From Bacteroidia bacterium (GTDB lineage: Bacteria > Bacteroidota > Bacteroidia > J057): a stretch of DNA of 64,000 bases. A program made the position numbers and the translations under genes. The notes beneath the pieces were generated by a model that saw only the letters and a list, made by a program, of their open reading frames with translations, had not been told where the DNA came from and searched no databases. Of the stretch, positions 1 through 64,000 are shown in pieces. Numbering within the stretch: the first letter of the stretch is position 1; each line of letters begins with the position of its first letter. The stretch lies in the NCBI GenBank assembly GCA_019695295.1, contig JAIBAH010000006.1, forward strand, positions 1 to 64,000, in the 5' to 3' direction.

Positions 1-1
1 T

Positions 2-109
2 CTGGGAATTCTGGCTTACCGTACTCAGAATATTCTGGGAGGAGTAGTACTGCATATTACAGTGGCAATGGGAATGGAGTTTTTTGCGATGTGGCAGCTT
101 ATGCGGTAA
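2..109 (+). CDS. C-terminal end of a CPBP-like intramembrane protease (partial)
   Basis: The gene enters from the left edge; only the last 35 residues are visible, in frame 2, ending at TAA 107-109. They read as a hydrophobic helix preceded by GILAYRTQNILGGVVLH, the form of the last membrane segment of CPBP/Abi-type intramembrane glutamic proteases, where a G-x-L-x-Y-R-T-x-x-[IL] stretch is followed by a conserved L-H or L-L-H. The catalytic E and H residues of the family lie upstream and cannot be seen, so activity cannot be judged. Frame 1 is also open to TAA at 172 but looks like non-coding composition. The family call rests on a short stretch and is tentative. Confidence 0.5.
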   Translation: MGILAYRTQNILGGVVLHITVAMGMEFFAMWQLMR

Positions 110-201
110 TCCTTTCACTTTTATTAAATCCTGAGAATAAACTACTTATCATTTACACCCTGATTTTTTTATAAATTTATTCCAAAAACCCTGTATTTTA
201 T

Positions 202-232
202 TTTGCAGTTTTAAAAAACAGCCTTATATTTG
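202..232 (+). promoter_or_regulatory. Bacteroidota-type promoter of tRNA-Leu
   Basis: A -33 element TTTG (202-205) is followed after 19 nt by TATATTTG (225-232), a full match to the TAnnTTTG -7 consensus of the Bacteroidota primary sigma factor. Transcription would start near 238, about 25 nt before the mature tRNA. Confidence 0.75.
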
Positions 233-262
233 CAGTCCCAATTCAAAAAGGGTGGTATATAT

Positions 263-348
263 GCCGAAGTGGCGGAATAGGTAGACGCGCAGGACTTAAA
301 ATCCTGTTCACAGTAATGTGAGTGTGGGTTCGATTCCCACCTTCGGTA
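263..348 (+). tRNA. tRNA-Leu, anticodon UAA
   Basis: An 86-nt class II tRNA. The acceptor stem GCCGAAG (263-269) pairs with CTTCGGT (341-347; one G-U pair), the discriminator is A348, and the CCA end is not encoded. The anticodon loop around 293-302 reads CTTAAAA with TAA as anticodon, a long variable arm follows, and the T loop is GTTCGATTC. The long variable arm plus UAA anticodon identify leucine. It has its own promoter and terminator and is a single-gene unit. Confidence 0.95.
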
Positions 349-370
349 CGAATTTAAGATGGAAAATAGG

Positions 371-407
371 AAACTGTTATCGCTTTTTTACGGTAGCAGT
401 TTTTTTA
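371..407 (+). terminator. Rho-independent terminator after tRNA-Leu
   Basis: The stem AACTGTTATCG (372-382) pairs with CGGTAGCAGTT (391-401), allowing two non-Watson-Crick positions, and is followed by a T tract. It sits 24 nt after the tRNA. Confidence 0.7.
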
Positions 408-850
408 TTTATAAAAAATCAGATAGAAAATACAACCTTTCTCAAGATTGTCCGTACAACCCGTTTGTAATTTATTTTTAAACTCAAAATTATTAATAGA
501 AGATGAAAGCGGAATATACTATCTCTACCAAAAATGCCCGGATGTCCTCAGGGATACAGGCTTTGCTTGGGTAACAAAAAAGTATATTTTCCGAAGGGGT
601 AATCCCTTGACGACCTTCTTCTTTTTTCCCTGGCATTTGCCATCATAACGGGATTCCTTTAGTCTGAATATTGTCCGCATTTCCCACAATGCGTTTACCA
701 TCACTCAAACAGAATACAGTTTGTAACTATTGCATCAGCTTGTGAAAAGTTCGTGAATTTGCACGCTTAATCATTTCTGTTTACCCGTACTGTTATTACT
801 ATTGACCCAAAAAAGGCTTTATATGGCCTGTTGTTTCTGATTTATTCTTT
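408..850. other. Intergenic region, no supported gene
   Basis: About 440 bp between the tRNA terminator and the PcfJ gene. A 66-codon frame at 448-648 has no family resemblance, a biased Phe/Thr tail and no promoter. TGAATTTG (754-761) resembles a -7 box for the downstream gene but has no well-spaced -33 element. Confidence 0.5.
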
Positions 851-2203
851 ATGAAAAAGAAGTCAAAACTCAAAATCAGGTTAGCAGAAACAGAAGAAAA
901 AGAGAAAAAAATAGAACTGCTCCTGAAAACCCAATCCCGGAAATTTGATCCGGCCAATTTTTTAAGTGCGATGATAAACGGCAATAAAATGCCGGAAAAA
1001 TATACTTTTCCCAATGAAGGCTATCGTTACCTTTACACGATTTTTGCAGACAAAAGCAACAGCGACAAGAATGCATTGGGAAACAAGCAAAATTTTTTTC
1101 GGATTGTTTCTCATATTGCAAAAGGCAAAGGGAGCGAAATGCTCAAAGACAGTCAGATTATCAACGCCCTGCAAACGGCAGCGAAAATGCTTTCCGTAGC
1201 GGTACGTACTGTCGAAAGCTGGAAGCCCGCTTCCCATAATAAATTCAGGATGTGCAGCGAATTTATTCAGCATTTGTTTGTGGAGTATAAAGTGTCTACC
1301 TTTATGTATAATGCATTTTATACCGGAAACAAGGTTCATCTGGAATGGTTTATGTTGATTGCAAGGGGAGAAAGCCTGAGAAAAAAAGCGAAATTCCCCC
1401 TGAACCTGAGTGCCAGAGGAGTCCATTTTTTCCTGAATGCTCCTGACGATTTAAGCATTGAAGAAGCCCTGAGATACGCTCAGGTAACCTCAATGGGAGG
1501 AAGAGGTCAGTTATTGAGAGCGATTCTTGGTACTTTTATCGGCCCAATCAATGCGCATGAGTCTTTCTGGGAAACGGTGATTCTTTTTTTTGTGAATAAC
1601 CCGATGCTTGATATTGCTCACATCGGCCCGATTGTGGACTTCATTAATGCCATGAAATACGAAGCCCGAAATGTTTTTACAGAAAGAGGGGTTATGCAGC
1701 GGCTTCCTCCGCCTCTTCCGGACTTCTGTATGAAGGGACGTACCGTTTCTTCCCTGCTCAGAATGGTGGACGAATGGCATACCGAACTGGCATTGATGAA
1801 CAGGAAAAAACGAATTGATGGCAGTCTTTGCTGGGAAGGAATTCCGATTTCTGATTTCGAACACTCTGAAGGAAAAGGGCTGAACGAAAGAAAATACAAA
1901 ATCCGTCAGCTCATCACTTACAAAGAACTCCTTCAGGAAGGCAATGCGATGAGTCATTGTGTGTTCTCGTATGCGGATTCCTGCGCTAAACACAAATGCT
2001 CTATCTGGAGCGTACTCGTAGAATCGGTAGAAAACGTGAGCTTTAAACGCTTGCTGACGATTGAATTAAGCAGCAGCAAAGCCATCGTTCAGGTAAAAGG
2101 AAAATACAACGCATGCCCTACTTCTCAGGAAATGAGAATCATTGAATTATGGGCAAAAAAAGAAGGTCTTTCTATCAGCCGCTGGGTTACGACAAGAGAT
2201 TAA
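851..2203 (+). CDS. PcfJ-domain protein, copy 1
   Basis: A 450-residue protein with a lysine/glutamate-rich N-terminus (about residues 1-40), a helical middle and a C-terminal PcfJ-like domain. The diagnostic motif is GNAMSHCVFSYADSC near residue 365 (M-x-H-C-V-x-x-Y), followed by a beta-rich stretch with RLLTIEL and IVQVKGKYNACP. PcfJ is named from the enterococcal conjugative plasmid pCF10, but most chromosomal homologues have no known function. There is no signal peptide or membrane segment, so it should be cytoplasmic. It is transcribed alone and converges on rqcH across a shared terminator. A longer paralogue lies at 42779-44416 and shares the WH, MSHCV-x-SYA, RLLTIE and IVQ-x-(K/R) landmarks. 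Confidence 0.75.
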   Translation: MKKKSKLKIRLAETEEKEKKIELLLKTQSRKFDPANFLSAMINGNKMPEKYTFPNEGYRYLYTIFADKSNSDKNALGNKQNFFRIVSHIAKGKGSEMLKDSQIINALQTAAKMLSVAVRTVESWKPASHNKFRMCSEFIQHLFVEYKVSTFMYNAFYTGNKVHLEWFMLIARGESLRKKAKFPLNLSARGVHFFLNAPDDLSIEEALRYAQVTSMGGRGQLLRAILGTFIGPINAHESFWETVILFFVNNPMLDIAHIGPIVDFINAMKYEARNVFTERGVMQRLPPPLPDFCMKGRTVSSLLRMVDEWHTELALMNRKKRIDGSLCWEGIPISDFEHSEGKGLNERKYKIRQLITYKELLQEGNAMSHCVFSYADSCAKHKCSIWSVLVESVENVSFKRLLTIELSSSKAIVQVKGKYNACPTSQEMRIIELWAKKEGLSISRWVTTRD

Positions 2204-2220
2204 TCCTCCCGCTTCCGGAA

Positions 2221-2260
2221 AAATACAGGGCAAAAACATTGTGTTTTTTGTCCTGTATTT
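2221..2260. terminator. Bidirectional terminator between the PcfJ gene and rqcH
   Basis: A 9-bp perfect outer stem, AAATACAGG (2221-2229) with CCTGTATTT (2252-2260), extended inward by A-run/T-run pairing. Flanking A and T tracts allow use from both converging genes. Confidence 0.75.
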
Positions 2261-2263
2261 GGA

Positions 2264-3859
2264 TTATTCCTCCGTGGAGGAAGCCTTTACAGGCTCGATG
2301 ATGACTACGTTTTCCCTTGAAACGACTACTTCCCCGGCGGCGCTCCCTTTTCGTTTGCGGATATTTTTGCGGTGAGTATAAATCACAGGGACAAGGCTTT
2401 GTGTTCTGCTTTTGGAGAACCACGCTGCAAGCCCTGCGGCATATTCAAGCACAGGTGCGGGAAGATTCTGTCCTGACTTCTGACGAATAATCACATGAGA
2501 GCCACTCACTTCCTTTGCATGCAACCACCAATCATTTTTGTCTGCAAATTTCAGAAGCACATCATTATTTTTGGCATTTTTACCGATAAAAATCTGCCAT
2601 CCGTCCTTTTCAAAGTATCTGTATGGAAACTCTTTCTTCATCATTTCGGCGGTTTGCTGTTTTTCCAGCACCTTTAACAGTCGCAGCGGTTCATTATCCA
2701 TCCCTTTCGGGGTCAGCATTAGCTGCTCCGGGGTTTTCATACCGGTAAACTGAGTAACTTTCTCCTCCATCTCAAGGAGTTTATCTTCGATTACGGATAC
2801 TTCTTTTTCAAGATAGGCGAGCTTTGCCTTTCTGTCCTTATGTTTTTTAAAATACGCTTCCGCATTTTCGGCAGGCGACAAATCCTTTTTAAGTTTGATT
2901 TTACAGGGTTGATTTTCATTATAAAAATCCTCAACAATCAACTCGGTCTGTTCTCTTTCGATTCGGGGAAGGTTGGCAAAAATCAGGTGGCCGGTCTCTT
3001 CCGCAGAGCGTTCGTGATTGAGTTGCTGAATCGTTTTGAGGTAAGAGTGATACGTTCCTTCCAGTTTTTTGAAGGGCTCCAGAATCGCTTTTTTGAGGGA
3101 AGTGTACAGATTATTGTAGGCCTGATACTGAAAATAGGCTTTCAGATAAAAATTAAGGGCAGCGTCAATGTGTTTAAATCCGATATTTTCTTCTTCGGGA
3201 AAAAGCGAAAAGAGAATTCCGTCTTTGTTTTTACTCACAAAAAACTGCGGGGACGCAACTTCTTTCAGGCATTCTCTTAAGGCAGCGGAAGGGGAAAAAC
3301 TCTGAGTATGTAATCTCCATCTTTTCAGAAAATGAACATCGAAAACCGGGGAAATCTCCCTGAGTACTTTCAGGATTAATTTATCGTCCTGACCGGGGTC
3401 AAGGGAGTCGAGCTGTGCAATGAGGGATTCCTGAAACGGTCCCGGCTGAGGGGCAAAGGTCTCGTCCTGCTTCAGGGACTGATTGAAAAGTGCGCAAACC
3501 GCATCGTTTTTTTTCAGGATGAGATTGGACTGAATCCGGTGCATTTTCAGGGTAAGGGAATACGCTCCCGAAAAATAAAAAATCATGACCCTTTCAAAGG
3601 GAAGTACTTCTGCTTTTTTGAAAAACAATCCCTGTAACTCTGAGAATAAACTTACTACATTTTTTCCGGCTTTGCTGTAATCCGGCACAGGAATCACATA
3701 ACTCAGAGGAGTATTACATCCGATTCTCAATGCTGCTGAGTCGGACAGAATGATTAATTCGTTTTTATTTTGAGAGAAACACTCCTGAATTTGTTTATTT
3801 TTCCATTCTTTATTCAGAAAATCCCGCAAATGACATAAAGTAAAATAATGAAAGTGCAT
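2264..3859 (-). CDS. rqcH: NFACT-family ribosome quality-control protein RqcH
   Basis: A 531-residue homologue of the Rqc2/NEMF/Tae2/FbpA family. Such proteins bind 50S subunits obstructed by peptidyl-tRNA and recruit tRNA-Ala to add C-terminal alanine tails that mark stalled chains for degradation. The layout fits: an NFACT-N domain in the first third, a charged coiled-coil middle (about residues 230-400), and a C-terminal NFACT-R domain with the hallmark WWLHAKEVSGSHVIIR near residue 440. The length is usual for Bacteroidota homologues. It is single-gene, with an ATG start at 3859. ClpC lies 4 kb away but is not co-transcribed. Confidence 0.85.
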   Translation of the reverse strand: MHFHYFTLCHLRDFLNKEWKNKQIQECFSQNKNELIILSDSAALRIGCNTPLSYVIPVPDYSKAGKNVVSLFSELQGLFFKKAEVLPFERVMIFYFSGAYSLTLKMHRIQSNLILKKNDAVCALFNQSLKQDETFAPQPGPFQESLIAQLDSLDPGQDDKLILKVLREISPVFDVHFLKRWRLHTQSFSPSAALRECLKEVASPQFFVSKNKDGILFSLFPEEENIGFKHIDAALNFYLKAYFQYQAYNNLYTSLKKAILEPFKKLEGTYHSYLKTIQQLNHERSAEETGHLIFANLPRIEREQTELIVEDFYNENQPCKIKLKKDLSPAENAEAYFKKHKDRKAKLAYLEKEVSVIEDKLLEMEEKVTQFTGMKTPEQLMLTPKGMDNEPLRLLKVLEKQQTAEMMKKEFPYRYFEKDGWQIFIGKNAKNNDVLLKFADKNDWWLHAKEVSGSHVIIRQKSGQNLPAPVLEYAAGLAAWFSKSRTQSLVPVIYTHRKNIRKRKGSAAGEVVVSRENVVIIEPVKASSTEE

Positions 3860-3899
3860 GAAATTTCGGTATGAATGCGCGAAATTACGGGAAATTCTT

Positions 3900-4724
3900 C
3901 TATTTTACTACATCCAGCATTCTGTAAAGATATTCTACCTTATTTTCCTGATTGTTTTCCTGATAATAGAATATCAATCCTTCAATCAAAAGAGCCATCA
4001 ACATACGGTTTGAAGCTGCGGGATAGCTTTCCAGCGTCTTATCGGGGAATCGTTCAGTGACTAATCTCTCTATATATTCTCTCCGGAAAAGATTGCCATG
4101 ATTGTATGCGTCAATGAAGAAGTCGGCATTATGATCACTGAACTGCAATGCGATGTACCCCTCAATAATATAAGCCGTCACGGGCAATTCCAGTGCGCGG
4201 GTCAGTATCAGGTACAACAGGCTCATGGAAAAAATATTCCCTGATTTAGAGTCCATGAAACTCTTGAGGAAATAGCGGTCGGGATTACCGGCGTTTGTTT
4301 TTTCAGGGTGAAAATTTTCTTTTTTATAGAGAATATAATTCACAGAAAGAATCCTTTCATGATAATTCCGCTGATTTTCCATATCCAGCCAAATCATATT
4401 GGTGAGCCGGGTTATCTGTTTTTTATAAGTTTCCAGTTCTATTTTGGGATAGCGAAACCTTGAAATTACAAACCAGCCTTCCAGCAGGTCTTTTCCGCCT
4501 TTCATCCTCCAGTTTTTCAACTCCGATAAAGCAATTTCAGATTGTACGAACTGAAGTACTTCTTCTATTTTTCCCTGTACTTCCGGGTCGTTACTTTTTT
4601 CCCATATTTCTTCCAAAGGCGTGATAGCCGACACTCCGAGTGCCAGCACTTGTTTTTTTATTTCCGGAGATGTCTCTTCATCATCCAGTAAACTAATCAT
4701 CGCGAACCATTCTCTTTCATTCAT
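3900..4724 (-). CDS. SirB1/transglutaminase-like family protein
   Basis: A 274-residue cytoplasmic protein. The central segment FLKSFMDSKSGNIFSMSLLYL, followed by ALELPVTAYIIEGYIALQF and DFFIDAYNHGNLF, matches the SirB1 / transglutaminase-like core (COG2912-type), in which N-P-x-S-[ML]-x-x-x-Y and a later F-x-D-x-[YF] are conserved. The catalytic Cys of true transglutaminases is not apparent, as in most SirB1 proteins, so enzymatic activity is doubtful. The first 100 residues are helical and HEAT-like. It is 40 bp upstream of the rqcH start on the same strand and may share its transcript. The function in this phylum is unknown to me. Confidence 0.65.
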   Translation of the reverse strand: MNEREWFAMISLLDDEETSPEIKKQVLALGVSAITPLEEIWEKSNDPEVQGKIEEVLQFVQSEIALSELKNWRMKGGKDLLEGWFVISRFRYPKIELETYKKQITRLTNMIWLDMENQRNYHERILSVNYILYKKENFHPEKTNAGNPDRYFLKSFMDSKSGNIFSMSLLYLILTRALELPVTAYIIEGYIALQFSDHNADFFIDAYNHGNLFRREYIERLVTERFPDKTLESYPAASNRMLMALLIEGLIFYYQENNQENKVEYLYRMLDVVK

Positions 4725-5140
4725 AGGTCTGCATTTCTCTTTATTTGGAAAGAGTCAATTGTATTTACGGAAAAAAGTCTTTCGGGGTTTTCTGCTTTAA
4801 GAACAACCTAAACATAAAACCAGGATTTCAGAAAGAACGGAAACCCTTGTTGTTCGAGATTCCTGTTTTTTCGTCCCGGTTTTCACATGACAAACTCCTG
4901 ATTATTTTCCCCTTTATCTGCTTTCAATGAACAGGTTATATTTTTGACTAAGGCTGTGATACTGTTTTTCATTTTGAATCTTGCCCAAAAGCGATGAAAT
5001 ATTCCGGAATATTTTTATTTTGGTTAAATCTGGTGATGTATGTGTACGTAATAATCCGATTACCGGGTTATAGAATACGGGGCTGTAGAGGATTTGTTTG
5101 GTTATGAGGAGACACAAGTCATGAGACTTGCATTTATGAA
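4725..5140. other. Intergenic region, no supported gene
   Basis: About 415 bp upstream of the SirB1-like gene. Frames of 60-67 codons on both strands show no coding character. I see no clear promoter pair or RNA gene. Confidence 0.4.
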
Positions 5141-5179
5141 TTCTGTTAAGTGACGCCTGCGGCTTTACACTTAACAGAA
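5141..5179. repeat. Palindromic intergenic element, copy A
   Basis: A 12-bp perfect inverted repeat, TTCTGTTAAGTG (5141-5152) and CACTTAACAGAA (5168-5179), around a CGCC...GG-bearing loop, followed by CGGAG. It has the same architecture as the palindrome at 31742-31776, although the stem bases differ. It looks like a REP-type extragenic palindrome. Confidence 0.6.
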
Positions 5180-5222
5180 CGGAGCGAGACCCTTATCAGG
5201 GAGGAGTACTATATCCCTTAAA

Positions 5223-5265
5223 AACAGATTTCAGGGAAGAGGTTGGGTCTTTCCTGAAATCTGTT
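5223..5265 (-). terminator. recA terminator
   Basis: A 13-bp perfect inverted repeat, AACAGATTTCAGG (5223-5235) and CCTGAAATCTGTT (5253-5265). Read on the minus strand it lies 29 nt after the recA stop and runs into TTTTT. Confidence 0.75.
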
Positions 5266-5293
5266 TGGGATGAAAACGGAGAAAGATATCAGA

Positions 5294-6382
5294 CTATACT
5301 TCCGGCTCTTCTCCGTCTCCCGAATCAAGTCCTTCAAAATCTACTGGTTTCCCTTCGATTGATTGGATAACTCCTTTTTGAGCCATGATTTTGGATTCAA
5401 TTTCGTGCATTAAAGCCGGTTTTTCTTTCAATAATTTTTTAACGGCTTCACGACCCTGCCCCAGTTTTTCCTTTTCGTAGGAGAACCATGAGCCTGCTTT
5501 ATTTACCACGCCCAGTTCTACTCCCAGGTCCACGACTTCTCCTTCTCTTGAGATTCCTTCTCCGAAAAGAATATCAAATTCAGCCTGTTTAAAGGGAGGA
5601 GCAACTTTATTTTTAACGATTTTTACTTTTACTCTGTTTCCGATATTATCCGTTCCTTCTTTAATCTGATTGGTTCTGCGGATATCAATGCGGACTGAAG
5701 CATAAAACTTCAGGGCATTTCCACCGGTAGTGGTTTCCGGGCTACCGAACATCACTCCGATTTTATCCCTTAACTGATTGATAAAAATACAGGTACAATT
5801 GGTTTTGCTGATAATCCCGGTCATTTTACGAAGTGCCTGAGACATCAAACGGGCTTGTAATCCCATTTTGGAGTCACCCATTTCTCCTTCAATTTCTGCT
5901 TTCGGGGTTAATGCCGCAACAGAGTCAATGACGATAACGTCAATGGCATTGGAACGGATAAGGTGCTCGGCAATTTCCAGTGCCTGCTCTCCAAAGTCCG
6001 GCTGAGACACATAGAGGTTGGACATATCAATCCCCAGTTTAGTGGCATAATTACGGTCAAATGCATGCTCAGCGTCAATAAATGCGGCAATACCGCCTTT
6101 CTTTTGTGCTTCTGCGATAATGTGTAATGCCAGGGTAGTTTTTCCGGAGGATTCCGGTCCATAGATTTCTATAATCCTTCCACGGGGTACTCCACCGATT
6201 CCCAGGGCGATATCACAGGTCAGAGAGCCCGTAGAAATTGCTTCTACATCGGCAACCGGAGAGTCACTTAAACGCATAACGACTCCTTTACCGTAGGTTT
6301 TATCCAGTTTGTCCAAAGTAGAGTTTAATGATTTTAACTTTTCAGAATTTTCTTTTTCCTTTTCTTTTGATTCCTTTGACAT
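5294..6382 (-). CDS. recA: Recombinase A
   Basis: A 362-residue DNA-strand-exchange ATPase that drives homologous recombination and, in bacteria with a LexA response, co-protease activation. The Walker A motif GPESSGKTT lies near residue 75, the Walker B region [10 protein letters not shown] follows, loop 1 includes [14 protein letters not shown], and loop 2 is [12 protein letters not shown]. The protein is full length with the usual acidic tail (SGDGEEPEV). The N-terminal extension is rich in Lys/Glu. It is monocistronic, with a strong hairpin terminator. Confidence 0.97.
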
Positions 6383-6419
6383 AGTATATATAAATTAAAT
6401 AATTACAATTTTGAACGCA

Positions 6420-6451
6420 CAATATTACGATTTTTTCCGGTTTAATACAAC
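6420..6451 (-). promoter_or_regulatory. Probable recA promoter
   Basis: On the minus strand, GTTG (6448-6451) is followed after 20 nt by TAATATTG (6420-6427), one mismatch from TAnnTTTG. This would give a leader of about 30 nt. Confidence 0.45.
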
Positions 6452-6576
6452 ATCTCGTTTTGGGAGGGGGAAAAATGGGGTAAATTTTTTTTCGGATTTA
6501 CCCCTTAACCCTAACATGATTCTCCCCTTAATAACAATTGCGCTATAAACTTGTGCTTCTTTGGTAAAAAATTACT

Positions 6577-7185
6577 TCAGGCGGTTAACAAATAGGTACT
6601 TTTATATCCAAATGAATTGGGAGGATATGCCTCACCTTTCATCCATGATTCTACTTTCATCCGGTTGATAAAATGAGCAGGGGAAATATCTGCGTCTTTG
6701 ATATCATACCGGGAACCCATCACTTTGGGCAGAATGCTGTTTACAAACCAACTATTGTGCGTAAAAAACAAAGATTTGATTTTTCCGGTAACGGTAAGCG
6801 GTGAGAGTAAAAGTGTTGAAACTTCTTCATCCAGTGCAAAATTCTTATGAAACCGGCGAAGTCTCGCCAAATCCTCTTCATCTTCCGGAATAGACTCTGC
6901 AAAATCCAGTAAATCCGGGATATATTTATCTCCGTAGTTGGGCAAAAAATGATCTTCTTCGCAAATATGCTTTACACTTACTGCCTGCCCTTCACTGTTC
7001 ACAATCATAAACCCAAACTGAGGAATTACCAGATAGCGAACGCTCCACCAGGTATGCATAAAACGATGTCTTTCATCAGAAACTATTTCCTGAGCACTAT
7101 CGAGAAATGTGTGGATTGCAAGATAATCCTCCGGACTTCCGCCCCTTCTTTGGGCACTTAGAAAAGAAAGTTGTTTTGCATTCAT
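6577..7185 (-). CDS. DUF6915-like protein of unknown function
   Basis: 202 residues, soluble. The N-terminal half (residues 13-100) reads GGSPEDYLAIHTFLD, then DERHRFMHTWW, then FGFMIVNSEGQAVSVKHICEEDH. That series of landmarks (GG-x-PEDY-x-x-IH, D-x-RHR-x-x-x-H, FG-x-x-I-x-N-S/A-x-G, E-x-H) is characteristic of the small DUF6915 family. The C-terminal 100 residues are not part of that family as I know it and may be a lineage extension. The conserved His/Asp/Glu set suggests metal binding, but no function is established. It is single-gene with a well-formed promoter. Confidence 0.6.
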   Translation of the reverse strand: MNAKQLSFLSAQRRGGSPEDYLAIHTFLDSAQEIVSDERHRFMHTWWSVRYLVIPQFGFMIVNSEGQAVSVKHICEEDHFLPNYGDKYIPDLLDFAESIPEDEEDLARLRRFHKNFALDEEVSTLLLSPLTVTGKIKSLFFTHNSWFVNSILPKVMGSRYDIKDADISPAHFINRMKVESWMKGEAYPPNSFGYKSTYLLTA

Positions 7186-7221
7186 AAATGATTAGTTTTT
7201 ATTATTTACTAATATTTACGA

Positions 7222-7252
7222 CAAAATTACAAATAAGTTTTATATTTACAAA
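7222..7252 (-). promoter_or_regulatory. Promoter of the DUF6915-like gene
   Basis: Minus strand: TTTG (7249-7252), 19-nt spacer, TAATTTTG (7222-7229). Both elements match the Bacteroidota consensus, and the expected start is about 30 nt before the ATG. Confidence 0.7.
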
Positions 7253-7339
7253 TTTTATGCGATATTTTTTAACATTTTTTGCATTTTTTTTTAGATGTTT
7301 GTTTTTTTGCCCAAAAACGGCATTTTTGTATGCATTCAA

Positions 7340-7377
7340 AACAAAAGGAGGAAACAGGATTTCCCCCTGCTTCCTCC
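7340..7377 (-). terminator. clpC terminator
   Basis: Read on the minus strand, GGAGGAAGCAGG pairs with CCTGTTTCCTCC (plus-strand arms 7366-7377 and 7347-7358), followed by TTTTGTTTT. It lies 36 nt after the clpC stop. Confidence 0.75.
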
Positions 7378-7412
7378 CGGATTTTATGAACCAAAATCAG
7401 GCTCTTAAATAT

Positions 7413-9920
7413 TTATGACTGAGTCTCTTCTTCTTTCTTCTTTCTGGTTACAACCATTACAGCGTCCGAGGTTTTATCGTAATCTACAAACAGTTCATCT
7501 CCTTCTTTTCCTTCTCCCTTCAGGATTTCGTCGGCTATAGGGTCTTCGAGATAGCGTTGAATCGCTCTTTGAAGCGGGCGTGCCCCAAACTGCTTGTCAA
7601 ATCCTTTTTCAGCGATAAAGTTTTTGGCTTCTTCGGTAAGTGTAATGGCATATCCTTTTTCATTAATCCGCTTAAAGACTTTGCGTAACTGAAGGTCTAT
7701 AATCTGGAAAATGTGCTCCTTTTCGAGTTCATTGAAGATAATGATTTCGTCAATACGATTCAGGAATTCCGGACGAAAAACCTTACGCATTGCGTTTTCA
7801 AGGGTTCCTTTCATCGCATCATAGGCCAGCCCGGATTTAGCCTGAGTACTGAATCCTACCCCGGAGCCGAATGCTTTTAATTCCTGCACCCCGATATTGG
7901 AAGTCATAATAATGATGGTATTCTTAAAGTCCACCCTTCTGCCAAGTCCGTCGGTAAGAATCCCGTCATCAAGTACCTGAAGAAGGATGTTAAAAATATC
8001 CGGATGGGCTTTTTCGATTTCGTCCAGAAGAATTACGGAATAAGGCTTGCGGCGTACTTTTTCGGTAAGTTGTCCGCCTTCTTCGTACCCTACGTATCCC
8101 GGAGGAGCTCCCACTAAACGGGAAACCGTGAATTTCTCCATAAACTCACTCATATCAATCCGGATTAGCGCGTCCTCGGAATCGAACAGGTAACGGGCAA
8201 GTGCTTTTGCAAGTTCCGTTTTTCCTACTCCGGTTTGCCCAAGGAAGATAAAGGAGCCAATGGGTTTTTTGGGATCCTTGAGTCCGAGGCGGGAACGTTT
8301 AATCGCTTTCACGAGTTTGCTTACCGCCAGATCCTGACCGATGACAGAATCCTTGAGTAACTCACCCATCTGCAATAGTTTTTCGGCTTCACCGGAAGCT
8401 ACTCTTTGTACGGGAATTCCGGTCATCATGGATACAACTGCGGCTACATCGTCTTCACTTACAGCATACCGCTGATTTTTGGATTCTTCTTCCCACAGCA
8501 CTTTTGCCTGCTCCAGCTCTTCGGTATATTTCCGTTCTCTGTCCCGGAGTTCGGCGGCTTCTTCGTACTTCTGGTTTTTTACAACATGTACCTTTAATTC
8601 TTTTACTTCCTCAATTTTTTTCTCCAGCTCAAGAATATGCTGCGGTACATTAATATTTGTTATATGCACCCGGCTTCCCACTTCGTCCAATACGTCAATG
8701 GCCTTATCGGGGAAATAACGGTCGGTAATATACCTTTCACTGAGCTTAACGCAGGCGTCGAGGGATTCGGGGGTATAGTTTACGTTGTGGTGATCTTCGT
8801 ATTTTCCCTTGATATTTTCAAGGATAATTCTGGTTTCCTCAGGAGAAGTCGGTTCTACAATCACCTTCTGGAAACGTCTTTCAAGGGCGCCGTCCTTTTC
8901 GATATACTGACGATACTCATCCAGGGTAGTAGCGCCGATACACTGAATTTCGCCACGGGAAAGTGCGGGTTTAAAAATATTGGAAGCGTCCAGAGAGCCT
9001 GATGCACCTCCTGCCCCTACAAGGGTATGCAATTCATCAATGAAAAGAATTACGTCAGGGGATTTTTCCAGCTCACCCATTACCGCCTTCATTCTTTCTT
9101 CAAACTGCCCCCGGTATTTGGTTCCGGCTACAAGCGAAGCAATATCAAGCGTAACGATTCTTTTATTGTACAGTACCCGGCTTACTTTTTTCTGAATAAT
9201 TCTCAGCGCAAGGCCTTCGGCGATAGCGGTTTTTCCTACTCCCGGCTCACCGATTAAAACCGGATTGTTTTTTTTGCGGCGGCTCAGGATTTGTGCTACC
9301 CTTTCGATTTCCTTTTCTCTACCTACGATGGGTTCAAGTTTGTTTTCCTCAGCGGCTTTGGTCAGATCCCGTCCAAAATTATCCAGAACCGGAGTTTTGG
9401 ATTTAGCCGGGCGGTTTCTTGGGCGTTCAGAGCCATATTCGCCTCCTTCGGGGGAGTCAGGGGTAGCCATAGACCTTGGCAATTCGCCTGTTCCTTTGCC
9501 GGAGATTTCGCCATGAACCATTTCATAATTTACGCCACTTCTGCCCAGAATGTGAGCAGCGACATTATTTTCTTCTTTGAGGATTCCCAGCAATAAGTGC
9601 TCGGTTTCAATATCAGGACTGTTAAATCCTTTTGCTTCCAAACGGGCATATTTCAATACCTTATCCGCCTGACGGGTAAAGGGTATATTGGTTACATTTA
9701 CTACATTATAAGAACCTTTTACTGCATTTTCAATGCTTTTCTTTAATTGTAATAAATCAACTCCAAAATTTTGAATCAGGGTTATAGCAAGGCCTTCGCC
9801 ATCACGTATCATTCCAAGAATCATGTGTTCGGGTCCAATATATTCCTGCCCAAGGCGGATTGCCTCTTCACGGGTATATGAAAGTACATCTCTTAATCTG
9901 TCCGAAAAATTTGCATCCAT
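7413..9920 (-). CDS. clpC: AAA+ unfoldase ClpC
   Basis: 835 residues, the Hsp100 partner of the ClpP peptidase for ATP-driven unfolding and degradation of damaged or regulatory proteins. Domain order: duplicated Clp-N repeats (about 1-150), AAA-1 with Walker [10 protein letters not shown] (near 227), a UVR/M-domain insertion ([17 protein letters not shown], near 440) that separates ClpC from ClpA and ClpB, AAA-2 with [10 protein letters not shown] (near 560), and the D2-small domain. The loop GSGVGFST fits the [LIV]GF ClpP-docking tripeptide. I start at 9920 (MDANFSDRL), the usual beginning of the family; an ATG two codons upstream (9926) is also possible. A TATCTTTG -7 box at 9996-10003 (minus) may drive it, though the -33 element is poor. 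Confidence 0.95.
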
Positions 9921-10124
9921 AATCACGGAATTGTTAAATTAAATCTGAATTATATTATTATTAACTAATGCTATCAAAAATTATGCTTTACCCTACAAAG
10001 ATAAAATTTATCTGCCAAATTGACACATTTTCTACCAAAAAATCCTTTTCTTCTCTCTTTTTCGCCGTATTTCTCCTGACATTGCGAATTTCAGGTTTTT
10101 AAAAAGGTACTTTACCCCATTTTT

Positions 10125-10328
10125 TTACTCTGGTTTCAAACTATACGAAAAGCATCTGAGATTGGTTTTGATATTTCTTTTTAAACTCTTAGAGAAGCGG
10201 TTTTGTTGTATAAATCTGTAAAATAGCTGGTTAATCTCCGGGCTATACAGAGAATGTGCTTCATTTAAAGCCTTCGCAATAAATGAAGCACATTCTCTTT
10301 CGTTAAAAAATCGTTGTGTAAGTATCAT
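10125..10328 (-). CDS. Small hypothetical protein, doubtful
   Basis: A 67-codon frame in the gap between clpC and the vWA gene, encoding a basic soluble peptide without recognisable motif. Codon use is not implausible, but an 18-bp perfect inverted repeat covers codons 11-27. That suggests the sequence may be held by a hairpin rather than by protein function. No promoter pair is evident. Confidence 0.3.
   Translation of the reverse strand: MILTQRFFNERECASFIAKALNEAHSLYSPEINQLFYRFIQQNRFSKSLKRNIKTNLRCFSYSLKPE
10249..10298. repeat. 18-bp perfect inverted repeat
   Basis: The arm AGAGAATGTGCTTCATTT (10249-10266) is exactly complementary to 10281-10298, with a 14-nt loop. On the plus strand it is followed by TTCGTT and an A run, so it is not a clean terminator in either direction. 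It could be a mobile-element remnant, a processing site or an RNA stem. Confidence 0.7.
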
Positions 10329-10376
10329 TATAATTATAATGTATAACCCTGTCTGTTACCGGTTTTTTTCTGGATA

Positions 10377-10787
10377 CTACCGGTCAAGAATCACCTTTCC
10401 ATTGAGCCATTTGTCCGGTTCATATTCGTATCTCAGAAAATATATCCCATTGGAATAGGGAGAAAGGTCTATCTGAAAGGATTTGTTTTTTGTAGCCTGA
10501 TATTGCTCGAGGACTTTACCGGAAATATCTGATAAATAAATCTCACCGATATTTTCTTCGAGCTCTACGGTAAGAATCCCCTGAGTAGGATTGGGGTAAT
10601 ATTTCCAGGAAAGCACTTTTTCCTTTACCCAGACTTTATCATTGATTGTGTCTTTCTGAATAATTTCATCTCCGTTTTTGATGGCTTTAGATTCTTTTTC
10701 CCGGTGATACGGGTCTGAAACACAGAGGATACTTCTCCCGGTTTCTGAATATCCGGCTGACATTCCGGCTGAAAAGTATATTGACAT
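10377..10787 (-). CDS. T9SS type A sorting domain, frame-shifted tail of the vWA protein
   Basis: This frame carries the missing C-terminus of the upstream vWA protein. After residue 60 it reads SWKYYPNPTQGILTVELEEN, then IGEIYLSDISGKVLEQY, and ends NGIYFLRYEYEPDKWLNGKVIL. That is the YPNPT...G.Y.[LV] pattern of the type A sorting domain recognised by the type IX secretion system. It has no signal peptide and no start of its own and would be useless alone. Its frame is -1 relative to the vWA frame, and the two overlap at 10625-10787. Frame transfer at GAAAAAG (minus strand, 10694-10700) would join them without losing any sorting-domain residue. Confidence 0.7.
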   Translation of the reverse strand: MSIYFSAGMSAGYSETGRSILCVSDPYHREKESKAIKNGDEIIQKDTINDKVWVKEKVLSWKYYPNPTQGILTVELEENIGEIYLSDISGKVLEQYQATKNKSFQIDLSPYSNGIYFLRYEYEPDKWLNGKVILDR

Positions 10788-12463
10788 ACTAAACGCACTG
10801 CGAGCTCAAAGAATTTTTCGACCTTAAAATCGTCGGTTGTGGGTTTGATATGTGGATTTCCAACCCCACTGTCATCGGTCAGGAATGCATAGGTTCCGTT
10901 CGTAGCAAGCGCAATAGAACGAAGCAAATATTCTGTACTTTTGTCTATACCGCTACAGGCAACCGGAATAATCCGGATTCCTTTATGTGCTGCTGCGCGG
11001 ATTTGCATTTGTAATTTCATGAGGGTTTCGGTATCATTATGGGCAGGAGCGTCAAGCACCAGAAAAACAATTCTTGTAGCGGCATTGTCATTCCACTGTA
11101 ATTTCTGAATTGCTTCTTCCAGCCCGTACTCAACCGCCTCCGGAAAGTCTCCTCCTCCTCCGTAAGGAGTGCTCGTCATGAAGTTTTTGGCTATTTCCGG
11201 GTCTTGCGAAAAAGGAGAGGAGCGCGTCAGGTATGTATCTCCATGGTCCTGATAAAACACACATCCCAGATTCACTTCCCACCCTTTAAGCGTATCTTTC
11301 AGCATTGAGGCGATACTCTGGAGGTCAGCCCTGATGTGTGCAATCTCGTCTCCCATAGAGCCGGTAGCGTCCACTACAAAAGCGATATCTGCCTGACGGT
11401 TGATTTCACATTTTTTATTAAGAGTAATCCGGTTTATTCCTTTGGCAAAAGGCTTTACAGATTGTATATCTTTTGTTTTTCCATCATAAAATACTCTAAT
11501 CGCAGTAACGTCGCCACTTTCTTGTGGAATCAACTGAAAAAACTTTTTCCATAACTCGGCTTTCCCTGTATTATCCGTTCTCCCTGTCCAGATTACCTCT
11601 TCTCCGGACATGAGAGCTACTTTCAGATTGGGAATTGGGTGATGATTCTCATTTTCCACCTGAACCGTATAACGCTCTTCAGGTATCATTTTCCACTCAT
11701 TCTGAAAGGGCTTAAACTCATCCTTAGTAATCCCTCTCCACATCTTCCATTTAGAAAAATCATTGACTTCCCCTGCGGTAAGAATCCCGGCATTGGCATC
11801 CTTAGCCGGAGGAGTACCTTCCAATGGATTTTTCCACCACATGGACTCGCCACCTTTATCGGCCGGTTTTACCGCCGGAGCCGGCGCAGGTTTTTCTTCA
11901 CGAGACTTTGCGGGTAATTCCGCCCTGCTCATTTCTCTTGTATCTGCCGATTTTATTACTTTAGCTGAAGTTACCGCCATCGAAGGCTCTTTTTCAAAAA
12001 CCGGTACCCTGGAAGCACGGATTTCCACTGAAGCAACCTCTATCTTTTTCTCCATGTCAAAATCCCCTGAAATATCATCATACTTTATATCACTACCGGA
12101 CTCGACCCCTCCCTTAGTGATGACCACAGCGTCATTGAGAAGAAGCTGTTTTTTTCTCAGGTTGACTTCAATGTTTTTGACCTCCCCTTCTTTCAGTATG
12201 ATGTCCGTAATTGTTTCTGTTTCATAATCCAGCAACTGAATTTTCAAATCATATTTCCCCGCCTTTAATCCGCTGAGCACAAAATCTCCGTTTTCGTCTG
12301 AATACGTCCCGCTGAGAATCTCCCGCTCCTGCATAAGCATGATGGTTGCATACACTACCGGCTGTTTGTTCTCACCCTTCACTTTTCCTGAAATCCGGGA
12401 ATTCTGTCCCATCATATTCAACATCATGAGGCAAGCAAAAAAAAGTAAAAAAATCTTTTTCAT
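10625..12463 (-). CDS. Secreted vWA-domain protein with carboxypeptidase-regulatory-like domain
   Basis: 612 residues. Signal peptide at 1-19 (LLFFACLMMLNMMGQ). A CarboxypepD-reg-like beta-sandwich follows (about 22-105: ISGKVKGENKQPVVYATIM), then a low-complexity Pro/Ala/Lys linker (about 190-210), a second small beta domain (YTVQVENENHHPIPNLKVAL), and a von Willebrand A domain (about 360-545) with the MIDAS-like motif DIAFVVDATGSM. Such proteins are exported and surface-anchored by T9SS in this phylum, acting in adhesion or matrix binding. The natural C-terminal sorting domain is present but in the -1 frame. As read, this frame ends in a 50-residue tail lacking it. The gene may be disrupted, mis-sequenced or recoded. 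Confidence 0.8.
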   Translation of the reverse strand: MKKIFLLFFACLMMLNMMGQNSRISGKVKGENKQPVVYATIMLMQEREILSGTYSDENGDFVLSGLKAGKYDLKIQLLDYETETITDIILKEGEVKNIEVNLRKKQLLLNDAVVITKGGVESGSDIKYDDISGDFDMEKKIEVASVEIRASRVPVFEKEPSMAVTSAKVIKSADTREMSRAELPAKSREEKPAPAPAVKPADKGGESMWWKNPLEGTPPAKDANAGILTAGEVNDFSKWKMWRGITKDEFKPFQNEWKMIPEERYTVQVENENHHPIPNLKVALMSGEEVIWTGRTDNTGKAELWKKFFQLIPQESGDVTAIRVFYDGKTKDIQSVKPFAKGINRITLNKKCEINRQADIAFVVDATGSMGDEIAHIRADLQSIASMLKDTLKGWEVNLGCVFYQDHGDTYLTRSSPFSQDPEIAKNFMTSTPYGGGGDFPEAVEYGLEEAIQKLQWNDNAATRIVFLVLDAPAHNDTETLMKLQMQIRAAAHKGIRIIPVACSGIDKSTEYLLRSIALATNGTYAFLTDDSGVGNPHIKPTTDDFKVEKFFELAVRLVCQYTFQPECQPDIQKPGEVSSVFQTRITGKKNLKPSKTEMKLFRKTQSMIKSG

Positions 12464-12672
12464 ACTTAATAAAATTATACTTTAGATGATAAAAAAGATA
12501 AGATGAAATCTCCGGAGAAAATCCATAAACTTTTATGGGAAATCCCCTTATTTTCCCCTGTATTTAAATTTCATTTTAATGTAATATAATAAATATCGGA
12601 TATTTGTTGTATTTGAAATTCGTAAATAATTGATACGAAAAATAAAAAAACGAAAAAAAATATTTTATTTTA

Positions 12673-12704
12673 TTTGGATATACGTCATTTTTTCTTCATC
12701 TTTG
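12673..12704 (+). promoter_or_regulatory. Promoter of the 12736 gene
   Basis: TTTG (12673-12676), 20-nt spacer, CATCTTTG (12697-12704; one mismatch). The start site would be about 25 nt before the ATG. Confidence 0.6.
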
Positions 12705-12735
12705 TAGGGATTTTTCAACCTAACCTAATCTTATT

Positions 12736-13377
12736 ATGCGCAACTACCTCACACTTCTTATTATATATATGATTTTGCCTGTTTTGACTCAGGCGAGGCA
12801 GTACTTTTTCACAGGAAGTGAAAATATTTTCTATGAAAACCCCGCAAACTGGTCTCCTTCGTATCCCGGAAATGTCATTCAGGGAAATGATATTGTCATT
12901 ATTCAGTCTTCTGTTAATTTTGAAGGATTTGATTTAATTGTGGAAGGAAAACTGATGATTGAACTGGGGGAAACTATCACCTCCGGCTCTAATGGCATTA
13001 TTGTTCATGCTTCCGGCCTGCTTCAGAATGAAGGGGAAATCGGGGTTGACTTCATCGAAAATTACGGTAATATCAGCAATGGCCTTCAGTCGGTGATTTT
13101 TACGGACAAGTATTATGGTTCCAAAGAAACCGAAATCAAGGGGATGATTTCCTTTTCGTTTCAACCCGGAAACTCCACCGGGAATATAAACACCAAATCA
13201 ATGGTGTATTTATGCCCGTCAGAATCAAAGCCAAGAGGGATGAAGCCAATGAGCAGTAATTCAGCAATGAATCATATACCCACAACAGGCATTGATACTT
13301 CTCTCAGTAAAACGGAAAAATATCATCCCTCCGCAAGTTCAATACGGCTCGTCGATTTCTTTTCGCTAAGAAAATAA
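12736..13377 (+). CDS. Secreted hypothetical protein
   Basis: 213 residues with an N-terminal signal peptide (residues 1-20, LTLLIIYMILPVLTQA). The mature part opens with QYFFTGSENIFYENPANWSPSYPGN, the way many Bacteroidota surface proteins with a G8-like or beta-solenoid N-terminus start (FTG...W...NW...YPG), and continues with short beta-strand repeats (IIVHASGLLQNEGEIGV). The last 60 residues are Ser/Met/Pro-rich without motif. No T9SS signal is seen. The long beta-solenoid usual for this opening is missing, so it may be a truncated surface protein. Its own promoter lies just upstream. Confidence 0.6.
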   Translation: MRNYLTLLIIYMILPVLTQARQYFFTGSENIFYENPANWSPSYPGNVIQGNDIVIIQSSVNFEGFDLIVEGKLMIELGETITSGSNGIIVHASGLLQNEGEIGVDFIENYGNISNGLQSVIFTDKYYGSKETEIKGMISFSFQPGNSTGNINTKSMVYLCPSESKPRGMKPMSSNSAMNHIPTTGIDTSLSKTEKYHPSASSIRLVDFFSLRK

Positions 13378-13449
13378 AAAAGTTAAAATCATTTTGGGGG
13401 TAGTTCCCGGCTTTCCTGTCACTCCGCGACAAACGGTTACCAATAAGGA

Positions 13450-14229
13450 TTATTTAAACTCTATGGTAATCATATCGTGCACTTTCAGCCCCAGCAATTC
13501 TGACGCCGCAGACTCTCTCATTGCAATTTCAAGATAACCGCTTGAACCGAAAATAGCCAAAGCGTCTCCTTTCCCTACGTCGGAGTAGGTACTGATGATT
13601 CTCCGTAACCGGATATTTCTCAGAAAAATTTCAAATCCCATATCCTGTTTCAGCATCAGAAACAGTTCCTTATGAATGTTGGTAATCGCATTTCCGAATT
13701 TATCAATATGGATAATTTTCCCCCTCAGGCAGTTTTTATTACAGGTAGGCTCTCCCCAAATCAGTTTTTTCATTTCCACCGGACTTCCCAATTCCTCCAG
13801 CGGTTTTCCCTGCGCGAGCCAGGCAGCGGCTGGAGCAAGCGATTGTGCGACTCTGAAAGACCTTGGGAATGAGGATAGCTCCGGAAACTCTTTTTCGATA
13901 GCAATACATTTTACGTCCTGATTACCGGCAATAAGGCTACAGATTCCGTTGTCAGGAGCTACAAAATAATGCCCGTCCAACTCCATAACAATCCCATATT
14001 TCTGGTTTCCGAATTCCGGGTCCACTGCGATGAGGTGAACGCTGCCTTTGGGGAAAGCCCCGAATGTACTTCTCATTACAAAGGCCGCTTCCATAATATC
14101 ATAGTTGGAGATTTCCTGAGAAATTTCCACCAAAGTGACTTCTCTGAAACAGGAATAAATTACCCCTTTCAGTACAGCAACGTACTGACTTCTTGTACCT
14201 AAATCTGAAGTTAGGGTAATGAGAGACAT
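13450..14229 (-). CDS. SAM hydroxide adenosyltransferase (DUF62 family)
   Basis: A 259-residue member of the fluorinase/chlorinase/DUF62 fold, whose common members hydrolyse S-adenosylmethionine to adenosine and methionine. Landmarks: TLTSDLGTRSQYVAVLKG at residues 5-22, corresponding to T-x-D-F/L-G-x-x-x-x-Y-V; VDPEFG near 70; FVAPDNG near 90; and in the C-terminal beta-barrel, IIHIDKFGNAITNI near 167. The 23-residue loop specific to fluorinases is not present, supporting hydrolase rather than halogenase function. Single-gene, with ATG at 14229. Confidence 0.85.
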   Translation of the reverse strand: MSLITLTSDLGTRSQYVAVLKGVIYSCFREVTLVEISQEISNYDIMEAAFVMRSTFGAFPKGSVHLIAVDPEFGNQKYGIVMELDGHYFVAPDNGICSLIAGNQDVKCIAIEKEFPELSSFPRSFRVAQSLAPAAAWLAQGKPLEELGSPVEMKKLIWGEPTCNKNCLRGKIIHIDKFGNAITNIHKELFLMLKQDMGFEIFLRNIRLRRIISTYSDVGKGDALAIFGSSGYLEIAMRESAASELLGLKVHDMITIEFK

Positions 14230-14373
14230 ATTTTTTAAAAAATTTTAATATCTTTTATTCCGGAAAGCCGTAAAAACAGGTTATTGAAGCAAAGGTGCTA
14301 AAAAACCTGCACAAAAATAAGGCTTTTCTCTTTCATAAAAAATTTTTTTCACTAAACCTGATTTTCATAAATG

Positions 14374-14405
14374 TTTGGTAGTTAATTTGAAAAGGCTTAA
14401 TTTTG
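14374..14405 (+). promoter_or_regulatory. phoH-queE promoter with long leader
   Basis: TTTG (14374-14377), 20-nt spacer, TAATTTTG (14398-14405), both consensus. The start near 14411 would give a leader of about 247 nt before the TTG start of phoH. Confidence 0.65.
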
Positions 14406-14583
14406 TAAATATTCACAAATTAATTGATTTTAAGAAATGGTTTTGATGATTTTTAATACTATATTTAGCTACAATCAATTGTAGTACAGCGCTTTATTGT
14501 TTACAAAAGATACGATACTGTATTTTTGATTTACGCAATTTCCATCCCTTTCATTACAAAGGACTCTCTAAAAAAAATATTGT

Positions 14584-14617
14584 TTCACAAAAAAGAAAAG
14601 CGTTTCTCTTTTGTGAA
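14584..14617 (+). promoter_or_regulatory. Hairpin in the phoH leader
   Basis: TTCACAAAA (14584-14592) pairs with TTTTGTGAA (14609-14617), with further A/T pairing inward. It lies about 40 nt before the start codon and is not followed by a U tract, so it is more likely a translational or stability element than a terminator. Confidence 0.4.
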
Positions 14618-14657
14618 TTGGTACAAAAAAAGAAATTATATATAAAAAACAAAGAAT

Positions 14658-15620
14658 TTGACAGAACATATTTTCTATCTTTCAGATATCAATTTACTGG
14701 AAGTATATGGTGTAAATGATAACCGTCTTTCCATGATTCAGGCAGGTTATCCGGATGTAAAAATCGTTGCAAGGGGAGATGAACTGAAAATATCGGGGGA
14801 GGAACCCAGAATAGATAAGCTCAAAAACATACTGGGATATCTCTTTGATGAAATCCGGAGAAAAGGCTCTATTACCGAAAACCGGTTCAGTGAAATCCTT
14901 ACCCCGGAACATAAAGTTACAGAAAGCGGAAGCACGCCGGACAAGGAAGTGCTTTTGTTTGGTAGCGGAGGCGGAGTGATTAAACCCAAAACCTCAGGTC
15001 AGAAACTCATCATAGAAGCCGCAAACCGGTATGATGTTGTATTTGCGGTAGGCCCTGCCGGAACGGGTAAAACCTATATGGCGGTAGCAATGGCTGTGAA
15101 AGCGCTCAAGGAAAAAAGAGTCAAGAAAATCATCCTTTCCCGTCCGGCAGTAGATGCAGGGGAAAGTCTGGGATTTTTGCCCGGTGATATGAAAGAAAAA
15201 GTGGATCCGTATCTGCGCCCGATGTATGACGCACTCGAAGACATGATTCATGCTGAAAAACTAAAATTTTATCTCCAGCAAAATGTCATTGAAGTCGCTC
15301 CGCTTGCTTTTATGCGGGGGCGTACCCTCAGCAATGCCTTTATCATTCTGGATGAAGCGCAAAATACGACAGAAATGCAAATGAGAATGTTCCTGACCCG
15401 TCTGGGAGAAAACTCCAAGATGATTATTACGGGCGATGATACTCAGATTGACCTTCCGCATCGCGTTCGCTCGGGTCTTGTTCAGGCTACCAGACTTTTT
15501 GCCAGCGTTAAAGGAATAGGGATTGTATATCTCAAAGGCTCTGATGTGGTAAGACACAAAATCGTGAAGGAAATCCTCACCGCTTATGAGCAGGAGGATA
15601 AAGAAAGGGGGGGCTATTGA
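14658..15620 (+). CDS. phoH: PhoH-family ATPase
   Basis: 320 residues with the PhoH/PhoL NTPase domain: Walker A VGPAGTGKTYMAVA near residue 134, AGESLGFLPGDMKEKVDPYLRP, and Walker B IILDEAQNTT near 230, followed by the GDDTQIDLP sensor segment typical of the family. The N-terminal 100 residues form the small domain found in Bacteroidota homologues, which begin MTE..[IY].L. For that reason the TTG at 14658 is taken as the real start. PhoH proteins are implicated in RNA metabolism and ribosome maturation, but the biochemical role is unsettled. It overlaps queE by 3 nt and is preceded by a long structured leader. Confidence 0.88.
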   Translation: MTEHIFYLSDINLLEVYGVNDNRLSMIQAGYPDVKIVARGDELKISGEEPRIDKLKNILGYLFDEIRRKGSITENRFSEILTPEHKVTESGSTPDKEVLLFGSGGGVIKPKTSGQKLIIEAANRYDVVFAVGPAGTGKTYMAVAMAVKALKEKRVKKIILSRPAVDAGESLGFLPGDMKEKVDPYLRPMYDALEDMIHAEKLKFYLQQNVIEVAPLAFMRGRTLSNAFIILDEAQNTTEMQMRMFLTRLGENSKMIITGDDTQIDLPHRVRSGLVQATRLFASVKGIGIVYLKGSDVVRHKIVKEILTAYEQEDKERGGY

Positions 15621-16249
15621 GAAAAAAAGAAGAATTTCTGTACGGACAATCCAATCCGTTACCGGTAATGGAACATTTCTATACCTTGCAGGGCGAAGGA
15701 ATTTATGCAGGCTGTGCCGCTTATTTTGTCAGGCTTGCAGGCTGTGATGTGGGTTGTCACTGGTGTGATGTAAAGGAATCCTGGACATATTCTGAAAATC
15801 AGATGATGGATATTGCGTCAATTGCTGAGCTTGCCACAGGCTCAGGGGCTAAGATTGTGGTCATTACCGGAGGCGAGCCTTCTATTTATGACCTTACGCT
15901 ACTGACCCGTGCCCTGCATGAGAAAGGCCTACGTACGCACATTGAAACCGCTGGTGCACATCCCTTAAAAGGAGACTTTGACTGGGTTTGTCTTTCTCCC
16001 AAGAAGTTTCTTCCGCCGCTTCCGGAATACTACTCCGTTGCAGATGAGCTGAAAATCATTGTTTATAATAAGAGTGATTTTGCCTGGGCTGAAGAACACG
16101 CTGAAAAATGCAGAAAACCGGCTCAATGTATGCTTCAGGCGGAATGGGGTGAAAAAGAGAAAATGTATCCGCTAATCATTGATTATATACAGGAGCATCC
16201 TGAGTGGAGAATGAGTTTGCAGACGCATAAATATCTTGAGATTCCGTAA
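15617..16249 (+). CDS. queE: 7-carboxy-7-deazaguanine synthase
   Basis: A 210-residue radical SAM enzyme that contracts 6-carboxytetrahydropterin to CDG, the first 7-deazaguanine intermediate of the queuosine pathway. The cluster motif is in AGCDVGCHWCDVKESW (residues 41-56), and the SAM-binding GGEPSIYDL lies near 100. EHFYTLQGEGIYAG is the usual family opening. The frame begins at a TTG overlapping the phoH stop (TATTGA), indicating translational coupling; an internal ATG at codon 18 would still keep the fold. No other queuosine genes are in the window. Confidence 0.88.
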   Translation: MRKKEEFLYGQSNPLPVMEHFYTLQGEGIYAGCAAYFVRLAGCDVGCHWCDVKESWTYSENQMMDIASIAELATGSGAKIVVITGGEPSIYDLTLLTRALHEKGLRTHIETAGAHPLKGDFDWVCLSPKKFLPPLPEYYSVADELKIIVYNKSDFAWAEEHAEKCRKPAQCMLQAEWGEKEKMYPLIIDYIQEHPEWRMSLQTHKYLEIP

Positions 16250-16306
16250 AAAGCGAGTGAAATTCCGGGCCGTATGCTGTATCGGAAACCGCTCATCTAA
16301 ATATAA

Positions 16307-16340
16307 GGCAGGGGAGAAATGACTTTTCCCTGCTTTTTTT
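16307..16340 (+). terminator. queE terminator
   Basis: GCAGGG (16308-16313) pairs with CCCTGC (16328-16333), followed by a T run to 16340. The T run overlaps the -33 element of the next promoter. Confidence 0.75.
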
Positions 16341-16368
16341 GATTCTTTTCATTTTTAAACTTATTTTG
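16338..16368 (+). promoter_or_regulatory. Promoter of tag-glycosyltransferase unit
   Basis: TTTG (16338-16341), 19-nt spacer, TTATTTTG (16361-16368; one mismatch). The predicted start near 16374 lies downstream of the upstream in-frame start codon, which supports ATG 16411 as the true start of tag. Confidence 0.6.
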
Positions 16369-16410
16369 CAGAATATTGGTTTTTTCAGCAAATCATTCTC
16401 CGAAAAAGAT

Positions 16411-16992
16411 ATGGAACTCAAACGTTGCAAATGGATCAATAATGACCCGCTTTATATCCGGTATCATGATGAAGAATGGGGTGTACCCGTTCAGAATGAC
16501 CGGCTGTGGTTTGAATTTATCACCCTCGACGCTTTTCAGGCAGGCCTGAGCTGGTACACAATTATCAAAAAAAGGGAAAACTTCCGGAAGGCTTTCGATA
16601 ATTTTGAGCCTGAAAAAGTAGCCCTTTTCGATGATAACAGAATTGAGGCGCTGATGGAAGACACCGGGATTATCAGAAACCGACTTAAGATTCGGGCTAC
16701 GGTCAGTAATGCAAAGGCTTTTCTCCGGATTCAATCTGAGTTTGGGAGTTTTGATGAATATATCTGGCAATTCACAGACCATAAAACCATCGTGAATGAA
16801 TGGCAGAACAGAAGCGAGGTGCCGGCAAAAACCGAACTCTCTGACAGGATGAGCAAGGATTTAACCAAAAGAGGTTTTAAGTTTGTCGGAACAACAATTT
16901 GCTATGCTTTCATGCAGGCGGCAGGGATTGTAAACGACCACACTGTGGACTGCTACCGGCATTCAGAATGTAAGCACCTTGCCAAAAAATAA
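16411..16992 (+). CDS. tag: DNA-3-methyladenine glycosylase I
   Basis: 193 residues from the ATG at 16411. Tag excises 3-methyladenine from alkylated DNA to start base-excision repair. Zinc-ligand positions are present: RCKW at the N-terminus, YHDEEWG, and DHTVDCYRHSEC at the C-terminus. KRGFKFVGTTICYAFMQA is the strongly conserved late segment. In the base-recognition segment this protein has TLDAFQAGLSW, where E. coli Tag has LEGQQAGLSW; residue 40 is Asp instead of the base-contacting Glu38. The frame is open 24 codons further upstream, but the promoter falls inside that stretch. The stop is 6 nt before the glycosyltransferase, suggesting one transcript. Confidence 0.88.
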   Translation: MELKRCKWINNDPLYIRYHDEEWGVPVQNDRLWFEFITLDAFQAGLSWYTIIKKRENFRKAFDNFEPEKVALFDDNRIEALMEDTGIIRNRLKIRATVSNAKAFLRIQSEFGSFDEYIWQFTDHKTIVNEWQNRSEVPAKTELSDRMSKDLTKRGFKFVGTTICYAFMQAAGIVNDHTVDCYRHSECKHLAKK

Positions 16993-16998
16993 TTACTC

Positions 16999-18303
16999 AT
17001 GAAAAAAGTATTAATCGTAACCTATTACTGGCCGCCGAGCGGTGGAAGCGGAGTGCAGCGATGGCTGAAGTTCGTAAAATATTTTCGGGAGTTTGGGTGG
17101 GAGCCCGTTGTTTATACCGCCGAAAACGGGGAGTATCCGGTAATTGACCCCTCTCTTGAAAAAGACATACCCGCCGGAGTCACCGTACTAAAGCAGCCAA
17201 TATGGGAGCCTTATCACCTTTACAAGGCATTTGTAGGACAGAAAAAAGAGGAAAGAATGATTATGGGAAACTTGTCTGAAAACAAAAAATCTTCTTTTCT
17301 TTCCAAAGTGGCTACGTTTATCCGGGGAAATTTTTTCATTCCGGATGCCCGTAAATTCTGGATTCGTCCTTCTGCCCGTTTTCTTACAGAATATATACGC
17401 AAAAATCCTGTGGACGTACTCATCACTACAGGCCCTCCTCACAGTATGCATATGATAGGCCTGAAAGTTCAAAAGAATACGGGGGTAAAATGGGTGGCAG
17501 ATTTCAGAGACCCCTGGACTGCGATTGATTTTTATCAGGATTTAATGCTTACTCCTGTAGCTGACGCAATACACCGCAGTATGGAAAAGAAAGTCCTGAA
17601 AAATGCCGACGCGGTACTCGTTGTAAGTCAGTTAAGAAAATATCAGTTTGAAGAGATTTATGCCCGGGAGTATGAAGTGATTACCAACGGATACGATGAA
17701 ACGGATATTCAGGGAGAAATTGAGCCGGACAATACTTTTTTTACCATTTCCCATATCGGACTCATGAATAAAGACCGTAATCATCCGGTATTCTGGGAAG
17801 CCCTATCAGAAATGGTCAGGGAGAATCCGGTTTTTGGCGAAAAACTGAAAATTCACTTTGTGGGAAAAGCCGATAGTTCCCTTAATCCGGTAATTGATGC
17901 GTACGGAATGCGGAACTGGGTGAGTTTTACGGATTATCTTCCGCACAAAGAAGTGGTGACCTTTCAGAAAAAATCCCATGTTTTGTATATCCCGGCAAGC
18001 AATGTATTCAGTGCCAAACTTCAGCTTCCTGCCAAATTGTTTGAATATATGGCGGTAAGAAGACCGGTTTTATGTATCGGACCGGAAGACAGTGATGTGG
18101 CATTCATTATAAAGGAGTCTCAGTCGGGTTATGTTTCTGATTTTAAGGATAAGGAAAAACTGAAACAACATCTTAACTTATTGTTTTCTCAGTATCAGAA
18201 CGGGACACTCTCTGTTCAGCCCAAAGGAATAGAAAAGTACAGCAGACGGAATCTGACACAACGGATGGCGACACTTTTGAATAACCTTACCGGAAAGGGA
18301 TAA
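16999..18303 (+). CDS. Family 4-like glycosyltransferase
   Basis: 434 residues, GT-B fold. The N-terminal domain starts VLIVTYYWPPSGGSGVQRWLKFVKYF, a form common to Bacteroidota GT4 enzymes, and VLITTGPPHSMHMIGL near 135 and WVADFRDPW near 163 fit the same group. The C-terminal domain holds ISHIGLMNKDRN near 250, then KLFEYMAVRRPVLCIG near 350, which is the sugar-nucleotide binding region (normally with E-x-x-P). No signal peptide is present; such enzymes act on the inner face of the membrane in polysaccharide or glycan assembly. The acceptor and donor cannot be told from sequence. It follows tag by 6 nt, with no polysaccharide cluster around it. Confidence 0.8.
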   Translation: MKKVLIVTYYWPPSGGSGVQRWLKFVKYFREFGWEPVVYTAENGEYPVIDPSLEKDIPAGVTVLKQPIWEPYHLYKAFVGQKKEERMIMGNLSENKKSSFLSKVATFIRGNFFIPDARKFWIRPSARFLTEYIRKNPVDVLITTGPPHSMHMIGLKVQKNTGVKWVADFRDPWTAIDFYQDLMLTPVADAIHRSMEKKVLKNADAVLVVSQLRKYQFEEIYAREYEVITNGYDETDIQGEIEPDNTFFTISHIGLMNKDRNHPVFWEALSEMVRENPVFGEKLKIHFVGKADSSLNPVIDAYGMRNWVSFTDYLPHKEVVTFQKKSHVLYIPASNVFSAKLQLPAKLFEYMAVRRPVLCIGPEDSDVAFIIKESQSGYVSDFKDKEKLKQHLNLLFSQYQNGTLSVQPKGIEKYSRRNLTQRMATLLNNLTGKG

Positions 18304-18361
18304 AATTTTAGTACGTCTTTTTTTAGAAAAATTGCGTTAATTTGTGCTTTAATATTTCATT

Positions 18362-19192
18362 ATGGTCAGATTAAAAGGTATTGTAATTTTTCTTTTTCTG
18401 TTTTCGGGTTTGTATTTTTCGGCTCAGGCCCAGCTTTTCGGCTCCAGAACAGATACTTCCGGAATGGTTTGGCGAATCCGGTTTAACCTTGACGCAGGCG
18501 TAAGTCCGCTTTCTACGGTAGTACGGGATAGTTACGCAGGAGAGTATTACCACTCCCCTACTCAAACCTGGCAATGGAAAACCTGGGATTCCACCCGCAC
18601 CGGACTTCATAAGCTGCTGCCTCCTCAGGGCGTTACAACTCCCCGTATTCTACAAACGGTTTCCGGACAACTGAATGTTTCCATGAATTTTTTCAAGGAT
18701 TTTTATCTGGGATTTAATTATACCCCCCTCATCATTCAGGATTATTCCAGTGCCGACTCCAATTCTTTTAATTTTTACAGAACAATCTCCCTTGTGGGAC
18801 TGGGAACTTCTTTTGGATATGATTTTACCATGCCTTTTCATAAACGGCTCTCGCTTCAGCCGGTAATAAGCCTGGGGGGATATGCAGATGGTGGCGGAGA
18901 AGGGTATTACGAAGGATTAGGCAGTGAGTGGTTTAAGGAGGTGAGATTAGGGGTTACGTACCGGGCTTTTAAATACGATCAGCTCCGGATATGGGGGGCA
19001 TGGAATCAGTTTTCATACCGGGAAAATCTGCCAAGCATTGTATTTCCGGATAAAAACAGAGTCGTAAAGTCCGATATTTCTTCGTTTTATATTGGTGTGG
19101 GATATGTTGTAAATCTGAATATCAAAGAAGAAATTGATGAATCGCCCAAGCCGCCTAAAGTGAAAAAAGAACGGAAGAAAAACAAGGAATAA
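18362..19192 (+). CDS. Outer-membrane beta-barrel-like hypothetical protein
   Basis: 276 residues. The signal peptide spans residues 1-23 (IVIFLFLFSGLYFSAQAQ). The mature region alternates amphipathic strands rich in Tyr/Phe/Gly (FYLGFNYTPLII, RLSLQPVISLGGY, EVRLGVTYRAF, SFYIGVGYVVNL), as in small Bacteroidota porin-like barrels. The C-terminus is an unusual Lys/Pro/Glu tail (PKPPKVKKERKKNKE) after the last strand. That tail makes a BAM C-terminal signal unlikely to be terminal, so a periplasmic extension is inferred. No family name recognised. A weak stem-loop terminator follows at 19233. Confidence 0.65.
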   Translation: MVRLKGIVIFLFLFSGLYFSAQAQLFGSRTDTSGMVWRIRFNLDAGVSPLSTVVRDSYAGEYYHSPTQTWQWKTWDSTRTGLHKLLPPQGVTTPRILQTVSGQLNVSMNFFKDFYLGFNYTPLIIQDYSSADSNSFNFYRTISLVGLGTSFGYDFTMPFHKRLSLQPVISLGGYADGGGEGYYEGLGSEWFKEVRLGVTYRAFKYDQLRIWGAWNQFSYRENLPSIVFPDKNRVVKSDISSFYIGVGYVVNLNIKEEIDESPKPPKVKKERKKNKE

Positions 19193-19232
19193 CCGGGGTA
19201 AACAAAGGAGCTACAGGCATTTTATAATAGAG

Positions 19233-19256
19233 AAGCGGTGGTTTCACCGTTTTTTC
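19233..19256 (+). terminator. Terminator after the 18362 gene
   Basis: CGGTG (19236-19240), tetraloop GTTT, CACCG (19245-19249), then a run of T. Confidence 0.6.
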
Positions 19257-19287
19257 TTGATTCTTATAAAAATAAATGGTTACTTTG
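19256..19287 (+). promoter_or_regulatory. Possible promoter of the lipoprotein gene
   Basis: CTTG (19256-19259), 20-nt spacer, TTACTTTG (19280-19287), each one mismatch from consensus; start expected about 20 nt before ATG 19312. Confidence 0.45.
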
Positions 19288-19311
19288 ACCCTTGATTAAT
19301 ATTTTAAGGTT

Positions 19312-20094
19312 ATGATGAAATTTCTTTTTGTTCGTTTGTTGCTGCCTTCTGTCATTTGCTTCGCTTTGATTTCGGGGTGTAAAAAGAAGGAGGAAACCGA
19401 GGCTGATTCTCCCAAAAAAGAGGAGACAAATACTTCTGTAAAGGAAAATAAAGCGGGCACTAAGGATACTGCCGCTCAGCCTCAGGCTCAGAATGGGGAG
19501 GAAAGAAGGTATCACCTGGATATGATTGAGCCGGATTCTGCCTCTGATTATGTTATCTTCCCGGTTTCGGTAATCATCTCAAGAGGAGAAGGGCAAAGAA
19601 AAGGGAAAATGGAAGTTCTCAAAGAGGAACTTTATTCTGTAAGAGGCTCCAAGGACTATAATCAGGTATATCAGAATGTGCTTTTCTTTAATTCTTCCAC
19701 TCAGGAAATGAAGGCTTTGGACACATCAAACTCTATGGTTTTTACATCTATCCAACCGGAAAAGAAACTCAATGCTGTTTTTTATCATGTGATTGCAGTG
19801 GATCATAATAAAGATGGGAAACTGGACAATTCCGGGGATATCACTCAGTTATACGCTTCGGACAAAAAAGGAAACCGCTTTGCACCAATGCATCCGGTGG
19901 ACGAGGCTTTCAACGGGATTCAGGTGCTCAAATCCCCGAATATTTTCCGGGTCAATACCACTAAGGATTTAAATGGAGACGGAAAATTTGAAGGCTGGGA
20001 CGAAGCCCGGTATTATCAGGTTCGGGTGGGAGATACAATCAGCAGTACCCGTATCGGATTCAGTCCGGAGGTTATGCGGATTCTATCAAAATAA
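19312..20094 (+). CDS. Lipoprotein with EF-hand-like loops
   Basis: 260 residues. A lipoprotein signal ends in LISGC (Cys23) and is followed by a Lys/Glu/Asp-rich linker to about residue 65, so the protein should sit on the outer or inner membrane as a lipoprotein. The folded part ends with two acidic loops, DHNKDGKLDNSGD near 163 and DLNGDGKFEGWDE near 220. Both have the D-x-[DN]-x-DG spacing of calcium-binding EF-hand/dockerin loops; the first lacks the usual acidic residue at position 12. No domain family recognised. The 3' end overlaps a longer spurious upstream extension of the DUF2851 frame. Confidence 0.65.
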   Translation: MMKFLFVRLLLPSVICFALISGCKKKEETEADSPKKEETNTSVKENKAGTKDTAAQPQAQNGEERRYHLDMIEPDSASDYVIFPVSVIISRGEGQRKGKMEVLKEELYSVRGSKDYNQVYQNVLFFNSSTQEMKALDTSNSMVFTSIQPEKKLNAVFYHVIAVDHNKDGKLDNSGDITQLYASDKKGNRFAPMHPVDEAFNGIQVLKSPNIFRVNTTKDLNGDGKFEGWDEARYYQVRVGDTISSTRIGFSPEVMRILSK

Positions 20095-20281
20095 TTTCAG
20101 CGGGTTTGATGTCGTTTCCTACGGGTTATCCTGTGCGGCTTTCTCCATTTTAACGATTGAAAAAAAGGAGGATTGTCTGGTTGAGCGATTGTATCCGGCC
20201 TGTTTTGGGATGAATCGTCATTTTTATACACTTATAGCTCATCATTTTTCAAACACTTCTAACTTATCATTTTTTTTGCAC

Positions 20282-21562
20282 ATGTTTCCGGAGGCATTTT
20301 TGCATTTTGTATGGAAAATCCTGTATTTTGATTTTAATCATCTTTTTACTACGGACGGACGGCCTGTAAGGATTCTCAAAAACGGGGTTCATAATCTGAA
20401 TCAGGGTCCTGACTTTTCGGGTGCTGTCATACTTATCGGAGATACGGAATGGAGCGGAAATGTCGAGATTCATGTAAACAGCGGGGAATGGTATGCACAT
20501 AAGCATCAGCTGGATGAGAAATATAATTCTGTAATTCTGCATGTTGTGTTCGCTACGGAGGGTAAACCGGTTGTGAGACAGGATGGAAGCGTGTGCCCGG
20601 AAATCGTCATCGGTAACCGGATTCCCGCCACGGCTTTTGAACGGTATGCGGTGCTGAATACGGCGAAATCGGGAATTCCGTGCGCTTCTCTGATTGGAGG
20701 GGTGAGTGATTTTCACCGCTTTGCATGGATTGAACGGCTGGGTATTCTGAGAATGGCCGAAAAGTTCGGAAAAATCAGTGACCGGAATGAATCGCTGATG
20801 AACTGGGAACAGGTTGCCTGGGAATTGATTATGCGCTATATGGGCGGCACACTGAACGGGGAGGTTTTTGAAAGAATCGCCGGAGGAGTGCCTTTTTCTG
20901 TTTTAAAAAAATATGCCCAAAATCCGCTTCAAATGGAGGCTTTGCTGTTTGGTTTTGTGTGGGACAGTACGGGAGAAAGTTTCCCGGAGGAAAGTGAGCC
21001 ATATATCCGGAGTATCGCTGAAGAATACCGCTATCTGAAACATAAACATTCGCTCTTGCCACAGGCCGGGATTGGGTTTTCGTATTTTCGGATGCGCCCG
21101 GCTTCTTTTCCGGATATCCGCCTGGCTCAGGTGGTTCAGCTGGTAAGTCTTTATCCGGATTTGATGAGCTTGTTTTTACTTACGAATTTTACGGATTTTT
21201 TCCGCAGGGATATCGGGGTTTCTGAATACTGGCTCTCGCATTTCCGGGTGGGTGTTGTGTCAAAAGTTTCTTCTAAAAATATCGGAAAGGACCGCAAGGA
21301 GTCTTTAATCATCAATGCTTTTGTACCGCTTGCGTATGGCTACCGCTCTTTTCATGGAGTGGAGAGTGCGGAATCTCATCTGGAAGCGGTGCTTGGAAGT
21401 TTGCCCCCGGAAAAAAATGCAATCCTTGAGGGTTTTTCTGATCTGGGAATTCATGCGGCAAACGCCATTCAGTCTCAGGGCATTATTCATCTGAAAAAAC
21501 AGTTCTGCGACTTAAAACGTTGTCTGGAATGTGGAATCGGTGCCAAAATTCTGAAAGGGTAA
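20282..21562 (+). CDS. DUF2851 family protein
   Basis: 426 residues from ATG 20282. The opening EAFLHFVWKILYFD, then TTDGRPVRILKNGVHNLNQGPDFSGAVILIGDTEWSGNVEIHVNSGEW, is the diagnostic block of DUF2851 (G-x-x-N-x-x-G-PDF...GN-VEIH). The C-terminus has Cys-rich CDLKRCLECGIGAKIL, which also occurs in family members and may bind zinc. The function is unknown; the D/E/H-rich N-terminal block suggests a nuclease-like or metal site, but that is only inference. The open frame reaches back to 19973 inside the lipoprotein gene. The family start and length both favour 20282. Confidence 0.8.
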   Translation: MFPEAFLHFVWKILYFDFNHLFTTDGRPVRILKNGVHNLNQGPDFSGAVILIGDTEWSGNVEIHVNSGEWYAHKHQLDEKYNSVILHVVFATEGKPVVRQDGSVCPEIVIGNRIPATAFERYAVLNTAKSGIPCASLIGGVSDFHRFAWIERLGILRMAEKFGKISDRNESLMNWEQVAWELIMRYMGGTLNGEVFERIAGGVPFSVLKKYAQNPLQMEALLFGFVWDSTGESFPEESEPYIRSIAEEYRYLKHKHSLLPQAGIGFSYFRMRPASFPDIRLAQVVQLVSLYPDLMSLFLLTNFTDFFRRDIGVSEYWLSHFRVGVVSKVSSKNIGKDRKESLIINAFVPLAYGYRSFHGVESAESHLEAVLGSLPPEKNAILEGFSDLGIHAANAIQSQGIIHLKKQFCDLKRCLECGIGAKILKG

Positions 21563-21631
21563 TCCGGGAGGTATTTTTCCGGAGTGAGGAATTCTGTTTT
21601 TGTATCTTTCTGAAAAAAAGATTTTTCTTCT

Positions 21632-21639
21632 TACTTTTG
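21632..21639 (+). promoter_or_regulatory. Possible -7 element upstream of the HAD gene
   Basis: TACTTTTG matches TAnnTTTG, but no good TTTG lies 19-20 nt upstream. It would leave a leader of about 215 nt. Confidence 0.35.
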
Positions 21640-21859
21640 CACCGGATTTTCTCACCTGAATAATAAATTCTCTGCCCTATGTGGTTACATTCGCTCTGTA
21701 CTTCCTGCTTTTTTTTAAGAACTACCAAAAACGAAAGGGGGAGCGTTTTTTATCTGTGCGGAAAAAATAAAACGGACAGTCGTTTTTCCAAATATCCGGT
21801 TCAGCCGGTTACGTTTTGTCCGGGATATAGTCCCAAAAGTTTCACTGAAAATAAATCCA

Positions 21860-22483
21860 ATGATGAATCCTGATAAGATTAAAAATATTTTGTTTGACCT
21901 GGGCGGGGTAATTTATGATATCGACCCGGCACGTACTCAAAAGGCAATCGAAGCGTTGCTTACGAATAAGGAAGAGGTTCTTTTTTACTCGAAATCCCGC
22001 CAGATTGAGGCGATTTCTCTTTATGAGATTGGGGCAATCGAAACGCCGGAGTTTATCGCTGCGGTCAGAAAGGAACTGAATCTCTCTGCTTCTGATGAGC
22101 AAATCACCGACGCATGGAATGCACTGCTCACCGGCCTTGTGGATGGCAGAGTAAAACAGCTGGAATCATTAGCCAAACATTATAATATGGCCCTGCTGAG
22201 TAATACCAACGCCCTGCATTTCGACGCTATTTGGGCAGACTGTCAGCCGGTTTACGCCCAAATGCAACGCTGCTTCTTCTCCTTCCAAATGGGCAAACGC
22301 AAACCCAACGCCGATATTTTTGAAACGGTAATCGCCGAAATGGGCTGGAAAAAGGAGGAAACTATCTTCGTCGAAGACTCCCCCCCCAATATCGCCGGAG
22401 CGCAGGCTATTGGTTTGCCGGTGTTTCCAATTCATCAGCTATCGGATTTTGAGCGGCTGGTGGAGAGGTTGATGGGGGGATGA
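21860..22483 (+). CDS. HAD-superfamily hydrolase (class IA)
   Basis: 207 residues. Motif I is ILFDLGGVIYDID (residues 9-21; nucleophile Asp13), motif II is ALLSNTNALH with the conserved Ser/Thr, motif III Lys lies in GKRKPNADIFETVI, and motif IV is IFVEDSPPNIAGAQAIG. The cap inserted after motif I is helical (C1 type). Members of this subgroup (YihX/epoxide-hydrolase-N-like) dephosphorylate sugar phosphates or nucleotides; the substrate is not predictable. The last codons (GGTTGATGGGGGGATGA) run directly into a sequence resembling the end of the 63-bp repeat array at 30457-30519. Confidence 0.82.
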   Translation: MMNPDKIKNILFDLGGVIYDIDPARTQKAIEALLTNKEEVLFYSKSRQIEAISLYEIGAIETPEFIAAVRKELNLSASDEQITDAWNALLTGLVDGRVKQLESLAKHYNMALLSNTNALHFDAIWADCQPVYAQMQRCFFSFQMGKRKPNADIFETVIAEMGWKKEETIFVEDSPPNIAGAQAIGLPVFPIHQLSDFERLVERLMGG

Positions 22484-22494
22484 TTTAACAAAAG

Positions 22495-22548
22495 TAATTC
22501 GGAAGGGTTTAGATGGGGTGAATGGCAGACTTGACGCACTTTTTTGAA
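22495..22548. repeat. Solo copy of the array-terminal repeat (left copy)
   Basis: Positions 22513-22548 are identical over 36 bp to 30515-30550, and similarity continues a few bases on both sides (TTCGGA upstream, AG-x-CTC downstream). At the right copy this sequence directly follows the 63-bp tandem array; here it stands alone after the HAD gene. Confidence 0.8.
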
Positions 22549-22659
22549 TAGCCTCCGAGGGGGTGAGAAAGACACATTTGTGATACACAAACGTGGGCGT
22601 TGAGCGGGATAATACAGAAATCAGAAAAGGCTGTTTTCTGAAAAATGTTCCGGGGTTCA

Positions 22660-22691
22660 TTTGGTATTATCCGATAGTAATTCTATCTTTG
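22660..22691 (+). promoter_or_regulatory. Promoter of the LytS-type kinase gene
   Basis: TTTG (22660-22663), 20-nt spacer, TATCTTTG (22684-22691), both consensus. The expected start, 22696-22698, is right next to the TTG initiation codon at 22699, so the mRNA would be leaderless or nearly so. Confidence 0.7.
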
Positions 22692-22698
22692 TATCACT

Positions 22699-23655
22699 TT
22701 GAATAAAATACAACTAAATATCAACGGCATTGCAATCTCATTTTCTGTTATTCTGGCAGGAATAGGAACGATAGTCAGTGCGACCTTTTTACAAAGTAGA
22801 AATGTATTCCAAAGCCTTTTGCAGTGGGCTTTATTTTCGGGGATATTGTTTATATTGTGGAAAATCACCTACTACTTTCGGGAGAAGACGGATTACAGAT
22901 ATATTGGCATTAGCCTTGCTTTTATTGTTTTTTTTGGGTATCTGAATACCTTACTTTTTCCGGAGCAGTTATTGTTTATCAGTTTTATAAGGCTGTTTAT
23001 GCCGACCTTGCTGTTTACAATCTTACAACAGTATTTTTTGTCCAGAGAGCGAAGTGACAAATTGATGATTGAAAACCTCCAACTGAAAGCCGAAAGCTAC
23101 AAAGCAGAACTAGAAAACCTAAAAAATCAGCTAAATCCTCATTTACTCTTTAATTCACTTACCACTTTACAAGCGATTATTCGTTCGGATGCCAAAACCG
23201 CCGAAAAATTCGTGGTTGAATTATCAAAAATATACAGGATTGCGCTCCAGAAAGTCAATCACGGGAAATCTACCCTCAAAGAAGAAGTTGAATTTATACA
23301 AGGGTTTCTTTTTTTGCAAAAAACAAGATTTGAAAACAGCATACATTACAAGATAGAAACAGAAGAAAAATCCACAAATTATTGTTTACCTACTTTTGCT
23401 TTGCAATTATTGGTAGAAAATTGCATTAAACACAATATCGTTTCTACGGAAAAGCCACTGTACATCCATATTTTTCAGGAAAATCCGGAAACAATTACCG
23501 TTACCAATAATTTTCAACCCAAACTTTCCAAAACCGAAGAGAGCGGAATAGGGCTAATCAATCTGAAAAGAAGATATGAACTGTTTGGGATTGCCAACGG
23601 AATCGTAATCGAAAATTCCGACACCCTCTATAAAGTAACCCTAACCCTTTTTTGA
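22699..23655 (+). CDS. LytS-type sensor histidine kinase
   Basis: 318 residues beginning with TTG. Hydrophobic segments (about 13-30, 38-54, 69-87 and 92-112) form a membrane sensor with little periplasmic loop. A short coiled coil (KLMIENLQLKAESYKAELENL) leads into the His_kinase domain (PF06580 type) with QLNPHLLFNSLTTL, where the phospho-accepting His is near residue 146. The HATPase region has LLVENCIKHN (N box) and SGIGLINLKRRYEL (G box). It forms a pair with the LytTR regulator, whose start overlaps its end, and is followed by an ABC efflux operon that it presumably controls. No better-placed ATG exists before the first membrane segment. Confidence 0.88.
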   Translation: MNKIQLNINGIAISFSVILAGIGTIVSATFLQSRNVFQSLLQWALFSGILFILWKITYYFREKTDYRYIGISLAFIVFFGYLNTLLFPEQLLFISFIRLFMPTLLFTILQQYFLSRERSDKLMIENLQLKAESYKAELENLKNQLNPHLLFNSLTTLQAIIRSDAKTAEKFVVELSKIYRIALQKVNHGKSTLKEEVEFIQGFLFLQKTRFENSIHYKIETEEKSTNYCLPTFALQLLVENCIKHNIVSTEKPLYIHIFQENPETITVTNNFQPKLSKTEESGIGLINLKRRYELFGIANGIVIENSDTLYKVTLTLF

Positions 23656-23657
23656 AA

Positions 23658-24419
23658 ATGAATATTTTAATTATAGAAGATGAAATCAAAACGGCAAGGT
23701 TCTTAAAGGAGCTACTTGAGGAGCACGAAGACTGCATTGTAGTGGGAATTTGTGAAAGTATAACCGAAGGAATCGCCTATCTTAATAAAAATCAGGCAAA
23801 GTTGGATTTGATTTTCTCTGACATTCAGTTGTCTGATGGGAATGTTTTTGCCCTTTTTCAGGCTATCCGGATTACCAAACCGGTTGTGTTTTGCACGGCA
23901 TACAATCAATATTTTCTTGATGCATTCAAAAATAACGGCATTGATTACATCCTTAAACCCTTTGAGCAAAAAGACATTGACGACACCCTTCAAAAAGTTC
24001 GCTCCCTTCGAATGGCGTTCAATACCGCTAATATTAATTATGAATTGCTACACTTGCCCGTAACGCAAAAGCATTATCAAACTTCTTTTATTGTACAATT
24101 CCGGGAAAAAATGATACCGGTACTTGTTTCCGATATTGCTTTGTTTTTTCTTGAAAATGAAAGGGTGTATGTGCTGAGAAAAAACGGGGAGCAATCCCTT
24201 GTTTTTAAAACCCTGGACGAAGTAGAGCAAAGTACAGACCCTGTGCAGTTTTTTCGAATCAATCGTCAGATGATTGTGAATCGCACTGCCATTAAAGAAA
24301 TAGAACCCTACTTCAACCGCAAAGTGACGGTTAACCTTAGTCCAAAATTTTCTGAAAAACTAGTGGTAAGCCGACTAAAAGTAAGTGCATTTAAGCAATG
24401 GATTGAAAAGCCGGAGTAG
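23658..24419 (+). CDS. LytTR-family response regulator
   Basis: 253 residues from ATG 23658, two nucleotides after the kinase stop codon. The receiver domain (1-120) has IIEDE acidic residues, phospho-acceptor Asp55 in LIFSDIQLSDG, and the Lys of ILKPFEQKD. The C-terminal LytTR DNA-binding domain (about 148-250) shows IALFFLENERVYVLRKNGE, FFRINRQMIVNRTAIKEIEPYFNRKV and VSRLKVSAFKQWIE. LytTR proteins bind two direct repeats about 21 bp apart. Such a pair (24424-24455) begins 5 bp after this gene and precedes the efflux genes. Confidence 0.9.
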   Translation: MNILIIEDEIKTARFLKELLEEHEDCIVVGICESITEGIAYLNKNQAKLDLIFSDIQLSDGNVFALFQAIRITKPVVFCTAYNQYFLDAFKNNGIDYILKPFEQKDIDDTLQKVRSLRMAFNTANINYELLHLPVTQKHYQTSFIVQFREKMIPVLVSDIALFFLENERVYVLRKNGEQSLVFKTLDEVEQSTDPVQFFRINRQMIVNRTAIKEIEPYFNRKVTVNLSPKFSEKLVVSRLKVSAFKQWIEKPE

Positions 24420-24423
24420 CGGA

Positions 24424-24455
24424 TTTGTTCAATTTAAGGTTTGTTTTGTTCAATT
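24424..24455 (+). promoter_or_regulatory. Putative LytTR operator
   Basis: TTTGTTCAATT occurs at 24424-24434 and again at 24445-24455, offset exactly 21 bp (two helical turns). The match continues three bases later as GGT in both copies. The direct-repeat spacing is that expected for a LytTR dimer and the position is upstream of the TolC-like gene. Confidence 0.6.
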
Positions 24456-24572
24456 CGGGGTAGTATTCCTTTTATGGATTACTGCTTTTCCCGTCCTTTG
24501 AGAAAATTATTCTGAAAAAGGGTAGTGATTTTATCACGCGTTTTAACAGAAGATTCTATCAAGGTAAAAAAA

Positions 24573-25880
24573 ATGAAAAGTAAAGGGTTGTTTTTTCTTA
24601 TCCTGTTTGCAGGGGCTTTATTCGCCCAAAATAAGCCGGTTTCTCTTTCTTCTGTCGGGGAAGCACTCGCTTTGTCGGCGGCCAAGAACCCCGACCTGAA
24701 TGTTTATATCCTAAAGCAGTCAAAAACACAGCAAGAAATAAAAAATGCAAACTGGGCTTATATTCCTTCAGTATCAGGGAGTTTCGGTTTGCAGTACAAC
24801 ATTGACCGTCAAACTTCTGCCCTTCCGGGAGAAATTTTTGGATTGCCAGGACAAACCAAAAACGTACAATTGGGGACAGATTATGTGTATAATACCGGCG
24901 TGGGTATTTCCCTTGATGTATTCAATATGCAAACAATCCTCCAAAACCGAATTGCCAGAATCAACGCAGAAATGCAGGGCGCTCAAACTCAAGCCTACGG
25001 ACAACTTCTGAGAGAACAGACTGCCCTGTATTATTTCAGTGCCCTTATTTTTCAGCACTCAGTGGAAATCTATCAAAAAAATCTTCAGACATCGGATTCT
25101 ATTCTGATGCTTTCCAAACAACGGTATGAAAATGGACTGACCGATTTATTTACTTATAATCAGGCAAAAATCGTGGTAAACAGCCTTCAGCAAACCCTAA
25201 GCCTGAATGAAAAAAATGCCAGGGATTATTTGTTTTTGTTGAAGAATTTATTGGGAATGGAGGCAGATACAGAGCTCATTCTGAATGAAGTAATTGCCGT
25301 GAAAGAGAATCCTTTGCCTGAAATACAGGGATTGAAAGCGGACAAAAACCTTGACGTTACCCGTTTGATGAAGAAACAGACGGAAGCAGATATTCAACTC
25401 AAAAAATCATTTTTTATACCAAAATTAAGCCTGAATGGTTATTGGGGATTTCAAAATCTAAGTAACGAGGCATTTGAGTTTGACTGGTCAAAGTATAATT
25501 ATGTAGGGATAAACCTTGCGCTTCCGGTTACCAATGGATTTAAAAATCTGGGCAATCTCAAAATGGCAAAATGGAACGACCGGATTAATGCGCAGGTACT
25601 CCAAAATGAAACCGATAAATCCGAACTTAAAAATGCACAATTGATTTCAAATTACCGTTACGGATTACAACAACTACCGCTTTCATACAGTAATTATCAG
25701 CTTTCGCAGCAAAATGCCGCACTTGCGTTTCAAAAATATACAGAAGGGCTCATTAGTTCAGACAGTTACCTGAGGACTTATGAGGAGTATTTGAAATTCC
25801 AGCAAAATTATCTGAATACTTTATCTTCTGTTTACCTTTATTATTCCACGATTATTTCAAGACAATACTATGCAGACTAA
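24573..25880 (+). CDS. TolC-family outer-membrane efflux protein
   Basis: 435 residues from ATG 24573 (the frame is open 16 codons further up). The signal peptide GLFFLILFAGALFAQ is followed by two OEP repeats of long helices and short strands: SVGEALALSAAKNPDLNVY, then RYENGLTDLFTYNQAKIVV, and in the second half NYVGINLALPVTNGFKNL and KYTEGLISSDSYLRTYEEY. These are the TolC landmarks (xxA-x-x-NP, Y-x-x-G, G-x-x-x-L). It forms the outer-membrane exit duct of the tripartite pump encoded downstream. It overlaps the adaptor gene by 11 nt. Confidence 0.88.
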   Translation: MKSKGLFFLILFAGALFAQNKPVSLSSVGEALALSAAKNPDLNVYILKQSKTQQEIKNANWAYIPSVSGSFGLQYNIDRQTSALPGEIFGLPGQTKNVQLGTDYVYNTGVGISLDVFNMQTILQNRIARINAEMQGAQTQAYGQLLREQTALYYFSALIFQHSVEIYQKNLQTSDSILMLSKQRYENGLTDLFTYNQAKIVVNSLQQTLSLNEKNARDYLFLLKNLLGMEADTELILNEVIAVKENPLPEIQGLKADKNLDVTRLMKKQTEADIQLKKSFFIPKLSLNGYWGFQNLSNEAFEFDWSKYNYVGINLALPVTNGFKNLGNLKMAKWNDRINAQVLQNETDKSELKNAQLISNYRYGLQQLPLSYSNYQLSQQNAALAFQKYTEGLISSDSYLRTYEEYLKFQQNYLNTLSSVYLYYSTIISRQYYAD

Positions 25881-27171
25881 AATAAAAAAATCTCTCGCCC
25901 TCGTAGCGATACTTCTTTCATTTGCCATGATGCGCTGCGGTAAACCCAATCCTCCGGTAAATGCAGAACGGAAAGACATAGTAGAAGCCGTTTTTGCAAG
26001 CGGTGCGATTGTTTATACCAATGAATATTTGGTTACGGCAAACACAGAAGGATTTATTTTGCAGAAAAACGTAAAGGAGGGAGAACTTGTAAAACAAGGA
26101 GAGTTACTTTTCAGGCTCTCCAATGATATTCAAAATTTACAATCTGTCAATGCGCTGATTAATTATCAGGAAGCCGTCGGCAATGCAGAGGATAATTCTC
26201 CCAAAATCGAGTTGCTGAAAAACCAAATAGTACAGGCAAAGCAGACTTTGATGCTTGATAAAAGAAATTATGAACGCTATCAGGAGGAAATCGTTACGCC
26301 AAAAATTCAGCAAATCAGCAGTCAGCTTATACAAGCACGCCAGGCATTGGAGATGGACAAAAAAAATTATGAACGCTACGAAACCCTGATTAAAACACAG
26401 GCTGTATCAAAAGTAGAATATGACAAAGTAAAACTTCAGTATGAAAATTCATTGAAGAATGTAGAAATTATAGAGAAAAACTTATCAGAAAAACAAGCGG
26501 CAACAGCAATGGATTTGGATAAAGTAAAAGTTCAGTATGAAAACTCCCAGCTTAATGTTGCAATTTTAGAGAAAAACCTGTCGGATATTAAAAATACGCT
26601 CTCTCAAAATGTTAAAAAAACCAAAAATCAGGTGGACATCCAAAAGGAGTACAGCGGGGATTATTCCATCTCGTCTATCATGGACGGAATCGTGCTATCT
26701 GTGTTTAAAGAAACAGGAGAACTAGCAAAAAAGGGGGAGCCTCTCTCCAAAATAGGGGCAGGGACTTTGATTGCCCGGCTTTTTATCTCGGAAGAGGATA
26801 TTACCAAAATACAGTTGGGGCAAAAAACAGAAATGCAATTGAATACAGATAAATCCAAAGTTTATCCGGCCACAGTTTCCCGGATTTATCCCGCCTTTGA
26901 TACCCGTGAGCAGGCCTTCGTCATAGAGGCTACTTTTACGGAGATTGTTCCTCAGTTAAGGCCGGGTACACAGACTCAGGCGAATATCGTTACGGGCGAA
27001 AAGAAAAATGCACTGATTATTCCTTCAAAATATTTATTCGCTGGCGATAAAGTTATGCTTGAGAATAAGAAGCAACAACCCGTTCAGGTCGGAATCCGAA
27101 ACGCAGCATGGATAGAAATACTGGGCGGAATAGATGAAAAAACCAATCTCATTCTCCCTGAATCTAAATAA
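25870..27171 (+). CDS. Efflux periplasmic adaptor (HlyD/MacA type)
   Basis: 433 residues. The N-terminal signal ends in AMMRC (Cys23), a probable lipobox that would tether the adaptor to the inner membrane. The biotinyl-lipoyl half-motif GFILQKNVKEGELVKQGELLFRL (about 51-73) precedes a long alpha-hairpin coiled coil (about 80-250) rich in Gln/Lys/Glu. The second lipoyl half is IMDGIVLSVFKETGELAKKGEPL near 268. A beta-barrel with IARLFISEEDITKIQLGQKTEM and a C-terminal membrane-proximal domain follow. It bridges the FtsX/ATPase pump to the TolC duct. Only 3 nt separate it from the permease gene. Confidence 0.85.
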   Translation: MQTKIKKSLALVAILLSFAMMRCGKPNPPVNAERKDIVEAVFASGAIVYTNEYLVTANTEGFILQKNVKEGELVKQGELLFRLSNDIQNLQSVNALINYQEAVGNAEDNSPKIELLKNQIVQAKQTLMLDKRNYERYQEEIVTPKIQQISSQLIQARQALEMDKKNYERYETLIKTQAVSKVEYDKVKLQYENSLKNVEIIEKNLSEKQAATAMDLDKVKVQYENSQLNVAILEKNLSDIKNTLSQNVKKTKNQVDIQKEYSGDYSISSIMDGIVLSVFKETGELAKKGEPLSKIGAGTLIARLFISEEDITKIQLGQKTEMQLNTDKSKVYPATVSRIYPAFDTREQAFVIEATFTEIVPQLRPGTQTQANIVTGEKKNALIIPSKYLFAGDKVMLENKKQQPVQVGIRNAAWIEILGGIDEKTNLILPESK

Positions 27172-27174
27172 ATT

Positions 27175-28413
27175 ATGGTTACCAAAACAAACTTGAAAGT
27201 TGCCATAGCGCATCTTACCTCCCGGAAAAGACAGGCTGTAGTAGCGGTTTTAAGCGTTACTTTTGGGGTAGGGTTGTTTATCTTTATGAAAAGCTTTGTG
27301 GGGGGAATTAATGCTCAGCAGGCAGATTTGGTGTTTGCAAGTTCGGCTCACATTCGTATTTTTAACGAAGCCAACAGTCAGGTGCCCAATATCATTCCCA
27401 ATACTGAGACGCAAGTGGTAAATGTGCGTAATGCCAAGGCAATTCAATATACCGAGGGGATTAAAAATGCAGAAAAAGTTATAGCGGATTTACAGCATAA
27501 TCCTCATATCCTTTCTGTAACCGCTCAGGTAAATTTACCCGCTACCTTTAAAAACGGCTCGGCAAAAACGGGAGGCGTTCTCTCAGGGGTGGATGTTGTG
27601 AATGAAGACCTTATGTTTGGAATGAAAAAATTTATTCAAAATGGAAGTTGGGAAGAGCTGGACATAAGTAATAATCATATCGTTATTGGAAGAGGGATGG
27701 CTGAAAAGCTCAATTTGACCGTAGGTAGTATGATTGCCGTCACAAGTGCGGATAACGTTTCCAAAAATTTCAAAATCGTTGGCATAGTCTATTCCGGTAC
27801 GACCGCAGTAGATGACAATAAAGGGTTTATTAAAAAAACGGCGGCACTTCAACTCAGTAAAAAAAATCAGAACTACGCCACTGATATTCAGATCAATATC
27901 AGAGATTTTGAGCAGGCAATGGAAATCGCCCTACCGATGAAGCAGGAGGTAGCCTATAAGGTTGAAAGCTGGCAGGAGTCCAATCAACAACTGGTTACTG
28001 CTAATAACTTAAGAAACATGATTAGTACCGTGGTGCCGCTTGTGCTTATCATTGTAGCCGGTTTTGGGATATACAATATTATGACAATGACGGTCAATGA
28101 AAAAATAAAGGAAATCGCCATTCTTAAAGCGTTGGGTTTTGGAGGGAAGGATGTCATTCAAATATTTCTTACTCAGGCAGTACTCATCGGAATCGTCGGT
28201 GCTGTAACGGGGATTGGCCTCGGTTACCTTATCTCAACGATTATGAGTAAGTTGCCTATAAGTTTAGGTACTGCCAATCATTTGATTATTCTCTTTGAAC
28301 CCAAAACGTATATGCTGGCTACTGGAATCGGGTTAATTATTACCATCATAGCGGGTTATCTGCCGGCAAGAAAAGCCGCAGGCGTGGACCCCGTTCAAAT
28401 TATCAGAGGTTAA
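27175..28413 (+). CDS. FtsX-like ABC transporter permease (MacB/LolE type)
   Basis: 412 residues. One N-terminal membrane helix (about 19-40, AVVAVLSVTFGVGLFIFMK), then a periplasmic MacB-like core domain (about 45-275), then three C-terminal helices (about 283-305, 322-355, 378-398) with the intracellular motif MTVNEKIKEIAILKALGFGGKDVI, as in the type VII ABC superfamily (MacB, LolCDE, FtsEX). Such permeases work as mechanotransmitters, driving periplasmic adaptors without moving substrate through the inner membrane. The ATPase is encoded separately 2 nt downstream. The substrate (drug, peptide or lipid) cannot be inferred. Confidence 0.88.
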   Translation: MVTKTNLKVAIAHLTSRKRQAVVAVLSVTFGVGLFIFMKSFVGGINAQQADLVFASSAHIRIFNEANSQVPNIIPNTETQVVNVRNAKAIQYTEGIKNAEKVIADLQHNPHILSVTAQVNLPATFKNGSAKTGGVLSGVDVVNEDLMFGMKKFIQNGSWEELDISNNHIVIGRGMAEKLNLTVGSMIAVTSADNVSKNFKIVGIVYSGTTAVDDNKGFIKKTAALQLSKKNQNYATDIQINIRDFEQAMEIALPMKQEVAYKVESWQESNQQLVTANNLRNMISTVVPLVLIIVAGFGIYNIMTMTVNEKIKEIAILKALGFGGKDVIQIFLTQAVLIGIVGAVTGIGLGYLISTIMSKLPISLGTANHLIILFEPKTYMLATGIGLIITIIAGYLPARKAAGVDPVQIIRG

Positions 28414-28414
28414 T

Positions 28415-29092
28415 ATGGAAAATCTGGCATTGTCTGTAAAAAATATTAATAAATACTTCCACGACCCGGAAACCTTTCAGGTGCTCAAAGAGGTTTCCTT
28501 TGAGGTAAAGAAGGGGGAATTTCTGGCTCTTGTCGGGAAATCCGGCTCAGGAAAATCAACGCTCTTATATGTTCTTTCTACAATGGATACGGATTTTACC
28601 GGTAGCCTTATCATAAACGGTACGAATCTCGAAGGAAAAACCCAAAACGAACTTGCGGCTTTCCGGAACGAACACATCGGTTTTGTGTTTCAGTTTCATT
28701 ATTTGCTTCCTGAATTTTCGGCAATAGACAACGTTATGCTTCCTGCGATGAAACTGGGAAAAAAATCCCATGAAGAAATAAGGGGAGACGCTATGCAAAA
28801 TTTAATCCTTTTAGACCTCAAAGAGCAAGCGGAAAAACCGGCAAGCAAACTTTCCGGGGGACAACAGCAAAGGGTTGCAATTGCGCGTGCTTTAATCAAT
28901 CAGCCCGCCATCATTATGGGAGACGAGCCTACCGGAAATTTAGATTCCAAAAATGCAAAAGGAGTATTTAACATTTTCAAACAACTCTGTAAGGAAAAAG
29001 GACAAACAATCATTGCCGTTACGCATGACGATGATTTTGCCGCCAACTGTGACCGGATTATTGAAATGAGAGACGGGATTTTATTCAGTTGA
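28415..29092 (+). CDS. ABC transporter ATPase (LolD/MacB type)
   Basis: 225 residues. Walker A GKSGSGKST (near 41), Q-loop FVFQFHYLLPEF (near 91), signature LSGGQQQRVAIARAL (near 144), Walker B AIIMGDEPT (near 165), D-loop NLDS and H-loop VTHDD (near 205). This is the nucleotide-binding partner of the preceding FtsX permease and the last gene of the six-gene regulator-pump cluster. No terminator is visible after it. The next 430 bp hold no supported gene. Confidence 0.9.
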   Translation: MENLALSVKNINKYFHDPETFQVLKEVSFEVKKGEFLALVGKSGSGKSTLLYVLSTMDTDFTGSLIINGTNLEGKTQNELAAFRNEHIGFVFQFHYLLPEFSAIDNVMLPAMKLGKKSHEEIRGDAMQNLILLDLKEQAEKPASKLSGGQQQRVAIARALINQPAIIMGDEPTGNLDSKNAKGVFNIFKQLCKEKGQTIIAVTHDDDFAANCDRIIEMRDGILFS

Positions 29093-29520
29093 TTGATTTT
29101 CTTTCTGGATTCGTACCCATTGGAAAAGGGAGAGTGTATTTTCGTTCGGTCATAAGAAGTAATAAAATCTATAAAGCTCCCAACTACAAAAACTACCCCT
29201 TCGTCCAAAGAAAACCTGTAGTGCTCAAACCGATAATCAAAAAAAAGCAAAAAACAGGTTATCAACAAGTTATATTCAGATAGCGGCAACTTTGGTTATG
29301 TATTTGAAGGGGTTTGGCCAGTCGTAAGTGCCAAGTACAGAATAAATCTCCTGGAGTTATCTTCTTCTTTGGGTTCCCGGAATTGGAGAAAGAGATACGC
29401 ATGAGGGAATATTTAAGGAAATTGGGGGGTATTGGGGTGATAGATATCCGGGGGGCTAAGGCTATGTGTGTGTTTTTAGTAATTTATTTTAATCTATTGA
29501 TAATCAATTACTTTTTAAAG
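29093..29520. other. Intergenic lead-in to the repeat array
   Basis: 428 bp after the ABC operon. Open frames (29089-29283, and the first part of 29314-29838) have no recognisable product. A TTATCAACA resembling a DnaA box is at 29259-29267 but is solitary. The stretch just before the array becomes G-rich on the plus strand. Confidence 0.4.
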
Positions 29521-29814
29521 AAAAGCATTCTCGTTGTGAATAAAAGCATAGTCATTGTTGAGAAAAGCATTATCATTGTGAGTAAAAGCATAGTCATTGT
29601 GGGAGTTTTCATTGTGATTGCGGATAAAAGCGTGGTCATTTTTGACATTTTTAGTATGGTTGTTGATTGTTTTAGTAGGGTTGTTAAGGTTTGCATTCGT
29701 GTTTTTGATGATTTCAGTGTCATTTTTATGGGTTGTATGTTGATTATTTCAGTTCTCATGATAATTTTGAGTAAAAGTGTGTTTGTTTTTAGTAATTTCA
29801 GGTTCATTGCGGGA
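29521..29814. repeat. Degenerate 21-bp tandem array (14 units)
   Basis: Fourteen consecutive 21-bp units can be laid out without gaps. Four of the first six are nearly identical, beginning AAAAGCAT and containing GTCATTGT or a variant, for example units at 29542, 29563 and 29584. Later units drift to the form TTTnnnGTnnnGTTGnTGAT. Because 21 is a multiple of 3, frames stay open on both strands and give heptad-like translations (KSIVIVx repeats on plus, TMLLLTM-like on minus). I regard these as by-products unless expression is shown. Confidence 0.75.
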
Positions 29815-29888
29815 GGGAGAATGAAGTTTGGCAGATAAAACAGCAGGGAATTTATTTTGTGATGGAGGTTTATTTAAGATTCAATGAT

Positions 29889-30519
29889 GTTTCCGGTAGC
29901 GTTGATGATGAATATTCCGGGTTTAATGGCGTTCCTGTTTGGTTGATTGATGTTTCCGGTGGCGTTGATGATGAATATTCCGGGTTTAATGGCGTTCCTG
30001 TTTGGTTTAATGATGTTTCCGGTGGCGTTGATGATGAATATTCCGGGTTTAATGGCGTTCCTGTTTGGTTTGATGAGGTTTCCGGTGGCGGTTGATGATG
30101 AATATGCTGGATTTAATGGCGTTCCTGTTTGGTTTGATGGGGTTTTCGGTGGGGTTGATGATGAATATGCTGGGTTTAATGGCGTTCCTGTTTGGTTTGA
30201 TGGGGTTTTCGGTGGGGTTGATGATGAATATGCTGGGTTTAATGGCGTTCCTGTTTGGTTTGATGAGGTTTTCGGTGGGGTTGATGATAAATGTGCTGGG
30301 TTTAGTTGCGTTCCTGTTTGGTTGGATGGGGTTTTCGGTATCCTTGATGGTGGATATTTGAATTTTGATACCATTCCTGAAGGGTTGAATGCGATTCCGG
30401 GGGATTGTAATGACGAATACTTTGGAATCGATACCGTTCCAAAAGGGTTGAATGGGGATTCCGGAAGTGTTAAAGACGGATAATTGGGCTTTGATTCCTT
30501 TTTCGGAGGTTTGAATGGG
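29889..30519. repeat. 63-bp tandem array, each unit built of three 21-bp subunits
   Basis: Ten units start at 29889, 29952, 30015, 30078, 30142, 30205, 30268, 30331, 30394 and 30457. All are 63 bp except the fourth, which has one extra G (64 bp). Units 1-4 are near-identical and start GTTTCCGG, units 5-7 start GTTTTCGG, and units 8-10 are diverged. Each splits into three 21-bp subunits with the ending G(A/G)T or GGC. The plus strand is strongly G/T-rich. Translations give a 21-residue repeat on plus (VDDEYAGFNGVPVWFDGVFGG-like), interrupted by the extra G, and uninterrupted Thr/Pro/Asn repeats on minus. Confidence 0.9.
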
Positions 30520-30550
30520 GTGAATGGCAGACTTGACGCACTTTTTTGAA
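30515..30550. repeat. 36-bp direct repeat (right copy), at the end of the array
   Basis: Identical to 22513-22548. It starts inside the last five bases of the tenth 63-bp unit and continues into unique sequence, so it behaves as a fixed terminus of the array. Confidence 0.85.
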
Positions 30551-30566
30551 CAGTCTCATGGCAATT

Positions 30567-31499
30567 TCAGCGTCTTCTTTTTTTATCCAGCAATTCTGCT
30601 GCAATGTCTGCAATCTCTTGCACTTTTCGGGCTTTTAAGATAGGGGGTTGCTTTTTGACGTCAGCCATAAGGGTTAGTTTATTAAGTAAACTTTTGCTTA
30701 AATTGAGTTCTTGCCGGGCAAGTCGCAAAAGGAAATCGTTTTTTTCGGCTTCTGTTAATTTTGCGATTAAATCCGGTAAATCAAGCATATTTTCTTTGAT
30801 ATCCTGACTAACTGTAGCTGCTGCCTGTATCCATTCCTCCGGTAAGCCTAAAAAACTGGCAAAACACTGCAAGTCAGCATTTAATTGATTTAAGCCTGCG
30901 GGGACAGGCGGTTCACTTACCTTCCTCTTTATTGCCAGAACGCGCTCTACGCCCTCTAAGTTCTCCCATTCTGATTGTTGTCCATCCTCTTGTTCATAGT
31001 AATCTTCATCAAAATAAGCCTGCGAATATTCGGAATGAAAATAAAGCCATGCTATATATAAGGCCCTATAATCTCCTTCCATAATTGCATTACGAATGCC
31101 TGTCATATCTGAAAGTATTGAACTGTCCTCTTCAATCCACTCATCATATCCTCCCTCTTCTACACTTTCACTAAAAATTAGCAATATATGGTTTTTATCG
31201 CTTTTAAGCTCAATATTATCGGAAAAAGTATAGGGAATAATGGCTTTTTTGTCAATACTGCCTAATGGAAAGCGAAAAATAAGTTTTTTTATCCCAAAAT
31301 TTGCCCAATACAGCATGGCATCAAAATACTGAAAGGTGACCTTTTCTTCATCTTGCCGAAAGTCGCCATAAGAGTATGTAAAGACGGCTTTATGGCTACT
31401 CACTTTAGCCCGGCTCGACCATTTATTGATTTCTGCCCGCTCTTCTGCTGTCAAAGCACGGTCAATGGTCTGAAATTCATATACCTGATATTCGCTCAT
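30567..31499 (-). CDS. Conserved hypothetical protein (MSEYQxYEFQ family)
   Basis: 310 residues, soluble and acidic in the middle (a YFDEDYYEQEDGQQSEWE stretch near residue 165). The opening MSEYQVYEFQTIDRALTAEE, then SSRAKVSSHKAVFTYSYGDFRQDEEK and YFDAMLYWANFGIKKLIFRFP, resembles a widespread bacterial hypothetical family that begins MSEYQYYEFQAIDRPLT and has a Y-x-WGDF motif. I recall no function, though relatives often neighbour SWIM zinc-finger genes. The C-terminal 100 residues are helical. It is probably intact and has no visible partner here. Its end lies 17 bp from the 36-bp repeat, at the edge of the accessory region. Confidence 0.6.
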   Translation of the reverse strand: MSEYQVYEFQTIDRALTAEERAEINKWSSRAKVSSHKAVFTYSYGDFRQDEEKVTFQYFDAMLYWANFGIKKLIFRFPLGSIDKKAIIPYTFSDNIELKSDKNHILLIFSESVEEGGYDEWIEEDSSILSDMTGIRNAIMEGDYRALYIAWLYFHSEYSQAYFDEDYYEQEDGQQSEWENLEGVERVLAIKRKVSEPPVPAGLNQLNADLQCFASFLGLPEEWIQAAATVSQDIKENMLDLPDLIAKLTEAEKNDFLLRLARQELNLSKSLLNKLTLMADVKKQPPILKARKVQEIADIAAELLDKKRRR

Positions 31500-31606
31500 A
31501 CGTTATGATTGTGGAATTGTGTTTTGTGTAGCTAATGTAAAAACAACCCTGTCTATTCTTTTGTTTGAATAATCTTGTCTGAATTTTGCGCCTTTTTGTG
31601 CCTTCA

Positions 31607-31735
31607 TTAACGGATTTTTTTAGCAATATTGTTGTTTTCGTAAGCCTTGGATACTGCTTTTTGTTGATTCTCCGTAGGAGGTGTTTTGCAGAACTCTTGC
31701 GGGGAATGGGGGAGAGATGTCAGAATGACTTTATT
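31607..31735 (-). pseudogene. Possible C-terminal gene fragment
   Basis: A 39-codon open stretch with coding-like composition ending at TAA (31607-31609). It contains PQEFCKTPPTENQQKAVSK and YENNNIAKKIR. There is no start codon: an in-frame stop precedes it, right beside the palindrome at 31742-31776. It may be the tail of a gene cut off by insertion of that element. No family recognised. Confidence 0.25.
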
Positions 31736-31741
31736 TTATAG

Positions 31742-31776
31742 TTCCCGTAAGTCGCCCTTCGGGTGACTTACGGGAA
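31742..31776. repeat. Palindromic intergenic element, copy B
   Basis: TTCCCGTAAGTC (31742-31753) pairs with GACTTACGGGAA (31765-31776), with three more C-G pairs inside around a TTC turn, and is followed by GGAGG. It shares the frame TTC....AAGT...ACTT....GAA with the palindrome at 5141-5179, but the variable stem bases differ in a compensated way. Confidence 0.65.
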
Positions 31777-31803
31777 GGAGGCCCGGGTAAGCCAAAGACA
31801 TTT

Positions 31804-32232
31804 TTATCCTGGAAATTGAAACCAAAAGTCTCCTAAAATAGATTTTTTCGCATCTTCTAAATTTAGCCCCTCTGCCGTTGTCCACCACTGCTCTGTATGC
31901 CGAAAATAGGCCAAATTAAAAGTAGTATTACTTGTACATTCAATTCGTACATTTTTATATTCATGATAAGGCAGAGTTGCCCCCTCTCGCGCATCGCGTT
32001 GATTGTAGGTGATATATAAGAAATTACGATACCATTTAAACTCAACCGATATCGGGTACAAGCCCAAACTTACGTCATTCTCATGCGTTTCCGCCTTGCA
32101 GTCCTTTGCTTGAAACTGCTCCAGTACTTCTTGAAAACCTGCCTCTATTGCCTCTTTATTAAGAGAAGAAGCATTTAATTTGGGCTTGGTTGGCGCCCAG
32201 CCCCAAACCGCTTTTTTCTTTGACTTTGCCAT
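31804..32232 (-). CDS. Hypothetical protein
   Basis: 142 residues, soluble. A lysine-rich start (MAKSKKKAVWGWAPTKPK) is followed by an alpha/beta domain with Trp/Tyr-rich strands (SVEFKWYRNFLYITYNQRD, FNLAYFRHTEQWWT). No family recognised. The size and fold are reminiscent of small immunity or anti-toxin-like proteins, but that is impression only. It lies 33 bp downstream of a frame-shifted small gene on the same strand and may have formed a two-gene unit with it. Nothing indicates regulation beyond a possible -7 element at 32488-32495. Confidence 0.55.
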   Translation of the reverse strand: MAKSKKKAVWGWAPTKPKLNASSLNKEAIEAGFQEVLEQFQAKDCKAETHENDVSLGLYPISVEFKWYRNFLYITYNQRDAREGATLPYHEYKNVRIECTSNTTFNLAYFRHTEQWWTTAEGLNLEDAKKSILGDFWFQFPG

Positions 32233-32265
32233 TTGTATTTTTTGTGTGAGTGTGGTGACAGGAAA

Positions 32266-32461
32266 TTATTTTGATTTGTGATTACAATTTTGTTTTTTAG
32301 GGATGAAATTAATTTGAGTAGATATATCTTCTATCCACTTTAAACGGGCTAAATCGGTTTCAACCTTTCCTTTAGGTACCTTTAATCCCATCCTTTTAGG
32401 GAACCCAAAGTTAATCTTAGGGTAGGGCTTGTTTCTGGATTTCTTTTGGTATTCCTGTCAT
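32266..32461 (-). pseudogene. Frame-shifted small gene (about 65 residues)
   Basis: Two frames read as one product if one base is removed near 32420-32430 on the minus strand. The first is MTGIPKEIQK from ATG 32461; the second is NKPYPKINFGFPKR, then MGLKVPKGKVETDLARLKW and IEDISTQINFIPKK, ending at TAA 32266-32268. The second part alone could start at ATG 32391 (41 residues). Composition is clearly protein-like. The family is unknown. A minus-strand -7 box TATTTTTG (32488-32495) lies about 27 nt before the first ATG. Confidence 0.4.
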
Positions 32462-32495
32462 TATTTGGTGTGGCTTTATTGATTCTGCAAAAATA

Positions 32496-32860
32496 AGAAA
32501 TTATTTATTACAGAGCGTTTTTTTTGAGTAAGCAGGTAAATACTGCAGGAATTGCTTCATTTCTACCCGTTTGATTCTTGCTTGTTTTCGCGATTATGTT
32601 ACTTTTAGTGGCTGTCTGGTGGTTTGGAGACTCATTTTATGATTTCTGGGAAGTAGTGTTTTGGGTGGGTTACGGGAAAGGGGGAAATGATTTATGGGAA
32701 TTGTTTGTGAATAATATATTCCATTCATCCCTTTTTTTCTTAAATGGAGTTGAATTCTGAAGTATCTATAGTTTTAAATACCAAAATATGGTTTAAAAAA
32801 TACTGTTATCTGCCACCCCTCAAATGATATTTAATCCAGAAAGTTAAACTTCTTCCGTAT
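32496..32860. other. Intergenic region, no supported gene
   Basis: 365 bp with a 60-codon plus-strand frame (32578-32760) rich in Trp/Phe and lacking any family resemblance. I see no repeat or RNA here. Confidence 0.4.
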
Positions 32861-33499
32861 TTACTCCTCAATAACTTTATACAAAAGGCTAACCGTAAGG
32901 TTTGCGGTTGGAAAAACACCACGCTTATAGGGAATCATACCTCCTCTAAGGTTAAAACCCAGTCCCCACGGACGTAGTGCCTGAGTTAATTCATAATTTC
33001 GGGAAAATTGTTTGTCCTGATAAGGAAAAAAACTTCCTCCCAACCCTCCCGAAAAGCTGAAAGTATGAGTCGGTTTTGTACATTTCTCAAGGCAATCGGG
33101 AATAAATCCTTCTGCAATAATTTGTGGCTTATTATAGAACATATATTGGTAATATACACCGGCACTTACATATATTCCTTTGGAAGACTCCTTAAAGTAG
33201 TAACGGGCCTCAGGATGAACCATGAAAAAATTCACTGCCGTTTTGTTTTTTTTCTCAAGAAATGGTAAGGGGCGAGAATAGCATATTGGATGATAGACAC
33301 GCCAGTATCCGATATCTGAAGCTATAGACCATTTGTCTTTGAAACCGTACTCTCCCCCAACAGATGCAAGGAAATTTGCCGGAATATAAATACTCATACC
33401 CGAACGCAAAGTTACAGGATGAGGGACTATCTGAGCCTCTATCTTTATTACTGAACTCAGCAGTACAACTAAAATGAAAAATGTGAGCTGTTTCATCAT
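32861..33499 (-). CDS. Outer-membrane beta-barrel-like protein
   Basis: 212 residues. The signal peptide spans about residues 1-22 (FFILVVLLSSVIKIEAQ). The rest alternates aromatic/glycine-rich strands: FLASVGGEYGFKDKWSIASDIGYW, HPEARYYFKESSKGIYVSAGVYYQY, LGFNLRGGMIPYKRG. This pattern is found in small DUF3575-like barrels of Bacteroidota, whose usual P-E-x-RYYF motif is present as PEARYYF. A pair of cysteines (DCLEKC) in a loop may be disulfide-bonded. It ends in a strand (LTVSLLYKVIEE). Single-gene; MM start, either Met possible. Confidence 0.65.
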   Translation of the reverse strand: MMKQLTFFILVVLLSSVIKIEAQIVPHPVTLRSGMSIYIPANFLASVGGEYGFKDKWSIASDIGYWRVYHPICYSRPLPFLEKKNKTAVNFFMVHPEARYYFKESSKGIYVSAGVYYQYMFYNKPQIIAEGFIPDCLEKCTKPTHTFSFSGGLGGSFFPYQDKQFSRNYELTQALRPWGLGFNLRGGMIPYKRGVFPTANLTVSLLYKVIEE

Positions 33500-33833
33500 T
33501 TGATTCTTTTGAATAAATTGAAAGCCAGGATTTCCAACGAAAAAAGTAACCCTTTAGTTAAGTATTACATTTTTCCCTTTCTCAAAAAACTACTCGCAAA
33601 TTATAACAAAAGTAGAATAATCATCTGAGAAATAAAAATAATATGTTTTATTTTTTCGCTCATTCTTGTTATAACCCCTGCAATTAAACACCAACAAAAT
33701 CGAATTAAAGGTCGAAGCACTGATAAAACACCTTGTGAGTGGTTACATTGAATTTATTCCTACTTAATCGGCTCAAAAATAATTTAAAAAAAAACTCATT
33801 AAAATAAGCGAAATTTTATTTTGTAAACGAAAG
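33500..33833. other. AT-rich intergenic region
   Basis: 334 bp, upstream of the barrel gene. On the minus strand TACTTTTG (33607-33614) fits a -7 box but lacks a spaced -33 element. Otherwise I see nothing. Confidence 0.35.
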
Positions 33834-33993
33834 TGTACCCCATTCATTGGACAGTAAAAACTAAACTTGGAAGGTACTGGTTCTGGGTTTTTGGGTGGTG
33901 TTGCTGTGCTTAAATACCAACAAGAGTGAGGTATATCCCATTCATTGGACAGTAAAAACCAAACTTGGAAGGCACTATTTCTGGGTTTTTGGG
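33834..33993. repeat. Duplicated IS-end-like sequence
   Basis: About 57 bp at 33839-33895 recurs at 33937-33993 (offset 98 bp, about four or five mismatches). Both copies contain CCATTCATTGGACAGTAAAA. The left copy starts TGTACCCCATTCATTGGACA, which resembles terminal inverted repeats of IS3-family (IS150-like) insertion sequences. No transposase is present, so these would be relics. They adjoin the defence genes. Confidence 0.55.
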
Positions 33994-34046
33994 GCTAAGA
34001 TTGAATGGAATGAGGGGGATAAAATATAAGAATATTAAACACTATT

Positions 34047-35987
34047 TTATACTTCTTTCGTATTATCTTCTCCAAACCATTCTCTTGCTCTTGCTAAAAC
34101 GTCATCTGTTGGATTGTAATAGTAAACAACTAAGTTTTTCTTTGCTCTTGTGCAGCATACATAGAAAAGTTTTTGGGTGCGTTTGAATACACTTATTCTA
34201 CTTTTGGCATCTTTTATTCTCTTTTCATTAGTTTTCGACTTTTGTTCTTCTCCTCTTAAATTTTGTTCCAATCCTATTATGCTATTTTCAAATAAATCCT
34301 TAAAATTATATTTACTCCACTTCCCATTATCCATGACAATAAATACATTGTCAAACTCGTCGCCTTTAATACTATGCTGAGTAGAATAGATAGTATATCC
34401 TTCTATGTAGTTGTATAAATTTACTACTTCTTGATATGGCACTTTTCGCACTTTTTCATAAATATGCTCATAATATTCGTTTTTTGTGATAAACTCTTTG
34501 AGTCTATCCTTCTTCTTCCAAATATTTTGACTATCGAATAAGTCTATAACTTCTCCTATTGTTTTATTATTTGTATCAACTAAGCCCTCTATATTTTTCT
34601 TTAAGGCTATAAGATGTTGTTGCTTAATGACTTTTTTATCATTATCTTCCTCAGTTATATTTTTCCAAAAATCTGTTTTTTTGATAAACTCATTATGCCT
34701 ATTGGTTGAATAGAAATCAATACACTCCTGAATATCAAATAGATGTTGAATTAAAGGATCTCTTTTTGAACCCTTTTTTTCATCTTCACTATCAATCTTT
34801 TTCCCTTTGACAAGGTTATCCTTATCAATACGAATTTTATTCAACTCCTTAAAAGTCCATTTTTTTACTATATCGAAAATAGCCTTGTTTTCCTCTAATG
34901 CTATATATTCAGATTGATTTTTGGTCATTGGGAAATCTATCAATACCTTTTCAAGAGTAACATCTTCATCTATTTTAATTTCTTTATTATTAATATTATC
35001 TCTATATTTTAGGATTTGGTCTTTGTCGTAAATTTCCATTAAACGAGGAAAACCAACTTTTGGCGCAATCAAATTATGCGTAAGGTATAATTCTTTATTT
35101 GTTGATTTACTACCATCTTCATAAGTTTCTATTGGGAAGTTAAAATATCGTTCTTTTATTTTTTCAATGTCTTTTTCAGTTTTTGACCATACAAAAGTAA
35201 TATTTCCTTCTACTCCATAATTAGGTGCTTCTTTATCGCCAGCGTGTTTCTGCTTAAGATTATCTAATCTCAACTGATTTGCTAAATCAATGACAATTTG
35301 TGGATTTCTTCTATTGTCTTCTTTGGGTACTTCTTTAATTGTTTCTTCTTCAATGAATGTCTTAACATCTCCAACACCCTCATCATAAATCGCTTGCATA
35401 GAATCTCCAAATAACCCAATGAGGCATTTCTCTGTGTAAGGATATAAAGAGGTTAAAAAAAGTTCTATCACTTCTTTTGATGTATCTTGGTACTCATCTA
35501 TAAAAATAAAATCATATTTGTCTGACAAAATGCGAGCAAGTAAGGGATAATTTTCGACCATATATTTTGCAAGCATAACGACCTCCTCATGCGAAACAGT
35601 GCCTTTCTCTAAGTCTTTCCATTCTTTGTATTCTATCTTTGTAATATCATTTATAGGCAATGGCTCGCCTTTGTAATAGTTTATCTCTTTCTTTTCCACT
35701 AATGTAACAAGAGCCTCTTTCAAATTCTTTTGATATTGTTCTATATTGTCCCACAAAAAACTATGTATTGTGTTCACATACAGATTCTCAAAAGGCGCAC
35801 GCCCTTTGATTTCATTTGTTGCAACATTTGTATAAGTAATACAGGCTACTTTTGCCAAAGGATTTTCAGCATATATTCTTTTTAGTACTTCTACTAATGT
35901 ATAAGTTTTTCCACTTCCTGCGCCACCACTTAGCAAGAAATTTTCTCTTTTTTGGATATGTCCAAAAATTTTGTCTAATTCGTTCAT
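34047..35987 (-). CDS. gajB: UvrD-like helicase, GajB-type partner of the OLD nuclease
   Basis: 646 residues from ATG 35987, which overlaps the upstream stop as ATGA, implying translational coupling; the frame is open 16 codons further but inside gajA. SF1 helicase motifs: Walker A LLSGGAGSGKTYTL near 20, motif Ia ACITYTNVATNE, Walker B FIFIDEYQDTS near 163, motif III LIGLFGDSMQAIY, motif V STQHSIKGDEFDNV near 535 and motif VI YVCCTRAKKNLVVYY near 610. In Gabija, GajB senses DNA ends and works with GajA to block phage. At 646 residues it is longer than the best-studied GajB. The base composition is AT-rich relative to the flanks, as expected for a transferred module. Confidence 0.8.
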   Translation of the reverse strand: MNELDKIFGHIQKRENFLLSGGAGSGKTYTLVEVLKRIYAENPLAKVACITYTNVATNEIKGRAPFENLYVNTIHSFLWDNIEQYQKNLKEALVTLVEKKEINYYKGEPLPINDITKIEYKEWKDLEKGTVSHEEVVMLAKYMVENYPLLARILSDKYDFIFIDEYQDTSKEVIELFLTSLYPYTEKCLIGLFGDSMQAIYDEGVGDVKTFIEEETIKEVPKEDNRRNPQIVIDLANQLRLDNLKQKHAGDKEAPNYGVEGNITFVWSKTEKDIEKIKERYFNFPIETYEDGSKSTNKELYLTHNLIAPKVGFPRLMEIYDKDQILKYRDNINNKEIKIDEDVTLEKVLIDFPMTKNQSEYIALEENKAIFDIVKKWTFKELNKIRIDKDNLVKGKKIDSEDEKKGSKRDPLIQHLFDIQECIDFYSTNRHNEFIKKTDFWKNITEEDNDKKVIKQQHLIALKKNIEGLVDTNNKTIGEVIDLFDSQNIWKKKDRLKEFITKNEYYEHIYEKVRKVPYQEVVNLYNYIEGYTIYSTQHSIKGDEFDNVFIVMDNGKWSKYNFKDLFENSIIGLEQNLRGEEQKSKTNEKRIKDAKSRISVFKRTQKLFYVCCTRAKKNLVVYYYNPTDDVLARAREWFGEDNTKEV

Positions 35988-38059
35988 TGTCTTAACCATA
36001 ATAAGCCTTGTTTGATATAAAAAGGAATCTGCCAATTTTCAAAATTTTCGCCACCAAAGTAGAGAATGTCTAAGGCAAATGCGGATTTGTTATCATCACT
36101 AATACAATCTCTTGCTAACTCATAAGGATTTTTATCTGGATTAAATTGTTTGCGATTTTTTAATCCTTTAAACTTTTTTTTGTTTTCTTCTATAAATTTG
36201 TAATTGACATGAATAAAAGCATCTTCAAAACTTCGGGGATGATAATTTATGTCTTTTATTACCTCTTCAAGTTGATATGATACTAAAACTTTATTTTCCA
36301 TAATGGTTCTATCTTCTTTTGAAAACTTTTTTAGTTGGTCTAAATCATTTGTTTTTAAAAATCTTTTAATGGAACTATTGCTACTTAATTCGCCTTCAGC
36401 AACGGGGCGTTTTAGATAAGCAAATTTTTCACTACTGTCTTCGTTAAATTTTCCTGTTTTAACTTTTTTCACTGAATCTAAATCCGTAATAATCAATACT
36501 TTTATTCCTAAAAACTTAATAAACTCCTTAAAAATATGTGCATAAGCCCCTGCTTCTACAATCGAAATATGTTGCGAAAGTAATGGTATTGTATTCTCAT
36601 CTTTATATTCAATATCCATTTTTTTCATCATAGCAGGTAACAATATTCTTTCTGTATCGCCTTCTATAAAAATCGCTTTATCTGCAAAAAATAATTCTGC
36701 TTTATTCAAAGTCAGATACTGTTTTAAGAATCGAAAATTTTGCTCTTTTATGGTTTCATTCTTACTATTTTCATTTTTAGGTTTTAAGGCTTTTAAGTTT
36801 TTAGAAACAATGCTTTTACCTTCTTTGCGAAAATATTTTATGTCCTCAAAATCACTTTTAGAAACAATATGAGGGGAATGTGTGCTAATAATCGTTTGGG
36901 CATTTTTTAGCCCTTTTTTGTTTTCTTCTAATAGTTTTTTGATATTTTCAATAAAAATATGCTGCATTTGTGGGTGTGTATGTGCTTCGGGTTCTTCAAT
37001 AAAAATCATATTTATATCAGCTGGTTTTGCTTTTTTAAAACCCATAAATAGCATTTCTATTTCAAAAATCATATTTATCAGGTTCATATAACCTAATCCA
37101 TTATAATCTTCTGGCAATAGGTTGCCGTCCTGATTGTACACCACAGAAGTATTCTCTCTTAAAAGATTTCTACCTTCTAAAGTTGATTTAATGGTAATAG
37201 TAGAGTCATCTGTCTTGACACCACCAAAGGTTCCTACTTTACCTAAAATGGTTTCAAATAATGCCTTATAAACGCTATTAAGTTCGCCATCTGCTTTTTT
37301 TAACTGCTCATTCAATCCTTCTATCTTCTCTTGTATTTTTTTCACCTCGTCATCTCTTTCTATTTCCTCTTTTTTAAAATTAGAAACTTTGTCATAATAT
37401 CTCGAAGAAGCATTAGAAAGCGTCTTATCATTTCTGCGATTCGAGCCTGGTTGATTGTTTACAGCTCTTTTGGCATGAATACATTGAAAATTAATGATAT
37501 TTGATACCTTACTTTTTTCAAAATTTATTTGATTTTCTTCATTATTCGGTTCTATTGCTTTTACATAAATCTGAAAGTAATCTGTATAGTGTTTTCGCAG
37601 AAAATCTTTTATCTCAGCCTTATTTCCTTCAATATCTTTTTTTAATTCTACTAATTTTTTGTTCGTTATTCCATACTCAAAACGCAAAATAACTTTATTA
37701 TTAGTGGGGTCTAAATTTAACATGAGTAAAGAAATATTAGTCAAATCATCCTCATTATCATACTCAATATGCAAATCAAGTGTAATCGCTAATACTGTTT
37801 TAATTGGCTCTTTTTCTTTTGTTGGAACTTCTATCTTTTGAATAGTTTCTACAATCTTTTCTTGATAACCTATATTAAAATCATCAAAAGCAAATGTACT
37901 GCCTCCTTCTGGCGCAGCTAAAAACCTTTCTAACAAAGAAAGAAAAGAAGTTTTCCCACAATTATTTTTACCAATAATAAGAGATAAATCATCTTCTAAA
38001 TCAATGGTAAAATCTTTTAGTAATCGGTAGTTTTTAATTTTTATTTTTGAAATTTTCAT
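35984..38059 (-). CDS. gajA: Class 2 OLD-family ATPase/TOPRIM nuclease, GajA-type
   Basis: 691 residues from ATG 38059 (MKISKIKIKNYRLLKDF, the usual SMC/OLD opening). The ABC-type ATPase has Walker A IIGKNNCGKTSFL near 33, a coiled coil near 240-275 (EEIERDDEVKKIQEKIEGL), Walker B MIFIEEPEAHTHP near 350 and H-loop ISTHSPHIV near 390. The C-terminal TOPRIM nuclease has AIFIEGDTERILLPAM near 465 (catalytic Glu) and VLIITDLDSV near 523 (DxD). An OLD protein followed directly by a UvrD-like helicase defines class 2 OLD/Gabija systems. It is somewhat longer than the Bacillus GajA. The promoter on the minus strand is at 38097-38129. Confidence 0.85.
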   Translation of the reverse strand: MKISKIKIKNYRLLKDFTIDLEDDLSLIIGKNNCGKTSFLSLLERFLAAPEGGSTFAFDDFNIGYQEKIVETIQKIEVPTKEKEPIKTVLAITLDLHIEYDNEDDLTNISLLMLNLDPTNNKVILRFEYGITNKKLVELKKDIEGNKAEIKDFLRKHYTDYFQIYVKAIEPNNEENQINFEKSKVSNIINFQCIHAKRAVNNQPGSNRRNDKTLSNASSRYYDKVSNFKKEEIERDDEVKKIQEKIEGLNEQLKKADGELNSVYKALFETILGKVGTFGGVKTDDSTITIKSTLEGRNLLRENTSVVYNQDGNLLPEDYNGLGYMNLINMIFEIEMLFMGFKKAKPADINMIFIEEPEAHTHPQMQHIFIENIKKLLEENKKGLKNAQTIISTHSPHIVSKSDFEDIKYFRKEGKSIVSKNLKALKPKNENSKNETIKEQNFRFLKQYLTLNKAELFFADKAIFIEGDTERILLPAMMKKMDIEYKDENTIPLLSQHISIVEAGAYAHIFKEFIKFLGIKVLIITDLDSVKKVKTGKFNEDSSEKFAYLKRPVAEGELSSNSSIKRFLKTNDLDQLKKFSKEDRTIMENKVLVSYQLEEVIKDINYHPRSFEDAFIHVNYKFIEENKKKFKGLKNRKQFNPDKNPYELARDCISDDNKSAFALDILYFGGENFENWQIPFYIKQGLLWLRQ

Positions 38060-38096
38060 TGGGGTGTTAATAGTTAAATAAATATACAATTAAACG

Positions 38097-38129
38097 CAAA
38101 TTTAATAAAACAAATTTAGTAAAATCAAA
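38097..38129 (-). promoter_or_regulatory. Promoter of the OLD/UvrD module
   Basis: Minus strand: TTTG (38126-38129), 21-nt spacer, TAAATTTG (38097-38104). The leader to ATG 38059 would be about 30 nt. Confidence 0.55.
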
Positions 38130-38255
38130 TATTAAGTAAAATATTTTGTTACAACTCCAAAAAAACACATTTAAGCATCATTTGATTGTCACAGCCCACA
38201 AATTACAATTCTTCCCCCTCACAAAAAAAACCACAAACAGACAAACCCTCATACT

Positions 38256-40010
38256 TCACTGCACCCTCCCCACCGGATACAGCCCATGCGTTTCCTCATA
38301 ATAAACCGAATGCTTATACACCCATTCCAGTTGAGCTTCGCCAGAGGCGGCGAGTTTGGGGTCGGTGGTTTTGGCGTTTTCGAGTTGAGTACGTAATTCA
38401 GGGTTCCTACGGAGGAGGTCGGCGGCGAGGTCTTCGAATACGTAGTCGGAGAAATGCTCTTTTTGCTGGAGGATACCATCGAAGAAGCCCCATGCGAAGA
38501 AAGAATCGGTGGCCTGAGGTTCCAGGGTTTCCAAGATGTATCGTTTGAGGGGTTGTGCGGTGGGAATGAGTAAATCTCCCTGATGAAACAAAACCTGCCG
38601 GGTGACCGGTTCTACTTTGACATTAGAGTGAAGGTATTTGCCTTCATAAGGGCGGGAAGTAGTCTGAAAATCCCGGATATAATACATTTCCACCGAAATA
38701 AGCGAATCCTTTTGCAGCGTGCGGAATTGAACGCCGTTTGCCGCTAGCCTTTCCCTAACCTCCCGGTAAGCCTGCGGAAGAATATAAAACTCCGGAATTC
38801 TGATACTCAGGGTTGGTTTAAAAACATTCCAGAAAGGAATTTCCTTATCATAGGGAAGCGAGCGGTCATAATACAAGCGGTCAAAACCCGAAACCTCACT
38901 TTTTTTATATTTAGCTTCGTATCCCTTAAAACGGATACTATCCCGCTGATTTTCATCCAGTACCCACTGAACCGGAAGTTCCTTCGCCTCCATCGTTTGC
39001 CGGATTGCGGCCTTACGGACGGTCATCAGCTCAGGCCCGTGAAGGTGAAGAAACCCAATCGCAGATTCCATAAATGCGTAGGTACTCCAGACCCTGTCCG
39101 GAAAAGGCTTGAGCATATGCGTTTCCGGCATAAACCCAATTGTATGATGCAGGGCGGCATATCCCGTAGAGTAACGCGGATGATCCATAAAACCATAAAT
39201 TCCCCCGTCAGGGCTGCCATCCGAATTGACATACGGAATCATTTCCCATTTTTTGCTTTCCATCTCCCTGTACAAGAAAGGAAGCAATTTTCCCTCTAAA
39301 AAAGCCCCCAAATCCGGAGCGATTTTATTATGCTGAGTGGGAATCAGCGTCATCGTATAGGGATAATCTGCTCCGTTAGAGGTGTGATTATCAACGAATA
39401 AGTCTGGACTCCAAACAGCAAAAATCCGGTTAAAAGAAAGCGCATTCAAGCTACTGCATTTTATAAAATCCCGGTTCAGGTCAAGATTTTGCGCATTCCC
39501 CCTAAAACCATACGCCTCCGGGCCATTTTGATTGGCACGGCTGAAATTCCCTCTGTTCAGGCAGCCGTCCACATTATATACCGGAATAACCACAATCACA
39601 ATATCCCGAAGCATATCCCGAAACCGGGGTGCACATAAATCCCGGAGTAACATCATCGTAGCGTCGATACCTTCGGGTTCTCCAGGGTGGATTCCGTTAT
39701 TGATAAAAAGGAGGCATTTATTTCTTTTTCTTGCGTCTTCCGGCGTAAACACCCCTTCTGTGGAAAAAACAACCGTATGAAGTGGCTTTCCCGCATCCGT
39801 TTCCCCGGATTCCTGAAGAGAAATAAAGGGAGACGCACTGGCAAGTTTTGTATAAAAATCGACGATTTCCGGATAAGTAGCCGTTTTGGAAGAATCTTTT
39901 TCGAATGGAGTAATAAGAGAGGTTTTCATATTAACCGAATTTTTTTGAGGAAGATGACAAGAAAATAAAAAACATAAAAATAAGCCCTTCAGAAAGTAAA
40001 ATTTATTCAT
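38256..40010 (-). CDS. M14-family zinc carboxypeptidase, lipoprotein
   Basis: 584 residues. A lipoprotein signal ends FLFSC (Cys18). The M14 catalytic domain (about 45-330) carries the zinc ligands in NNGIHPGEPEG (His and Glu near 107) and VDNHTSNG (His near 206), substrate-binding NLDLNRDF near 177, and GFMPETHML near 295, where the Glu is the likely general base. The C-terminal 230 residues are a beta-rich domain without a family name. It is predicted to act in the periplasm or at the cell surface on peptides. The gene borders the AT-rich defence module, and normal composition resumes here. Confidence 0.85.
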   Translation of the reverse strand: MNKFYFLKGLFLCFLFSCHLPQKNSVNMKTSLITPFEKDSSKTATYPEIVDFYTKLASASPFISLQESGETDAGKPLHTVVFSTEGVFTPEDARKRNKCLLFINNGIHPGEPEGIDATMMLLRDLCAPRFRDMLRDIVIVVIPVYNVDGCLNRGNFSRANQNGPEAYGFRGNAQNLDLNRDFIKCSSLNALSFNRIFAVWSPDLFVDNHTSNGADYPYTMTLIPTQHNKIAPDLGAFLEGKLLPFLYREMESKKWEMIPYVNSDGSPDGGIYGFMDHPRYSTGYAALHHTIGFMPETHMLKPFPDRVWSTYAFMESAIGFLHLHGPELMTVRKAAIRQTMEAKELPVQWVLDENQRDSIRFKGYEAKYKKSEVSGFDRLYYDRSLPYDKEIPFWNVFKPTLSIRIPEFYILPQAYREVRERLAANGVQFRTLQKDSLISVEMYYIRDFQTTSRPYEGKYLHSNVKVEPVTRQVLFHQGDLLIPTAQPLKRYILETLEPQATDSFFAWGFFDGILQQKEHFSDYVFEDLAADLLRRNPELRTQLENAKTTDPKLAASGEAQLEWVYKHSVYYEETHGLYPVGRVQ

Positions 40011-40103
40011 AAATACTTAGAATTTGCTTAGAAAGTATGAAAATTTATATAAAAATTAAATCAAGCTGCAAAAATTGCTTAATTTTACTAAAATTTCAGC
40101 AAT

Positions 40104-40811
40104 ATGTTAAAAAAATATACGCTCACCGCCATTTTTATCGGACTCAGTGGATTGATTTTTGCGCAGCAATTAAAAGGGTTTTATTCTGAAGAGCACGTAT
40201 TTACCCCTGTATTTTCCTATGCACAGTTAAGTATCAATGAACAAAATCTGAAAACCATTCCCAGACTATCTCTTTCGGCAATGCACCGCATTCATTACGG
40301 ATGGAAAGTCTTTGGTTTTTCTGGCGGGTTAGGGGCAAGCAACCTTGGTATCATCACCCAACCCAATGACAGCACTATCCTGAAAAGGAGAGTTTACAGT
40401 CTTACACCCGAAGCAGGCATTCGGTTTGGGTTTCCCAAAGCAGGGATTTTCATGGGACTTGCAGGCGATGTCCCCATTCATTACAAAGAAAAAGAAATCA
40501 CGGGCAAGCGAAAAATCAGGACTACAGAATTTTTCAGCGATAAAATCAGTCGGTTTATCCCTTCCGCTTATGCCGGACTAAGTTTTCATTATTTTGAAAT
40601 CCGGGCACAATATTTACTGGGAAATTTTTTCAGTAAAAAGAATCCGGCTTTCCTCAACACGAAAACAGACATTCTTAATATCGCGCTCTCTTTCAATCAT
40701 TTATATTTTCAGCAATTTTTTAAAAACCTCGGAGGAGGCAAAAAATATGATGAGTATCCTAAACCGGAAACAGAGGAGAAAGACAAAGACATCCGAAAAA
40801 CTGCGTTGTAG
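40104..40811 (+). CDS. Outer-membrane beta-barrel-like hypothetical protein
   Basis: 235 residues. The signal peptide spans 1-21 (LTAIFIGLSGLIFAQQ). The mature chain has strand-like segments with alternating hydrophobics: FGFSGGLGASNLGI, PEAGIRFGFPKAGIFMGLAGD, FHYFEIRAQYLLGNF, DILNIALSFNHLYFQ. It ends in a charged tail (KPETEEKDKDIRK). No family recognised. It starts 93 bp from the divergent M14 peptidase gene and may share a promoter region with it. Confidence 0.6.
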   Translation: MLKKYTLTAIFIGLSGLIFAQQLKGFYSEEHVFTPVFSYAQLSINEQNLKTIPRLSLSAMHRIHYGWKVFGFSGGLGASNLGIITQPNDSTILKRRVYSLTPEAGIRFGFPKAGIFMGLAGDVPIHYKEKEITGKRKIRTTEFFSDKISRFIPSAYAGLSFHYFEIRAQYLLGNFFSKKNPAFLNTKTDILNIALSFNHLYFQQFFKNLGGGKKYDEYPKPETEEKDKDIRKTAL

Positions 40812-40907
40812 GGTACAACCTTTCGGAGAAAAAAACCCTCTTGAGATTAACAATGTAATCTACAGTTTCGTTTAATATTCTAACGGCTTTCAGCACTCAT
40901 TATATTT

Positions 40908-41603
40908 ATGTATAAAATCATCTTATCTTTTCTTTTGATTCTTTCCGGGTTTGCGGCTTATTCTCAGGGAGTAAGACCTACAAAAGAACAGAATGACAGC
41001 GTACCGGTATTTCAATTTTCCGGAATGGTAATCGGGCAGAAATCACAGGAAGCGATTCCCTACGTTCAGGTTCAGGTAAATCACTCCAAACGAGGCGTAA
41101 TGGCCAACGGAGAAGGATTTTACAGTATCCCCGTTACCCTTGATGACACCCTCTATTACTATCACGTAGCCTACCGGCCTACCAAACTGATTGTCAGAAA
41201 ATATCTTCAGGAATACAAAGGCAGTTACTCCCATTATATTTATGTGGTAAATTATATGAAAGAGGATTCCTTCTCGCTGAAAACCGTGTATATTTACCCC
41301 TGGAAAAACTATGACGAAGTAGTCACGAGTATCACCAATATGCCAACCGACCCTTTTTCCCCTGACGCGATTGCAAGAGATAACCTTGACCCTAAGGTAA
41401 TGGACGCAATTATGGCTTCCCTCCCCAAGGACGCAGATGAAAGAGTGGTAGTGGGAAGACAGATGTATTATGATTTTTACCGCAGAAAAGACCTTATGCC
41501 CACCGTCGGGCTCGACCCCGTAGCAGCGGTGCGCCTGTTGCAGTATGTGGTACAGAAAGCCAAGGAAAAAAGAAACAAAGGATTGAATTACTGGGAGGAA
41601 TAA
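40908..41603 (+). CDS. Exported carboxypeptidase-regulatory-like protein
   Basis: 231 residues. The signal peptide covers 1-19 (ILSFLLILSGFAAYSQ). A CarboxypepD-reg-like beta-sandwich follows (about 36-95): FSGMVIGQKSQEAIPYVQVQVNHSKRGVMANGEGFYSIPV. In this phylum that domain normally precedes a TonB-dependent receptor or surface domain. Here a helical C-terminal half (VMDAIMASLPKDADERVVVGRQMYYDFYRRKDL) takes its place, a combination seen in other small Bacteroidota periplasmic proteins of unknown role. The stop codon directly abuts the holB start. Confidence 0.68.
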   Translation: MYKIILSFLLILSGFAAYSQGVRPTKEQNDSVPVFQFSGMVIGQKSQEAIPYVQVQVNHSKRGVMANGEGFYSIPVTLDDTLYYYHVAYRPTKLIVRKYLQEYKGSYSHYIYVVNYMKEDSFSLKTVYIYPWKNYDEVVTSITNMPTDPFSPDAIARDNLDPKVMDAIMASLPKDADERVVVGRQMYYDFYRRKDLMPTVGLDPVAAVRLLQYVVQKAKEKRNKGLNYWEE

Positions 41604-42728
41604 ATGCAGTTTCAGAAAATCATTAACCAAAAAGAAGCAAAATCCCATCTCCTGCACTCCGTTAATGCAGGGAAATTGCCGCATGCACTCCTGATATGCG
41701 GGAGTGAAGGAGTAGGAAAATTAGCTTTTGCAGTAGCAATTGCTCAGTATATGAACTGCCTGAATCCCACGGAAACAGATAGTTGCGGCACCTGTGCTAA
41801 CTGCCAGAAAATCAGTCAGGGAATACATCCTGATGTGCATTATATCCTGCCGATTATTTCCTCTACCAAAAACGGGCGGGCTTTACTCACAGAAGATTAT
41901 TTTGAAGAATTCCGCACCCATTTTTTTTCCCATCCCTATTACGGATTCGAAGAGTGGCAGCAATCCCTTGACGGAGACAACAAACAGCTGATGATCAGTG
42001 TGCATGAGATGCGGGAAGCCAAAAGAAAACTATCCCTCAAATCATTTGAAGGAAAAAGCAAAGTACTGATTATCTGGAATATAGAAAAAATGAGGGTAGA
42101 AGGAGCCAATGCTTTTCTCAAACTATTGGAAGAGCCTCCCGAAAAAACCCTCATTCTGATGACGTGTACTGACCCTAATAAAATTCTGACCACCATCAAC
42201 TCCCGGTGTCAGCGGGTATATCTCAACCGCCTCAGCCCGGACGATATAGAGACTTACCTTTTACAGTATAAAAATATAGACGAAGGCCGCGCCCGTGAAA
42301 TTGCACGAATTGCCGACGGAAATATCCAAAATGCAAAGGCCTATTCAGAAGCCGCCGGACAATCGCTGCACGATGCCTATGTAAAGTGGCTGAGAGCGGT
42401 GTACAGAGGCAGTTTCAATGAAATCGTCCACGAAATAGAGCCTGTATTCAAATCGCCCAAAGAGTTTCAGAAATCGTTTGTAAGGCTTGCCATAAAGCAA
42501 ATCCGCGACTCCTTTTTATTTCATTTATCCCTTGATAAAATCGCATTTGCAACTGAAGAAGAAGCTGCTTTTCACCGGAATTTTGCCAAACTGCTGAATC
42601 CCTCCAAATCGGAAAGAATCCTGACAGAGCTGGAAAATGCCCTTCGGTATATCACCGGAAATGCCAATGCACAGCTTGTATTTACGGCCTTGTCCCTGAA
42701 AATCTACATTGTTCTGAGAGAAAATTAA
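41604..42728 (+). CDS. holB: DNA polymerase III subunit delta-prime
   Basis: 374 residues of the clamp-loader AAA+ family. The P-loop is GSEGVGKLAFAVAIAQYMNC (Lys followed by Leu, degenerate as usual for delta-prime, which does not hydrolyse ATP). A zinc-binding group, CGTCANCQKISQGIHPD, lies near 60. KVLIIWNIEKMRVEGANAFLKLLEEPPEKTLILMTC near 150 is the sensor/arginine-finger-type block (LLKxLEEPP), followed by SRCQRV. Delta-prime is the rigid stator of the clamp loader. The Bacteroidota form is divergent but full length. It begins immediately after the preceding stop codon and converges on the PcfJ gene. Confidence 0.88.
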   Translation: MQFQKIINQKEAKSHLLHSVNAGKLPHALLICGSEGVGKLAFAVAIAQYMNCLNPTETDSCGTCANCQKISQGIHPDVHYILPIISSTKNGRALLTEDYFEEFRTHFFSHPYYGFEEWQQSLDGDNKQLMISVHEMREAKRKLSLKSFEGKSKVLIIWNIEKMRVEGANAFLKLLEEPPEKTLILMTCTDPNKILTTINSRCQRVYLNRLSPDDIETYLLQYKNIDEGRAREIARIADGNIQNAKAYSEAAGQSLHDAYVKWLRAVYRGSFNEIVHEIEPVFKSPKEFQKSFVRLAIKQIRDSFLFHLSLDKIAFATEEEAAFHRNFAKLLNPSKSERILTELENALRYITGNANAQLVFTALSLKIYIVLREN

Positions 42729-42778
42729 AGTGCTGATTTCTTGTCTGCTGTTAAAGCATTCAAGTTTATCGGTCTTTA

Positions 42779-44416
42779 TCATGAATAACGCCAGTTTAAC
42801 CCTGGATTTTGCTTTAACCACAGCGAAACCATTTCCTTATCTGTATTATCAGGATAAACATTAAACCGTTTACGGGCCTGAACAATAGACTTGCCACTTA
42901 CTTCTATGGTAAGCAATCTTCCTGTTTCTACCGATTTCCCCTCTCTTATTTCATAAGTACGAAGGGAATAGATTCGGATATCTCCCTGAAAACATCTATA
43001 GGCATAGGAATACACACAATGACTCATCTTCGCACTCTCATCCGTTAGGGCAAGAGAATCGGTAAGTTCAATGATTTTATACACCACCTCTCCCTTCTGA
43101 TGATTCAGCGGTTCCAGACCTCCCTGTTTCCACTGATAGTACTGCTGATATCCGTAACGATACTGAACGTGCCAGGCCTCCATACGGGTTACAAGGCTGT
43201 TCCAGCTTCTGCCTTTAAGGGAATAGGTTGGATTTTGTCGGTATTCATGGTTAATATAATCAATCATCGGTCCGATTTGGGCTAAATTCTCTCTGCTCAG
43301 GCCGGTTTCGCTTTCCTTTGTTTTGAGAATATACAATAACATATCCCAAAGTTCCTGGGTAGCAGGTACCGCCTGAGTGTTTAAAATAGTATTGAGCACC
43401 AGATCAGAAACAGCAGAGCCTTTCAGGTATCCGTATTTGATTGCGGAATGAAAACTACTGCCTTTGGGAGCTACCATAAACCACTGTGCCATTTTTTTGG
43501 TCAGACGGAGATAAGGCTGTCTGATTTCCGTTATATTTTGTCCATTGGCAAGCGCACAAAACCATTCTGTGTCTTCATCGGACTCCAGAGAAAGAGTAAG
43601 TGCAAATTCCGGAAGAAAACTTAACCCTTTTTCGGTATTTTCCCCTCCAAACCGTGTATAAATACGGCTAAAGTTGGGAAAAAAAGCAGGATTCGTCATC
43701 AGGTTTTCCATTTTTTCCATTGGAAACCATTTTCCTGTATAATAAGTCAGGAAAAAAGTAATCAACTGATAAAATCCTGTATAATGGATTTTCTTTACCG
43801 GAACATAGTTAACCAGCATCTTCCTTTTTTCTTTTTCAAAATAGGAAGATACAATCAACTGAAATACAGGCTCAGGAAGCGCCTCCAGTCCTCTTCCTAC
43901 CGAAAGAAAATCAACAAGCTGCCACCAGTTCTGAGGTTGCTGGTTTTCAGCATACTTTACTGCGGTCTTTAATATAAGTTCCCATCTTAGTGCACAGGAC
44001 GAAGCATTGCCCCGCTTTTCCAGCACTTTGAGCTCTTCCAGTACATAGCTGTAAGAAGGGTACCCAAAAGTCATTATCTCGCTTAAACTCATGTTCTGTG
44101 CGGGATGATTTTGGGGCAAACTGATTCTTATGTAGTCTGCCTGATAGAGGGTTTCCATCTTGTAAAACAGCGGGATAAAAGCCTCCGATTGCAACGGAAG
44201 ATTCATCCTTACTACTTTGGAAAGGAAAAACATAAATATTCTCTTCCGTTCACAGGAGGGAATATTCAGCGACTGTATCGCAAGAAAGTAATAGGAGAAA
44301 GGCGATTCCAGTGCAGCCTCAAAGGACATTTTCCCTTCAGCCACTCTTCTTAACATTACCCCTAAAGAGATAACGCCTTTCCCTGTCTCTTCAGGGGTGA
44401 TAACTTGAGTGTTCAT
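42779..44416 (-). CDS. PcfJ-domain protein, copy 2
   Basis: 545 residues, soluble. The N-terminal 390 residues are helical and aromatic-rich. The PcfJ-like domain is C-terminal, with MSHCVYSYAYRCFQGDIRIYSLRTY near 460 and GRLLTIEVSGKSIVQARKRFNVYP after it. It is paralogous to 851-2203 but 95 residues longer and clearly diverged; the two share MEAWH/VDEWH, the M-SHCV-x-SYA motif and the RLLTIE strand. The function is unknown; no conjugation genes are nearby. A 25-codon open frame ends 11 nt before its start. Confidence 0.75.
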   Translation of the reverse strand: MNTQVITPEETGKGVISLGVMLRRVAEGKMSFEAALESPFSYYFLAIQSLNIPSCERKRIFMFFLSKVVRMNLPLQSEAFIPLFYKMETLYQADYIRISLPQNHPAQNMSLSEIMTFGYPSYSYVLEELKVLEKRGNASSCALRWELILKTAVKYAENQQPQNWWQLVDFLSVGRGLEALPEPVFQLIVSSYFEKEKRKMLVNYVPVKKIHYTGFYQLITFFLTYYTGKWFPMEKMENLMTNPAFFPNFSRIYTRFGGENTEKGLSFLPEFALTLSLESDEDTEWFCALANGQNITEIRQPYLRLTKKMAQWFMVAPKGSSFHSAIKYGYLKGSAVSDLVLNTILNTQAVPATQELWDMLLYILKTKESETGLSRENLAQIGPMIDYINHEYRQNPTYSLKGRSWNSLVTRMEAWHVQYRYGYQQYYQWKQGGLEPLNHQKGEVVYKIIELTDSLALTDESAKMSHCVYSYAYRCFQGDIRIYSLRTYEIREGKSVETGRLLTIEVSGKSIVQARKRFNVYPDNTDKEMVSLWLKQNPGLNWRYS

Positions 44417-44426
44417 AATCTTGATT

Positions 44427-44504
44427 TTAAATTAAAATTGTCAGACCTCCTGGGGGAGGGCGACCTTGATACTGAGGCGCATAATGCGCTAAGGGCTTTG
44501 CCAT
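44427..44504 (-). CDS. Possible 25-residue leader peptide upstream of PcfJ copy 2
   Basis: ATG at 44504 to TAA at 44427-44429. The product begins MAKPLAHYAPQYQ and continues GRPPPGGLTILI, which is unusually protein-like for so short a frame. It lies 11 nt ahead of the PcfJ start on the same strand. It includes the palindrome GCGCATTATGCGC. It may be a uORF or chance. Confidence 0.22.
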   Translation of the reverse strand: MAKPLAHYAPQYQGRPPPGGLTILI

Positions 44505-45070
44505 TGTAGAATTTTGTTAATTGTTTAAATAAAACATCTGCTCCATCCTGATTTTACACAGGACATTTTCTGCCTCCTCAATCCGAACCTGCACCCGTGG
44601 CAAAACAGGTACAAATTACTCCCGGATTGAAAAAACCGGAACCGATTCTCTGCTACTTACCATTCGCAGATCTATACAAAACGGACATGTCGATGTTATT
44701 CTGAATCCCTGTTTCTCCTTCCGGAATCATAAGAAACCGGATAACAGAAAAAAAATAGTGGATTCAGTACGGGAATCTGCTGAGATATGCTGAATAATGC
44801 CGGGAAAGTCTTTTTATCAAAAAAGAATAAGCCATTCTTTCAATTCAGGAATCTGCAAAAAATAAATTTGTGTGGAATTTTCTATCAAAAAAGAAATCGA
44901 TCGTAACGCTACCGGTGAGAGAAAAGAAACACTCCCGCTTCTTTTTTCTCTGTGTCAGGATATACCTGAAAGTATCTGCTGGGGTAATTTTAAGACTTCT
45001 ACGAAGGTTATTTCAAAGGGTTTCAAAAAACATCCCTTTTTTCACTTTTTAAAAAAAAATCCAAAAACTC
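44505..45070. other. Intergenic region, no supported gene
   Basis: About 565 bp. Plus-strand frames at 44870-45174 are lysine/phenylalanine-rich and overlap the next promoter. I see no tRNA, repeat or convincing hairpin. Confidence 0.4.
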
Positions 45071-45102
45071 ATTGCTTATTACATAAATATGTAGTAGCTT
45101 TG
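45071..45102 (+). promoter_or_regulatory. Promoter of the SMR transporter gene
   Basis: ATTG (45071-45074), 20-nt spacer, TAGCTTTG (45095-45102). The start near 45108 gives a leader of about 60 nt. Confidence 0.6.
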
Positions 45103-45170
45103 TTCCATCAATCACAATGTGCCGTTTGCTTATTTTATTTTATTCGTATCAACCTTAAAATCACCTCTGT

Positions 45171-45485
45171 ATGAATTGGTATTATTTACTTTTAGCAATT
45201 CTGTTTGATGTAGCAGGAACTACCTCCATGAAACTGTCTATAGGGTTTTCCAGGCTGATTCCCTCCCTTGCGGTAGTGGTTTCCTATATTTTATGCTTTG
45301 CATTTTTCACGCTTGCCCTGAAAAAAATGGAAACAAGTACTGCTTATGCTATCTGGTCCGGTTTGGGTACTGCCATCATTGCTTTAGTGGGAGTCGTTGT
45401 CTTCAAGGAATCATTTGACCTGACCAAACTTATCTCTATCATACTGATTATACTCGGAGTAATCGGATTAAATCTTTCTGTATAA
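45171..45485 (+). CDS. Small multidrug resistance (SMR) family transporter
   Basis: 104 residues with four membrane helices (about 3-21, 29-49, 57-78, 86-103). The signature segments AILFDVAGTTSMKLS (helix 1), AYAIWSGLGTAIIALVG (helix 3) and LIILGVIGLNL (helix 4) place it with EmrE/QacE/Gdx-type proton-coupled exporters of cations or guanidinium. The essential membrane Glu of helix 1 (EmrE E14) is Asp here (residue 13, codon GAT). That substitution is reported to impair but not abolish coupling in EmrE. It has its own promoter and is a single gene, so any dual-subunit SMR partner would be elsewhere. Confidence 0.88.
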   Translation: MNWYYLLLAILFDVAGTTSMKLSIGFSRLIPSLAVVVSYILCFAFFTLALKKMETSTAYAIWSGLGTAIIALVGVVVFKESFDLTKLISIILIILGVIGLNLSV

Positions 45486-45529
45486 AACAAAAAAAATGCG
45501 GTAAGATAAAGTTGAATCATAAAAGTATG

Positions 45530-45537
45530 TATCTTTG
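45530..45537 (+). promoter_or_regulatory. Possible -7 element of the methyltransferase gene
   Basis: TATCTTTG matches TAnnTTTG 42 nt before the ATG; the nearest -33 candidate (GTTG) is spaced only 15 nt. Confidence 0.4.
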
Positions 45538-45579
45538 AATAAATTTTCAAAACCTTATTCCTAAATACCATACTTAAAA

Positions 45580-46119
45580 ATGAAAAATTATTTAAAAACG
45601 GCCGTAGCATTTACCAAAAAATTCGGAACGACCGGTGCGATTTCTGAAACATCCCGGTTTGTAGAGCAGGAAATCACGGAGTTTGTAAAAGAGAATACTC
45701 CCCAAACCATTGTAGAATTTGGAGCGGGACACGGCAATATCACTCAGATGATTTTGTCCAGAATGCATCCGGACTCCGTACTGTATTCTTTTGAGCTTGA
45801 AGCCGAGTTTATCCCCTTACTCAATCTGATTCAGGACAAAAGATTACACGTAATCCACGACTCTGCAGATAATATTTTACATAAAGTAAAACCTCATAGT
45901 GTAGATGTGGTAGTTTCTTCCATCCCGTTTACCATCATTCCCAAAGAAATCGGGTTTTCCATTCTCTCCAAAACCCGGGAAGCCCTGAAACCCGGTGGCT
46001 CGTTTCATCAGGTCCTGTATTCGATTCAGATTGGGCGGTTTGAAAAGCATTTTTCTGATGTAAAAATCAAACCTGTACTGAATTTCCCCGTGGCTTTTAT
46101 TCATCACTGTAAAAAATAG
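45580..46119 (+). CDS. Class I SAM-dependent methyltransferase (phospholipid N-methyltransferase-like)
   Basis: 179 residues. The opening FTKKFGTTGAISETSRFVEQEI matches the conserved N-terminal helix of the PmtA/COG3963 group (x-F-x-x-x-x-x-G-A-x-x-S/T-S-x-x-x). SAM-binding motif I is IVEFGAGHGNITQMIL near 43-58, motif II follows in LYSFELEAEFIPLL, and motif IV is VDVVVSSIPFTIIP near 105 (S-x-P/L-P-F). PmtA-like enzymes methylate phosphatidylethanolamine; the related KsgA fold shares these motifs, so rRNA methylation is a weaker alternative. Monocistronic. Confidence 0.75.
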   Translation: MKNYLKTAVAFTKKFGTTGAISETSRFVEQEITEFVKENTPQTIVEFGAGHGNITQMILSRMHPDSVLYSFELEAEFIPLLNLIQDKRLHVIHDSADNILHKVKPHSVDVVVSSIPFTIIPKEIGFSILSKTREALKPGGSFHQVLYSIQIGRFEKHFSDVKIKPVLNFPVAFIHHCKK

Positions 46120-46338
46120 CACTGGATTAAAGTGGGAATATGGTGAAATTATCAGGCTGAAAAATAAACATAAAATACTAAAAATCAATATTTTAAAAAT
46201 ATCTCCCTGACGTAATTACCGTTATTTCGGTATTTTTACAAATTTCCCGTTTTATATTCAGTAAAAACTTCTTATTATTACACCCTGAAACCGCCCTTTC
46301 AGGGAGGCAATTATGTTTTTCTATTGCGAGATATAAAT

Positions 46339-48789
46339 ATGGTAAAAATTAAGTTTTTCCTGTCACTGCTGATTAGTGCTGTTTTTTTCTTTTTGATTAG
46401 CCGTCCGGCAGGGCAGATTACTTTCCGTCCGGCAGCCTTTTTCTCTCCGTTTGAGGGATTCTGGAGAAATGCAGAATCTATCAAAACAAATAATTTTGAC
46501 GAAGTTTCCGGGCTGGGATTGTCGTCGCCGGCTGCCGTTACAATAGATGAATTCCGGATACCTCATATTTTTGCCCATACGAAAGAGGATATGGCAAAGA
46601 TTCAGGGATACCTTACTGCAAAAGACCGCCTTTGGCAAATGGAATTTCAGACGCATGCCGCCGCCGGTCGTATATCCGAAATCGTAGGGAGAGGTCCAGG
46701 AGATGCTGCATTGAAGCTCGACAAGGAAAACCGCAGAAAAGGAATTGCCCGTGCTGCTGAGATTGCTTCCAGATCCATGATGGAGAACCCTGATACCAAA
46801 ACCATTTTACAGGCCTATTCTGACGGAGTCAATGCCTATATTCAGTCGCTTGACAGCAGGTCGTTGCCGCTGGAATATAAACTGCTCAACTATCAGCCTG
46901 AAGCATGGAGCCCTTATAAATCGGCCTTGTTGCTCAAATATATGGCCAACACCCTCACTTCTGCTTCTGAGGATGTAGAAAACAGCAATGCACTCAAACT
47001 TTGGGGAGAAGAAATGTTCAGACTATTATATCCTGAAAATCCCTTTCCGCAGGCGCCGATTATCCCGGAAGGTACTCCGTTTGACTTTAAAAATGAGCTT
47101 TTTGCTCCCGAACCCGCCAAAAAAACTTTCAAAAAATATAAATCTTCCGGTAAAAGCTATGCACAGAATAATTTAATCGGGCTTACTGAAATGGAAGAAT
47201 CCGAAAATGGAATCGGTAGTAATAACTGGGCAGTAGCCGGCAGCAAAACGGCATCCGGAAAACCCATTCTCTGTAATGACCCTCACCTGGGATTTAGCTT
47301 ACCTTCTATCTGGTACGAAATTCAGATTTCCTGCCCGGGAGTCAATGCTTACGGTGCGTCTCTTCCCGGTGCTCCGGGTGTGATTTCCGGTTTTAATGAC
47401 TCCATTGCCTGGGGTGTAACCAATTCTGAAAGGGATGTTTTTGATTTCTATAAAATCACCTATAAAGATGCCGGCAAAAATGAGTATCAATATGGCACCG
47501 AATGGAAAAAAACAGAAAAAAGGGTGGAAACCTACAAAATAAAAGGAGGGGAAATCGTTACTGACACAGTGATTTATACTCATTATGGCCCTGTAGTCTA
47601 TCCCAATACGGACGAAGGAGATTTAGCCCTGAAATGGACAGCGCATGATGAATCCAATGATGCACTCACCTTCCTGAAACTCAATAAAGCCCGGAATTAC
47701 CGGGATTATGCAGAGGCAATTTCCCACTATCAATGTCCGGGACAAAACTTTGTATTTGCGTCAGGTAACGGGGATATTGCAATCTGGCAACAGGGTAAGT
47801 TCCCGAATAAATATAAAGGTCAGGGACAATTTATCCTGAATGGTGCGGATACTACTCATACATGGAAAGGGTATATTCCTCAGGAACATAATCCCCATAT
47901 TCTCAATCCGGCAAGGGGGTATGTGGGCTCCGCCAATCAGCGACCGACGGACAATACTTATCCATACTGGTACGCAGGCTGCCGGTATGAAAATTTCCGG
48001 AACCGCAGGCTTTTCAGCCGTCTGGACAGTATGAATAAAATCACTATTCAGGATATGCAAAATCTCCAGCTCGATGAGTACAGTATGTACGCTGCGGATG
48101 TTTTACCGGTAATGCTAACAGAAACGGATTCGGTTGCAGCTACTCCTCTGCAAAAAGAAATGCTGGAAACCCTTTCAAAATGGGATTATTACTACCACAA
48201 AGAATCTGTAGGCGCTTCTATGTTTGAAATCTGGTGGTATTATCTCCAGAAGGAAATATGGAGTGATGACTTCAGTCAGCATAATGTTCCGCTTGTGTAT
48301 CCTAACCGCTCCGCAACGATTGTACTTCTGAGAGACAGTGTCCGGTTTAAGTTTTATGATAATATTAATACTCCTGAAAGAGAAAACCGGAAAGAAGTAG
48401 TGATTAAAGCCTTTAAAGACGCTTCCGACTCTCTGGCACGTATTCCTGCCTCAAACAGAGAATGGGCAAAAGTGAAGGCTACTTTTATCCCTCACCTTAC
48501 CCGTATTCTCAAGCCCTTCGGAAAATATGATATCCCTGTGGGTGGCAATAACGGGATTCTGAATGCGGTAGGCAAAAAATGGGGGCCGTCCTGGCGGATG
48601 GTGGTTTCTATGGGCGAAGAGATAGAAGCCTATACCATTTTTCCCGGAGGCGAATCCGGTAATCCCGGCAGCCCTTTTTATGATGATTACATCCCTTTAT
48701 GGACAGAAGGTAAATACCACAAAGCATGGTTTATGAAAGGGGAAGAAGACACTAAAGGAAAAGTCAGTACAAAAATCGTTTTTCGCTAA
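46339..48789 (+). CDS. Penicillin acylase-family Ntn hydrolase
   Basis: 816 residues from ATG 46339. The signal anchor is residues 4-25. The proenzyme is cut autocatalytically before the N-terminal nucleophile of the beta chain, seen here as GIGSNNWAVAGSKT with Ser294. Other landmarks are ILCNDPHLGFSLPSIWYEI near 315, PGVISGFNDSIAWGVTNSERDVFDFYK near 345 and YVGSANQRPTDNTYPYW near 535 (the oxyanion-hole Asn region). Relatives cleave penicillins or N-acyl-homoserine lactones; the physiological substrate here is unknown. It acts in the periplasm. A histidine kinase gene starts 15 nt downstream and is probably co-transcribed. Confidence 0.88.
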   Translation: MVKIKFFLSLLISAVFFFLISRPAGQITFRPAAFFSPFEGFWRNAESIKTNNFDEVSGLGLSSPAAVTIDEFRIPHIFAHTKEDMAKIQGYLTAKDRLWQMEFQTHAAAGRISEIVGRGPGDAALKLDKENRRKGIARAAEIASRSMMENPDTKTILQAYSDGVNAYIQSLDSRSLPLEYKLLNYQPEAWSPYKSALLLKYMANTLTSASEDVENSNALKLWGEEMFRLLYPENPFPQAPIIPEGTPFDFKNELFAPEPAKKTFKKYKSSGKSYAQNNLIGLTEMEESENGIGSNNWAVAGSKTASGKPILCNDPHLGFSLPSIWYEIQISCPGVNAYGASLPGAPGVISGFNDSIAWGVTNSERDVFDFYKITYKDAGKNEYQYGTEWKKTEKRVETYKIKGGEIVTDTVIYTHYGPVVYPNTDEGDLALKWTAHDESNDALTFLKLNKARNYRDYAEAISHYQCPGQNFVFASGNGDIAIWQQGKFPNKYKGQGQFILNGADTTHTWKGYIPQEHNPHILNPARGYVGSANQRPTDNTYPYWYAGCRYENFRNRRLFSRLDSMNKITIQDMQNLQLDEYSMYAADVLPVMLTETDSVAATPLQKEMLETLSKWDYYYHKESVGASMFEIWWYYLQKEIWSDDFSQHNVPLVYPNRSATIVLLRDSVRFKFYDNINTPERENRKEVVIKAFKDASDSLARIPASNREWAKVKATFIPHLTRILKPFGKYDIPVGGNNGILNAVGKKWGPSWRMVVSMGEEIEAYTIFPGGESGNPGSPFYDDYIPLWTEGKYHKAWFMKGEEDTKGKVSTKIVFR

Positions 48790-48804
48790 AACTAAGCACA
48801 TAAA

Positions 48805-50019
48805 ATGTTTTCCATCGAAAGAAATGCCGTCCGCTGGGGGTTAGCAATTACTGCAATAGTGCTCGTCCTGGGTACTTTGGCTTATTCCAATCATCTTGCC
48901 AATAAACTGGCTTTCAGTGAACGAAACAACACTTTGCTTTGGGGAAAATCGATTCAGACTATCGCTTATCCTGTTCCTATAAAAGACACCTTAGAAATCG
49001 AAATTAACCGGATTCTTGTACAGGAATACCAAAATTTCATTCTGGATAATATTCTTCAGGATACAAGCTCGGAAGTGCCCCGCATTCTGGTTGACTGGGA
49101 TGGAAAATACACAGAAAAAAACGTTCATTTTAAACCTGGAATCTCCGAAGAGGAAAAAAAAGCCCAGGTATTTAAAATGATAAAATCAATGGACGCACTT
49201 ACCCTCGAAATGCCCAATAATCAGTTCATTAAAGTATATTACGGGGAATCGTCCACACTTCAGCAGCTTCGCTTTTATCCGATTATTCAGATTCTGGTTG
49301 CCCTCCTTTTTATCTCTATTGTCCTGATTGTATTCAATGTAGCCCGAAAGGAAGAGCAAAACCGGATATGGGCAGGACTTGCCAAAGAAACTGCTCATCA
49401 GTTGGGTACGCCTGTTTCCAGCCTGCTTGCATGGGTCGAGTACCTCAAACTCACCAATGAGGAAACCGAGGATGAGGGTGCACGCGAGGCCATTTTAGAG
49501 ATGGAGCATGACATTCAGCGCCTGATGAATATCACCCAGCGTTTTTCGAGAATTGGTTCCAGGCCGGATTTACTCCCCAGTAATCTGGGCAATCTGCTCG
49601 AAAAGGCAACAGATTATATGCGGAAACGCATGAGTAAACAGGTAGAGTGTAATCTTCAAATGAGAATCCCAAAAGATATGACGATTCCGGTGAATGACCA
49701 GCTTTTTGAATGGGTCATCGAAAATGTATTAAAAAATGCGCTCGACGCGATGGAGGGGAAAGAAGGAAAAATCAATATCGAAGCACACCTCAATGACAAA
49801 TACTGTATTATTGATATTTCAGATACAGGCAAAGGCATGCCCAAAAGTATGTTTACTCAGGTTTTTCAGCCGGGCTTTACCACCAAAAAACGGGGTTGGG
49901 GACTGGGACTCAGCCTTTCCAAAAGAATCATGGAAATGTATCATAACGGAAAAATTTTCGTCAAAGAATCCGAAATCGGAAAAGGCACTACTTTCCGGAT
50001 CATGCTCAAAAAAGCATAG
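48805..50019 (+). CDS. Membrane sensor histidine kinase
   Basis: 404 residues. Membrane helices at about 12-30 and 155-177 flank a periplasmic domain of some 125 residues. The dimerisation/phospho-acceptor helix is AGLAKETAHQLGTPVSSLLAWVEYL, with His near 198 in the H-Q-L-G-T-P arrangement typical of Bacteroidota kinases. The HATPase_c domain has WVIENVLKNALDAM (N box), IDISDTGKGMPKSM (G1) and KRGWGLGLSLSKRI (G2). No response regulator is adjacent, so it is an orphan kinase, 15 nt after the acylase gene. Confidence 0.88.
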   Translation: MFSIERNAVRWGLAITAIVLVLGTLAYSNHLANKLAFSERNNTLLWGKSIQTIAYPVPIKDTLEIEINRILVQEYQNFILDNILQDTSSEVPRILVDWDGKYTEKNVHFKPGISEEEKKAQVFKMIKSMDALTLEMPNNQFIKVYYGESSTLQQLRFYPIIQILVALLFISIVLIVFNVARKEEQNRIWAGLAKETAHQLGTPVSSLLAWVEYLKLTNEETEDEGAREAILEMEHDIQRLMNITQRFSRIGSRPDLLPSNLGNLLEKATDYMRKRMSKQVECNLQMRIPKDMTIPVNDQLFEWVIENVLKNALDAMEGKEGKINIEAHLNDKYCIIDISDTGKGMPKSMFTQVFQPGFTTKKRGWGLGLSLSKRIMEMYHNGKIFVKESEIGKGTTFRIMLKKA

Positions 50020-50064
50020 CACCAGCTTTCTGTTTCAAAAAAATTGCATTGAACTCAGGTTCCT

Positions 50065-50092
50065 AAAGAGCACTGTATTATGTTCTCTTTTT
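50065..50092. terminator. Probable bidirectional terminator
   Basis: AAAGAG (50065-50070) pairs with CTCTTT (50085-50090) between the converging kinase and exonuclease genes, followed by a T run. The stem is short, with one inner mismatch. Confidence 0.4.
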
Positions 50093-51474
50093 TAATATAC
50101 CACAACCGTTTTGGGGTTTTTACGGATAAAATTCCGGAGAATATGCAGCACATCCGGATTTTCATGTTTCGGAGCAACCATTCCTCTTAAGGTATGCCAG
50201 TTGTGCCGGTTTACCAATGCAGACTGAATATACATATATCCCACATACACCCCGTTTTCTATGAACGTAAGGGTTTGTTCCTCAAAATCTCTCCCGTCCC
50301 CAACCACTACAAAATTCTTTCTGCCGTAATTCATTCCTGCAATTGCTTCTTCTACCCTCAGGTTATAGTCATCCGGAGCTTCTTCCCTGATACAGGCGCC
50401 TTTACATATATGAATCTGATAATGAAAACAAGCTCCTTTTCCGGTAGATAATCCGCAAAGGTTCTGACACAGATTATGCTGTTCTATTTTCTTCATCAGA
50501 GCGGCTTCTGCATTTTTTCGGGAAGAATAAATCGCTTCGGGCTTCTCACCGTTATCTGCCAGCCTTTCAATAAAAAGACGAAGATATCCGTGAGTATCCG
50601 GCTCTGAATAAATCCCGTAATGATAAAACTGCCTTTTTTGTCTGCGGTTGTAGCGGGGTTGAAGTTTTTTTATCTCTTCGTCCTCCCTTAGCAACGCAAT
50701 CAGCTCATTCCCGGTAAGTTCATAGGATAGGTCCATTACCTCCTCAACCATTCTGAGTGCCCGGGATTTTTTATGGGCCTCCCTGAAATGCGAGGCAATT
50801 CTGTCTTTAATACTATTGCTTTTTCCTACATAAATCACCTCCCCTTCCGCATTGTGCATATAGTAAACACCGGTATCGTCCGGCAGTGCGTCAAATATTT
50901 CTTTGGATAAATGAGGAGGGAGCCTTACTTCCTGCATCTGCGATTTCAGCAGGCTTTCCGTATCTTCCGGCGTATGCTCAAGGTTCATGAGTTTCTGAAA
51001 TAAAATCAGGGTAGCCTCAGCGTCTCCGTAAGCCCGGTGCGCTTTTTTATGCGGGATATTCAGCGACCTGCAAATATTCCCCAGGCTGTAGGAGGGCAAA
51101 TCCGGTATCAGTTTTTGCGTAAGCCTGACCGTACACAGTTGAGCACGGGTATAGGTATAACCCAGGTTTCTGAATGCCCGCTGCACAAAACCATAATCAA
51201 ACCGTACATTATGAGCCACAAAAACCGCTCCTTCGGTAATTTCCACTATCCTTTTTGCGACTTCTTCAAACAACGGTGCTTTTTTTACCATCTCATTCGT
51301 AATCCCGGTCATTTTCGTAATAAAATACGGAATGGGCGTTTGGGGGTTAATGAGGGTTGTAAACGAATCTATAACCTGCTCACCATCATACAGGTAAATG
51401 CAGATTTCCGTTATCTTATCCATTCGCGGGTTTCCACCGGTTGTTTCTATATCTATTATCGCAAACTTTCTCAC
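50092..51474 (-). CDS. DnaQ-like exonuclease fused to a GIY-YIG (UvrC N-terminal-like) domain
   Basis: 460 residues. Residues 1-165 form a DEDD exonuclease: IIDIETTG (ExoI), VAHNVRFDYGFV (ExoII), and HRAYGDAEAT (ExoIII with D-x-x-x-D spacing, DEDDh). A GIY-YIG domain follows (about 205-290): DDTGVYYMHNAEGEVIYVGKSNSIKDRIASHF. The last part (FIENGVYVGYMYIQSAL) resembles the middle region of UvrC-related Cho proteins. This fusion is widespread in Bacteroidota and Actinobacteria and is thought to act in DNA repair or as a proofreading-like nuclease; it is not the replicative epsilon. A -7 box TATCTTTG lies upstream on the minus strand (51497-51504). Confidence 0.88.
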   Translation of the reverse strand: MRKFAIIDIETTGGNPRMDKITEICIYLYDGEQVIDSFTTLINPQTPIPYFITKMTGITNEMVKKAPLFEEVAKRIVEITEGAVFVAHNVRFDYGFVQRAFRNLGYTYTRAQLCTVRLTQKLIPDLPSYSLGNICRSLNIPHKKAHRAYGDAEATLILFQKLMNLEHTPEDTESLLKSQMQEVRLPPHLSKEIFDALPDDTGVYYMHNAEGEVIYVGKSNSIKDRIASHFREAHKKSRALRMVEEVMDLSYELTGNELIALLREDEEIKKLQPRYNRRQKRQFYHYGIYSEPDTHGYLRLFIERLADNGEKPEAIYSSRKNAEAALMKKIEQHNLCQNLCGLSTGKGACFHYQIHICKGACIREEAPDDYNLRVEEAIAGMNYGRKNFVVVGDGRDFEEQTLTFIENGVYVGYMYIQSALVNRHNWHTLRGMVAPKHENPDVLHILRNFIRKNPKTVVVY

Positions 51475-51592
51475 AATACCTTTTTTGACTTTTTATCAAA
51501 GATATGTAACTTTGATGAACTTTTTAATTTTTTTATACGTTTATAATATTAAATGTAAAATTATTACATTTTTTGGTTGAAAACGAAAAAAT

Positions 51593-52216
51593 ATGCCATT
51601 CATTAAACTTTTTATGAATATCGGGATGCTATCGGCTTTACTCCTGGGGCCGGCAGTACTTGTATTAGCATTATGGTACAGAAAAATATTTTCCGGTGCA
51701 TTCTTGATATGGAGAAGGCCCGAGGCTATCATGCTCTTTATCGGATACCTCGTGAGCAGTCTGATTCTGATTATATTTGGTACAGCCTGCATTTTCAATT
51801 ATTCCAAGCACTCTCTCATTCCCGAAAATCTCCGGATTGCAGCCGACTTTAAAGATATGGCATTTATCTGTTTTTCGTTTTTTATCGCTTCCACCTTTTT
51901 CTTTATGGCTTGCCGGATTCTGCTTGTACAGGTAATCACAGAAAAAGGCTTTATGCTCAACCACTCTATTCTCCGGATTCCTGTCCCTAACCGGATTATC
52001 AAATGGCAGCAACTTTCGGATTATTATGTGCAGAGAGATTATCCCAATGCAATTATTAATATTATCTATAAAACGGAAGGGATGATTTTCAAAAAAGCGG
52101 AGATTCCCGTCCCTTCATTTTTGCAGGAACAAGTCAAGGAAATACTGGATTCTCAACTCGACGGAGATAATGACCTGATACTTTACCGCTTTATGCAGCA
52201 TAAAAGAAGGGGATAA
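51593..52216 (+). CDS. Three-helix membrane protein of unknown function
   Basis: 207 residues with hydrophobic helices at about 9-29, 42-64 and 83-106, followed by a cytosolic beta-rich domain (GFMLNHSILRIPVPNRIIKWQQLSDYYVQRDYPNAIINIIYK). Its strand pattern is like a bacterial PH or DUF304 domain. No family is assigned with confidence. It lies 33 bp upstream of a secreted barrel protein gene on the same strand, probably in one transcript with it and the cysN-like gene. Confidence 0.6.
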   Translation: MPFIKLFMNIGMLSALLLGPAVLVLALWYRKIFSGAFLIWRRPEAIMLFIGYLVSSLILIIFGTACIFNYSKHSLIPENLRIAADFKDMAFICFSFFIASTFFFMACRILLVQVITEKGFMLNHSILRIPVPNRIIKWQQLSDYYVQRDYPNAIINIIYKTEGMIFKKAEIPVPSFLQEQVKEILDSQLDGDNDLILYRFMQHKRRG

Positions 52217-52249
52217 GATTGGCTTTTCCCTACCACTTAATTTTTATTT

Positions 52250-53005
52250 ATGAGACAATTTCCCGTTTTCCTATTATTTCTTTTGTTCATCCCTGCGGCC
52301 TTTGCCCAGAATAATGTAATAAAATGGAATGTTGCCAGTATTTTTACCGGAAATGTATCCCTGAACTACGAAAGAGTGGTTTATAAAAACTGGACGGTCA
52401 ATTTACACACAAACTATCTGTTTCAGCGCAGGCTTCCGATGTTTATCACCGAAAAAATATGGAAGAATGACGACGCTCAGCACAGGATTACCGTTGGTCA
52501 GCCCCGGTTTTCAGGATTCGGATTTACGCCCGAAGTAAGGTATTATTTTACCGGAAAAAATGACAAACCCGCTCCTTCCGGAATGTATGCTGCCTTGTAT
52601 CTGAGAATCTGGTCTTATTCCGGAAAAATGGCTGTCAACTATAAAGATACCGGAGGCTTTGACACTGATCTCGAAGGAGAAGTCAGATATTATGCCCTGC
52701 GTCCCGGCTTTCAGTGGGGATATCAGTGGCTTATTAACCGCCGGTTTTCTGTGGATGGCTTTTTTGGGGCCAATTATGGTGCAGGGGGAATTCGGGCCAC
52801 TGTCAGGGGAGATTTGGTAACGGATACGTATGATGTTTTTATGAATACGCTTATCGAAGAGGGACAACTCGAAAGCCCTATTGTCCGGAAAATTACGGGG
52901 ATTATAAAAAATAAAATCACGCCCTATGTGGATCATGTATCTTTTGGTACCGGCTTCGGTTGGGGATGGGTAAGAACGGGAGTTACACTTGGATATGCAT
53001 TCTGA
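52250..53005 (+). CDS. DUF3575-like outer-membrane protein
   Basis: 251 residues. The signal peptide is residues 1-19 (FLLFLLFIPAAFAQ). The opening of the mature chain, NVIKWNVASIFTGNVSLNYERVVYKNWTVNLHTNYLF, then TPEVRYYFTGK, is the pattern of DUF3575 barrels (K-x-N-x-x-x-x-x-G-x-x-x-L-x-YE-R-x...PE-x-RYY). It ends in GWGWVRTGVTLGYAF, with a terminal Phe as expected for a BAM substrate. The stop codon lies inside the start of the cysN-like gene (11-nt overlap), so the two are translationally linked. Confidence 0.72.
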   Translation: MRQFPVFLLFLLFIPAAFAQNNVIKWNVASIFTGNVSLNYERVVYKNWTVNLHTNYLFQRRLPMFITEKIWKNDDAQHRITVGQPRFSGFGFTPEVRYYFTGKNDKPAPSGMYAALYLRIWSYSGKMAVNYKDTGGFDTDLEGEVRYYALRPGFQWGYQWLINRRFSVDGFFGANYGAGGIRATVRGDLVTDTYDVFMNTLIEEGQLESPIVRKITGIIKNKITPYVDHVSFGTGFGWGWVRTGVTLGYAF

Positions 53006-54236
53006 ACCCATCAGAATTTATACAGCCGGAAATGTAGATGACGGGAAAAGCACCCTCATTGGCTATCTTTTATATTGCACACAGTCTATTCCCAAAGATA
53101 AATGGGAGGAAATCGAAACCCTCAGCAAAAGAAAAAACTCAGACAGGGTAGATTTATCTTTGCTTACTGACGGCCTGATAGAAGAAAGAGCCAAAGGAAT
53201 CACGATTGACGTAGCCCATATCTATTTTTCTACGGATAAAAGTCAGTTTATTCTTGCCGATACGCCCGGCCACAAGGAGTTTACCCGGAATATGATTACC
53301 GGCGCCTCTTTTTCGGATGTTGCCATCATCATGATTGACGCTCAGAAAGGCATTCAGGAACAAACCCTGAGGCATGCCTATATTACAGGGCTGCTCAATC
53401 TTGGCACAGTGATTTTCTGTGTAAATAAAATGGACCTTATGGACTATGATAAAACAATATTTGATAAAATTCAGTCAGATTTTGCGCCTTATCTGGATAT
53501 TTTCCATAAACAACAAGTGTTCTGGGTTCCGGTTTCAGCTCTTTGGGGAGAAAATGTAGGCTCGCCAAGTCCTAAAATGGAATGGTATCAGGGAAAATCA
53601 CTGCTGGATATTCTGGAAAATATTCTGCCCCCAAAAAGAGAGTCCCATTTCAGGCTTCAGATTCAGCAATCGGTACAGATATCCGGGCAAAAAACGCCCT
53701 TTTATACTGGAATCGTCACCGGAGGGCAGATTTCAGCGGGGGATGAAGTGAGCCTTTTTCCCTCGGGAGAAACAACGACGATAGAAGGCCTTTTTCAGCA
53801 TGGAAAGCCTGTATCTGAAGTCTGTCAGGGTATGTCGGTATCACTGAAGCTGAATACTTCCCGCCCCCTTAAGCGGGGAGAAATGATTGTTCAATATCCC
53901 GGAATGCTGACCCCGGGAAAAACCCTCAGTACAATTTTATGCTGGATGGATGATTTGCCGCTGCAAAAAAACGTGCAGTACAATCTGATAAACGGTAGTG
54001 CTGTAACCCCGGCTACAATTGAGGAAATTCTAAATGAGATTGATATCCTCCGGTTTGGTATAAAAAAAGCAGGAACGACCCTGAATACCAACGATATCGC
54101 TGAAGTCCGGATTACAACGGAAGAGTTTGCGGGGCTGCAACCTTTTGCCGAAAGCAGAAATAACGGCACATTTATTCTTGTTGACCCCTTAAGTTTCCAT
54201 ACAGTAGCCACCGGATTTGTGGTTAGTATTACTTAA
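52995..54236 (+). CDS. cysN: CysN-like sulfate adenylyltransferase GTPase subunit
   Basis: 413 residues from ATG 52995; a TTG two codons upstream is an alternative. The translation-factor-type GTPase motifs are G1 GNVDDGKST near 13, G2 in ERAKGITIDVAH near 63, G3 DTPGHKEFTRNM near 88 and G4 NKMD near 144, followed by two beta-barrel domains. G-N-V-D-D-GKST with IDVA identifies CysN over EF-Tu/SelB. CysN normally forms a heterodimer with CysD to make APS from sulfate and ATP, coupling GTP hydrolysis to the reaction. No cysD, cysC, cysH or transporter gene is in the window; instead it is coupled to an outer-membrane protein gene. Confidence 0.82.
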   Translation: MHSEPIRIYTAGNVDDGKSTLIGYLLYCTQSIPKDKWEEIETLSKRKNSDRVDLSLLTDGLIEERAKGITIDVAHIYFSTDKSQFILADTPGHKEFTRNMITGASFSDVAIIMIDAQKGIQEQTLRHAYITGLLNLGTVIFCVNKMDLMDYDKTIFDKIQSDFAPYLDIFHKQQVFWVPVSALWGENVGSPSPKMEWYQGKSLLDILENILPPKRESHFRLQIQQSVQISGQKTPFYTGIVTGGQISAGDEVSLFPSGETTTIEGLFQHGKPVSEVCQGMSVSLKLNTSRPLKRGEMIVQYPGMLTPGKTLSTILCWMDDLPLQKNVQYNLINGSAVTPATIEEILNEIDILRFGIKKAGTTLNTNDIAEVRITTEEFAGLQPFAESRNNGTFILVDPLSFHTVATGFVVSIT

Positions 54237-55067
54237 TCACTGACCCTGTTTTTGCTTCCACTCCTCGTAGGTTTTCATCGCCTCATCATACGCCTTGCCA
54301 CTAAAAACGAGCCTTGCGGGAAAAGAAAACGAAGTTCCGTCCTTACGGGAAAGAGTAATTTCAAACTCACCACTCCCTTCCATTTTACGGACAGAAGCAT
54401 TATCCCAGTGATTGTCTTTTCCAAAAACATTATTTTTCCAGGGGTCCTGAGTATCTGAATCTCCGGCATACTCCCACTGATGATTTTTATAGGCCATCAG
54501 TTCCGGATGAAGCGCCTCGTTTTCCAGCTTTAACTGAAACGGTTTTCTTTTGGGTTTCTGAGGTTCAGGAATTGCAGGCGTCTGAGATTGAGTCTCTTTT
54601 GTTTTTTCTGCCACCATATCCACAGGGGTTTCAGGCACTGCTGTTTTCGGAGTTGCCTTCTCTTTCTTTATTTCAGGAGCAGCAATATTTCTTTCCGGCT
54701 TTGGCGCTGTGGCTACCGGTTTTTCTGTATTTACTACTGAAGGTGCTTTGCCCGTATCAGGGACTGCCCCCCCAACATTCTGATTGGTTTCAGTATTAGC
54801 GACAGTTTCCTGGTCTGCATTTTCCTTTTTCTGAAATAAGGAAGGATACACCAGAAAAAAGCCTAAAATAAAACAGGCTGCAACACCTGAAACATAGTAA
54901 TACAATTTTTTCACTGATGCTTTGGGAGTTCCCTCCTTTTCCTCCGGCCGCTTTCGGGGAGATTGCCGGGTATTATAGGCGGCAAGCAAGGCGCCAAAGT
55001 CCTTATGCCTTTCTATTTCCTTTTCAGTGGGCAACTTCCGGTCAATATATATTTTATTTTCTTTCAT
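54237..55067 (-). CDS. Membrane protein, probable anti-sigma partner
   Basis: 276 residues. The N-terminal cytosolic part is basic (about 1-52); one membrane helix follows (about 56-76, YYYVSGVAACFILGFFLVYP), then a Pro/Lys/Glu/Thr-rich periplasmic linker (about 85-180) and a small beta domain (FEITLSRKDGTSFSFPARLVFSGKAYDEAM). No zinc-binding anti-sigma motif is seen. The call rests on location, 52 bp downstream of an ECF sigma gene on the same strand, and on the cytosol-helix-periplasm topology common to ECF regulators. Confidence 0.55.
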   Translation of the reverse strand: MKENKIYIDRKLPTEKEIERHKDFGALLAAYNTRQSPRKRPEEKEGTPKASVKKLYYYVSGVAACFILGFFLVYPSLFQKKENADQETVANTETNQNVGGAVPDTGKAPSVVNTEKPVATAPKPERNIAAPEIKKEKATPKTAVPETPVDMVAEKTKETQSQTPAIPEPQKPKRKPFQLKLENEALHPELMAYKNHQWEYAGDSDTQDPWKNNVFGKDNHWDNASVRKMEGSGEFEITLSRKDGTSFSFPARLVFSGKAYDEAMKTYEEWKQKQGQ

Positions 55068-55119
55068 ATCTTTTTATTTGTAAAACCTTATATCATAAGC
55101 CATTAATATTTGAAAAACC

Positions 55120-55686
55120 TTATCCTTCGGTCCTTCTGAACTGCTTTTTCATTTTATCCAGAATCCGGTAGGTTTTCACTTTCGCGTTATTCTCCGTAAT
55201 TCCAAGAATATCAGCCACCTCTTTGAAAGGCATTCCCTCAAAAAACCGAAGAGAAATCAACTGCATATCATCCGGGTCCAGTTTCTGAAGAATCGTACTC
55301 AGTTGTTTTACCATATCTTCCGAAACGATTGCGTCCGTCTCCTCCAGCATTTCTGCAATCTGAACTTTACCCACACTCTCCGTCAACTGAGATTTATCTT
55401 TTCTGTAATACATATTCACCTCGTTGAGGGCAATCCGGTATAGCCACGCTGCAAAGGGAACTCCCTGGAAAGAAAATTTGCCGATATTGGTCAGTGCCTT
55501 AAGAAAGGTCTGTGCAGTAATATCCACGGCTTCATCCTCTTCTTCTACTCTCTTAAAGATAAATAAAAATATCCGGTTATAGTAGAAGTTGTAAATTTCC
55601 CCGAAAGCGCCGGGGTCTTTTTGAGAGGCTTCTATCCATTTTTGTTCCTTAATAAGCTGAGATTCTGATATGTGATATGATGCCAC
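55120..55686 (-). CDS. ECF-type RNA polymerase sigma factor
   Basis: 188 residues. Region 2 (about 25-95) reads FGEIYNFYYNRIFLFIFKRVEEEDEAVDITAQTFLKAL and FAAWLYRIALNEVNMYYRK. Region 4 (about 120-180) reads LDPDDMQLISLRFFEGMPFKEVADILGITENNAKVKTYRILDKMKK, the helix-turn-helix that contacts -35 DNA. Its promoter specificity is unknown. It is followed on the same strand by a single-span membrane protein that may hold it inactive. A possible -7 box TAATTTTG (55733-55740, minus) lies about 50 nt upstream. Confidence 0.87.
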   Translation of the reverse strand: MASYHISESQLIKEQKWIEASQKDPGAFGEIYNFYYNRIFLFIFKRVEEEDEAVDITAQTFLKALTNIGKFSFQGVPFAAWLYRIALNEVNMYYRKDKSQLTESVGKVQIAEMLEETDAIVSEDMVKQLSTILQKLDPDDMQLISLRFFEGMPFKEVADILGITENNAKVKTYRILDKMKKQFRRTEG

Positions 55687-55740
55687 TTATTTTTTTCTTT
55701 TTTTTAAATAATTTTATACCATAATGATTCAGCAAAATTA

Positions 55741-56103
55741 ACGAATATTTTTTAGAAATTTAAACAGTAAAAAGAAATCCCCTCCATTGCCTTATTGAAT
55801 CAGGGAAGTACACAGCGTACCGTTTAGCACTTATAATGCAGGATTTACCAAAAGATACACCCAAATTCCCAAAAAACTTCATGCCGATTATTTTTTAAAG
55901 GAAAAATCCTTCCCTAAAAAGTAAAAACCTGCTTTTTTTACAATAAATATTAAAAACGTCCTGAATTCAGGTAAAAATAATGCAGGGGTTATATGAAATT
56001 GTAAATAAAACTCGTTGATTTGCCTTCCAAAACGGGAAAAGTAGTAAAAATTCAAAAACTTAAACCCCGATTCCCCGTTTTACCATTATATTTAGACAAT
56101 AAT
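55741..56103. other. Intergenic region between the sigma and cdsA genes
   Basis: 363 bp, divergent. An 8-bp inverted repeat, AAAACGGG and CCCGTTTT, with a long loop lies just before the cdsA start. No gene is supported; the 28 codons open upstream of the cdsA ATG have no family support. Confidence 0.4.
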
Positions 56104-56529
56104 ATGAAGAGTAACTTGTTCAAAAGAATCATAAGTGGGCTGATACTGATGGGAACGCTGATTCCAATCATCATCTTTAGCAGCAAAATCCTGATTGCTT
56201 TGATGATGATTGCTTCTTTGGTCGCACTATATGAATACGGGCTTCTGACCGAAATAAAAAAAGGACATCTTGTTGCCGGAATTATTTGGGGAGCAATACT
56301 CTGGGGTTCCGTTTTAGTGGATTTTCATCCGGTTTCATTTGCCTCGCTTACTGTACCTGTGATTGGCCTGTTGGTTTTGCTGGATAAAACAGCGGTTACT
56401 ACCGGCTTAACCACCATTTCATTATGGTCAATCGGAATCCTCTATTGTGTTGTGCCCTTTATTTTTGCCTATCTTGCTTTTTTTCAGAGCGGACACCCCT
56501 ATGACTGGAGATTGCCTCTTGAATTGTAA
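56104..56529 (+). pseudogene. cdsA: cdsA, N-terminal half before a frameshift
   Basis: From ATG 56104 the frame encodes the hydrophobic helices of phosphatidate cytidylyltransferase (RIISGLILMGTLIPIIIF, VALYEYGLL, LWSIGILYCVVPFIFAYLAF). It then ends abruptly in DWRLPLEL and TAA. Homologues continue PLG-I, followed by a W/N-x-x-D-T-x-AY-x-x-G segment. That continuation is present here in another frame (next entry). One missing base at about 56521 (CTTGAATT for an expected CTTGGAATT) explains the break. CdsA makes CDP-diacylglycerol, the precursor of all bacterial phospholipids, and is normally essential, so a sequencing or assembly error is the simplest explanation. Confidence 0.75.
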
Positions 56530-56894
56530 TGATTAACTATATGTCCGACACACTGGCTTATTTTTCAGGGAAATATCTTGGAAAACATCTTTTTTCTCCC
56601 AGTATCAGCCCCAAAAAAACATGGGAAGGAGTAGCCGGAGGATTTACCGGAGCCTGGATTATGGGAATCGGAATGCTTTACTTCGCCGGAGAGGTACACT
56701 GGAACTGGCTGATTCTCTCTGCAATCATCAGTATTTTCAATCAGCCTGGGGATTTGATTGAGTCCGTCATCAAAAGAAGTGTAAATAAAAAGGATTCCGG
56801 CAATTTAATTCCCGGTCATGGAGGGATTCTGGACAGAGTAGATAGTTTATTAACAATTTTTCCAATAATTTATTTTTATCAAACTTTTACATAA
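56529..56894 (+). pseudogene. cdsA: cdsA, C-terminal catalytic half after a frameshift
   Basis: 121 codons carrying the catalytic core of phosphatidate cytidylyltransferase: SDTLAYFSGKYLGKH, SISPKKTWEG, and the signature QPGDLIESVIKRSVNKKDSG plus IPGHGGILDRVDS (S/P-x-GD-x-x-ES-x-x-KR-x-x-x-x-KD-x(8)-GHGG-x-x-DR-x-D). All metal- and substrate-binding residues of the signature are intact, which argues for recent breakage or an error rather than decay. The ATG at 56529 is a Met codon internal to the original gene and is an unlikely natural start. Confidence 0.75.
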
Positions 56895-57012
56895 ACAGCA
56901 ATAAATTCTACAACTTATTAATAAATAGCAGAAATTTATTTTAATCTTTTAATTTATAGGGATTTTTACAGTAAACTATTGATTCATAAAAAATTACCTT
57001 ATACAATAAAGA

Positions 57013-57044
57013 TTTGAATAAGAAGAAAGCATTCTGTAAATTTG
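57013..57044 (+). promoter_or_regulatory. gdhA promoter
   Basis: TTTG (57013-57016), 20-nt spacer, TAAATTTG (57037-57044), both consensus. The start near 57050 gives a leader of about 53 nt that is A/T-rich. Confidence 0.75.
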
Positions 57045-57102
57045 CACACTTTTTTAAAAATAACATATTAACAAAAATACATTTTATTTTTTAGTTTATC
57101 CA

Positions 57103-58365
57103 ATGGCAAATACATCACAAAAATTATCACCTTTCGCTTCGTTTATGGCGAGATTAACCAAAGCCGCAGAAGTACTGAAACTGGAGCAACGTTATCTGGA
57201 CATCCTGAGTAATCCTGAAAAAATCAACATCGTAAGTCTTCCGGTAAAAATGGATGACGGAAGCGTAAAAGTATTTGAAGGATATCGTGTAATTCACTCT
57301 ACCGTTATGGGGCCTTCCAAAGGAGGGATTCGTTACGCTGACTTCGTGGACCTGGATGAAGTAAAAGCACTGGCAGCATGGATGACCCTGAAATGTGCCG
57401 TAGTAGGCCTTCCTTACGGGGGTGCAAAAGGCGGAATTACCCTGAATCCTAAAAAAATGAGTGAAGGAGAACTCGAAAGGGTAACCCGTGCCTATACCCG
57501 TTCTTTAAAAGACATCTTTGGGGTAGATACAGATATTCCTGCACCGGATATGAATACAAGCGGACGTGAGATGGCGTGGATTGCCCATGAATATGCCCGT
57601 TTGAAAGGCGGAAATTTCCCCGGAGTTATTACAGGAAAACCGCTTGACCTTGGCGGTTCCAAAGGACGTGCTCAGGCTACCGGTTTTGGCGTTATGCTTA
57701 CCTGTATGCATGCCCTGAAAAAGTTAGGAATTGACCCTAAAAAACAAACGGTTACCTGCGCGGTACATGGTTTCGGTAACGTAGGTAGCTGGGCTGCCAA
57801 ACTGATGGAAGAACAAGGGTTGAAAATTGTGGCTATCGGTGATCATACCGGTGGTTATTACAACGAAAACGGACTGAATATCGCTGAAGCTTTTGATTAT
57901 GTAACTGCAAACAAAAGTCTTGAAGGATACAAAGGGGGTAAATCCATCTCCAACGGAGAATTATTAACACTGAATGTGGATGTGCTTTCTCCTTCCGCTA
58001 TTGAAAACTGTATCACGCTGGAAAATGCGAAGGATATCAAGGCAAAAATCATCGTTGAGGGAGCCAATGGACCGGTAGCGGCTGAAGCAGACGCTGTATT
58101 GAATGAAAAAGGAATTTTTATCGTTCCTGACGTTCTTGCAAATGCCGGCGGAGTAACCGTTTCATACCTTGAGTGGTGTCAGAACCGTTTCGGATACTAT
58201 TATTCTGAGGAAGAAGTACTTAAAATGGCTGAACCAATGCTTTCCAATGCTTTTGAAAGAGTATATGACGCACACAAAAAACATAATACTCCTATGCGTA
58301 TCGCAGCTTACATCGTAGCAGTAGAGCGTGTTTCCAAAGGAATTCAAATGCAGGGAGAATATTAA
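57103..58365 (+). CDS. gdhA: Glutamate dehydrogenase (Glu/Leu/Phe/Val family)
   Basis: 420 residues, the usual length of hexameric class I GDH. It interconverts glutamate and 2-oxoglutarate plus ammonia with NAD(P). The substrate domain has GPSKGGIRY near 67, then LPYGGAKGGI with the catalytic Lys near 110, and DIPAPDMNTSGREMAWI with the catalytic Asp near 150. The Rossmann domain begins TVTCAVHGFGNVGSWAAKLM near 223 (GxGxxG type), and ANAGGVTVSYLEWCQN near 348 contacts substrate. Codon use is strongly biased, and the promoter and terminator are both strong, consistent with high expression. Monocistronic. Confidence 0.95.
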   Translation: MANTSQKLSPFASFMARLTKAAEVLKLEQRYLDILSNPEKINIVSLPVKMDDGSVKVFEGYRVIHSTVMGPSKGGIRYADFVDLDEVKALAAWMTLKCAVVGLPYGGAKGGITLNPKKMSEGELERVTRAYTRSLKDIFGVDTDIPAPDMNTSGREMAWIAHEYARLKGGNFPGVITGKPLDLGGSKGRAQATGFGVMLTCMHALKKLGIDPKKQTVTCAVHGFGNVGSWAAKLMEEQGLKIVAIGDHTGGYYNENGLNIAEAFDYVTANKSLEGYKGGKSISNGELLTLNVDVLSPSAIENCITLENAKDIKAKIIVEGANGPVAAEADAVLNEKGIFIVPDVLANAGGVTVSYLEWCQNRFGYYYSEEEVLKMAEPMLSNAFERVYDAHKKHNTPMRIAAYIVAVERVSKGIQMQGEY

Positions 58366-58394
58366 TTTACCGCACTGATATCAATACTATTTCA

Positions 58395-58436
58395 TAAAAA
58401 AAGAGGCTGTCCGAAAAGGTTCAGCCTCTTTTTTAT
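58395..58436. terminator. Bidirectional terminator between gdhA and the T9SS giant gene
   Basis: AAAAAAGAGGCTG pairs with CAGCCTCTTTTTT (about 58397-58409 and 58422-58434), flanked by A and T runs so that both converging transcripts can stop. Confidence 0.85.
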
Positions 58437-58459
58437 TTCGTCATGATGCTCAAAACAAA

Positions 58460-61400
58460 TTAATAAATCACCCACTTGTGATTCAGCTGTGTTTCTCCAT
58501 CATCCCATGTAACCATATAAATCCCTTTTTCCAGCCCCTTTACCTCAAGTAAAGTGCGGGAAACATTCTCATCCACAGAATATGTTTTCACAACCTGCCC
58601 CTTTACATCCCGGATGCTGATAGTTGTTTTTCCGGCAGAAACAGGATGCTCGAGGGTAGAAGTCAGGACAGAAGGATTGGGATACAAATATAATTCGTTG
58701 CTGATATTGATTCTCAGTACCACCACTGAACTGTATTCAAAAGAACCATCTGTATCAATCATTTTGATTCGGTAATAATTATTTCCCGGCAAAGGAGTAT
58801 GATGAATAAACCTGTATTGCTGATCATAGCCACTGACTGCGGTTGCTTCTACTGAGCCAATCGATTCAAAGAGCAGTGCGTCTGTTGAATATTCCACTTC
58901 GAAATGAGAAAGATTCAGTTCCATTTGTGTTTCCCAGAAAAGCAATGATTTTTCGTTTTCGAGTACGCCCTTGAAATGAGAAAGCACAACGGGGAAAACA
59001 ACCGGAGGCTGAATAGCAAAATTCACATTCGAAATATTATCTGTACTTCCTACCACAACTGAATTGATAATCCCGTTGGTACTACCGTCTCCGGCAGCGG
59101 TTTGGCCTTCCGCCGTATGTATCCAGCTAAATCCACTGGATGTAGGCAGCGTAACGTCAGGCATAGTAACAGAACCGGGTGAAAGGCTACTCTGTGTACT
59201 CAAATAAACTGAGTAAGTATTGGGGGCAAAATTCCCGGTAAATGAATAAGTACCGTCAGGATTGACCGCAACCGTTTGAACTACGCAGGCCGTGCCCGAA
59301 CCAGATACCAGATAAGCATACAATTGTACTCCGTTAGGATTATTAATTCCAGTCCCGTCTATGTTTCCTCCATCAGGGTCATTATATACCGTCCCGGAAA
59401 TACTGATAGAACAATTTGTCGGGGTAGCAAAGGCGGCTAAATCCAAAGGGAAAGGATAGGTTGTACAATTTCCGTCATCTTCCGTTTTTACGCCAAAGCT
59501 ATTTCCGGGGATATAACTATTGATATAATTCGCAGGAACGCCATATTCTACCCATCCGGTCATTTCATTGGTATAAGCCGCAGGAACATAAGTCTTGTCT
59601 GCTCCTATTATATAAGGAGGAACCGTTAATCCGTTTATGCTTGCATATTCAGGATATCCTCCTGTAATACTAACCGTACCAAAATAGCGGTCAGGGCAGG
59701 AATTAATCCCATTTTGAGCACACGAAGCAGTGATTGTTTCAACAATAGGATTTAATACTACAAAAGTTGCAGCATTATTCGACAAAGAACCACATTCATT
59801 GAGCATGAGTGCTACGAGAGTGGTACCCGGAGTGGGTGCTGTAGTGCTTACGCTATTAAAATAATATCCATAAACACTGTAGGTGCCTGATACAACCGGG
59901 CTGAAAGAAGGCGTAATCGGCGTATTGGTAACATTTGTGTGGCTTGCAGGTGTAACTACCTGAACGATAACGCCTGAGGGATTTACCACTAAGTAACGCC
60001 ACTGATATACATTTGCAGGACTATTCACCGGGAAGAAATTGCTGACAATAGCAGTCATGGTTTGTCCGGGTTGAAGCTGAACGGGAGTAGCAGCTGCGAA
60101 ATCACCGGTATAAGTATTCATGAATTTACATCCGGAAAGTGAGATTTTTCCAATATCAGAGAAAGTAATACAGTTGGAAGTGCTTGTAGGATTAACCGGA
60201 CAAGAAGCCGGAATTGCAGGCTCTGTATAAGCATAGGCTGTTACAGGTGCACTGAACTCGCCCATCCAGAAGTCATCCACAGTGGTCACGGCATTGGAGG
60301 TAGCAGTGGAAGCCAGAAGAAATCCGGTAAAAGGCAAAGACGTTCCGGTAATGTCATCCACTCCGCTAACCGCAACCGTTGCATTGGCGGCATAAGTTCC
60401 ACCCGGGTTTGCTCCTACCCCAATCGTACTGGTCTTGACCGGCCTAGGGTCTCTTCCAAAGCCAGTTATACTGCTGTTGTCACTGTAGTAAAACTTAAAC
60501 TCTTTCGAGGTTGGATTAAAGGTCACGAGTAGAGCAAGGGGGCCGAAGCCGGTATAGGAAAATGCAGACCCTATTTGGATAATAGTCGGGGAAGTTGCTG
60601 CTGTAATCCCTCCACTAAACCGAACCAACTCAATCGAAGTACCGAAGCGAAAACGCACTGCATACCCTGAGGCGGTCGGAGAAGCAGGATTGCTCTCACT
60701 GCATGAAAGAATAAAAAAAGTTCTTCTCGCTGTATTCGGACTGCTTTGACCCAGATTGATTGCCCAGCCCTTGATATTTCCTGAGGCCAGATTACTGAAA
60801 AGGCTTGTCGTGGTAGCATATCTTACCCCGGATCCACTTCCATTTGGCATATTTATCTGGAGGGAATTTCCGGTGATGGTAGTTGTACCTGAGGCCGGAG
60901 CCAGTTGTGTATTCCCCAAAGTATAGCCGGACAGGTCTGTTGGCTGGTTGAATAAATTCCATTCTGTCCAGTCATTGAGATGACCATTACCCGTCACTGA
61001 TGAAGAGACACCCAGATTAGCAAAAATTCTGGAGGGAATGGAATTCCCTGTACCATAGAGGTTTACTCCCAAATTCTGAGAAGAGCCATTGACATCTCCC
61101 GTATAAATAGCTGATCCTCCGATATTAAGGTTTGGGTTATCCGCCAGAATATTGTTCACGAACGAATCTCTTACAGCTGCCAGTTGTCTGATATAGGTCG
61201 TTCCGTTGTAAACCCACATTGTGCTGTCTGTACCCATATACTGCACCTGAGTATTACCCGGTAAAGCAGGAGGTGGTGTTATATTGGGATTTGCTCCGGT
61301 CAGGTGAACAAAATTAAAGTTGGTATAGGAATGCTCGGAAAGGTAAATCGCAGCACCTGCCCCCGAGCCCGAAGCAGGGAGAGAGGTTCCCGAGTTTGCT

Positions 61401-63343
61401 ACATTTCTCTGAAAATAATTTCCTCTGAGTTTCAGGTTACAGGAGCTTGCGTGTATTCCGCCCCCTGCCGAAGCCCAGTTTTCATCAAACTCAGAGTTCA
61501 GAATCGTAAGATAGGGATATGAAGTGGGAATACCAGAAGTACCTGAAACATAAATCGCACCTCCAGCTCTTCCCGGAGCAGAACAATAGTTTCTTCTGAA
61601 CTTACAGCCCGAAATCAAAGTATTGGAACTCAGGTTCAGGCGAATTGCGCCCCCGGTGGGTCCGTCAGAATAGTTGCTCAGGAAATTGGAGTTGGTAAGA
61701 TTCAGGGTAACGTTATCTCCACAATAAATAGCGCCGCCGTCACCGGCAAGGCCAAAGGCTCTGTTATCATAGAATGAGCATCCGCTAAACTTCAGGATTG
61801 TTTTATTGGTTTGCGGAGAGGTTCCGGTAGTAACGGCATAAATTGCGCCTCCGTCTCCACCCGTAGCGCCAGGCCGGTAATTACAGGAAAATGTAGAATT
61901 TATGAAATTTATTTTGGAGTCAGTGATATCCAGCCCCCCGTTGGGATTATTAGACCATTCACAGTTTTTAATTTCAGCCCATTCTACATTGGTAAACGTA
62001 GTAGCTTTTACCTGCAAGGTTCCAAACACCTTTACATCATCCATCTGAAATCCCAGAATGGGCGTAGCAGGCGTACCCGTAATATTAAAGGAGCAATCCG
62101 GAGATTTATTAAAATTAGTAAGCCTCAGATTTCGGATTGTGTCGTTTTGGCCTTCTACATTTAAAAAACCAACACTGGCACCCGAATTTCTGTCAAAAAT
62201 ACAATAGTTCCCATCGATTGTAACACAGTTGGTACTAAGTGTGGGGGCGGTTGAACCCGATACTGAAGTTGGGTAATATGCGTCCTGAAAACGAAGAATC
62301 GCATTTCCACCTGCAGCATTAATGGCCGTAATTACACCCAAAAAGGTCTGCCAGGGTCTGTTGGGATTATTGATTTCCGCTGAAGCATCGGAGCCGGTAA
62401 ACGACAGGAAGTAGATATTCCGGTTCGAACAGTCCGCTCCGGCATTAATCGTATGAGAAGTAGTATTACTATTTACCGTACCGGAGGACAGCCCTCCTGT
62501 CAGATTGGAACTCGGTGCTGAAGCGGTATTCGTTACACTTCCGATTGCTGCGGGTTTTACTCTTACGGTGAACTGTATTGTAGTAATACCTCCGGCAGGT
62601 ATATCACCGAGGGTAACCCGGATACTGTCATGAGTGGTTGTATTTCCTTTATTGACAACAAAACTGCCGTTATAATTCTGAGCAACAACCACGCTATTAT
62701 TTGCCGCTATATCTACTTTGGTAATATCGAGTGCATCCCTGATTACCGTCGAATTAGCTGTAGCCGTTCCGGTATTGGATACGGTAAGCATGTATCTGAT
62801 TAATCCTGTTTTATTCACACTCCCCGGAGAAACGTCTGTAATCCCTGTTTTTACAACACTTAACGCAGGAATCGCACTGATAGAATTGGACGTTGAGGCA
62901 GTCGCTGCGCCGGCGTTCAGGTTTGCGGTGTGTGCAACGGTACCTGTACCGGAAAAATTAGCTGGTACTTTAATCATAAAGGAATAAACAAGCGATTCGC
63001 CGGGAAGCAGATTGAAGCCACTTATAAGGATAGCATTCGTAATCGTAGCAGGAACAGAGCATGTAAGGCTTGTACCTCCTACGGTCAGACTGTTGGGGAC
63101 AAAGACTGCCGGTGTGCCCGGAACCGGGTCCGAAATCGAAACTCCTGTCATTACAGAAGTTGTATTATTGGTTGCCGTTACAGTATAGGCAATCACGTCA
63201 CCGGCCTTAAGCGTTCCGGTATGTGATTTTGTGATAGAAATCGTTTGAGAATATACCTCTGAAAAAGAGAGCAAAAACAAGACAAAGAATAATTTTTGAA
63301 TAGAATACACAGCGTAACGAATACGCTTAATCTTTAATTCCAT
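58460..63343 (-). CDS. Giant T9SS-exported surface protein with DUF11 and beta-helix domains
   Basis: 1627 residues. The signal peptide ends near 32 (FFVLFLLSFSEVYSQ). Two DUF11-type repeats follow (about 33-160 and 165-300; AGDVIAYTVTATNNT, TGLIRYMLTVSNTG). A right-handed beta-helix spans about 310-720, with recurrent GGAIY turns near 499, 536, 564 and 594, as in polymorphic membrane proteins and pectate-lyase-like adhesins. A LamG/lectin-like region (about 790-1010), Ig-like segments and an SdrD-B-like module near 1318 (ISGTVYNDPDGG) come next. The C-terminus is a T9SS type A sorting domain near 1550 (LYLYPNPS, ending GIYMVTWDDGETQLNHKWVI). It should be exported and attached to the outer surface, probably as an adhesin. 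Single-gene. Confidence 0.88.
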   Translation of the reverse strand: MELKIKRIRYAVYSIQKLFFVLFLLSFSEVYSQTISITKSHTGTLKAGDVIAYTVTATNNTTSVMTGVSISDPVPGTPAVFVPNSLTVGGTSLTCSVPATITNAILISGFNLLPGESLVYSFMIKVPANFSGTGTVAHTANLNAGAATASTSNSISAIPALSVVKTGITDVSPGSVNKTGLIRYMLTVSNTGTATANSTVIRDALDITKVDIAANNSVVVAQNYNGSFVVNKGNTTTHDSIRVTLGDIPAGGITTIQFTVRVKPAAIGSVTNTASAPSSNLTGGLSSGTVNSNTTSHTINAGADCSNRNIYFLSFTGSDASAEINNPNRPWQTFLGVITAINAAGGNAILRFQDAYYPTSVSGSTAPTLSTNCVTIDGNYCIFDRNSGASVGFLNVEGQNDTIRNLRLTNFNKSPDCSFNITGTPATPILGFQMDDVKVFGTLQVKATTFTNVEWAEIKNCEWSNNPNGGLDITDSKINFINSTFSCNYRPGATGGDGGAIYAVTTGTSPQTNKTILKFSGCSFYDNRAFGLAGDGGAIYCGDNVTLNLTNSNFLSNYSDGPTGGAIRLNLSSNTLISGCKFRRNYCSAPGRAGGAIYVSGTSGIPTSYPYLTILNSEFDENWASAGGGIHASSCNLKLRGNYFQRNVANSGTSLPASGSGAGAAIYLSEHSYTNFNFVHLTGANPNITPPPALPGNTQVQYMGTDSTMWVYNGTTYIRQLAAVRDSFVNNILADNPNLNIGGSAIYTGDVNGSSQNLGVNLYGTGNSIPSRIFANLGVSSSVTGNGHLNDWTEWNLFNQPTDLSGYTLGNTQLAPASGTTTITGNSLQINMPNGSGSGVRYATTTSLFSNLASGNIKGWAINLGQSSPNTARRTFFILSCSESNPASPTASGYAVRFRFGTSIELVRFSGGITAATSPTIIQIGSAFSYTGFGPLALLVTFNPTSKEFKFYYSDNSSITGFGRDPRPVKTSTIGVGANPGGTYAANATVAVSGVDDITGTSLPFTGFLLASTATSNAVTTVDDFWMGEFSAPVTAYAYTEPAIPASCPVNPTSTSNCITFSDIGKISLSGCKFMNTYTGDFAAATPVQLQPGQTMTAIVSNFFPVNSPANVYQWRYLVVNPSGVIVQVVTPASHTNVTNTPITPSFSPVVSGTYSVYGYYFNSVSTTAPTPGTTLVALMLNECGSLSNNAATFVVLNPIVETITASCAQNGINSCPDRYFGTVSITGGYPEYASINGLTVPPYIIGADKTYVPAAYTNEMTGWVEYGVPANYINSYIPGNSFGVKTEDDGNCTTYPFPLDLAAFATPTNCSISISGTVYNDPDGGNIDGTGINNPNGVQLYAYLVSGSGTACVVQTVAVNPDGTYSFTGNFAPNTYSVYLSTQSSLSPGSVTMPDVTLPTSSGFSWIHTAEGQTAAGDGSTNGIINSVVVGSTDNISNVNFAIQPPVVFPVVLSHFKGVLENEKSLLFWETQMELNLSHFEVEYSTDALLFESIGSVEATAVSGYDQQYRFIHHTPLPGNNYYRIKMIDTDGSFEYSSVVVLRINISNELYLYPNPSVLTSTLEHPVSAGKTTISIRDVKGQVVKTYSVDENVSRTLLEVKGLEKGIYMVTWDDGETQLNHKWVIY

Positions 63344-63612
63344 AATAATGAATTTACAATTGATTATTTAAATAACGCGATATTAAAAGTCGAGAAAATA
63401 TTACCTTACAAATATCTGCAATTAACTTCAATTTCAAAAATCAATATATTCTGATTTTTAGAAGTCAAAGACCATTTACTATTGTTTGTTACTTAAATTT
63501 TTACTAATGAATCGTTTACCTGCAGAAACGAGCATATGAATGATTTCACTTAATTTATTCATCTGTTATATTTTGTTGATTCATTATATGCAGGTATTTT
63601 TATGAATATAAA
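63344..63612. other. AT-rich divergent intergenic region
   Basis: About 270 bp between divergent genes. I see no gene or repeat, and no clear promoter for the T9SS gene. Confidence 0.35.
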
Positions 63613-63641
63613 TTTGCATACGAGTATTTTTTCTATCTTTG
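63613..63641 (+). promoter_or_regulatory. Promoter of the right-edge gene
   Basis: TTTG (63613-63616), 17-nt spacer, TATCTTTG (63634-63641, consensus). The start site is near 63647, about 20 nt before ATG 63668. Confidence 0.55.
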
Positions 63642-63667
63642 GAAGAACTTTTATGATTTAATAAAAT

Positions 63668-64000
63668 ATGCATGCAAAATCAGATTTATTCAATCTCATA
63701 AAAAGCCTCACAAAAACAGAAAAGGCTTACTTCAAAAAATACACCTCCATTCACAGTGATAGTGAAAAGGCTTATCTGACGCTTTTTGACTTAATCCATG
63801 AGCAGGATGTTTATGACGAGGAGCTACTCAAAAAAACCATTCAGCATAAGGGAATCAGAGACCATTTTTCTGTTCATAAAAACTACCTTTACAAGGTACT
63901 GATGAGAAGTCTTGCCAATTATATCAAAACACATAGCCATAACTTCAGGCTGGAAGAAATGATTCTTGAAATAGAAGTACTCCTTTCCAAAAACCTTTTC
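63668..64000 (+). CDS. Bacteroidota-specific hypothetical protein (partial, runs off the end)
   Basis: 111 codons, open at the right edge. The start reads MHAKSDLFNLIKSLTKTEKAYFKKY, followed by YLTLFDLIHEQDVYDEELLKK, then FSVHKNYLYKVLMRSLANY. This matches the N-terminus of a large uncharacterised Bacteroidota family (L-x-x-L-I-K-S-L-x-K-x-EK-x-x-F, L-x-V-x-K-x-YLY-x-x-[IL]-L) whose full proteins are about 400-550 residues of helical, TPR-like repeats. The function is unknown. The promoter just upstream supports the ATG. Confidence 0.7.
   Translation, partial: MHAKSDLFNLIKSLTKTEKAYFKKYTSIHSDSEKAYLTLFDLIHEQDVYDEELLKKTIQHKGIRDHFSVHKNYLYKVLMRSLANYIKTHSHNFRLEEMILEIEVLLSKNLF

Follow-up and report, generated by a model that had tools for sequence, protein, structure and literature searches.

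A dispersed intergenic module of leader, linker and 21-bp tandem repeats in a Bacteroidia genome

The paired tandem arrays described here form part of a dispersed two-part module that is present three times in the genome (4.9 Mb, 223 contigs), with the other two copies on contigs C67 and C197. At all three loci an AT-rich leader runs into a degenerate array of 21-bp units (array 1) and on to the linker AATTTATTTTGTGATGG, beyond which stands a second array of 21n-bp units that is specific to each locus. We consider the locus, with a probability of roughly 0.7, to be a non-coding intergenic satellite with a 21-bp base unit, belonging to the constant-size repeats that Subirana and Messeguer described in bacteria, in which length is constant (20-21 or 52 nt) and sequence is variable and species-specific (PMC8161180). 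Such repeats are generally non-coding and of unknown function, and 21 nt corresponds to two helical turns (PMC8161180).

Structure of the module

The window, by which we mean the whole 64,000-nucleotide stretch of DNA that was analysed, contains the following features:

29478..29520, plus strand: AT-rich leader AGTAATTTATTTTAAT...TTGATAATCAATTACTTTTT, common to the window, C67 and C197
29521..29814, plus strand: array 1, 14 degenerate 21-bp units with the consensus AAAAGCATTGTCATTGTGAGT (lag-21/42 autocorrelation, MAFFT alignment)
29849..29865, plus strand: invariant 17-bp linker AATTTATTTTGTGATGG at the junction of array 1 and array 2 (17/17 identical at the three loci)
29878..30508, plus strand: array 2, ten 63-bp higher-order units, each made of three related 21-mers (unit table, TRF, subunit test)
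30502..30560, minus strand: right edge resembling an IS end (GAGACTGTTCAAAAAAGTGCGTC on the minus strand), with a 90% copy at window positions 22498-22538

Autocorrelation against shuffles, together with TRF, recovered both arrays where an earlier note, made from the sequence alone, had seen them. Identity over 29521-29814 peaks at lag 42 (0.59) and lag 21 (0.55), the best of 500 shuffles reaching 0.42, and over 29889-30519 at lag 63 (0.78; best shuffle 0.38), while lag 7 is absent among the leading lags of the window arrays. The division of the 63-mer into three related 21-mers also held (13, 14 and 11 of 21 positions identical, a sum reached by 0 of 5000 dinucleotide shuffles), as did the strong G/T-richness of the plus strand, which amounts to 0.67-0.72 over the arrays; growth of the 21-bp unit into higher-order repeats through duplication of blocks is likewise supported. 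The count of ten units in array 2 stands, with the array now placed at 29878-30508 and the fourth unit, within about 30067-30130, measuring 64 bp rather than 63. The gradient of identity that the earlier note had described, with diverged units at the edges, applies mainly to the right end, where the units at 30320, 30383 and 30446 score 43, 35 and 37 of 63; on the left the units form a uniform sub-type (53-56 of 63). A likeness between array 1 and array 2, for which 14 of 21 identical positions had been quoted, is at chance level: no 21-base stretch of array 1 agrees with the 63-mer at more than 15 of 21 positions, shuffled array 1 gives 14.5 +/- 0.7, and 45% of shuffles do as well as the observed value. 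An origin of array 2 from array 1 is thereby left without support.

Across the three loci, 35 of 48 leader columns are identical, with weaker identity reaching to about 29460, and array 1 aligns without gaps over 270 columns (MAFFT), 175 of which are invariant. The exact 17-bp linker occurs three times in the whole genome, once per module; beyond it the loci are unrelated or nearly so (6/23 columns invariant), and the flanks of the module are unrelated among the window, C67 and C197. The C67 and C197 copies are 88% identical over about 380 bp, and the window copy is 67% identical to that of C197. Relative to the other copies, the window has 42 extra bases after array 1, equal to two unit lengths, and the units of the second array measure 63 bp in the window, 21 bp on C67 and 42 bp on C197. 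The leader motif TGATAATCAG taken alone has many other genomic sites and so is not module-specific. What is new relative to published repeats is the composite leader-array-linker-array module; a comparison that covered PMC8161180 found no description of a two-part module that is dispersed and keeps its leader and linker conserved.

Arrays of 21n units in the genome and its relatives

Arrays of 21n units occupy 11 intergenic loci (C12, C19, C25, C55, C67, C85, C88, C124, C140, C197 and the window) within 1.28 Mb of the 4.9-Mb genome, a sample that is not fully random; their density is only an estimate, because some of the sampled contigs were chosen as matches. In the same 1.28 Mb, the commonest periods of tandem arrays outside long open frames are 21, 42, 63 or 84; a period-21 array on C18 (L084), which looks coding, was left out of the census. 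The arrays sit between ordinary genes such as GlyRS, prfC and glyA (gene names assigned by eye), in no fixed orientation to them. Contig ends are a frequent location, as are sites next to IS-like ends or hairpins. The 14 arrays together comprise about 230 units, which keep 21-bp phase with one slip, and units combine into higher-order repeats of 42, 63 and 84 bp. Substitutions and duplications of blocks alter the arrays, but the 21-bp phase is almost never lost. This one length is carried by several sequence types, AAAAGCATTGTCATTGTGAGT, GGTTTGATGGGGTTT..., ATTTCYTGA and ACGCTGGGTTTGCGCTTCTGT. The core ATTTCYTGA, or close forms of it, is common to C12, C19, C85, C88, C124 and C140, about half of the loci, and at 21-bp spacing gives 58 matches on 5 contigs, with 0 for the reversed control. 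At C25 the unit sequence is unrelated and the length unchanged.

The arrays share the main defining features tested of the constant-size class (PMC8161180): a constant length of 20-21 nt, a non-coding character (no codon-position bias in array 1, frames not shared), several same-length families in one genome, and species-specific sequence, as judged from searches of relatives and congeners. The short sequence that the class shows in most repeats of a species compares with ATTTCYTGA at only about half of the loci here, and the roughly 20 or more arrays per genome given for the class compare with 11 loci in a non-random 1.28 of 4.9 Mb. The arrays differ from the published repeats in the composite three-locus module, its locus-specific second array and the 42-, 63- and 84-bp higher-order units.

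Among 60 genomes including the window's own, the 59 relatives yielded isolated 30-60-bp matches to the array 1 module and no copy of it, and 12 other members of the family lack ATTTCYTGA core arrays. C197 carries an array upstream of GlyRS; at that place the congeners G001 and G002 have none in the sequence covered (about 270 bases for G001), and one of these two is 90% identical in GlyRS. A search of 395 Bacteroidia found the core at 21-bp spacing again at three loci of G285, a member of another family, in runs of about five to six units. A core match in G059 (L186 1384-1580) is a coding coiled-coil repeat, FQETDKK as read by eye, which shows that 21-bp spacing can also be coding. The linker motif has four matches in GTDB contigs, one of them in Rhodocytophaga and the other three in unrelated phyla, a number close to the chance expectation, and none in viral contigs; plasmids, phages and viral contigs gave no match to the module. 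The array-2 core pattern had no match in the family and is uninformative, because at 3 mismatches it also missed the window's own genome; the pattern was too strict.

Several known systems resemble the locus in part. The intergenic tandem repeats of Borg elements are also fast-evolving and some are of 20-21 nt, but Borgs are extrachromosomal and archaeal, and only 14-38% of their intergenic unit lengths are divisible by three (PMC9879509). The relative G004 carries 14-, 21- and 28-bp arrays on a 7-bp unit such as GTGGGCA (L150, L151, L154), alike in bacterial family and G/T-richness; its units are multiples of 7, whereas the window arrays have no leading lag of 7. CRISPR arrays share a regular repeat spacing and an AT-rich leader, but the 21-bp units here are contiguous, without unique spacers, and match no Rfam CRISPR RNA. 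Iteron origins consist of near-identical 21-22-bp repeats beside a replication initiator gene. An origin of this kind was rejected: the neighbours of the window arrays are ABC-transporter genes and one protein without family assignment, and array 1 units are degenerate. A 310-residue protein adjoining the array (window 30567-31499, minus strand) has no Pfam or NCBIfam match, and a T9SS sorting domain encoded within the window indicates a member of the Bacteroidota.

Alternative readings

That the arrays encode heptad repeats of 7 or 21 residues, intact or decayed, is disfavoured and in our view very improbable. Twenty-one is a multiple of 3, nearly all arrays contain at least one open frame, coding repeats of 21 bp do exist elsewhere (G059, L186), and array 1 has a strong period-3 component, as coding DNA would have; an internal CATTGT doublet may account for part of this component. 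Nevertheless, mismatches between the C67 and C197 copies of array 1 are spread evenly over the codon positions (11, 10, 10), and pN is about equal to pS in its open plus frame, indicating no purifying selection. Which frame is open varies from array to array, C55 having none at all, the 64-bp unit breaks the frame of array 2, and in most other arrays period 3 ranks last or nearly last in strength among the harmonics. Searches of Pfam, PHROGs and PDB gave no support for protein coding; weak PHROG matches of a C67 frame to tail fibres have the look of low complexity. A heptad-repeat gene was accordingly rejected, and the surface-protein relic that the earlier note had entertained finds no family, no structure match and no frame under selection. 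Its other option, a DNA-level element, is preferred because substitutions fall without regard to codon position and none of the frames is conserved, and its view that neither CRISPR nor a known protein repeat explains the region agrees with the absence of any such match in our searches. An unstructured G/U-rich (or C/A-rich) repeat transcript acting as a protein or RNA sponge is unlikely. The shared AT-rich leader could hold a promoter, the RNA of array 2 folds less well than shuffles (z +4.8, from only 20 shuffles), and a protein or RNA sponge role has been proposed for the 52-nt repeats (PMC8161180). Yet promoters and terminators were not above chance in a scan of sigma-70-type sites only, Rfam returned no RNA family, folding of array 1 RNA is no better than that of shuffles (z -0.2 and -0.3), and the arrays have no fixed orientation to their neighbours.

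A mobile element carrying arrays at its ends seems about as unlikely as a sponge transcript. The dispersal of the module to three loci speaks for such an element, as do the IS-like ends that border two of the copies on the right: an IS-end-like sequence of about 40 bp, GAGACTGTTCAAAAAAGTG..., occurs twice in the window (22498-22538 and 30502-30540), and the right edge of the C197 array carries a related one (L006 3071-3090). These are putative IS ends. Against such an element, the module contains no transposase or integrase, no target duplication or common outer ends were found, and it matches no plasmid or phage. The main rival is directed only against the functional part of our explanation. 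It holds that slippage and recombination expand chance intergenic duplications into a neutral satellite whose 21-bp length reflects a preference of the machinery and no function, and we give it a little less than an even chance. It draws on the species-specificity of the arrays, which are missing from the corresponding place in congeners, on how often they occupy contig ends and adjoin IS-like ends or hairpins, and on the locus-specific sequence of array 2. It is harder to reconcile with the conservation of array 1 and linker at three dispersed loci, with all 17 bp of the linker invariant, and with the recurrence of the ATTTCYTGA core at equal spacing in the distant family of G285.

Growth of the arrays and a possible platform role

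Within the satellite reading that we prefer, unequal recombination or replication slippage may have amplified and homogenised array 2 separately at every locus, perhaps from a seed at the end of the linker, where ...GATGGGG resembles the array 2 core GATGGGGTTT. More tentatively, the arrays might provide a platform of regular phase on which a nucleoid protein or some other DNA-binding protein sits. This putative helically phased role is our preferred guess for a function, though we hold it to be less likely than not: two helical turns make up 21 bp, and the phase persists as the sequence drifts. Phase may also be inherited passively, because block duplication copies it. The curvature suggested earlier left no clear signal, the 10.5-bp AA/TT/TA periodicity being marginal (P = 0.048). 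A bolder version, in which the conserved leader, phase-locked first array and 17-bp linker repeatedly seed new locus-specific 21n arrays and several Bacteroidota families share a dedicated, phased DNA-binding protein that keeps the 21-bp phase, is improbable.

The genome offers a test case for repeats of constant length and variable sequence, with three copies, conserved ends and a locus-specific growing part, to which congeners without the module at one locus add a comparison. Because phase slips are almost absent, the idea of helical phasing can be tested directly.

Two further observations concern repeats outside the module. Near-identical hairpins, TTCCGGTAAGTG/TTCCGGAAAGTG...CACTTNCCGGAA, adjoin two 21-bp arrays (L052 482-520; L070 1978-2016), and a change in their stem is compensated. 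Period-51 repeats, equal to 17 residues, run through very long open frames (L079 591-14978; L086 1490-7142; L040 460-2265), which likely encode repetitive proteins.

What the first reader, a model, noticed from the sequence alone, without database searches (positions are those of the whole stretch)
34047..38059. Gabija-type (class 2 OLD nuclease + UvrD helicase) defence module
The two motifs sets are complete (OLD ATPase plus TOPRIM; all main SF1 helicase motifs), the genes overlap by ATGA, and the module has its own promoter and lower G+C than its neighbours. Both proteins are longer than the characterised Bacillus pair, so it may be a distinct subtype. It is flanked on one side by IS-end-like relics and unknown genes, as in defence islands.
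Basis: partly seen in the sequence, partly recalled or inferred. Interest (0 to 1): 0.6.

Follow-up and report, generated by a model that had tools for sequence, protein, structure and literature searches.

The report
Ordinary Gabija anti-phage gene pair
A bacterium of the Bacteroidota carries a complete, recently acquired copy of Gabija, a common two-gene defence system in which a DNA-cutting enzyme and a helicase-like partner protect the cell from phages; it is a good example of a known thing, not a new one.

Summary
The finding is right in its main claim and ordinary. Window 35984-38059 (-) encodes a 691-aa OLD-type ATPase/TOPRIM nuclease, and 34047-35987 (-) a UvrD-type helicase overlapping it by ATGA. 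PADLOC's GajA and GajB models match both proteins over their full length (781 and 636 bits). The 'unusual' length is normal for a widespread branch: in 80 related loci GajA has a median of 697 aa and GajB 643 aa, and GajB follows GajA in 80 of 80. A tree puts the nuclease with helicase-linked (class 2) OLD proteins, apart from three helicase-free OLDs. The best Foldseek matches are Bacillus cereus GajA. Catalytic residues are intact. The pair lies in a roughly 15.8-kb insertion that a congener lacks, with much lower G+C (29.5% against 41.1%). Not supported: 'IS-end relics' (a two-copy repeat unique in the genome, no transposase) and a 'defence island' (none of 13 neighbouring proteins scanned is a convincing defence protein). 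One open question: the longer GajB resembles complete UvrD helicases more than the non-unwinding Bacillus GajB.

The parts
35984..38059 (-). gajA: OLD-family ABC ATPase + TOPRIM nuclease, 691 aa
   Evidence: PADLOC GajA PDLC00079 781 bits, residues 1-691 on profile 1-701 of 702; AAA_15 and OLD-like_TOPRIM; top Foldseek hits are B. cereus GajA; E466, E470, G504, D526, D528, E612, K658 the same in 34 of 34
34047..35987 (-). gajB: UvrD/PcrA-type SF1 helicase-like protein, 646 aa from the ATGA start (650 aa from the upstream ATG at 35999)
   Evidence: PADLOC GajB PDLC00135 636 bits on profile 6-601 of 603; UvrD-helicase; Walker A, DEYQDT and motif VI residues conserved
35984..35987 (-). ATGA overlap of the gajA stop and the gajB start
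   Evidence: sequence; reading frames overlap in 79 of 80 related loci
38097..38129 (-). candidate Bacteroidota-type promoter TTTG-N21-TAAATTTG, 38 nt upstream of gajA
   Evidence: pattern match, 9 in the window against 3.9 expected; consensus recalled; untested
22484..38255 (.). variable region of about 15.8 kb that holds gajAB, between a HAD-like gene and an M14 carboxypeptidase gene; absent in a congener
   Evidence: in G002 the two flanking genes are convergent and 10 bp apart
33833..33993 (.). two copies of a 63-bp direct repeat downstream of gajB; origin unknown

Best explanation
A complete, probably functional Gabija anti-phage operon of a widespread long-protein branch, acquired horizontally. 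GajA is expected to form a tetramer through its ATPase domain and the helical insertion; its TOPRIM centre (E466, E470, D526, D528, K658) cuts DNA with two metal ions. GajB docks on GajA, hydrolyses ATP and is needed for defence. On infection the complex acts on phage DNA, most likely on injected linear DNA or free ends not held by a RecBCD/AddAB-type enzyme, and blocks phage replication. Shown here: both intact genes, family membership, conserved active sites, conserved pairing, foreign composition and an empty site in a congener. Inferred from studied Gabija systems: assembly, cutting, trigger and the defence phenotype.
For: PADLOC GajA 781 bits and GajB 636 bits end to end, against AriA 209 and Old 108 bits. 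GajB with GajA in the window and 18 of 18 fetched neighbourhoods (in one, L042, GajB is split into two frames) and in 80 of 80 genome-contig loci. Tree of 35 OLD proteins: window among the helicase-linked ones, three helicase-free OLDs apart at 100/99. Foldseek ranks 1-5 are B. cereus GajA, E 4e-21 to 2e-16. Catalytic residues invariant. Only OLD-type TOPRIM match in the own genome. G+C 29.5% against 41.1%, patchy occurrence (3 of 60 genomes, 19 of 395, own genome counted in both) and an empty site in G002 indicate horizontal gain. A RecB/AddA-like gene is present at a contig end (150.6 bits, below the recB cut-off). Mechanism from PMC10781630 (sections 4 and 5 read), PMC10822852 (section 9 and passages read), PMC12407980 (discussion and passages read), PMC10568477 (passages read).
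Against: Identity to the characterised Bacillus pair is low: single-sequence phmmer finds no Bacillus GajA up to E 0.1, and the profile ranks class 1 TsOLD (1e-25) slightly before BcGajA (4e-22). In VIA-align BcGajA leads (Z 19.7) but SMC heads and retron Eco8 effectors score 17 to 19. GajB is closer in profile and fold to UvrD/PcrA than to BcGajB. Trigger and phenotype are untested; published models disagree (nucleotide depletion with abortive action, or non-abortive end targeting; PMC12407980 discussion).
Confidence: 0.93

Rival explanations
1. A class 1 (stand-alone) or class 3 (retron-linked) OLD nuclease with a helicase next to it by chance.
For: TsOLD scores slightly above BcGajA in the profile search; retron Eco8 OLD is among the fold matches.
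Against: Helicase in 80 of 80 related loci, with overlapping frames in 79; tree separates three helicase-free OLDs; PADLOC GajA far above Old; no reverse transcriptase recognised among the ORFs listed around the pair.
Confidence: 0.03
2. A nuclease-helicase pair for DNA repair or housekeeping rather than phage defence.
For: GajB is most like UvrD/PcrA repair helicases.
Against: Patchy occurrence (19 of 395 genomes), no match in congener G002, low G+C, and a GajA from another part of the tree in congener G001: the pattern of a mobile accessory system.
Confidence: 0.03
3. A decayed, inactive remnant left after acquisition.
For: None found in the genes; the neighbouring spacer holds odd repeats.
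Against: Both frames open at full length with all catalytic residues.
Confidence: 0.01

Closest known systems
Gabija long branch: PADLOC PDLC00079 (GajA) and PDLC00135 (GajB); many Bacteroidota, Bacillota and others (L048-L127)
   Same: Same two genes, order, overlap and length; 44-54% identity for GajA in A4, 41-49% for GajB in A5
   Different: Window GajA has a long end branch and no close sister in the trees
Gabija of Bacillus cereus VD045 (GajA 578 aa, GajB 494 aa; PDB 8SM3, 8U7I, 8JQB)
   Same: ATPase-TOPRIM nuclease plus SF1 helicase-like partner; same active-site pattern; best Foldseek hits for GajA
   Different: About 110 and 150 residues longer here; 14-18% identity in the Foldseek alignments of the first-ranked GajA chains; GajB fold closer to UvrD
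Gabija on the Pseudomonas Pf prophage PfAC02b (GajA 647 aa, GajB 660 aa)
   Same: Similar length; 36% identity over the full GajA; neighbour of the branch in the tree at 100/100
   Different: Carried by a filamentous prophage
Class 1 OLD (Thermus TsOLD, phage KS5 Old)
   Same: ATPase-TOPRIM architecture
   Different: No helicase partner; KS5 Old is separate in the tree

Membership tests
Gabija (class 2 OLD + UvrD-like partner) | GajA: OLD ABC ATPase + TOPRIM with intact catalytic residues | tested here: met
Gabija (class 2 OLD + UvrD-like partner) | Adjacent UvrD/PcrA/Rep-like gene in one operon | tested here: met
   conserved in 80 of 80 relatives
Gabija (class 2 OLD + UvrD-like partner) | Phylogenetic place with helicase-linked OLDs, not with class 1 | tested here: met
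   35 rows; three helicase-free OLDs split off at 100/99. Several rows have long branches, and the Bacillus-like representatives are plasmid homologues, not the VD045 protein itself
Gabija (class 2 OLD + UvrD-like partner) | Helical insert in the TOPRIM domain typical of class 2 | tested here: inconclusive
   The model aligns with BcGajA from residue 1 to 691, but the insert was not compared on its own
Gabija (class 2 OLD + UvrD-like partner) | GajA-GajB 4:4 complex | not testable with these tools
   no complex prediction was available
Gabija (class 2 OLD + UvrD-like partner) | Phage restriction that needs both genes | not testable with these tools
   needs a bench test
Retron with OLD effector (class 3) | Adjacent reverse transcriptase and ncRNA; effector model above cut-off | tested here: not met
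   no such ORF recognised among those listed at 30000-43000; GajA scores 63.8 bits against the Eco8 effector cut-off of 250
PARIS (AriA-AriB) | AriA as best match and an AriB partner | tested here: not met
   AriA 209 bits against GajA 781; the partner is a helicase
Defence island | Other defence genes clustered nearby | tested here: not met
   13 neighbouring non-Gabija proteins scanned: 11 without a hit, 2 (an ABC ATPase and its permease) with generic ATPase or permease hits; defence genes unknown to PADLOC 2.0.0 are not excluded

The most novel reading that the evidence does not exclude
In the long branch GajB is a real DNA helicase: its roughly 150 extra residues, mainly a helical region around residues 330-535 with a conserved block near 400-424 (K400, K401, R413, D414, L416, H419, Q424), supply the duplex-handling parts that Bacillus GajB lacks. 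These Gabija systems would then unwind or translocate on phage DNA while GajA cuts, instead of using GajB only as an ATPase partner, so that 'Gabija' would hold two working modes.
Probability: 0.18. Interest if true: 0.45.

Novelty: new member of a known kind. Interest (0 to 1): 0.14.

Why it matters
It adds little as a discovery: Gabija is among the commonest prokaryotic defence systems. Its use is as a representative of a long-protein branch that PADLOC models but for which my searches showed no solved structure of a close relative. It also gives a clear case of gain, with an empty site in a congener, and a handle on an open question about GajB: Bacillus GajB does not unwind DNA and lacks the UvrD gating helix, GIG motif and separation pin (PMC10681800, section 18 and passages read), while the longer GajB here folds most like complete UvrD-type helicases.

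Tried and rejected
Sigma-70 promoters: at chance. IS relics: the repeat is confined to this locus; the only further hit of the spacer in the own genome is a 29-bp stretch on contig 165, not followed up. The 310-aa 'MSEYQ' protein (30567-31499) as a Gabija accessory gene: it flanks Gabija in the window and in congener G001, but on opposite sides; it is near Gabija in 0 of 80 genome-contig loci, occurs in G006 and G012, which have no GajA match at 1e-30, and in 1 of 395 phylum genomes, the own one. Rejected as a system part. Shared recent ancestry of the Gabija copies of the two congeners: G001's GajA groups with Deferribacteres and Gastranaerophilales sequences (100*; 100/100), so independent gains are likelier; no AU test was run. 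The first genome-contig scan with one protein found no relative; the second, with alignment A3, worked. GIG motif of UvrD in this GajB: the profile alignments with PcrA/UvrD skip the accessory region, so it is undecided. BcGajB does not appear among the 50 listed VIA-align rows for the GajB model; it is at Foldseek ranks 26, 33 and 44; absence from such a list shows nothing. Selection notes: of the 18 other phylum hits, 16 were fetched (G428 and G216 were not); tree 1 dropped three identical rows; tree 2 used 25 of the 99 GajA rows plus 10 references, chosen by me; A4 used 33 and A5 32 of the 80 loci. The 80 loci are the best of 314, so their lengths lean towards this branch; the ten references run from 572 to 712 aa.

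Full report
What is there. Two genes on the minus strand, gajA (35984-38059, 691 aa) and gajB (34047-35987, 646 aa; 650 aa if the in-frame ATG at 35999 is used), overlap by ATGA. Both frames are intact. G+C of the module is 29.5% against 41.1% for the rest of the window, and no 4,013-bp stretch clear of it falls below 37.2%.

Family. Against PADLOC, GajA gives 781 bits with PDLC00079 (profile 1-701 of 702) and GajB 636 bits with PDLC00135 (6-601 of 603). The next kinds are far lower: AriA 209, Old 108. Pfam gives AAA_15, OLD-like_TOPRIM and UvrD-helicase. NCBIfam gives no match above its cut-offs. The own genome has one OLD-like TOPRIM match, this one.

Relatives. Of 60 related genomes 3 have a match at E 1e-30 or better, the own included; of 395 in the phylum sample 19 at 1e-20, the own included. 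I fetched 18 neighbourhoods; in all 18 and in the window a GajA and a GajB stand together, although in L042 GajB is split into two frames. A scan of genome contigs with the alignment of the seven closest GajAs found 314 relatives and kept 80, spread over Bacteroidota, Bacillota, Chlorobiota, Deltaproteobacteria, Saccharibacteria and others. GajB is present in 80 of 80. GajA length: median 697, range 656-760; GajB: median 643, range 384-683; reading frames overlap in 79 of 80.

Active sites. In the 34-row alignment A4 the GajA residues K36, T37, E355, E356, E358, H394, E466, E470, G504, D526, D528, E612, D613 and K658 are the same in 34 of 34. In A5 the GajB residues D168, E169, Q171, D172, D199, Q202, R231, K545 and R618 are the same in 33 of 33, and the Walker A GKT in 32 with one gap. 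E466/E470/D526/D528 correspond to B. cereus E379/E383/D432/D434 by the profile alignment (residue roles from PMC10822852 section 9). Matching E612 and K658 with D511/D513 and K541 is inference.

Phylogeny and fold. In a 96-row tree the window GajA lies in an 84-row branch with full support and has a long end branch; the GajA of congener G001 lies elsewhere in that branch. In a 35-row tree with outside references the three helicase-free OLDs form their own side (100/99). The window is inside a 16-row branch (97/90), whose neighbour is the Pf-prophage GajA (100/100). Several reference rows have long branches, so the deep order is uncertain. The AlphaFold model of GajA (mean pLDDT 82.5) finds B. 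cereus GajA at Foldseek ranks 1-5 and TsOLD at 6; VIA-align gives BcGajA Z 19.7 (rmsd 8.6, 492 aligned), with SMC heads close behind on the N-terminal ATPase part. The GajB model (pLDDT 85.7) matches UvrD, PcrA and Rep first and BcGajB at rank 26; VIA-align gives D. radiodurans UvrD Z 27.4 (rmsd 4.2, 355 aligned).

Setting. In congener G002 the HAD-like gene (named from its motif by recall) and the M14 carboxypeptidase gene that bracket the region are convergent and 10 bp apart, while in the window they are about 15.8 kb apart. That region also holds a two-component system and an efflux/ABC cluster (names by recall) and unknown genes; its part outside gajAB has 38.5% G+C, so gajAB probably arrived separately. 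Of 13 neighbouring non-Gabija proteins scanned, 11 have no PADLOC hit; an ABC ATPase and its permease give only generic hits, the best 117 bits to mad3. The spacer downstream of gajB holds a 63-bp repeat in two copies; a 22-bp core occurs nowhere else in the own genome with up to 2 mismatches. A Bacteroidota-type promoter pattern lies 38 nt before gajA.

How it most likely works. As in studied Gabija systems: GajA tetramer with TOPRIM cutting, GajB docked on it, complex formation needed for defence (PMC10781630 sections 4-5). Published triggers differ: nucleotide depletion with abortive action, or non-abortive action on linear DNA free of RecBCD (PMC12407980 discussion). I prefer the second because it rests on in vivo genetics; the own genome has a RecB/AddA-like gene at a contig end (150.6 bits, below the recB cut-off), so the protecting partner may exist. 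This is inference.

What remains open. Bacillus GajB does not unwind DNA and lacks the gating helix, GIG motif and separation pin of UvrD (PMC10681800). The GajB here is about 150 residues longer, with a helical accessory region that is conserved in the branch. Whether it restores unwinding cannot be told: the sequence profile does not align that region with UvrD.

Verdict. A genuine, intact, ordinary Gabija operon: a new member of a known kind.

Noticed in passing
L151 3001-6923 (Pseudomonas phage PfAC02b): A filamentous Pf prophage carries gajA-gajB as cargo, annotated as such in the record; its GajA is the outside neighbour of the window's branch.
   Followed up: partly
L007 302-10163: In genome G032 gajAB sits between what look like type III restriction-modification mod and res genes and a DUF2130-like gene, all in one direction with short or no gaps (names by recall). 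L080 has similar mod/res genes upstream.
   Followed up: partly
window 30567-31499 (-); L008 10924-11832 (-): A 310-aa protein without Pfam, NCBIfam or PADLOC match stands near Gabija in two congeners but on opposite sides; absent from the rest of the phylum sample.
   Followed up: yes
window 29874-30483: Tandem-repeat region with long overlapping frames on both strands; the translated repeats look non-coding or low-complexity.
   Followed up: no
window 33833-33993: 63-bp direct repeat in two copies, starts 98 bp apart, not found elsewhere in the genome; origin unknown.
   Followed up: partly
L007 30-299 and similar genes in other loci: A small helix-turn-helix-like gene (XRE type by recall) recurs in 14 of the 83 loci compared, not in the window; possibly a regulator of Gabija.
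   Followed up: no
L058, L066, L077, L079, L083, L089, L110: Gabija of the branch lies among conserved conjugative-transfer-like genes in about seven loci (names by recall), a likely vehicle.
   Followed up: no
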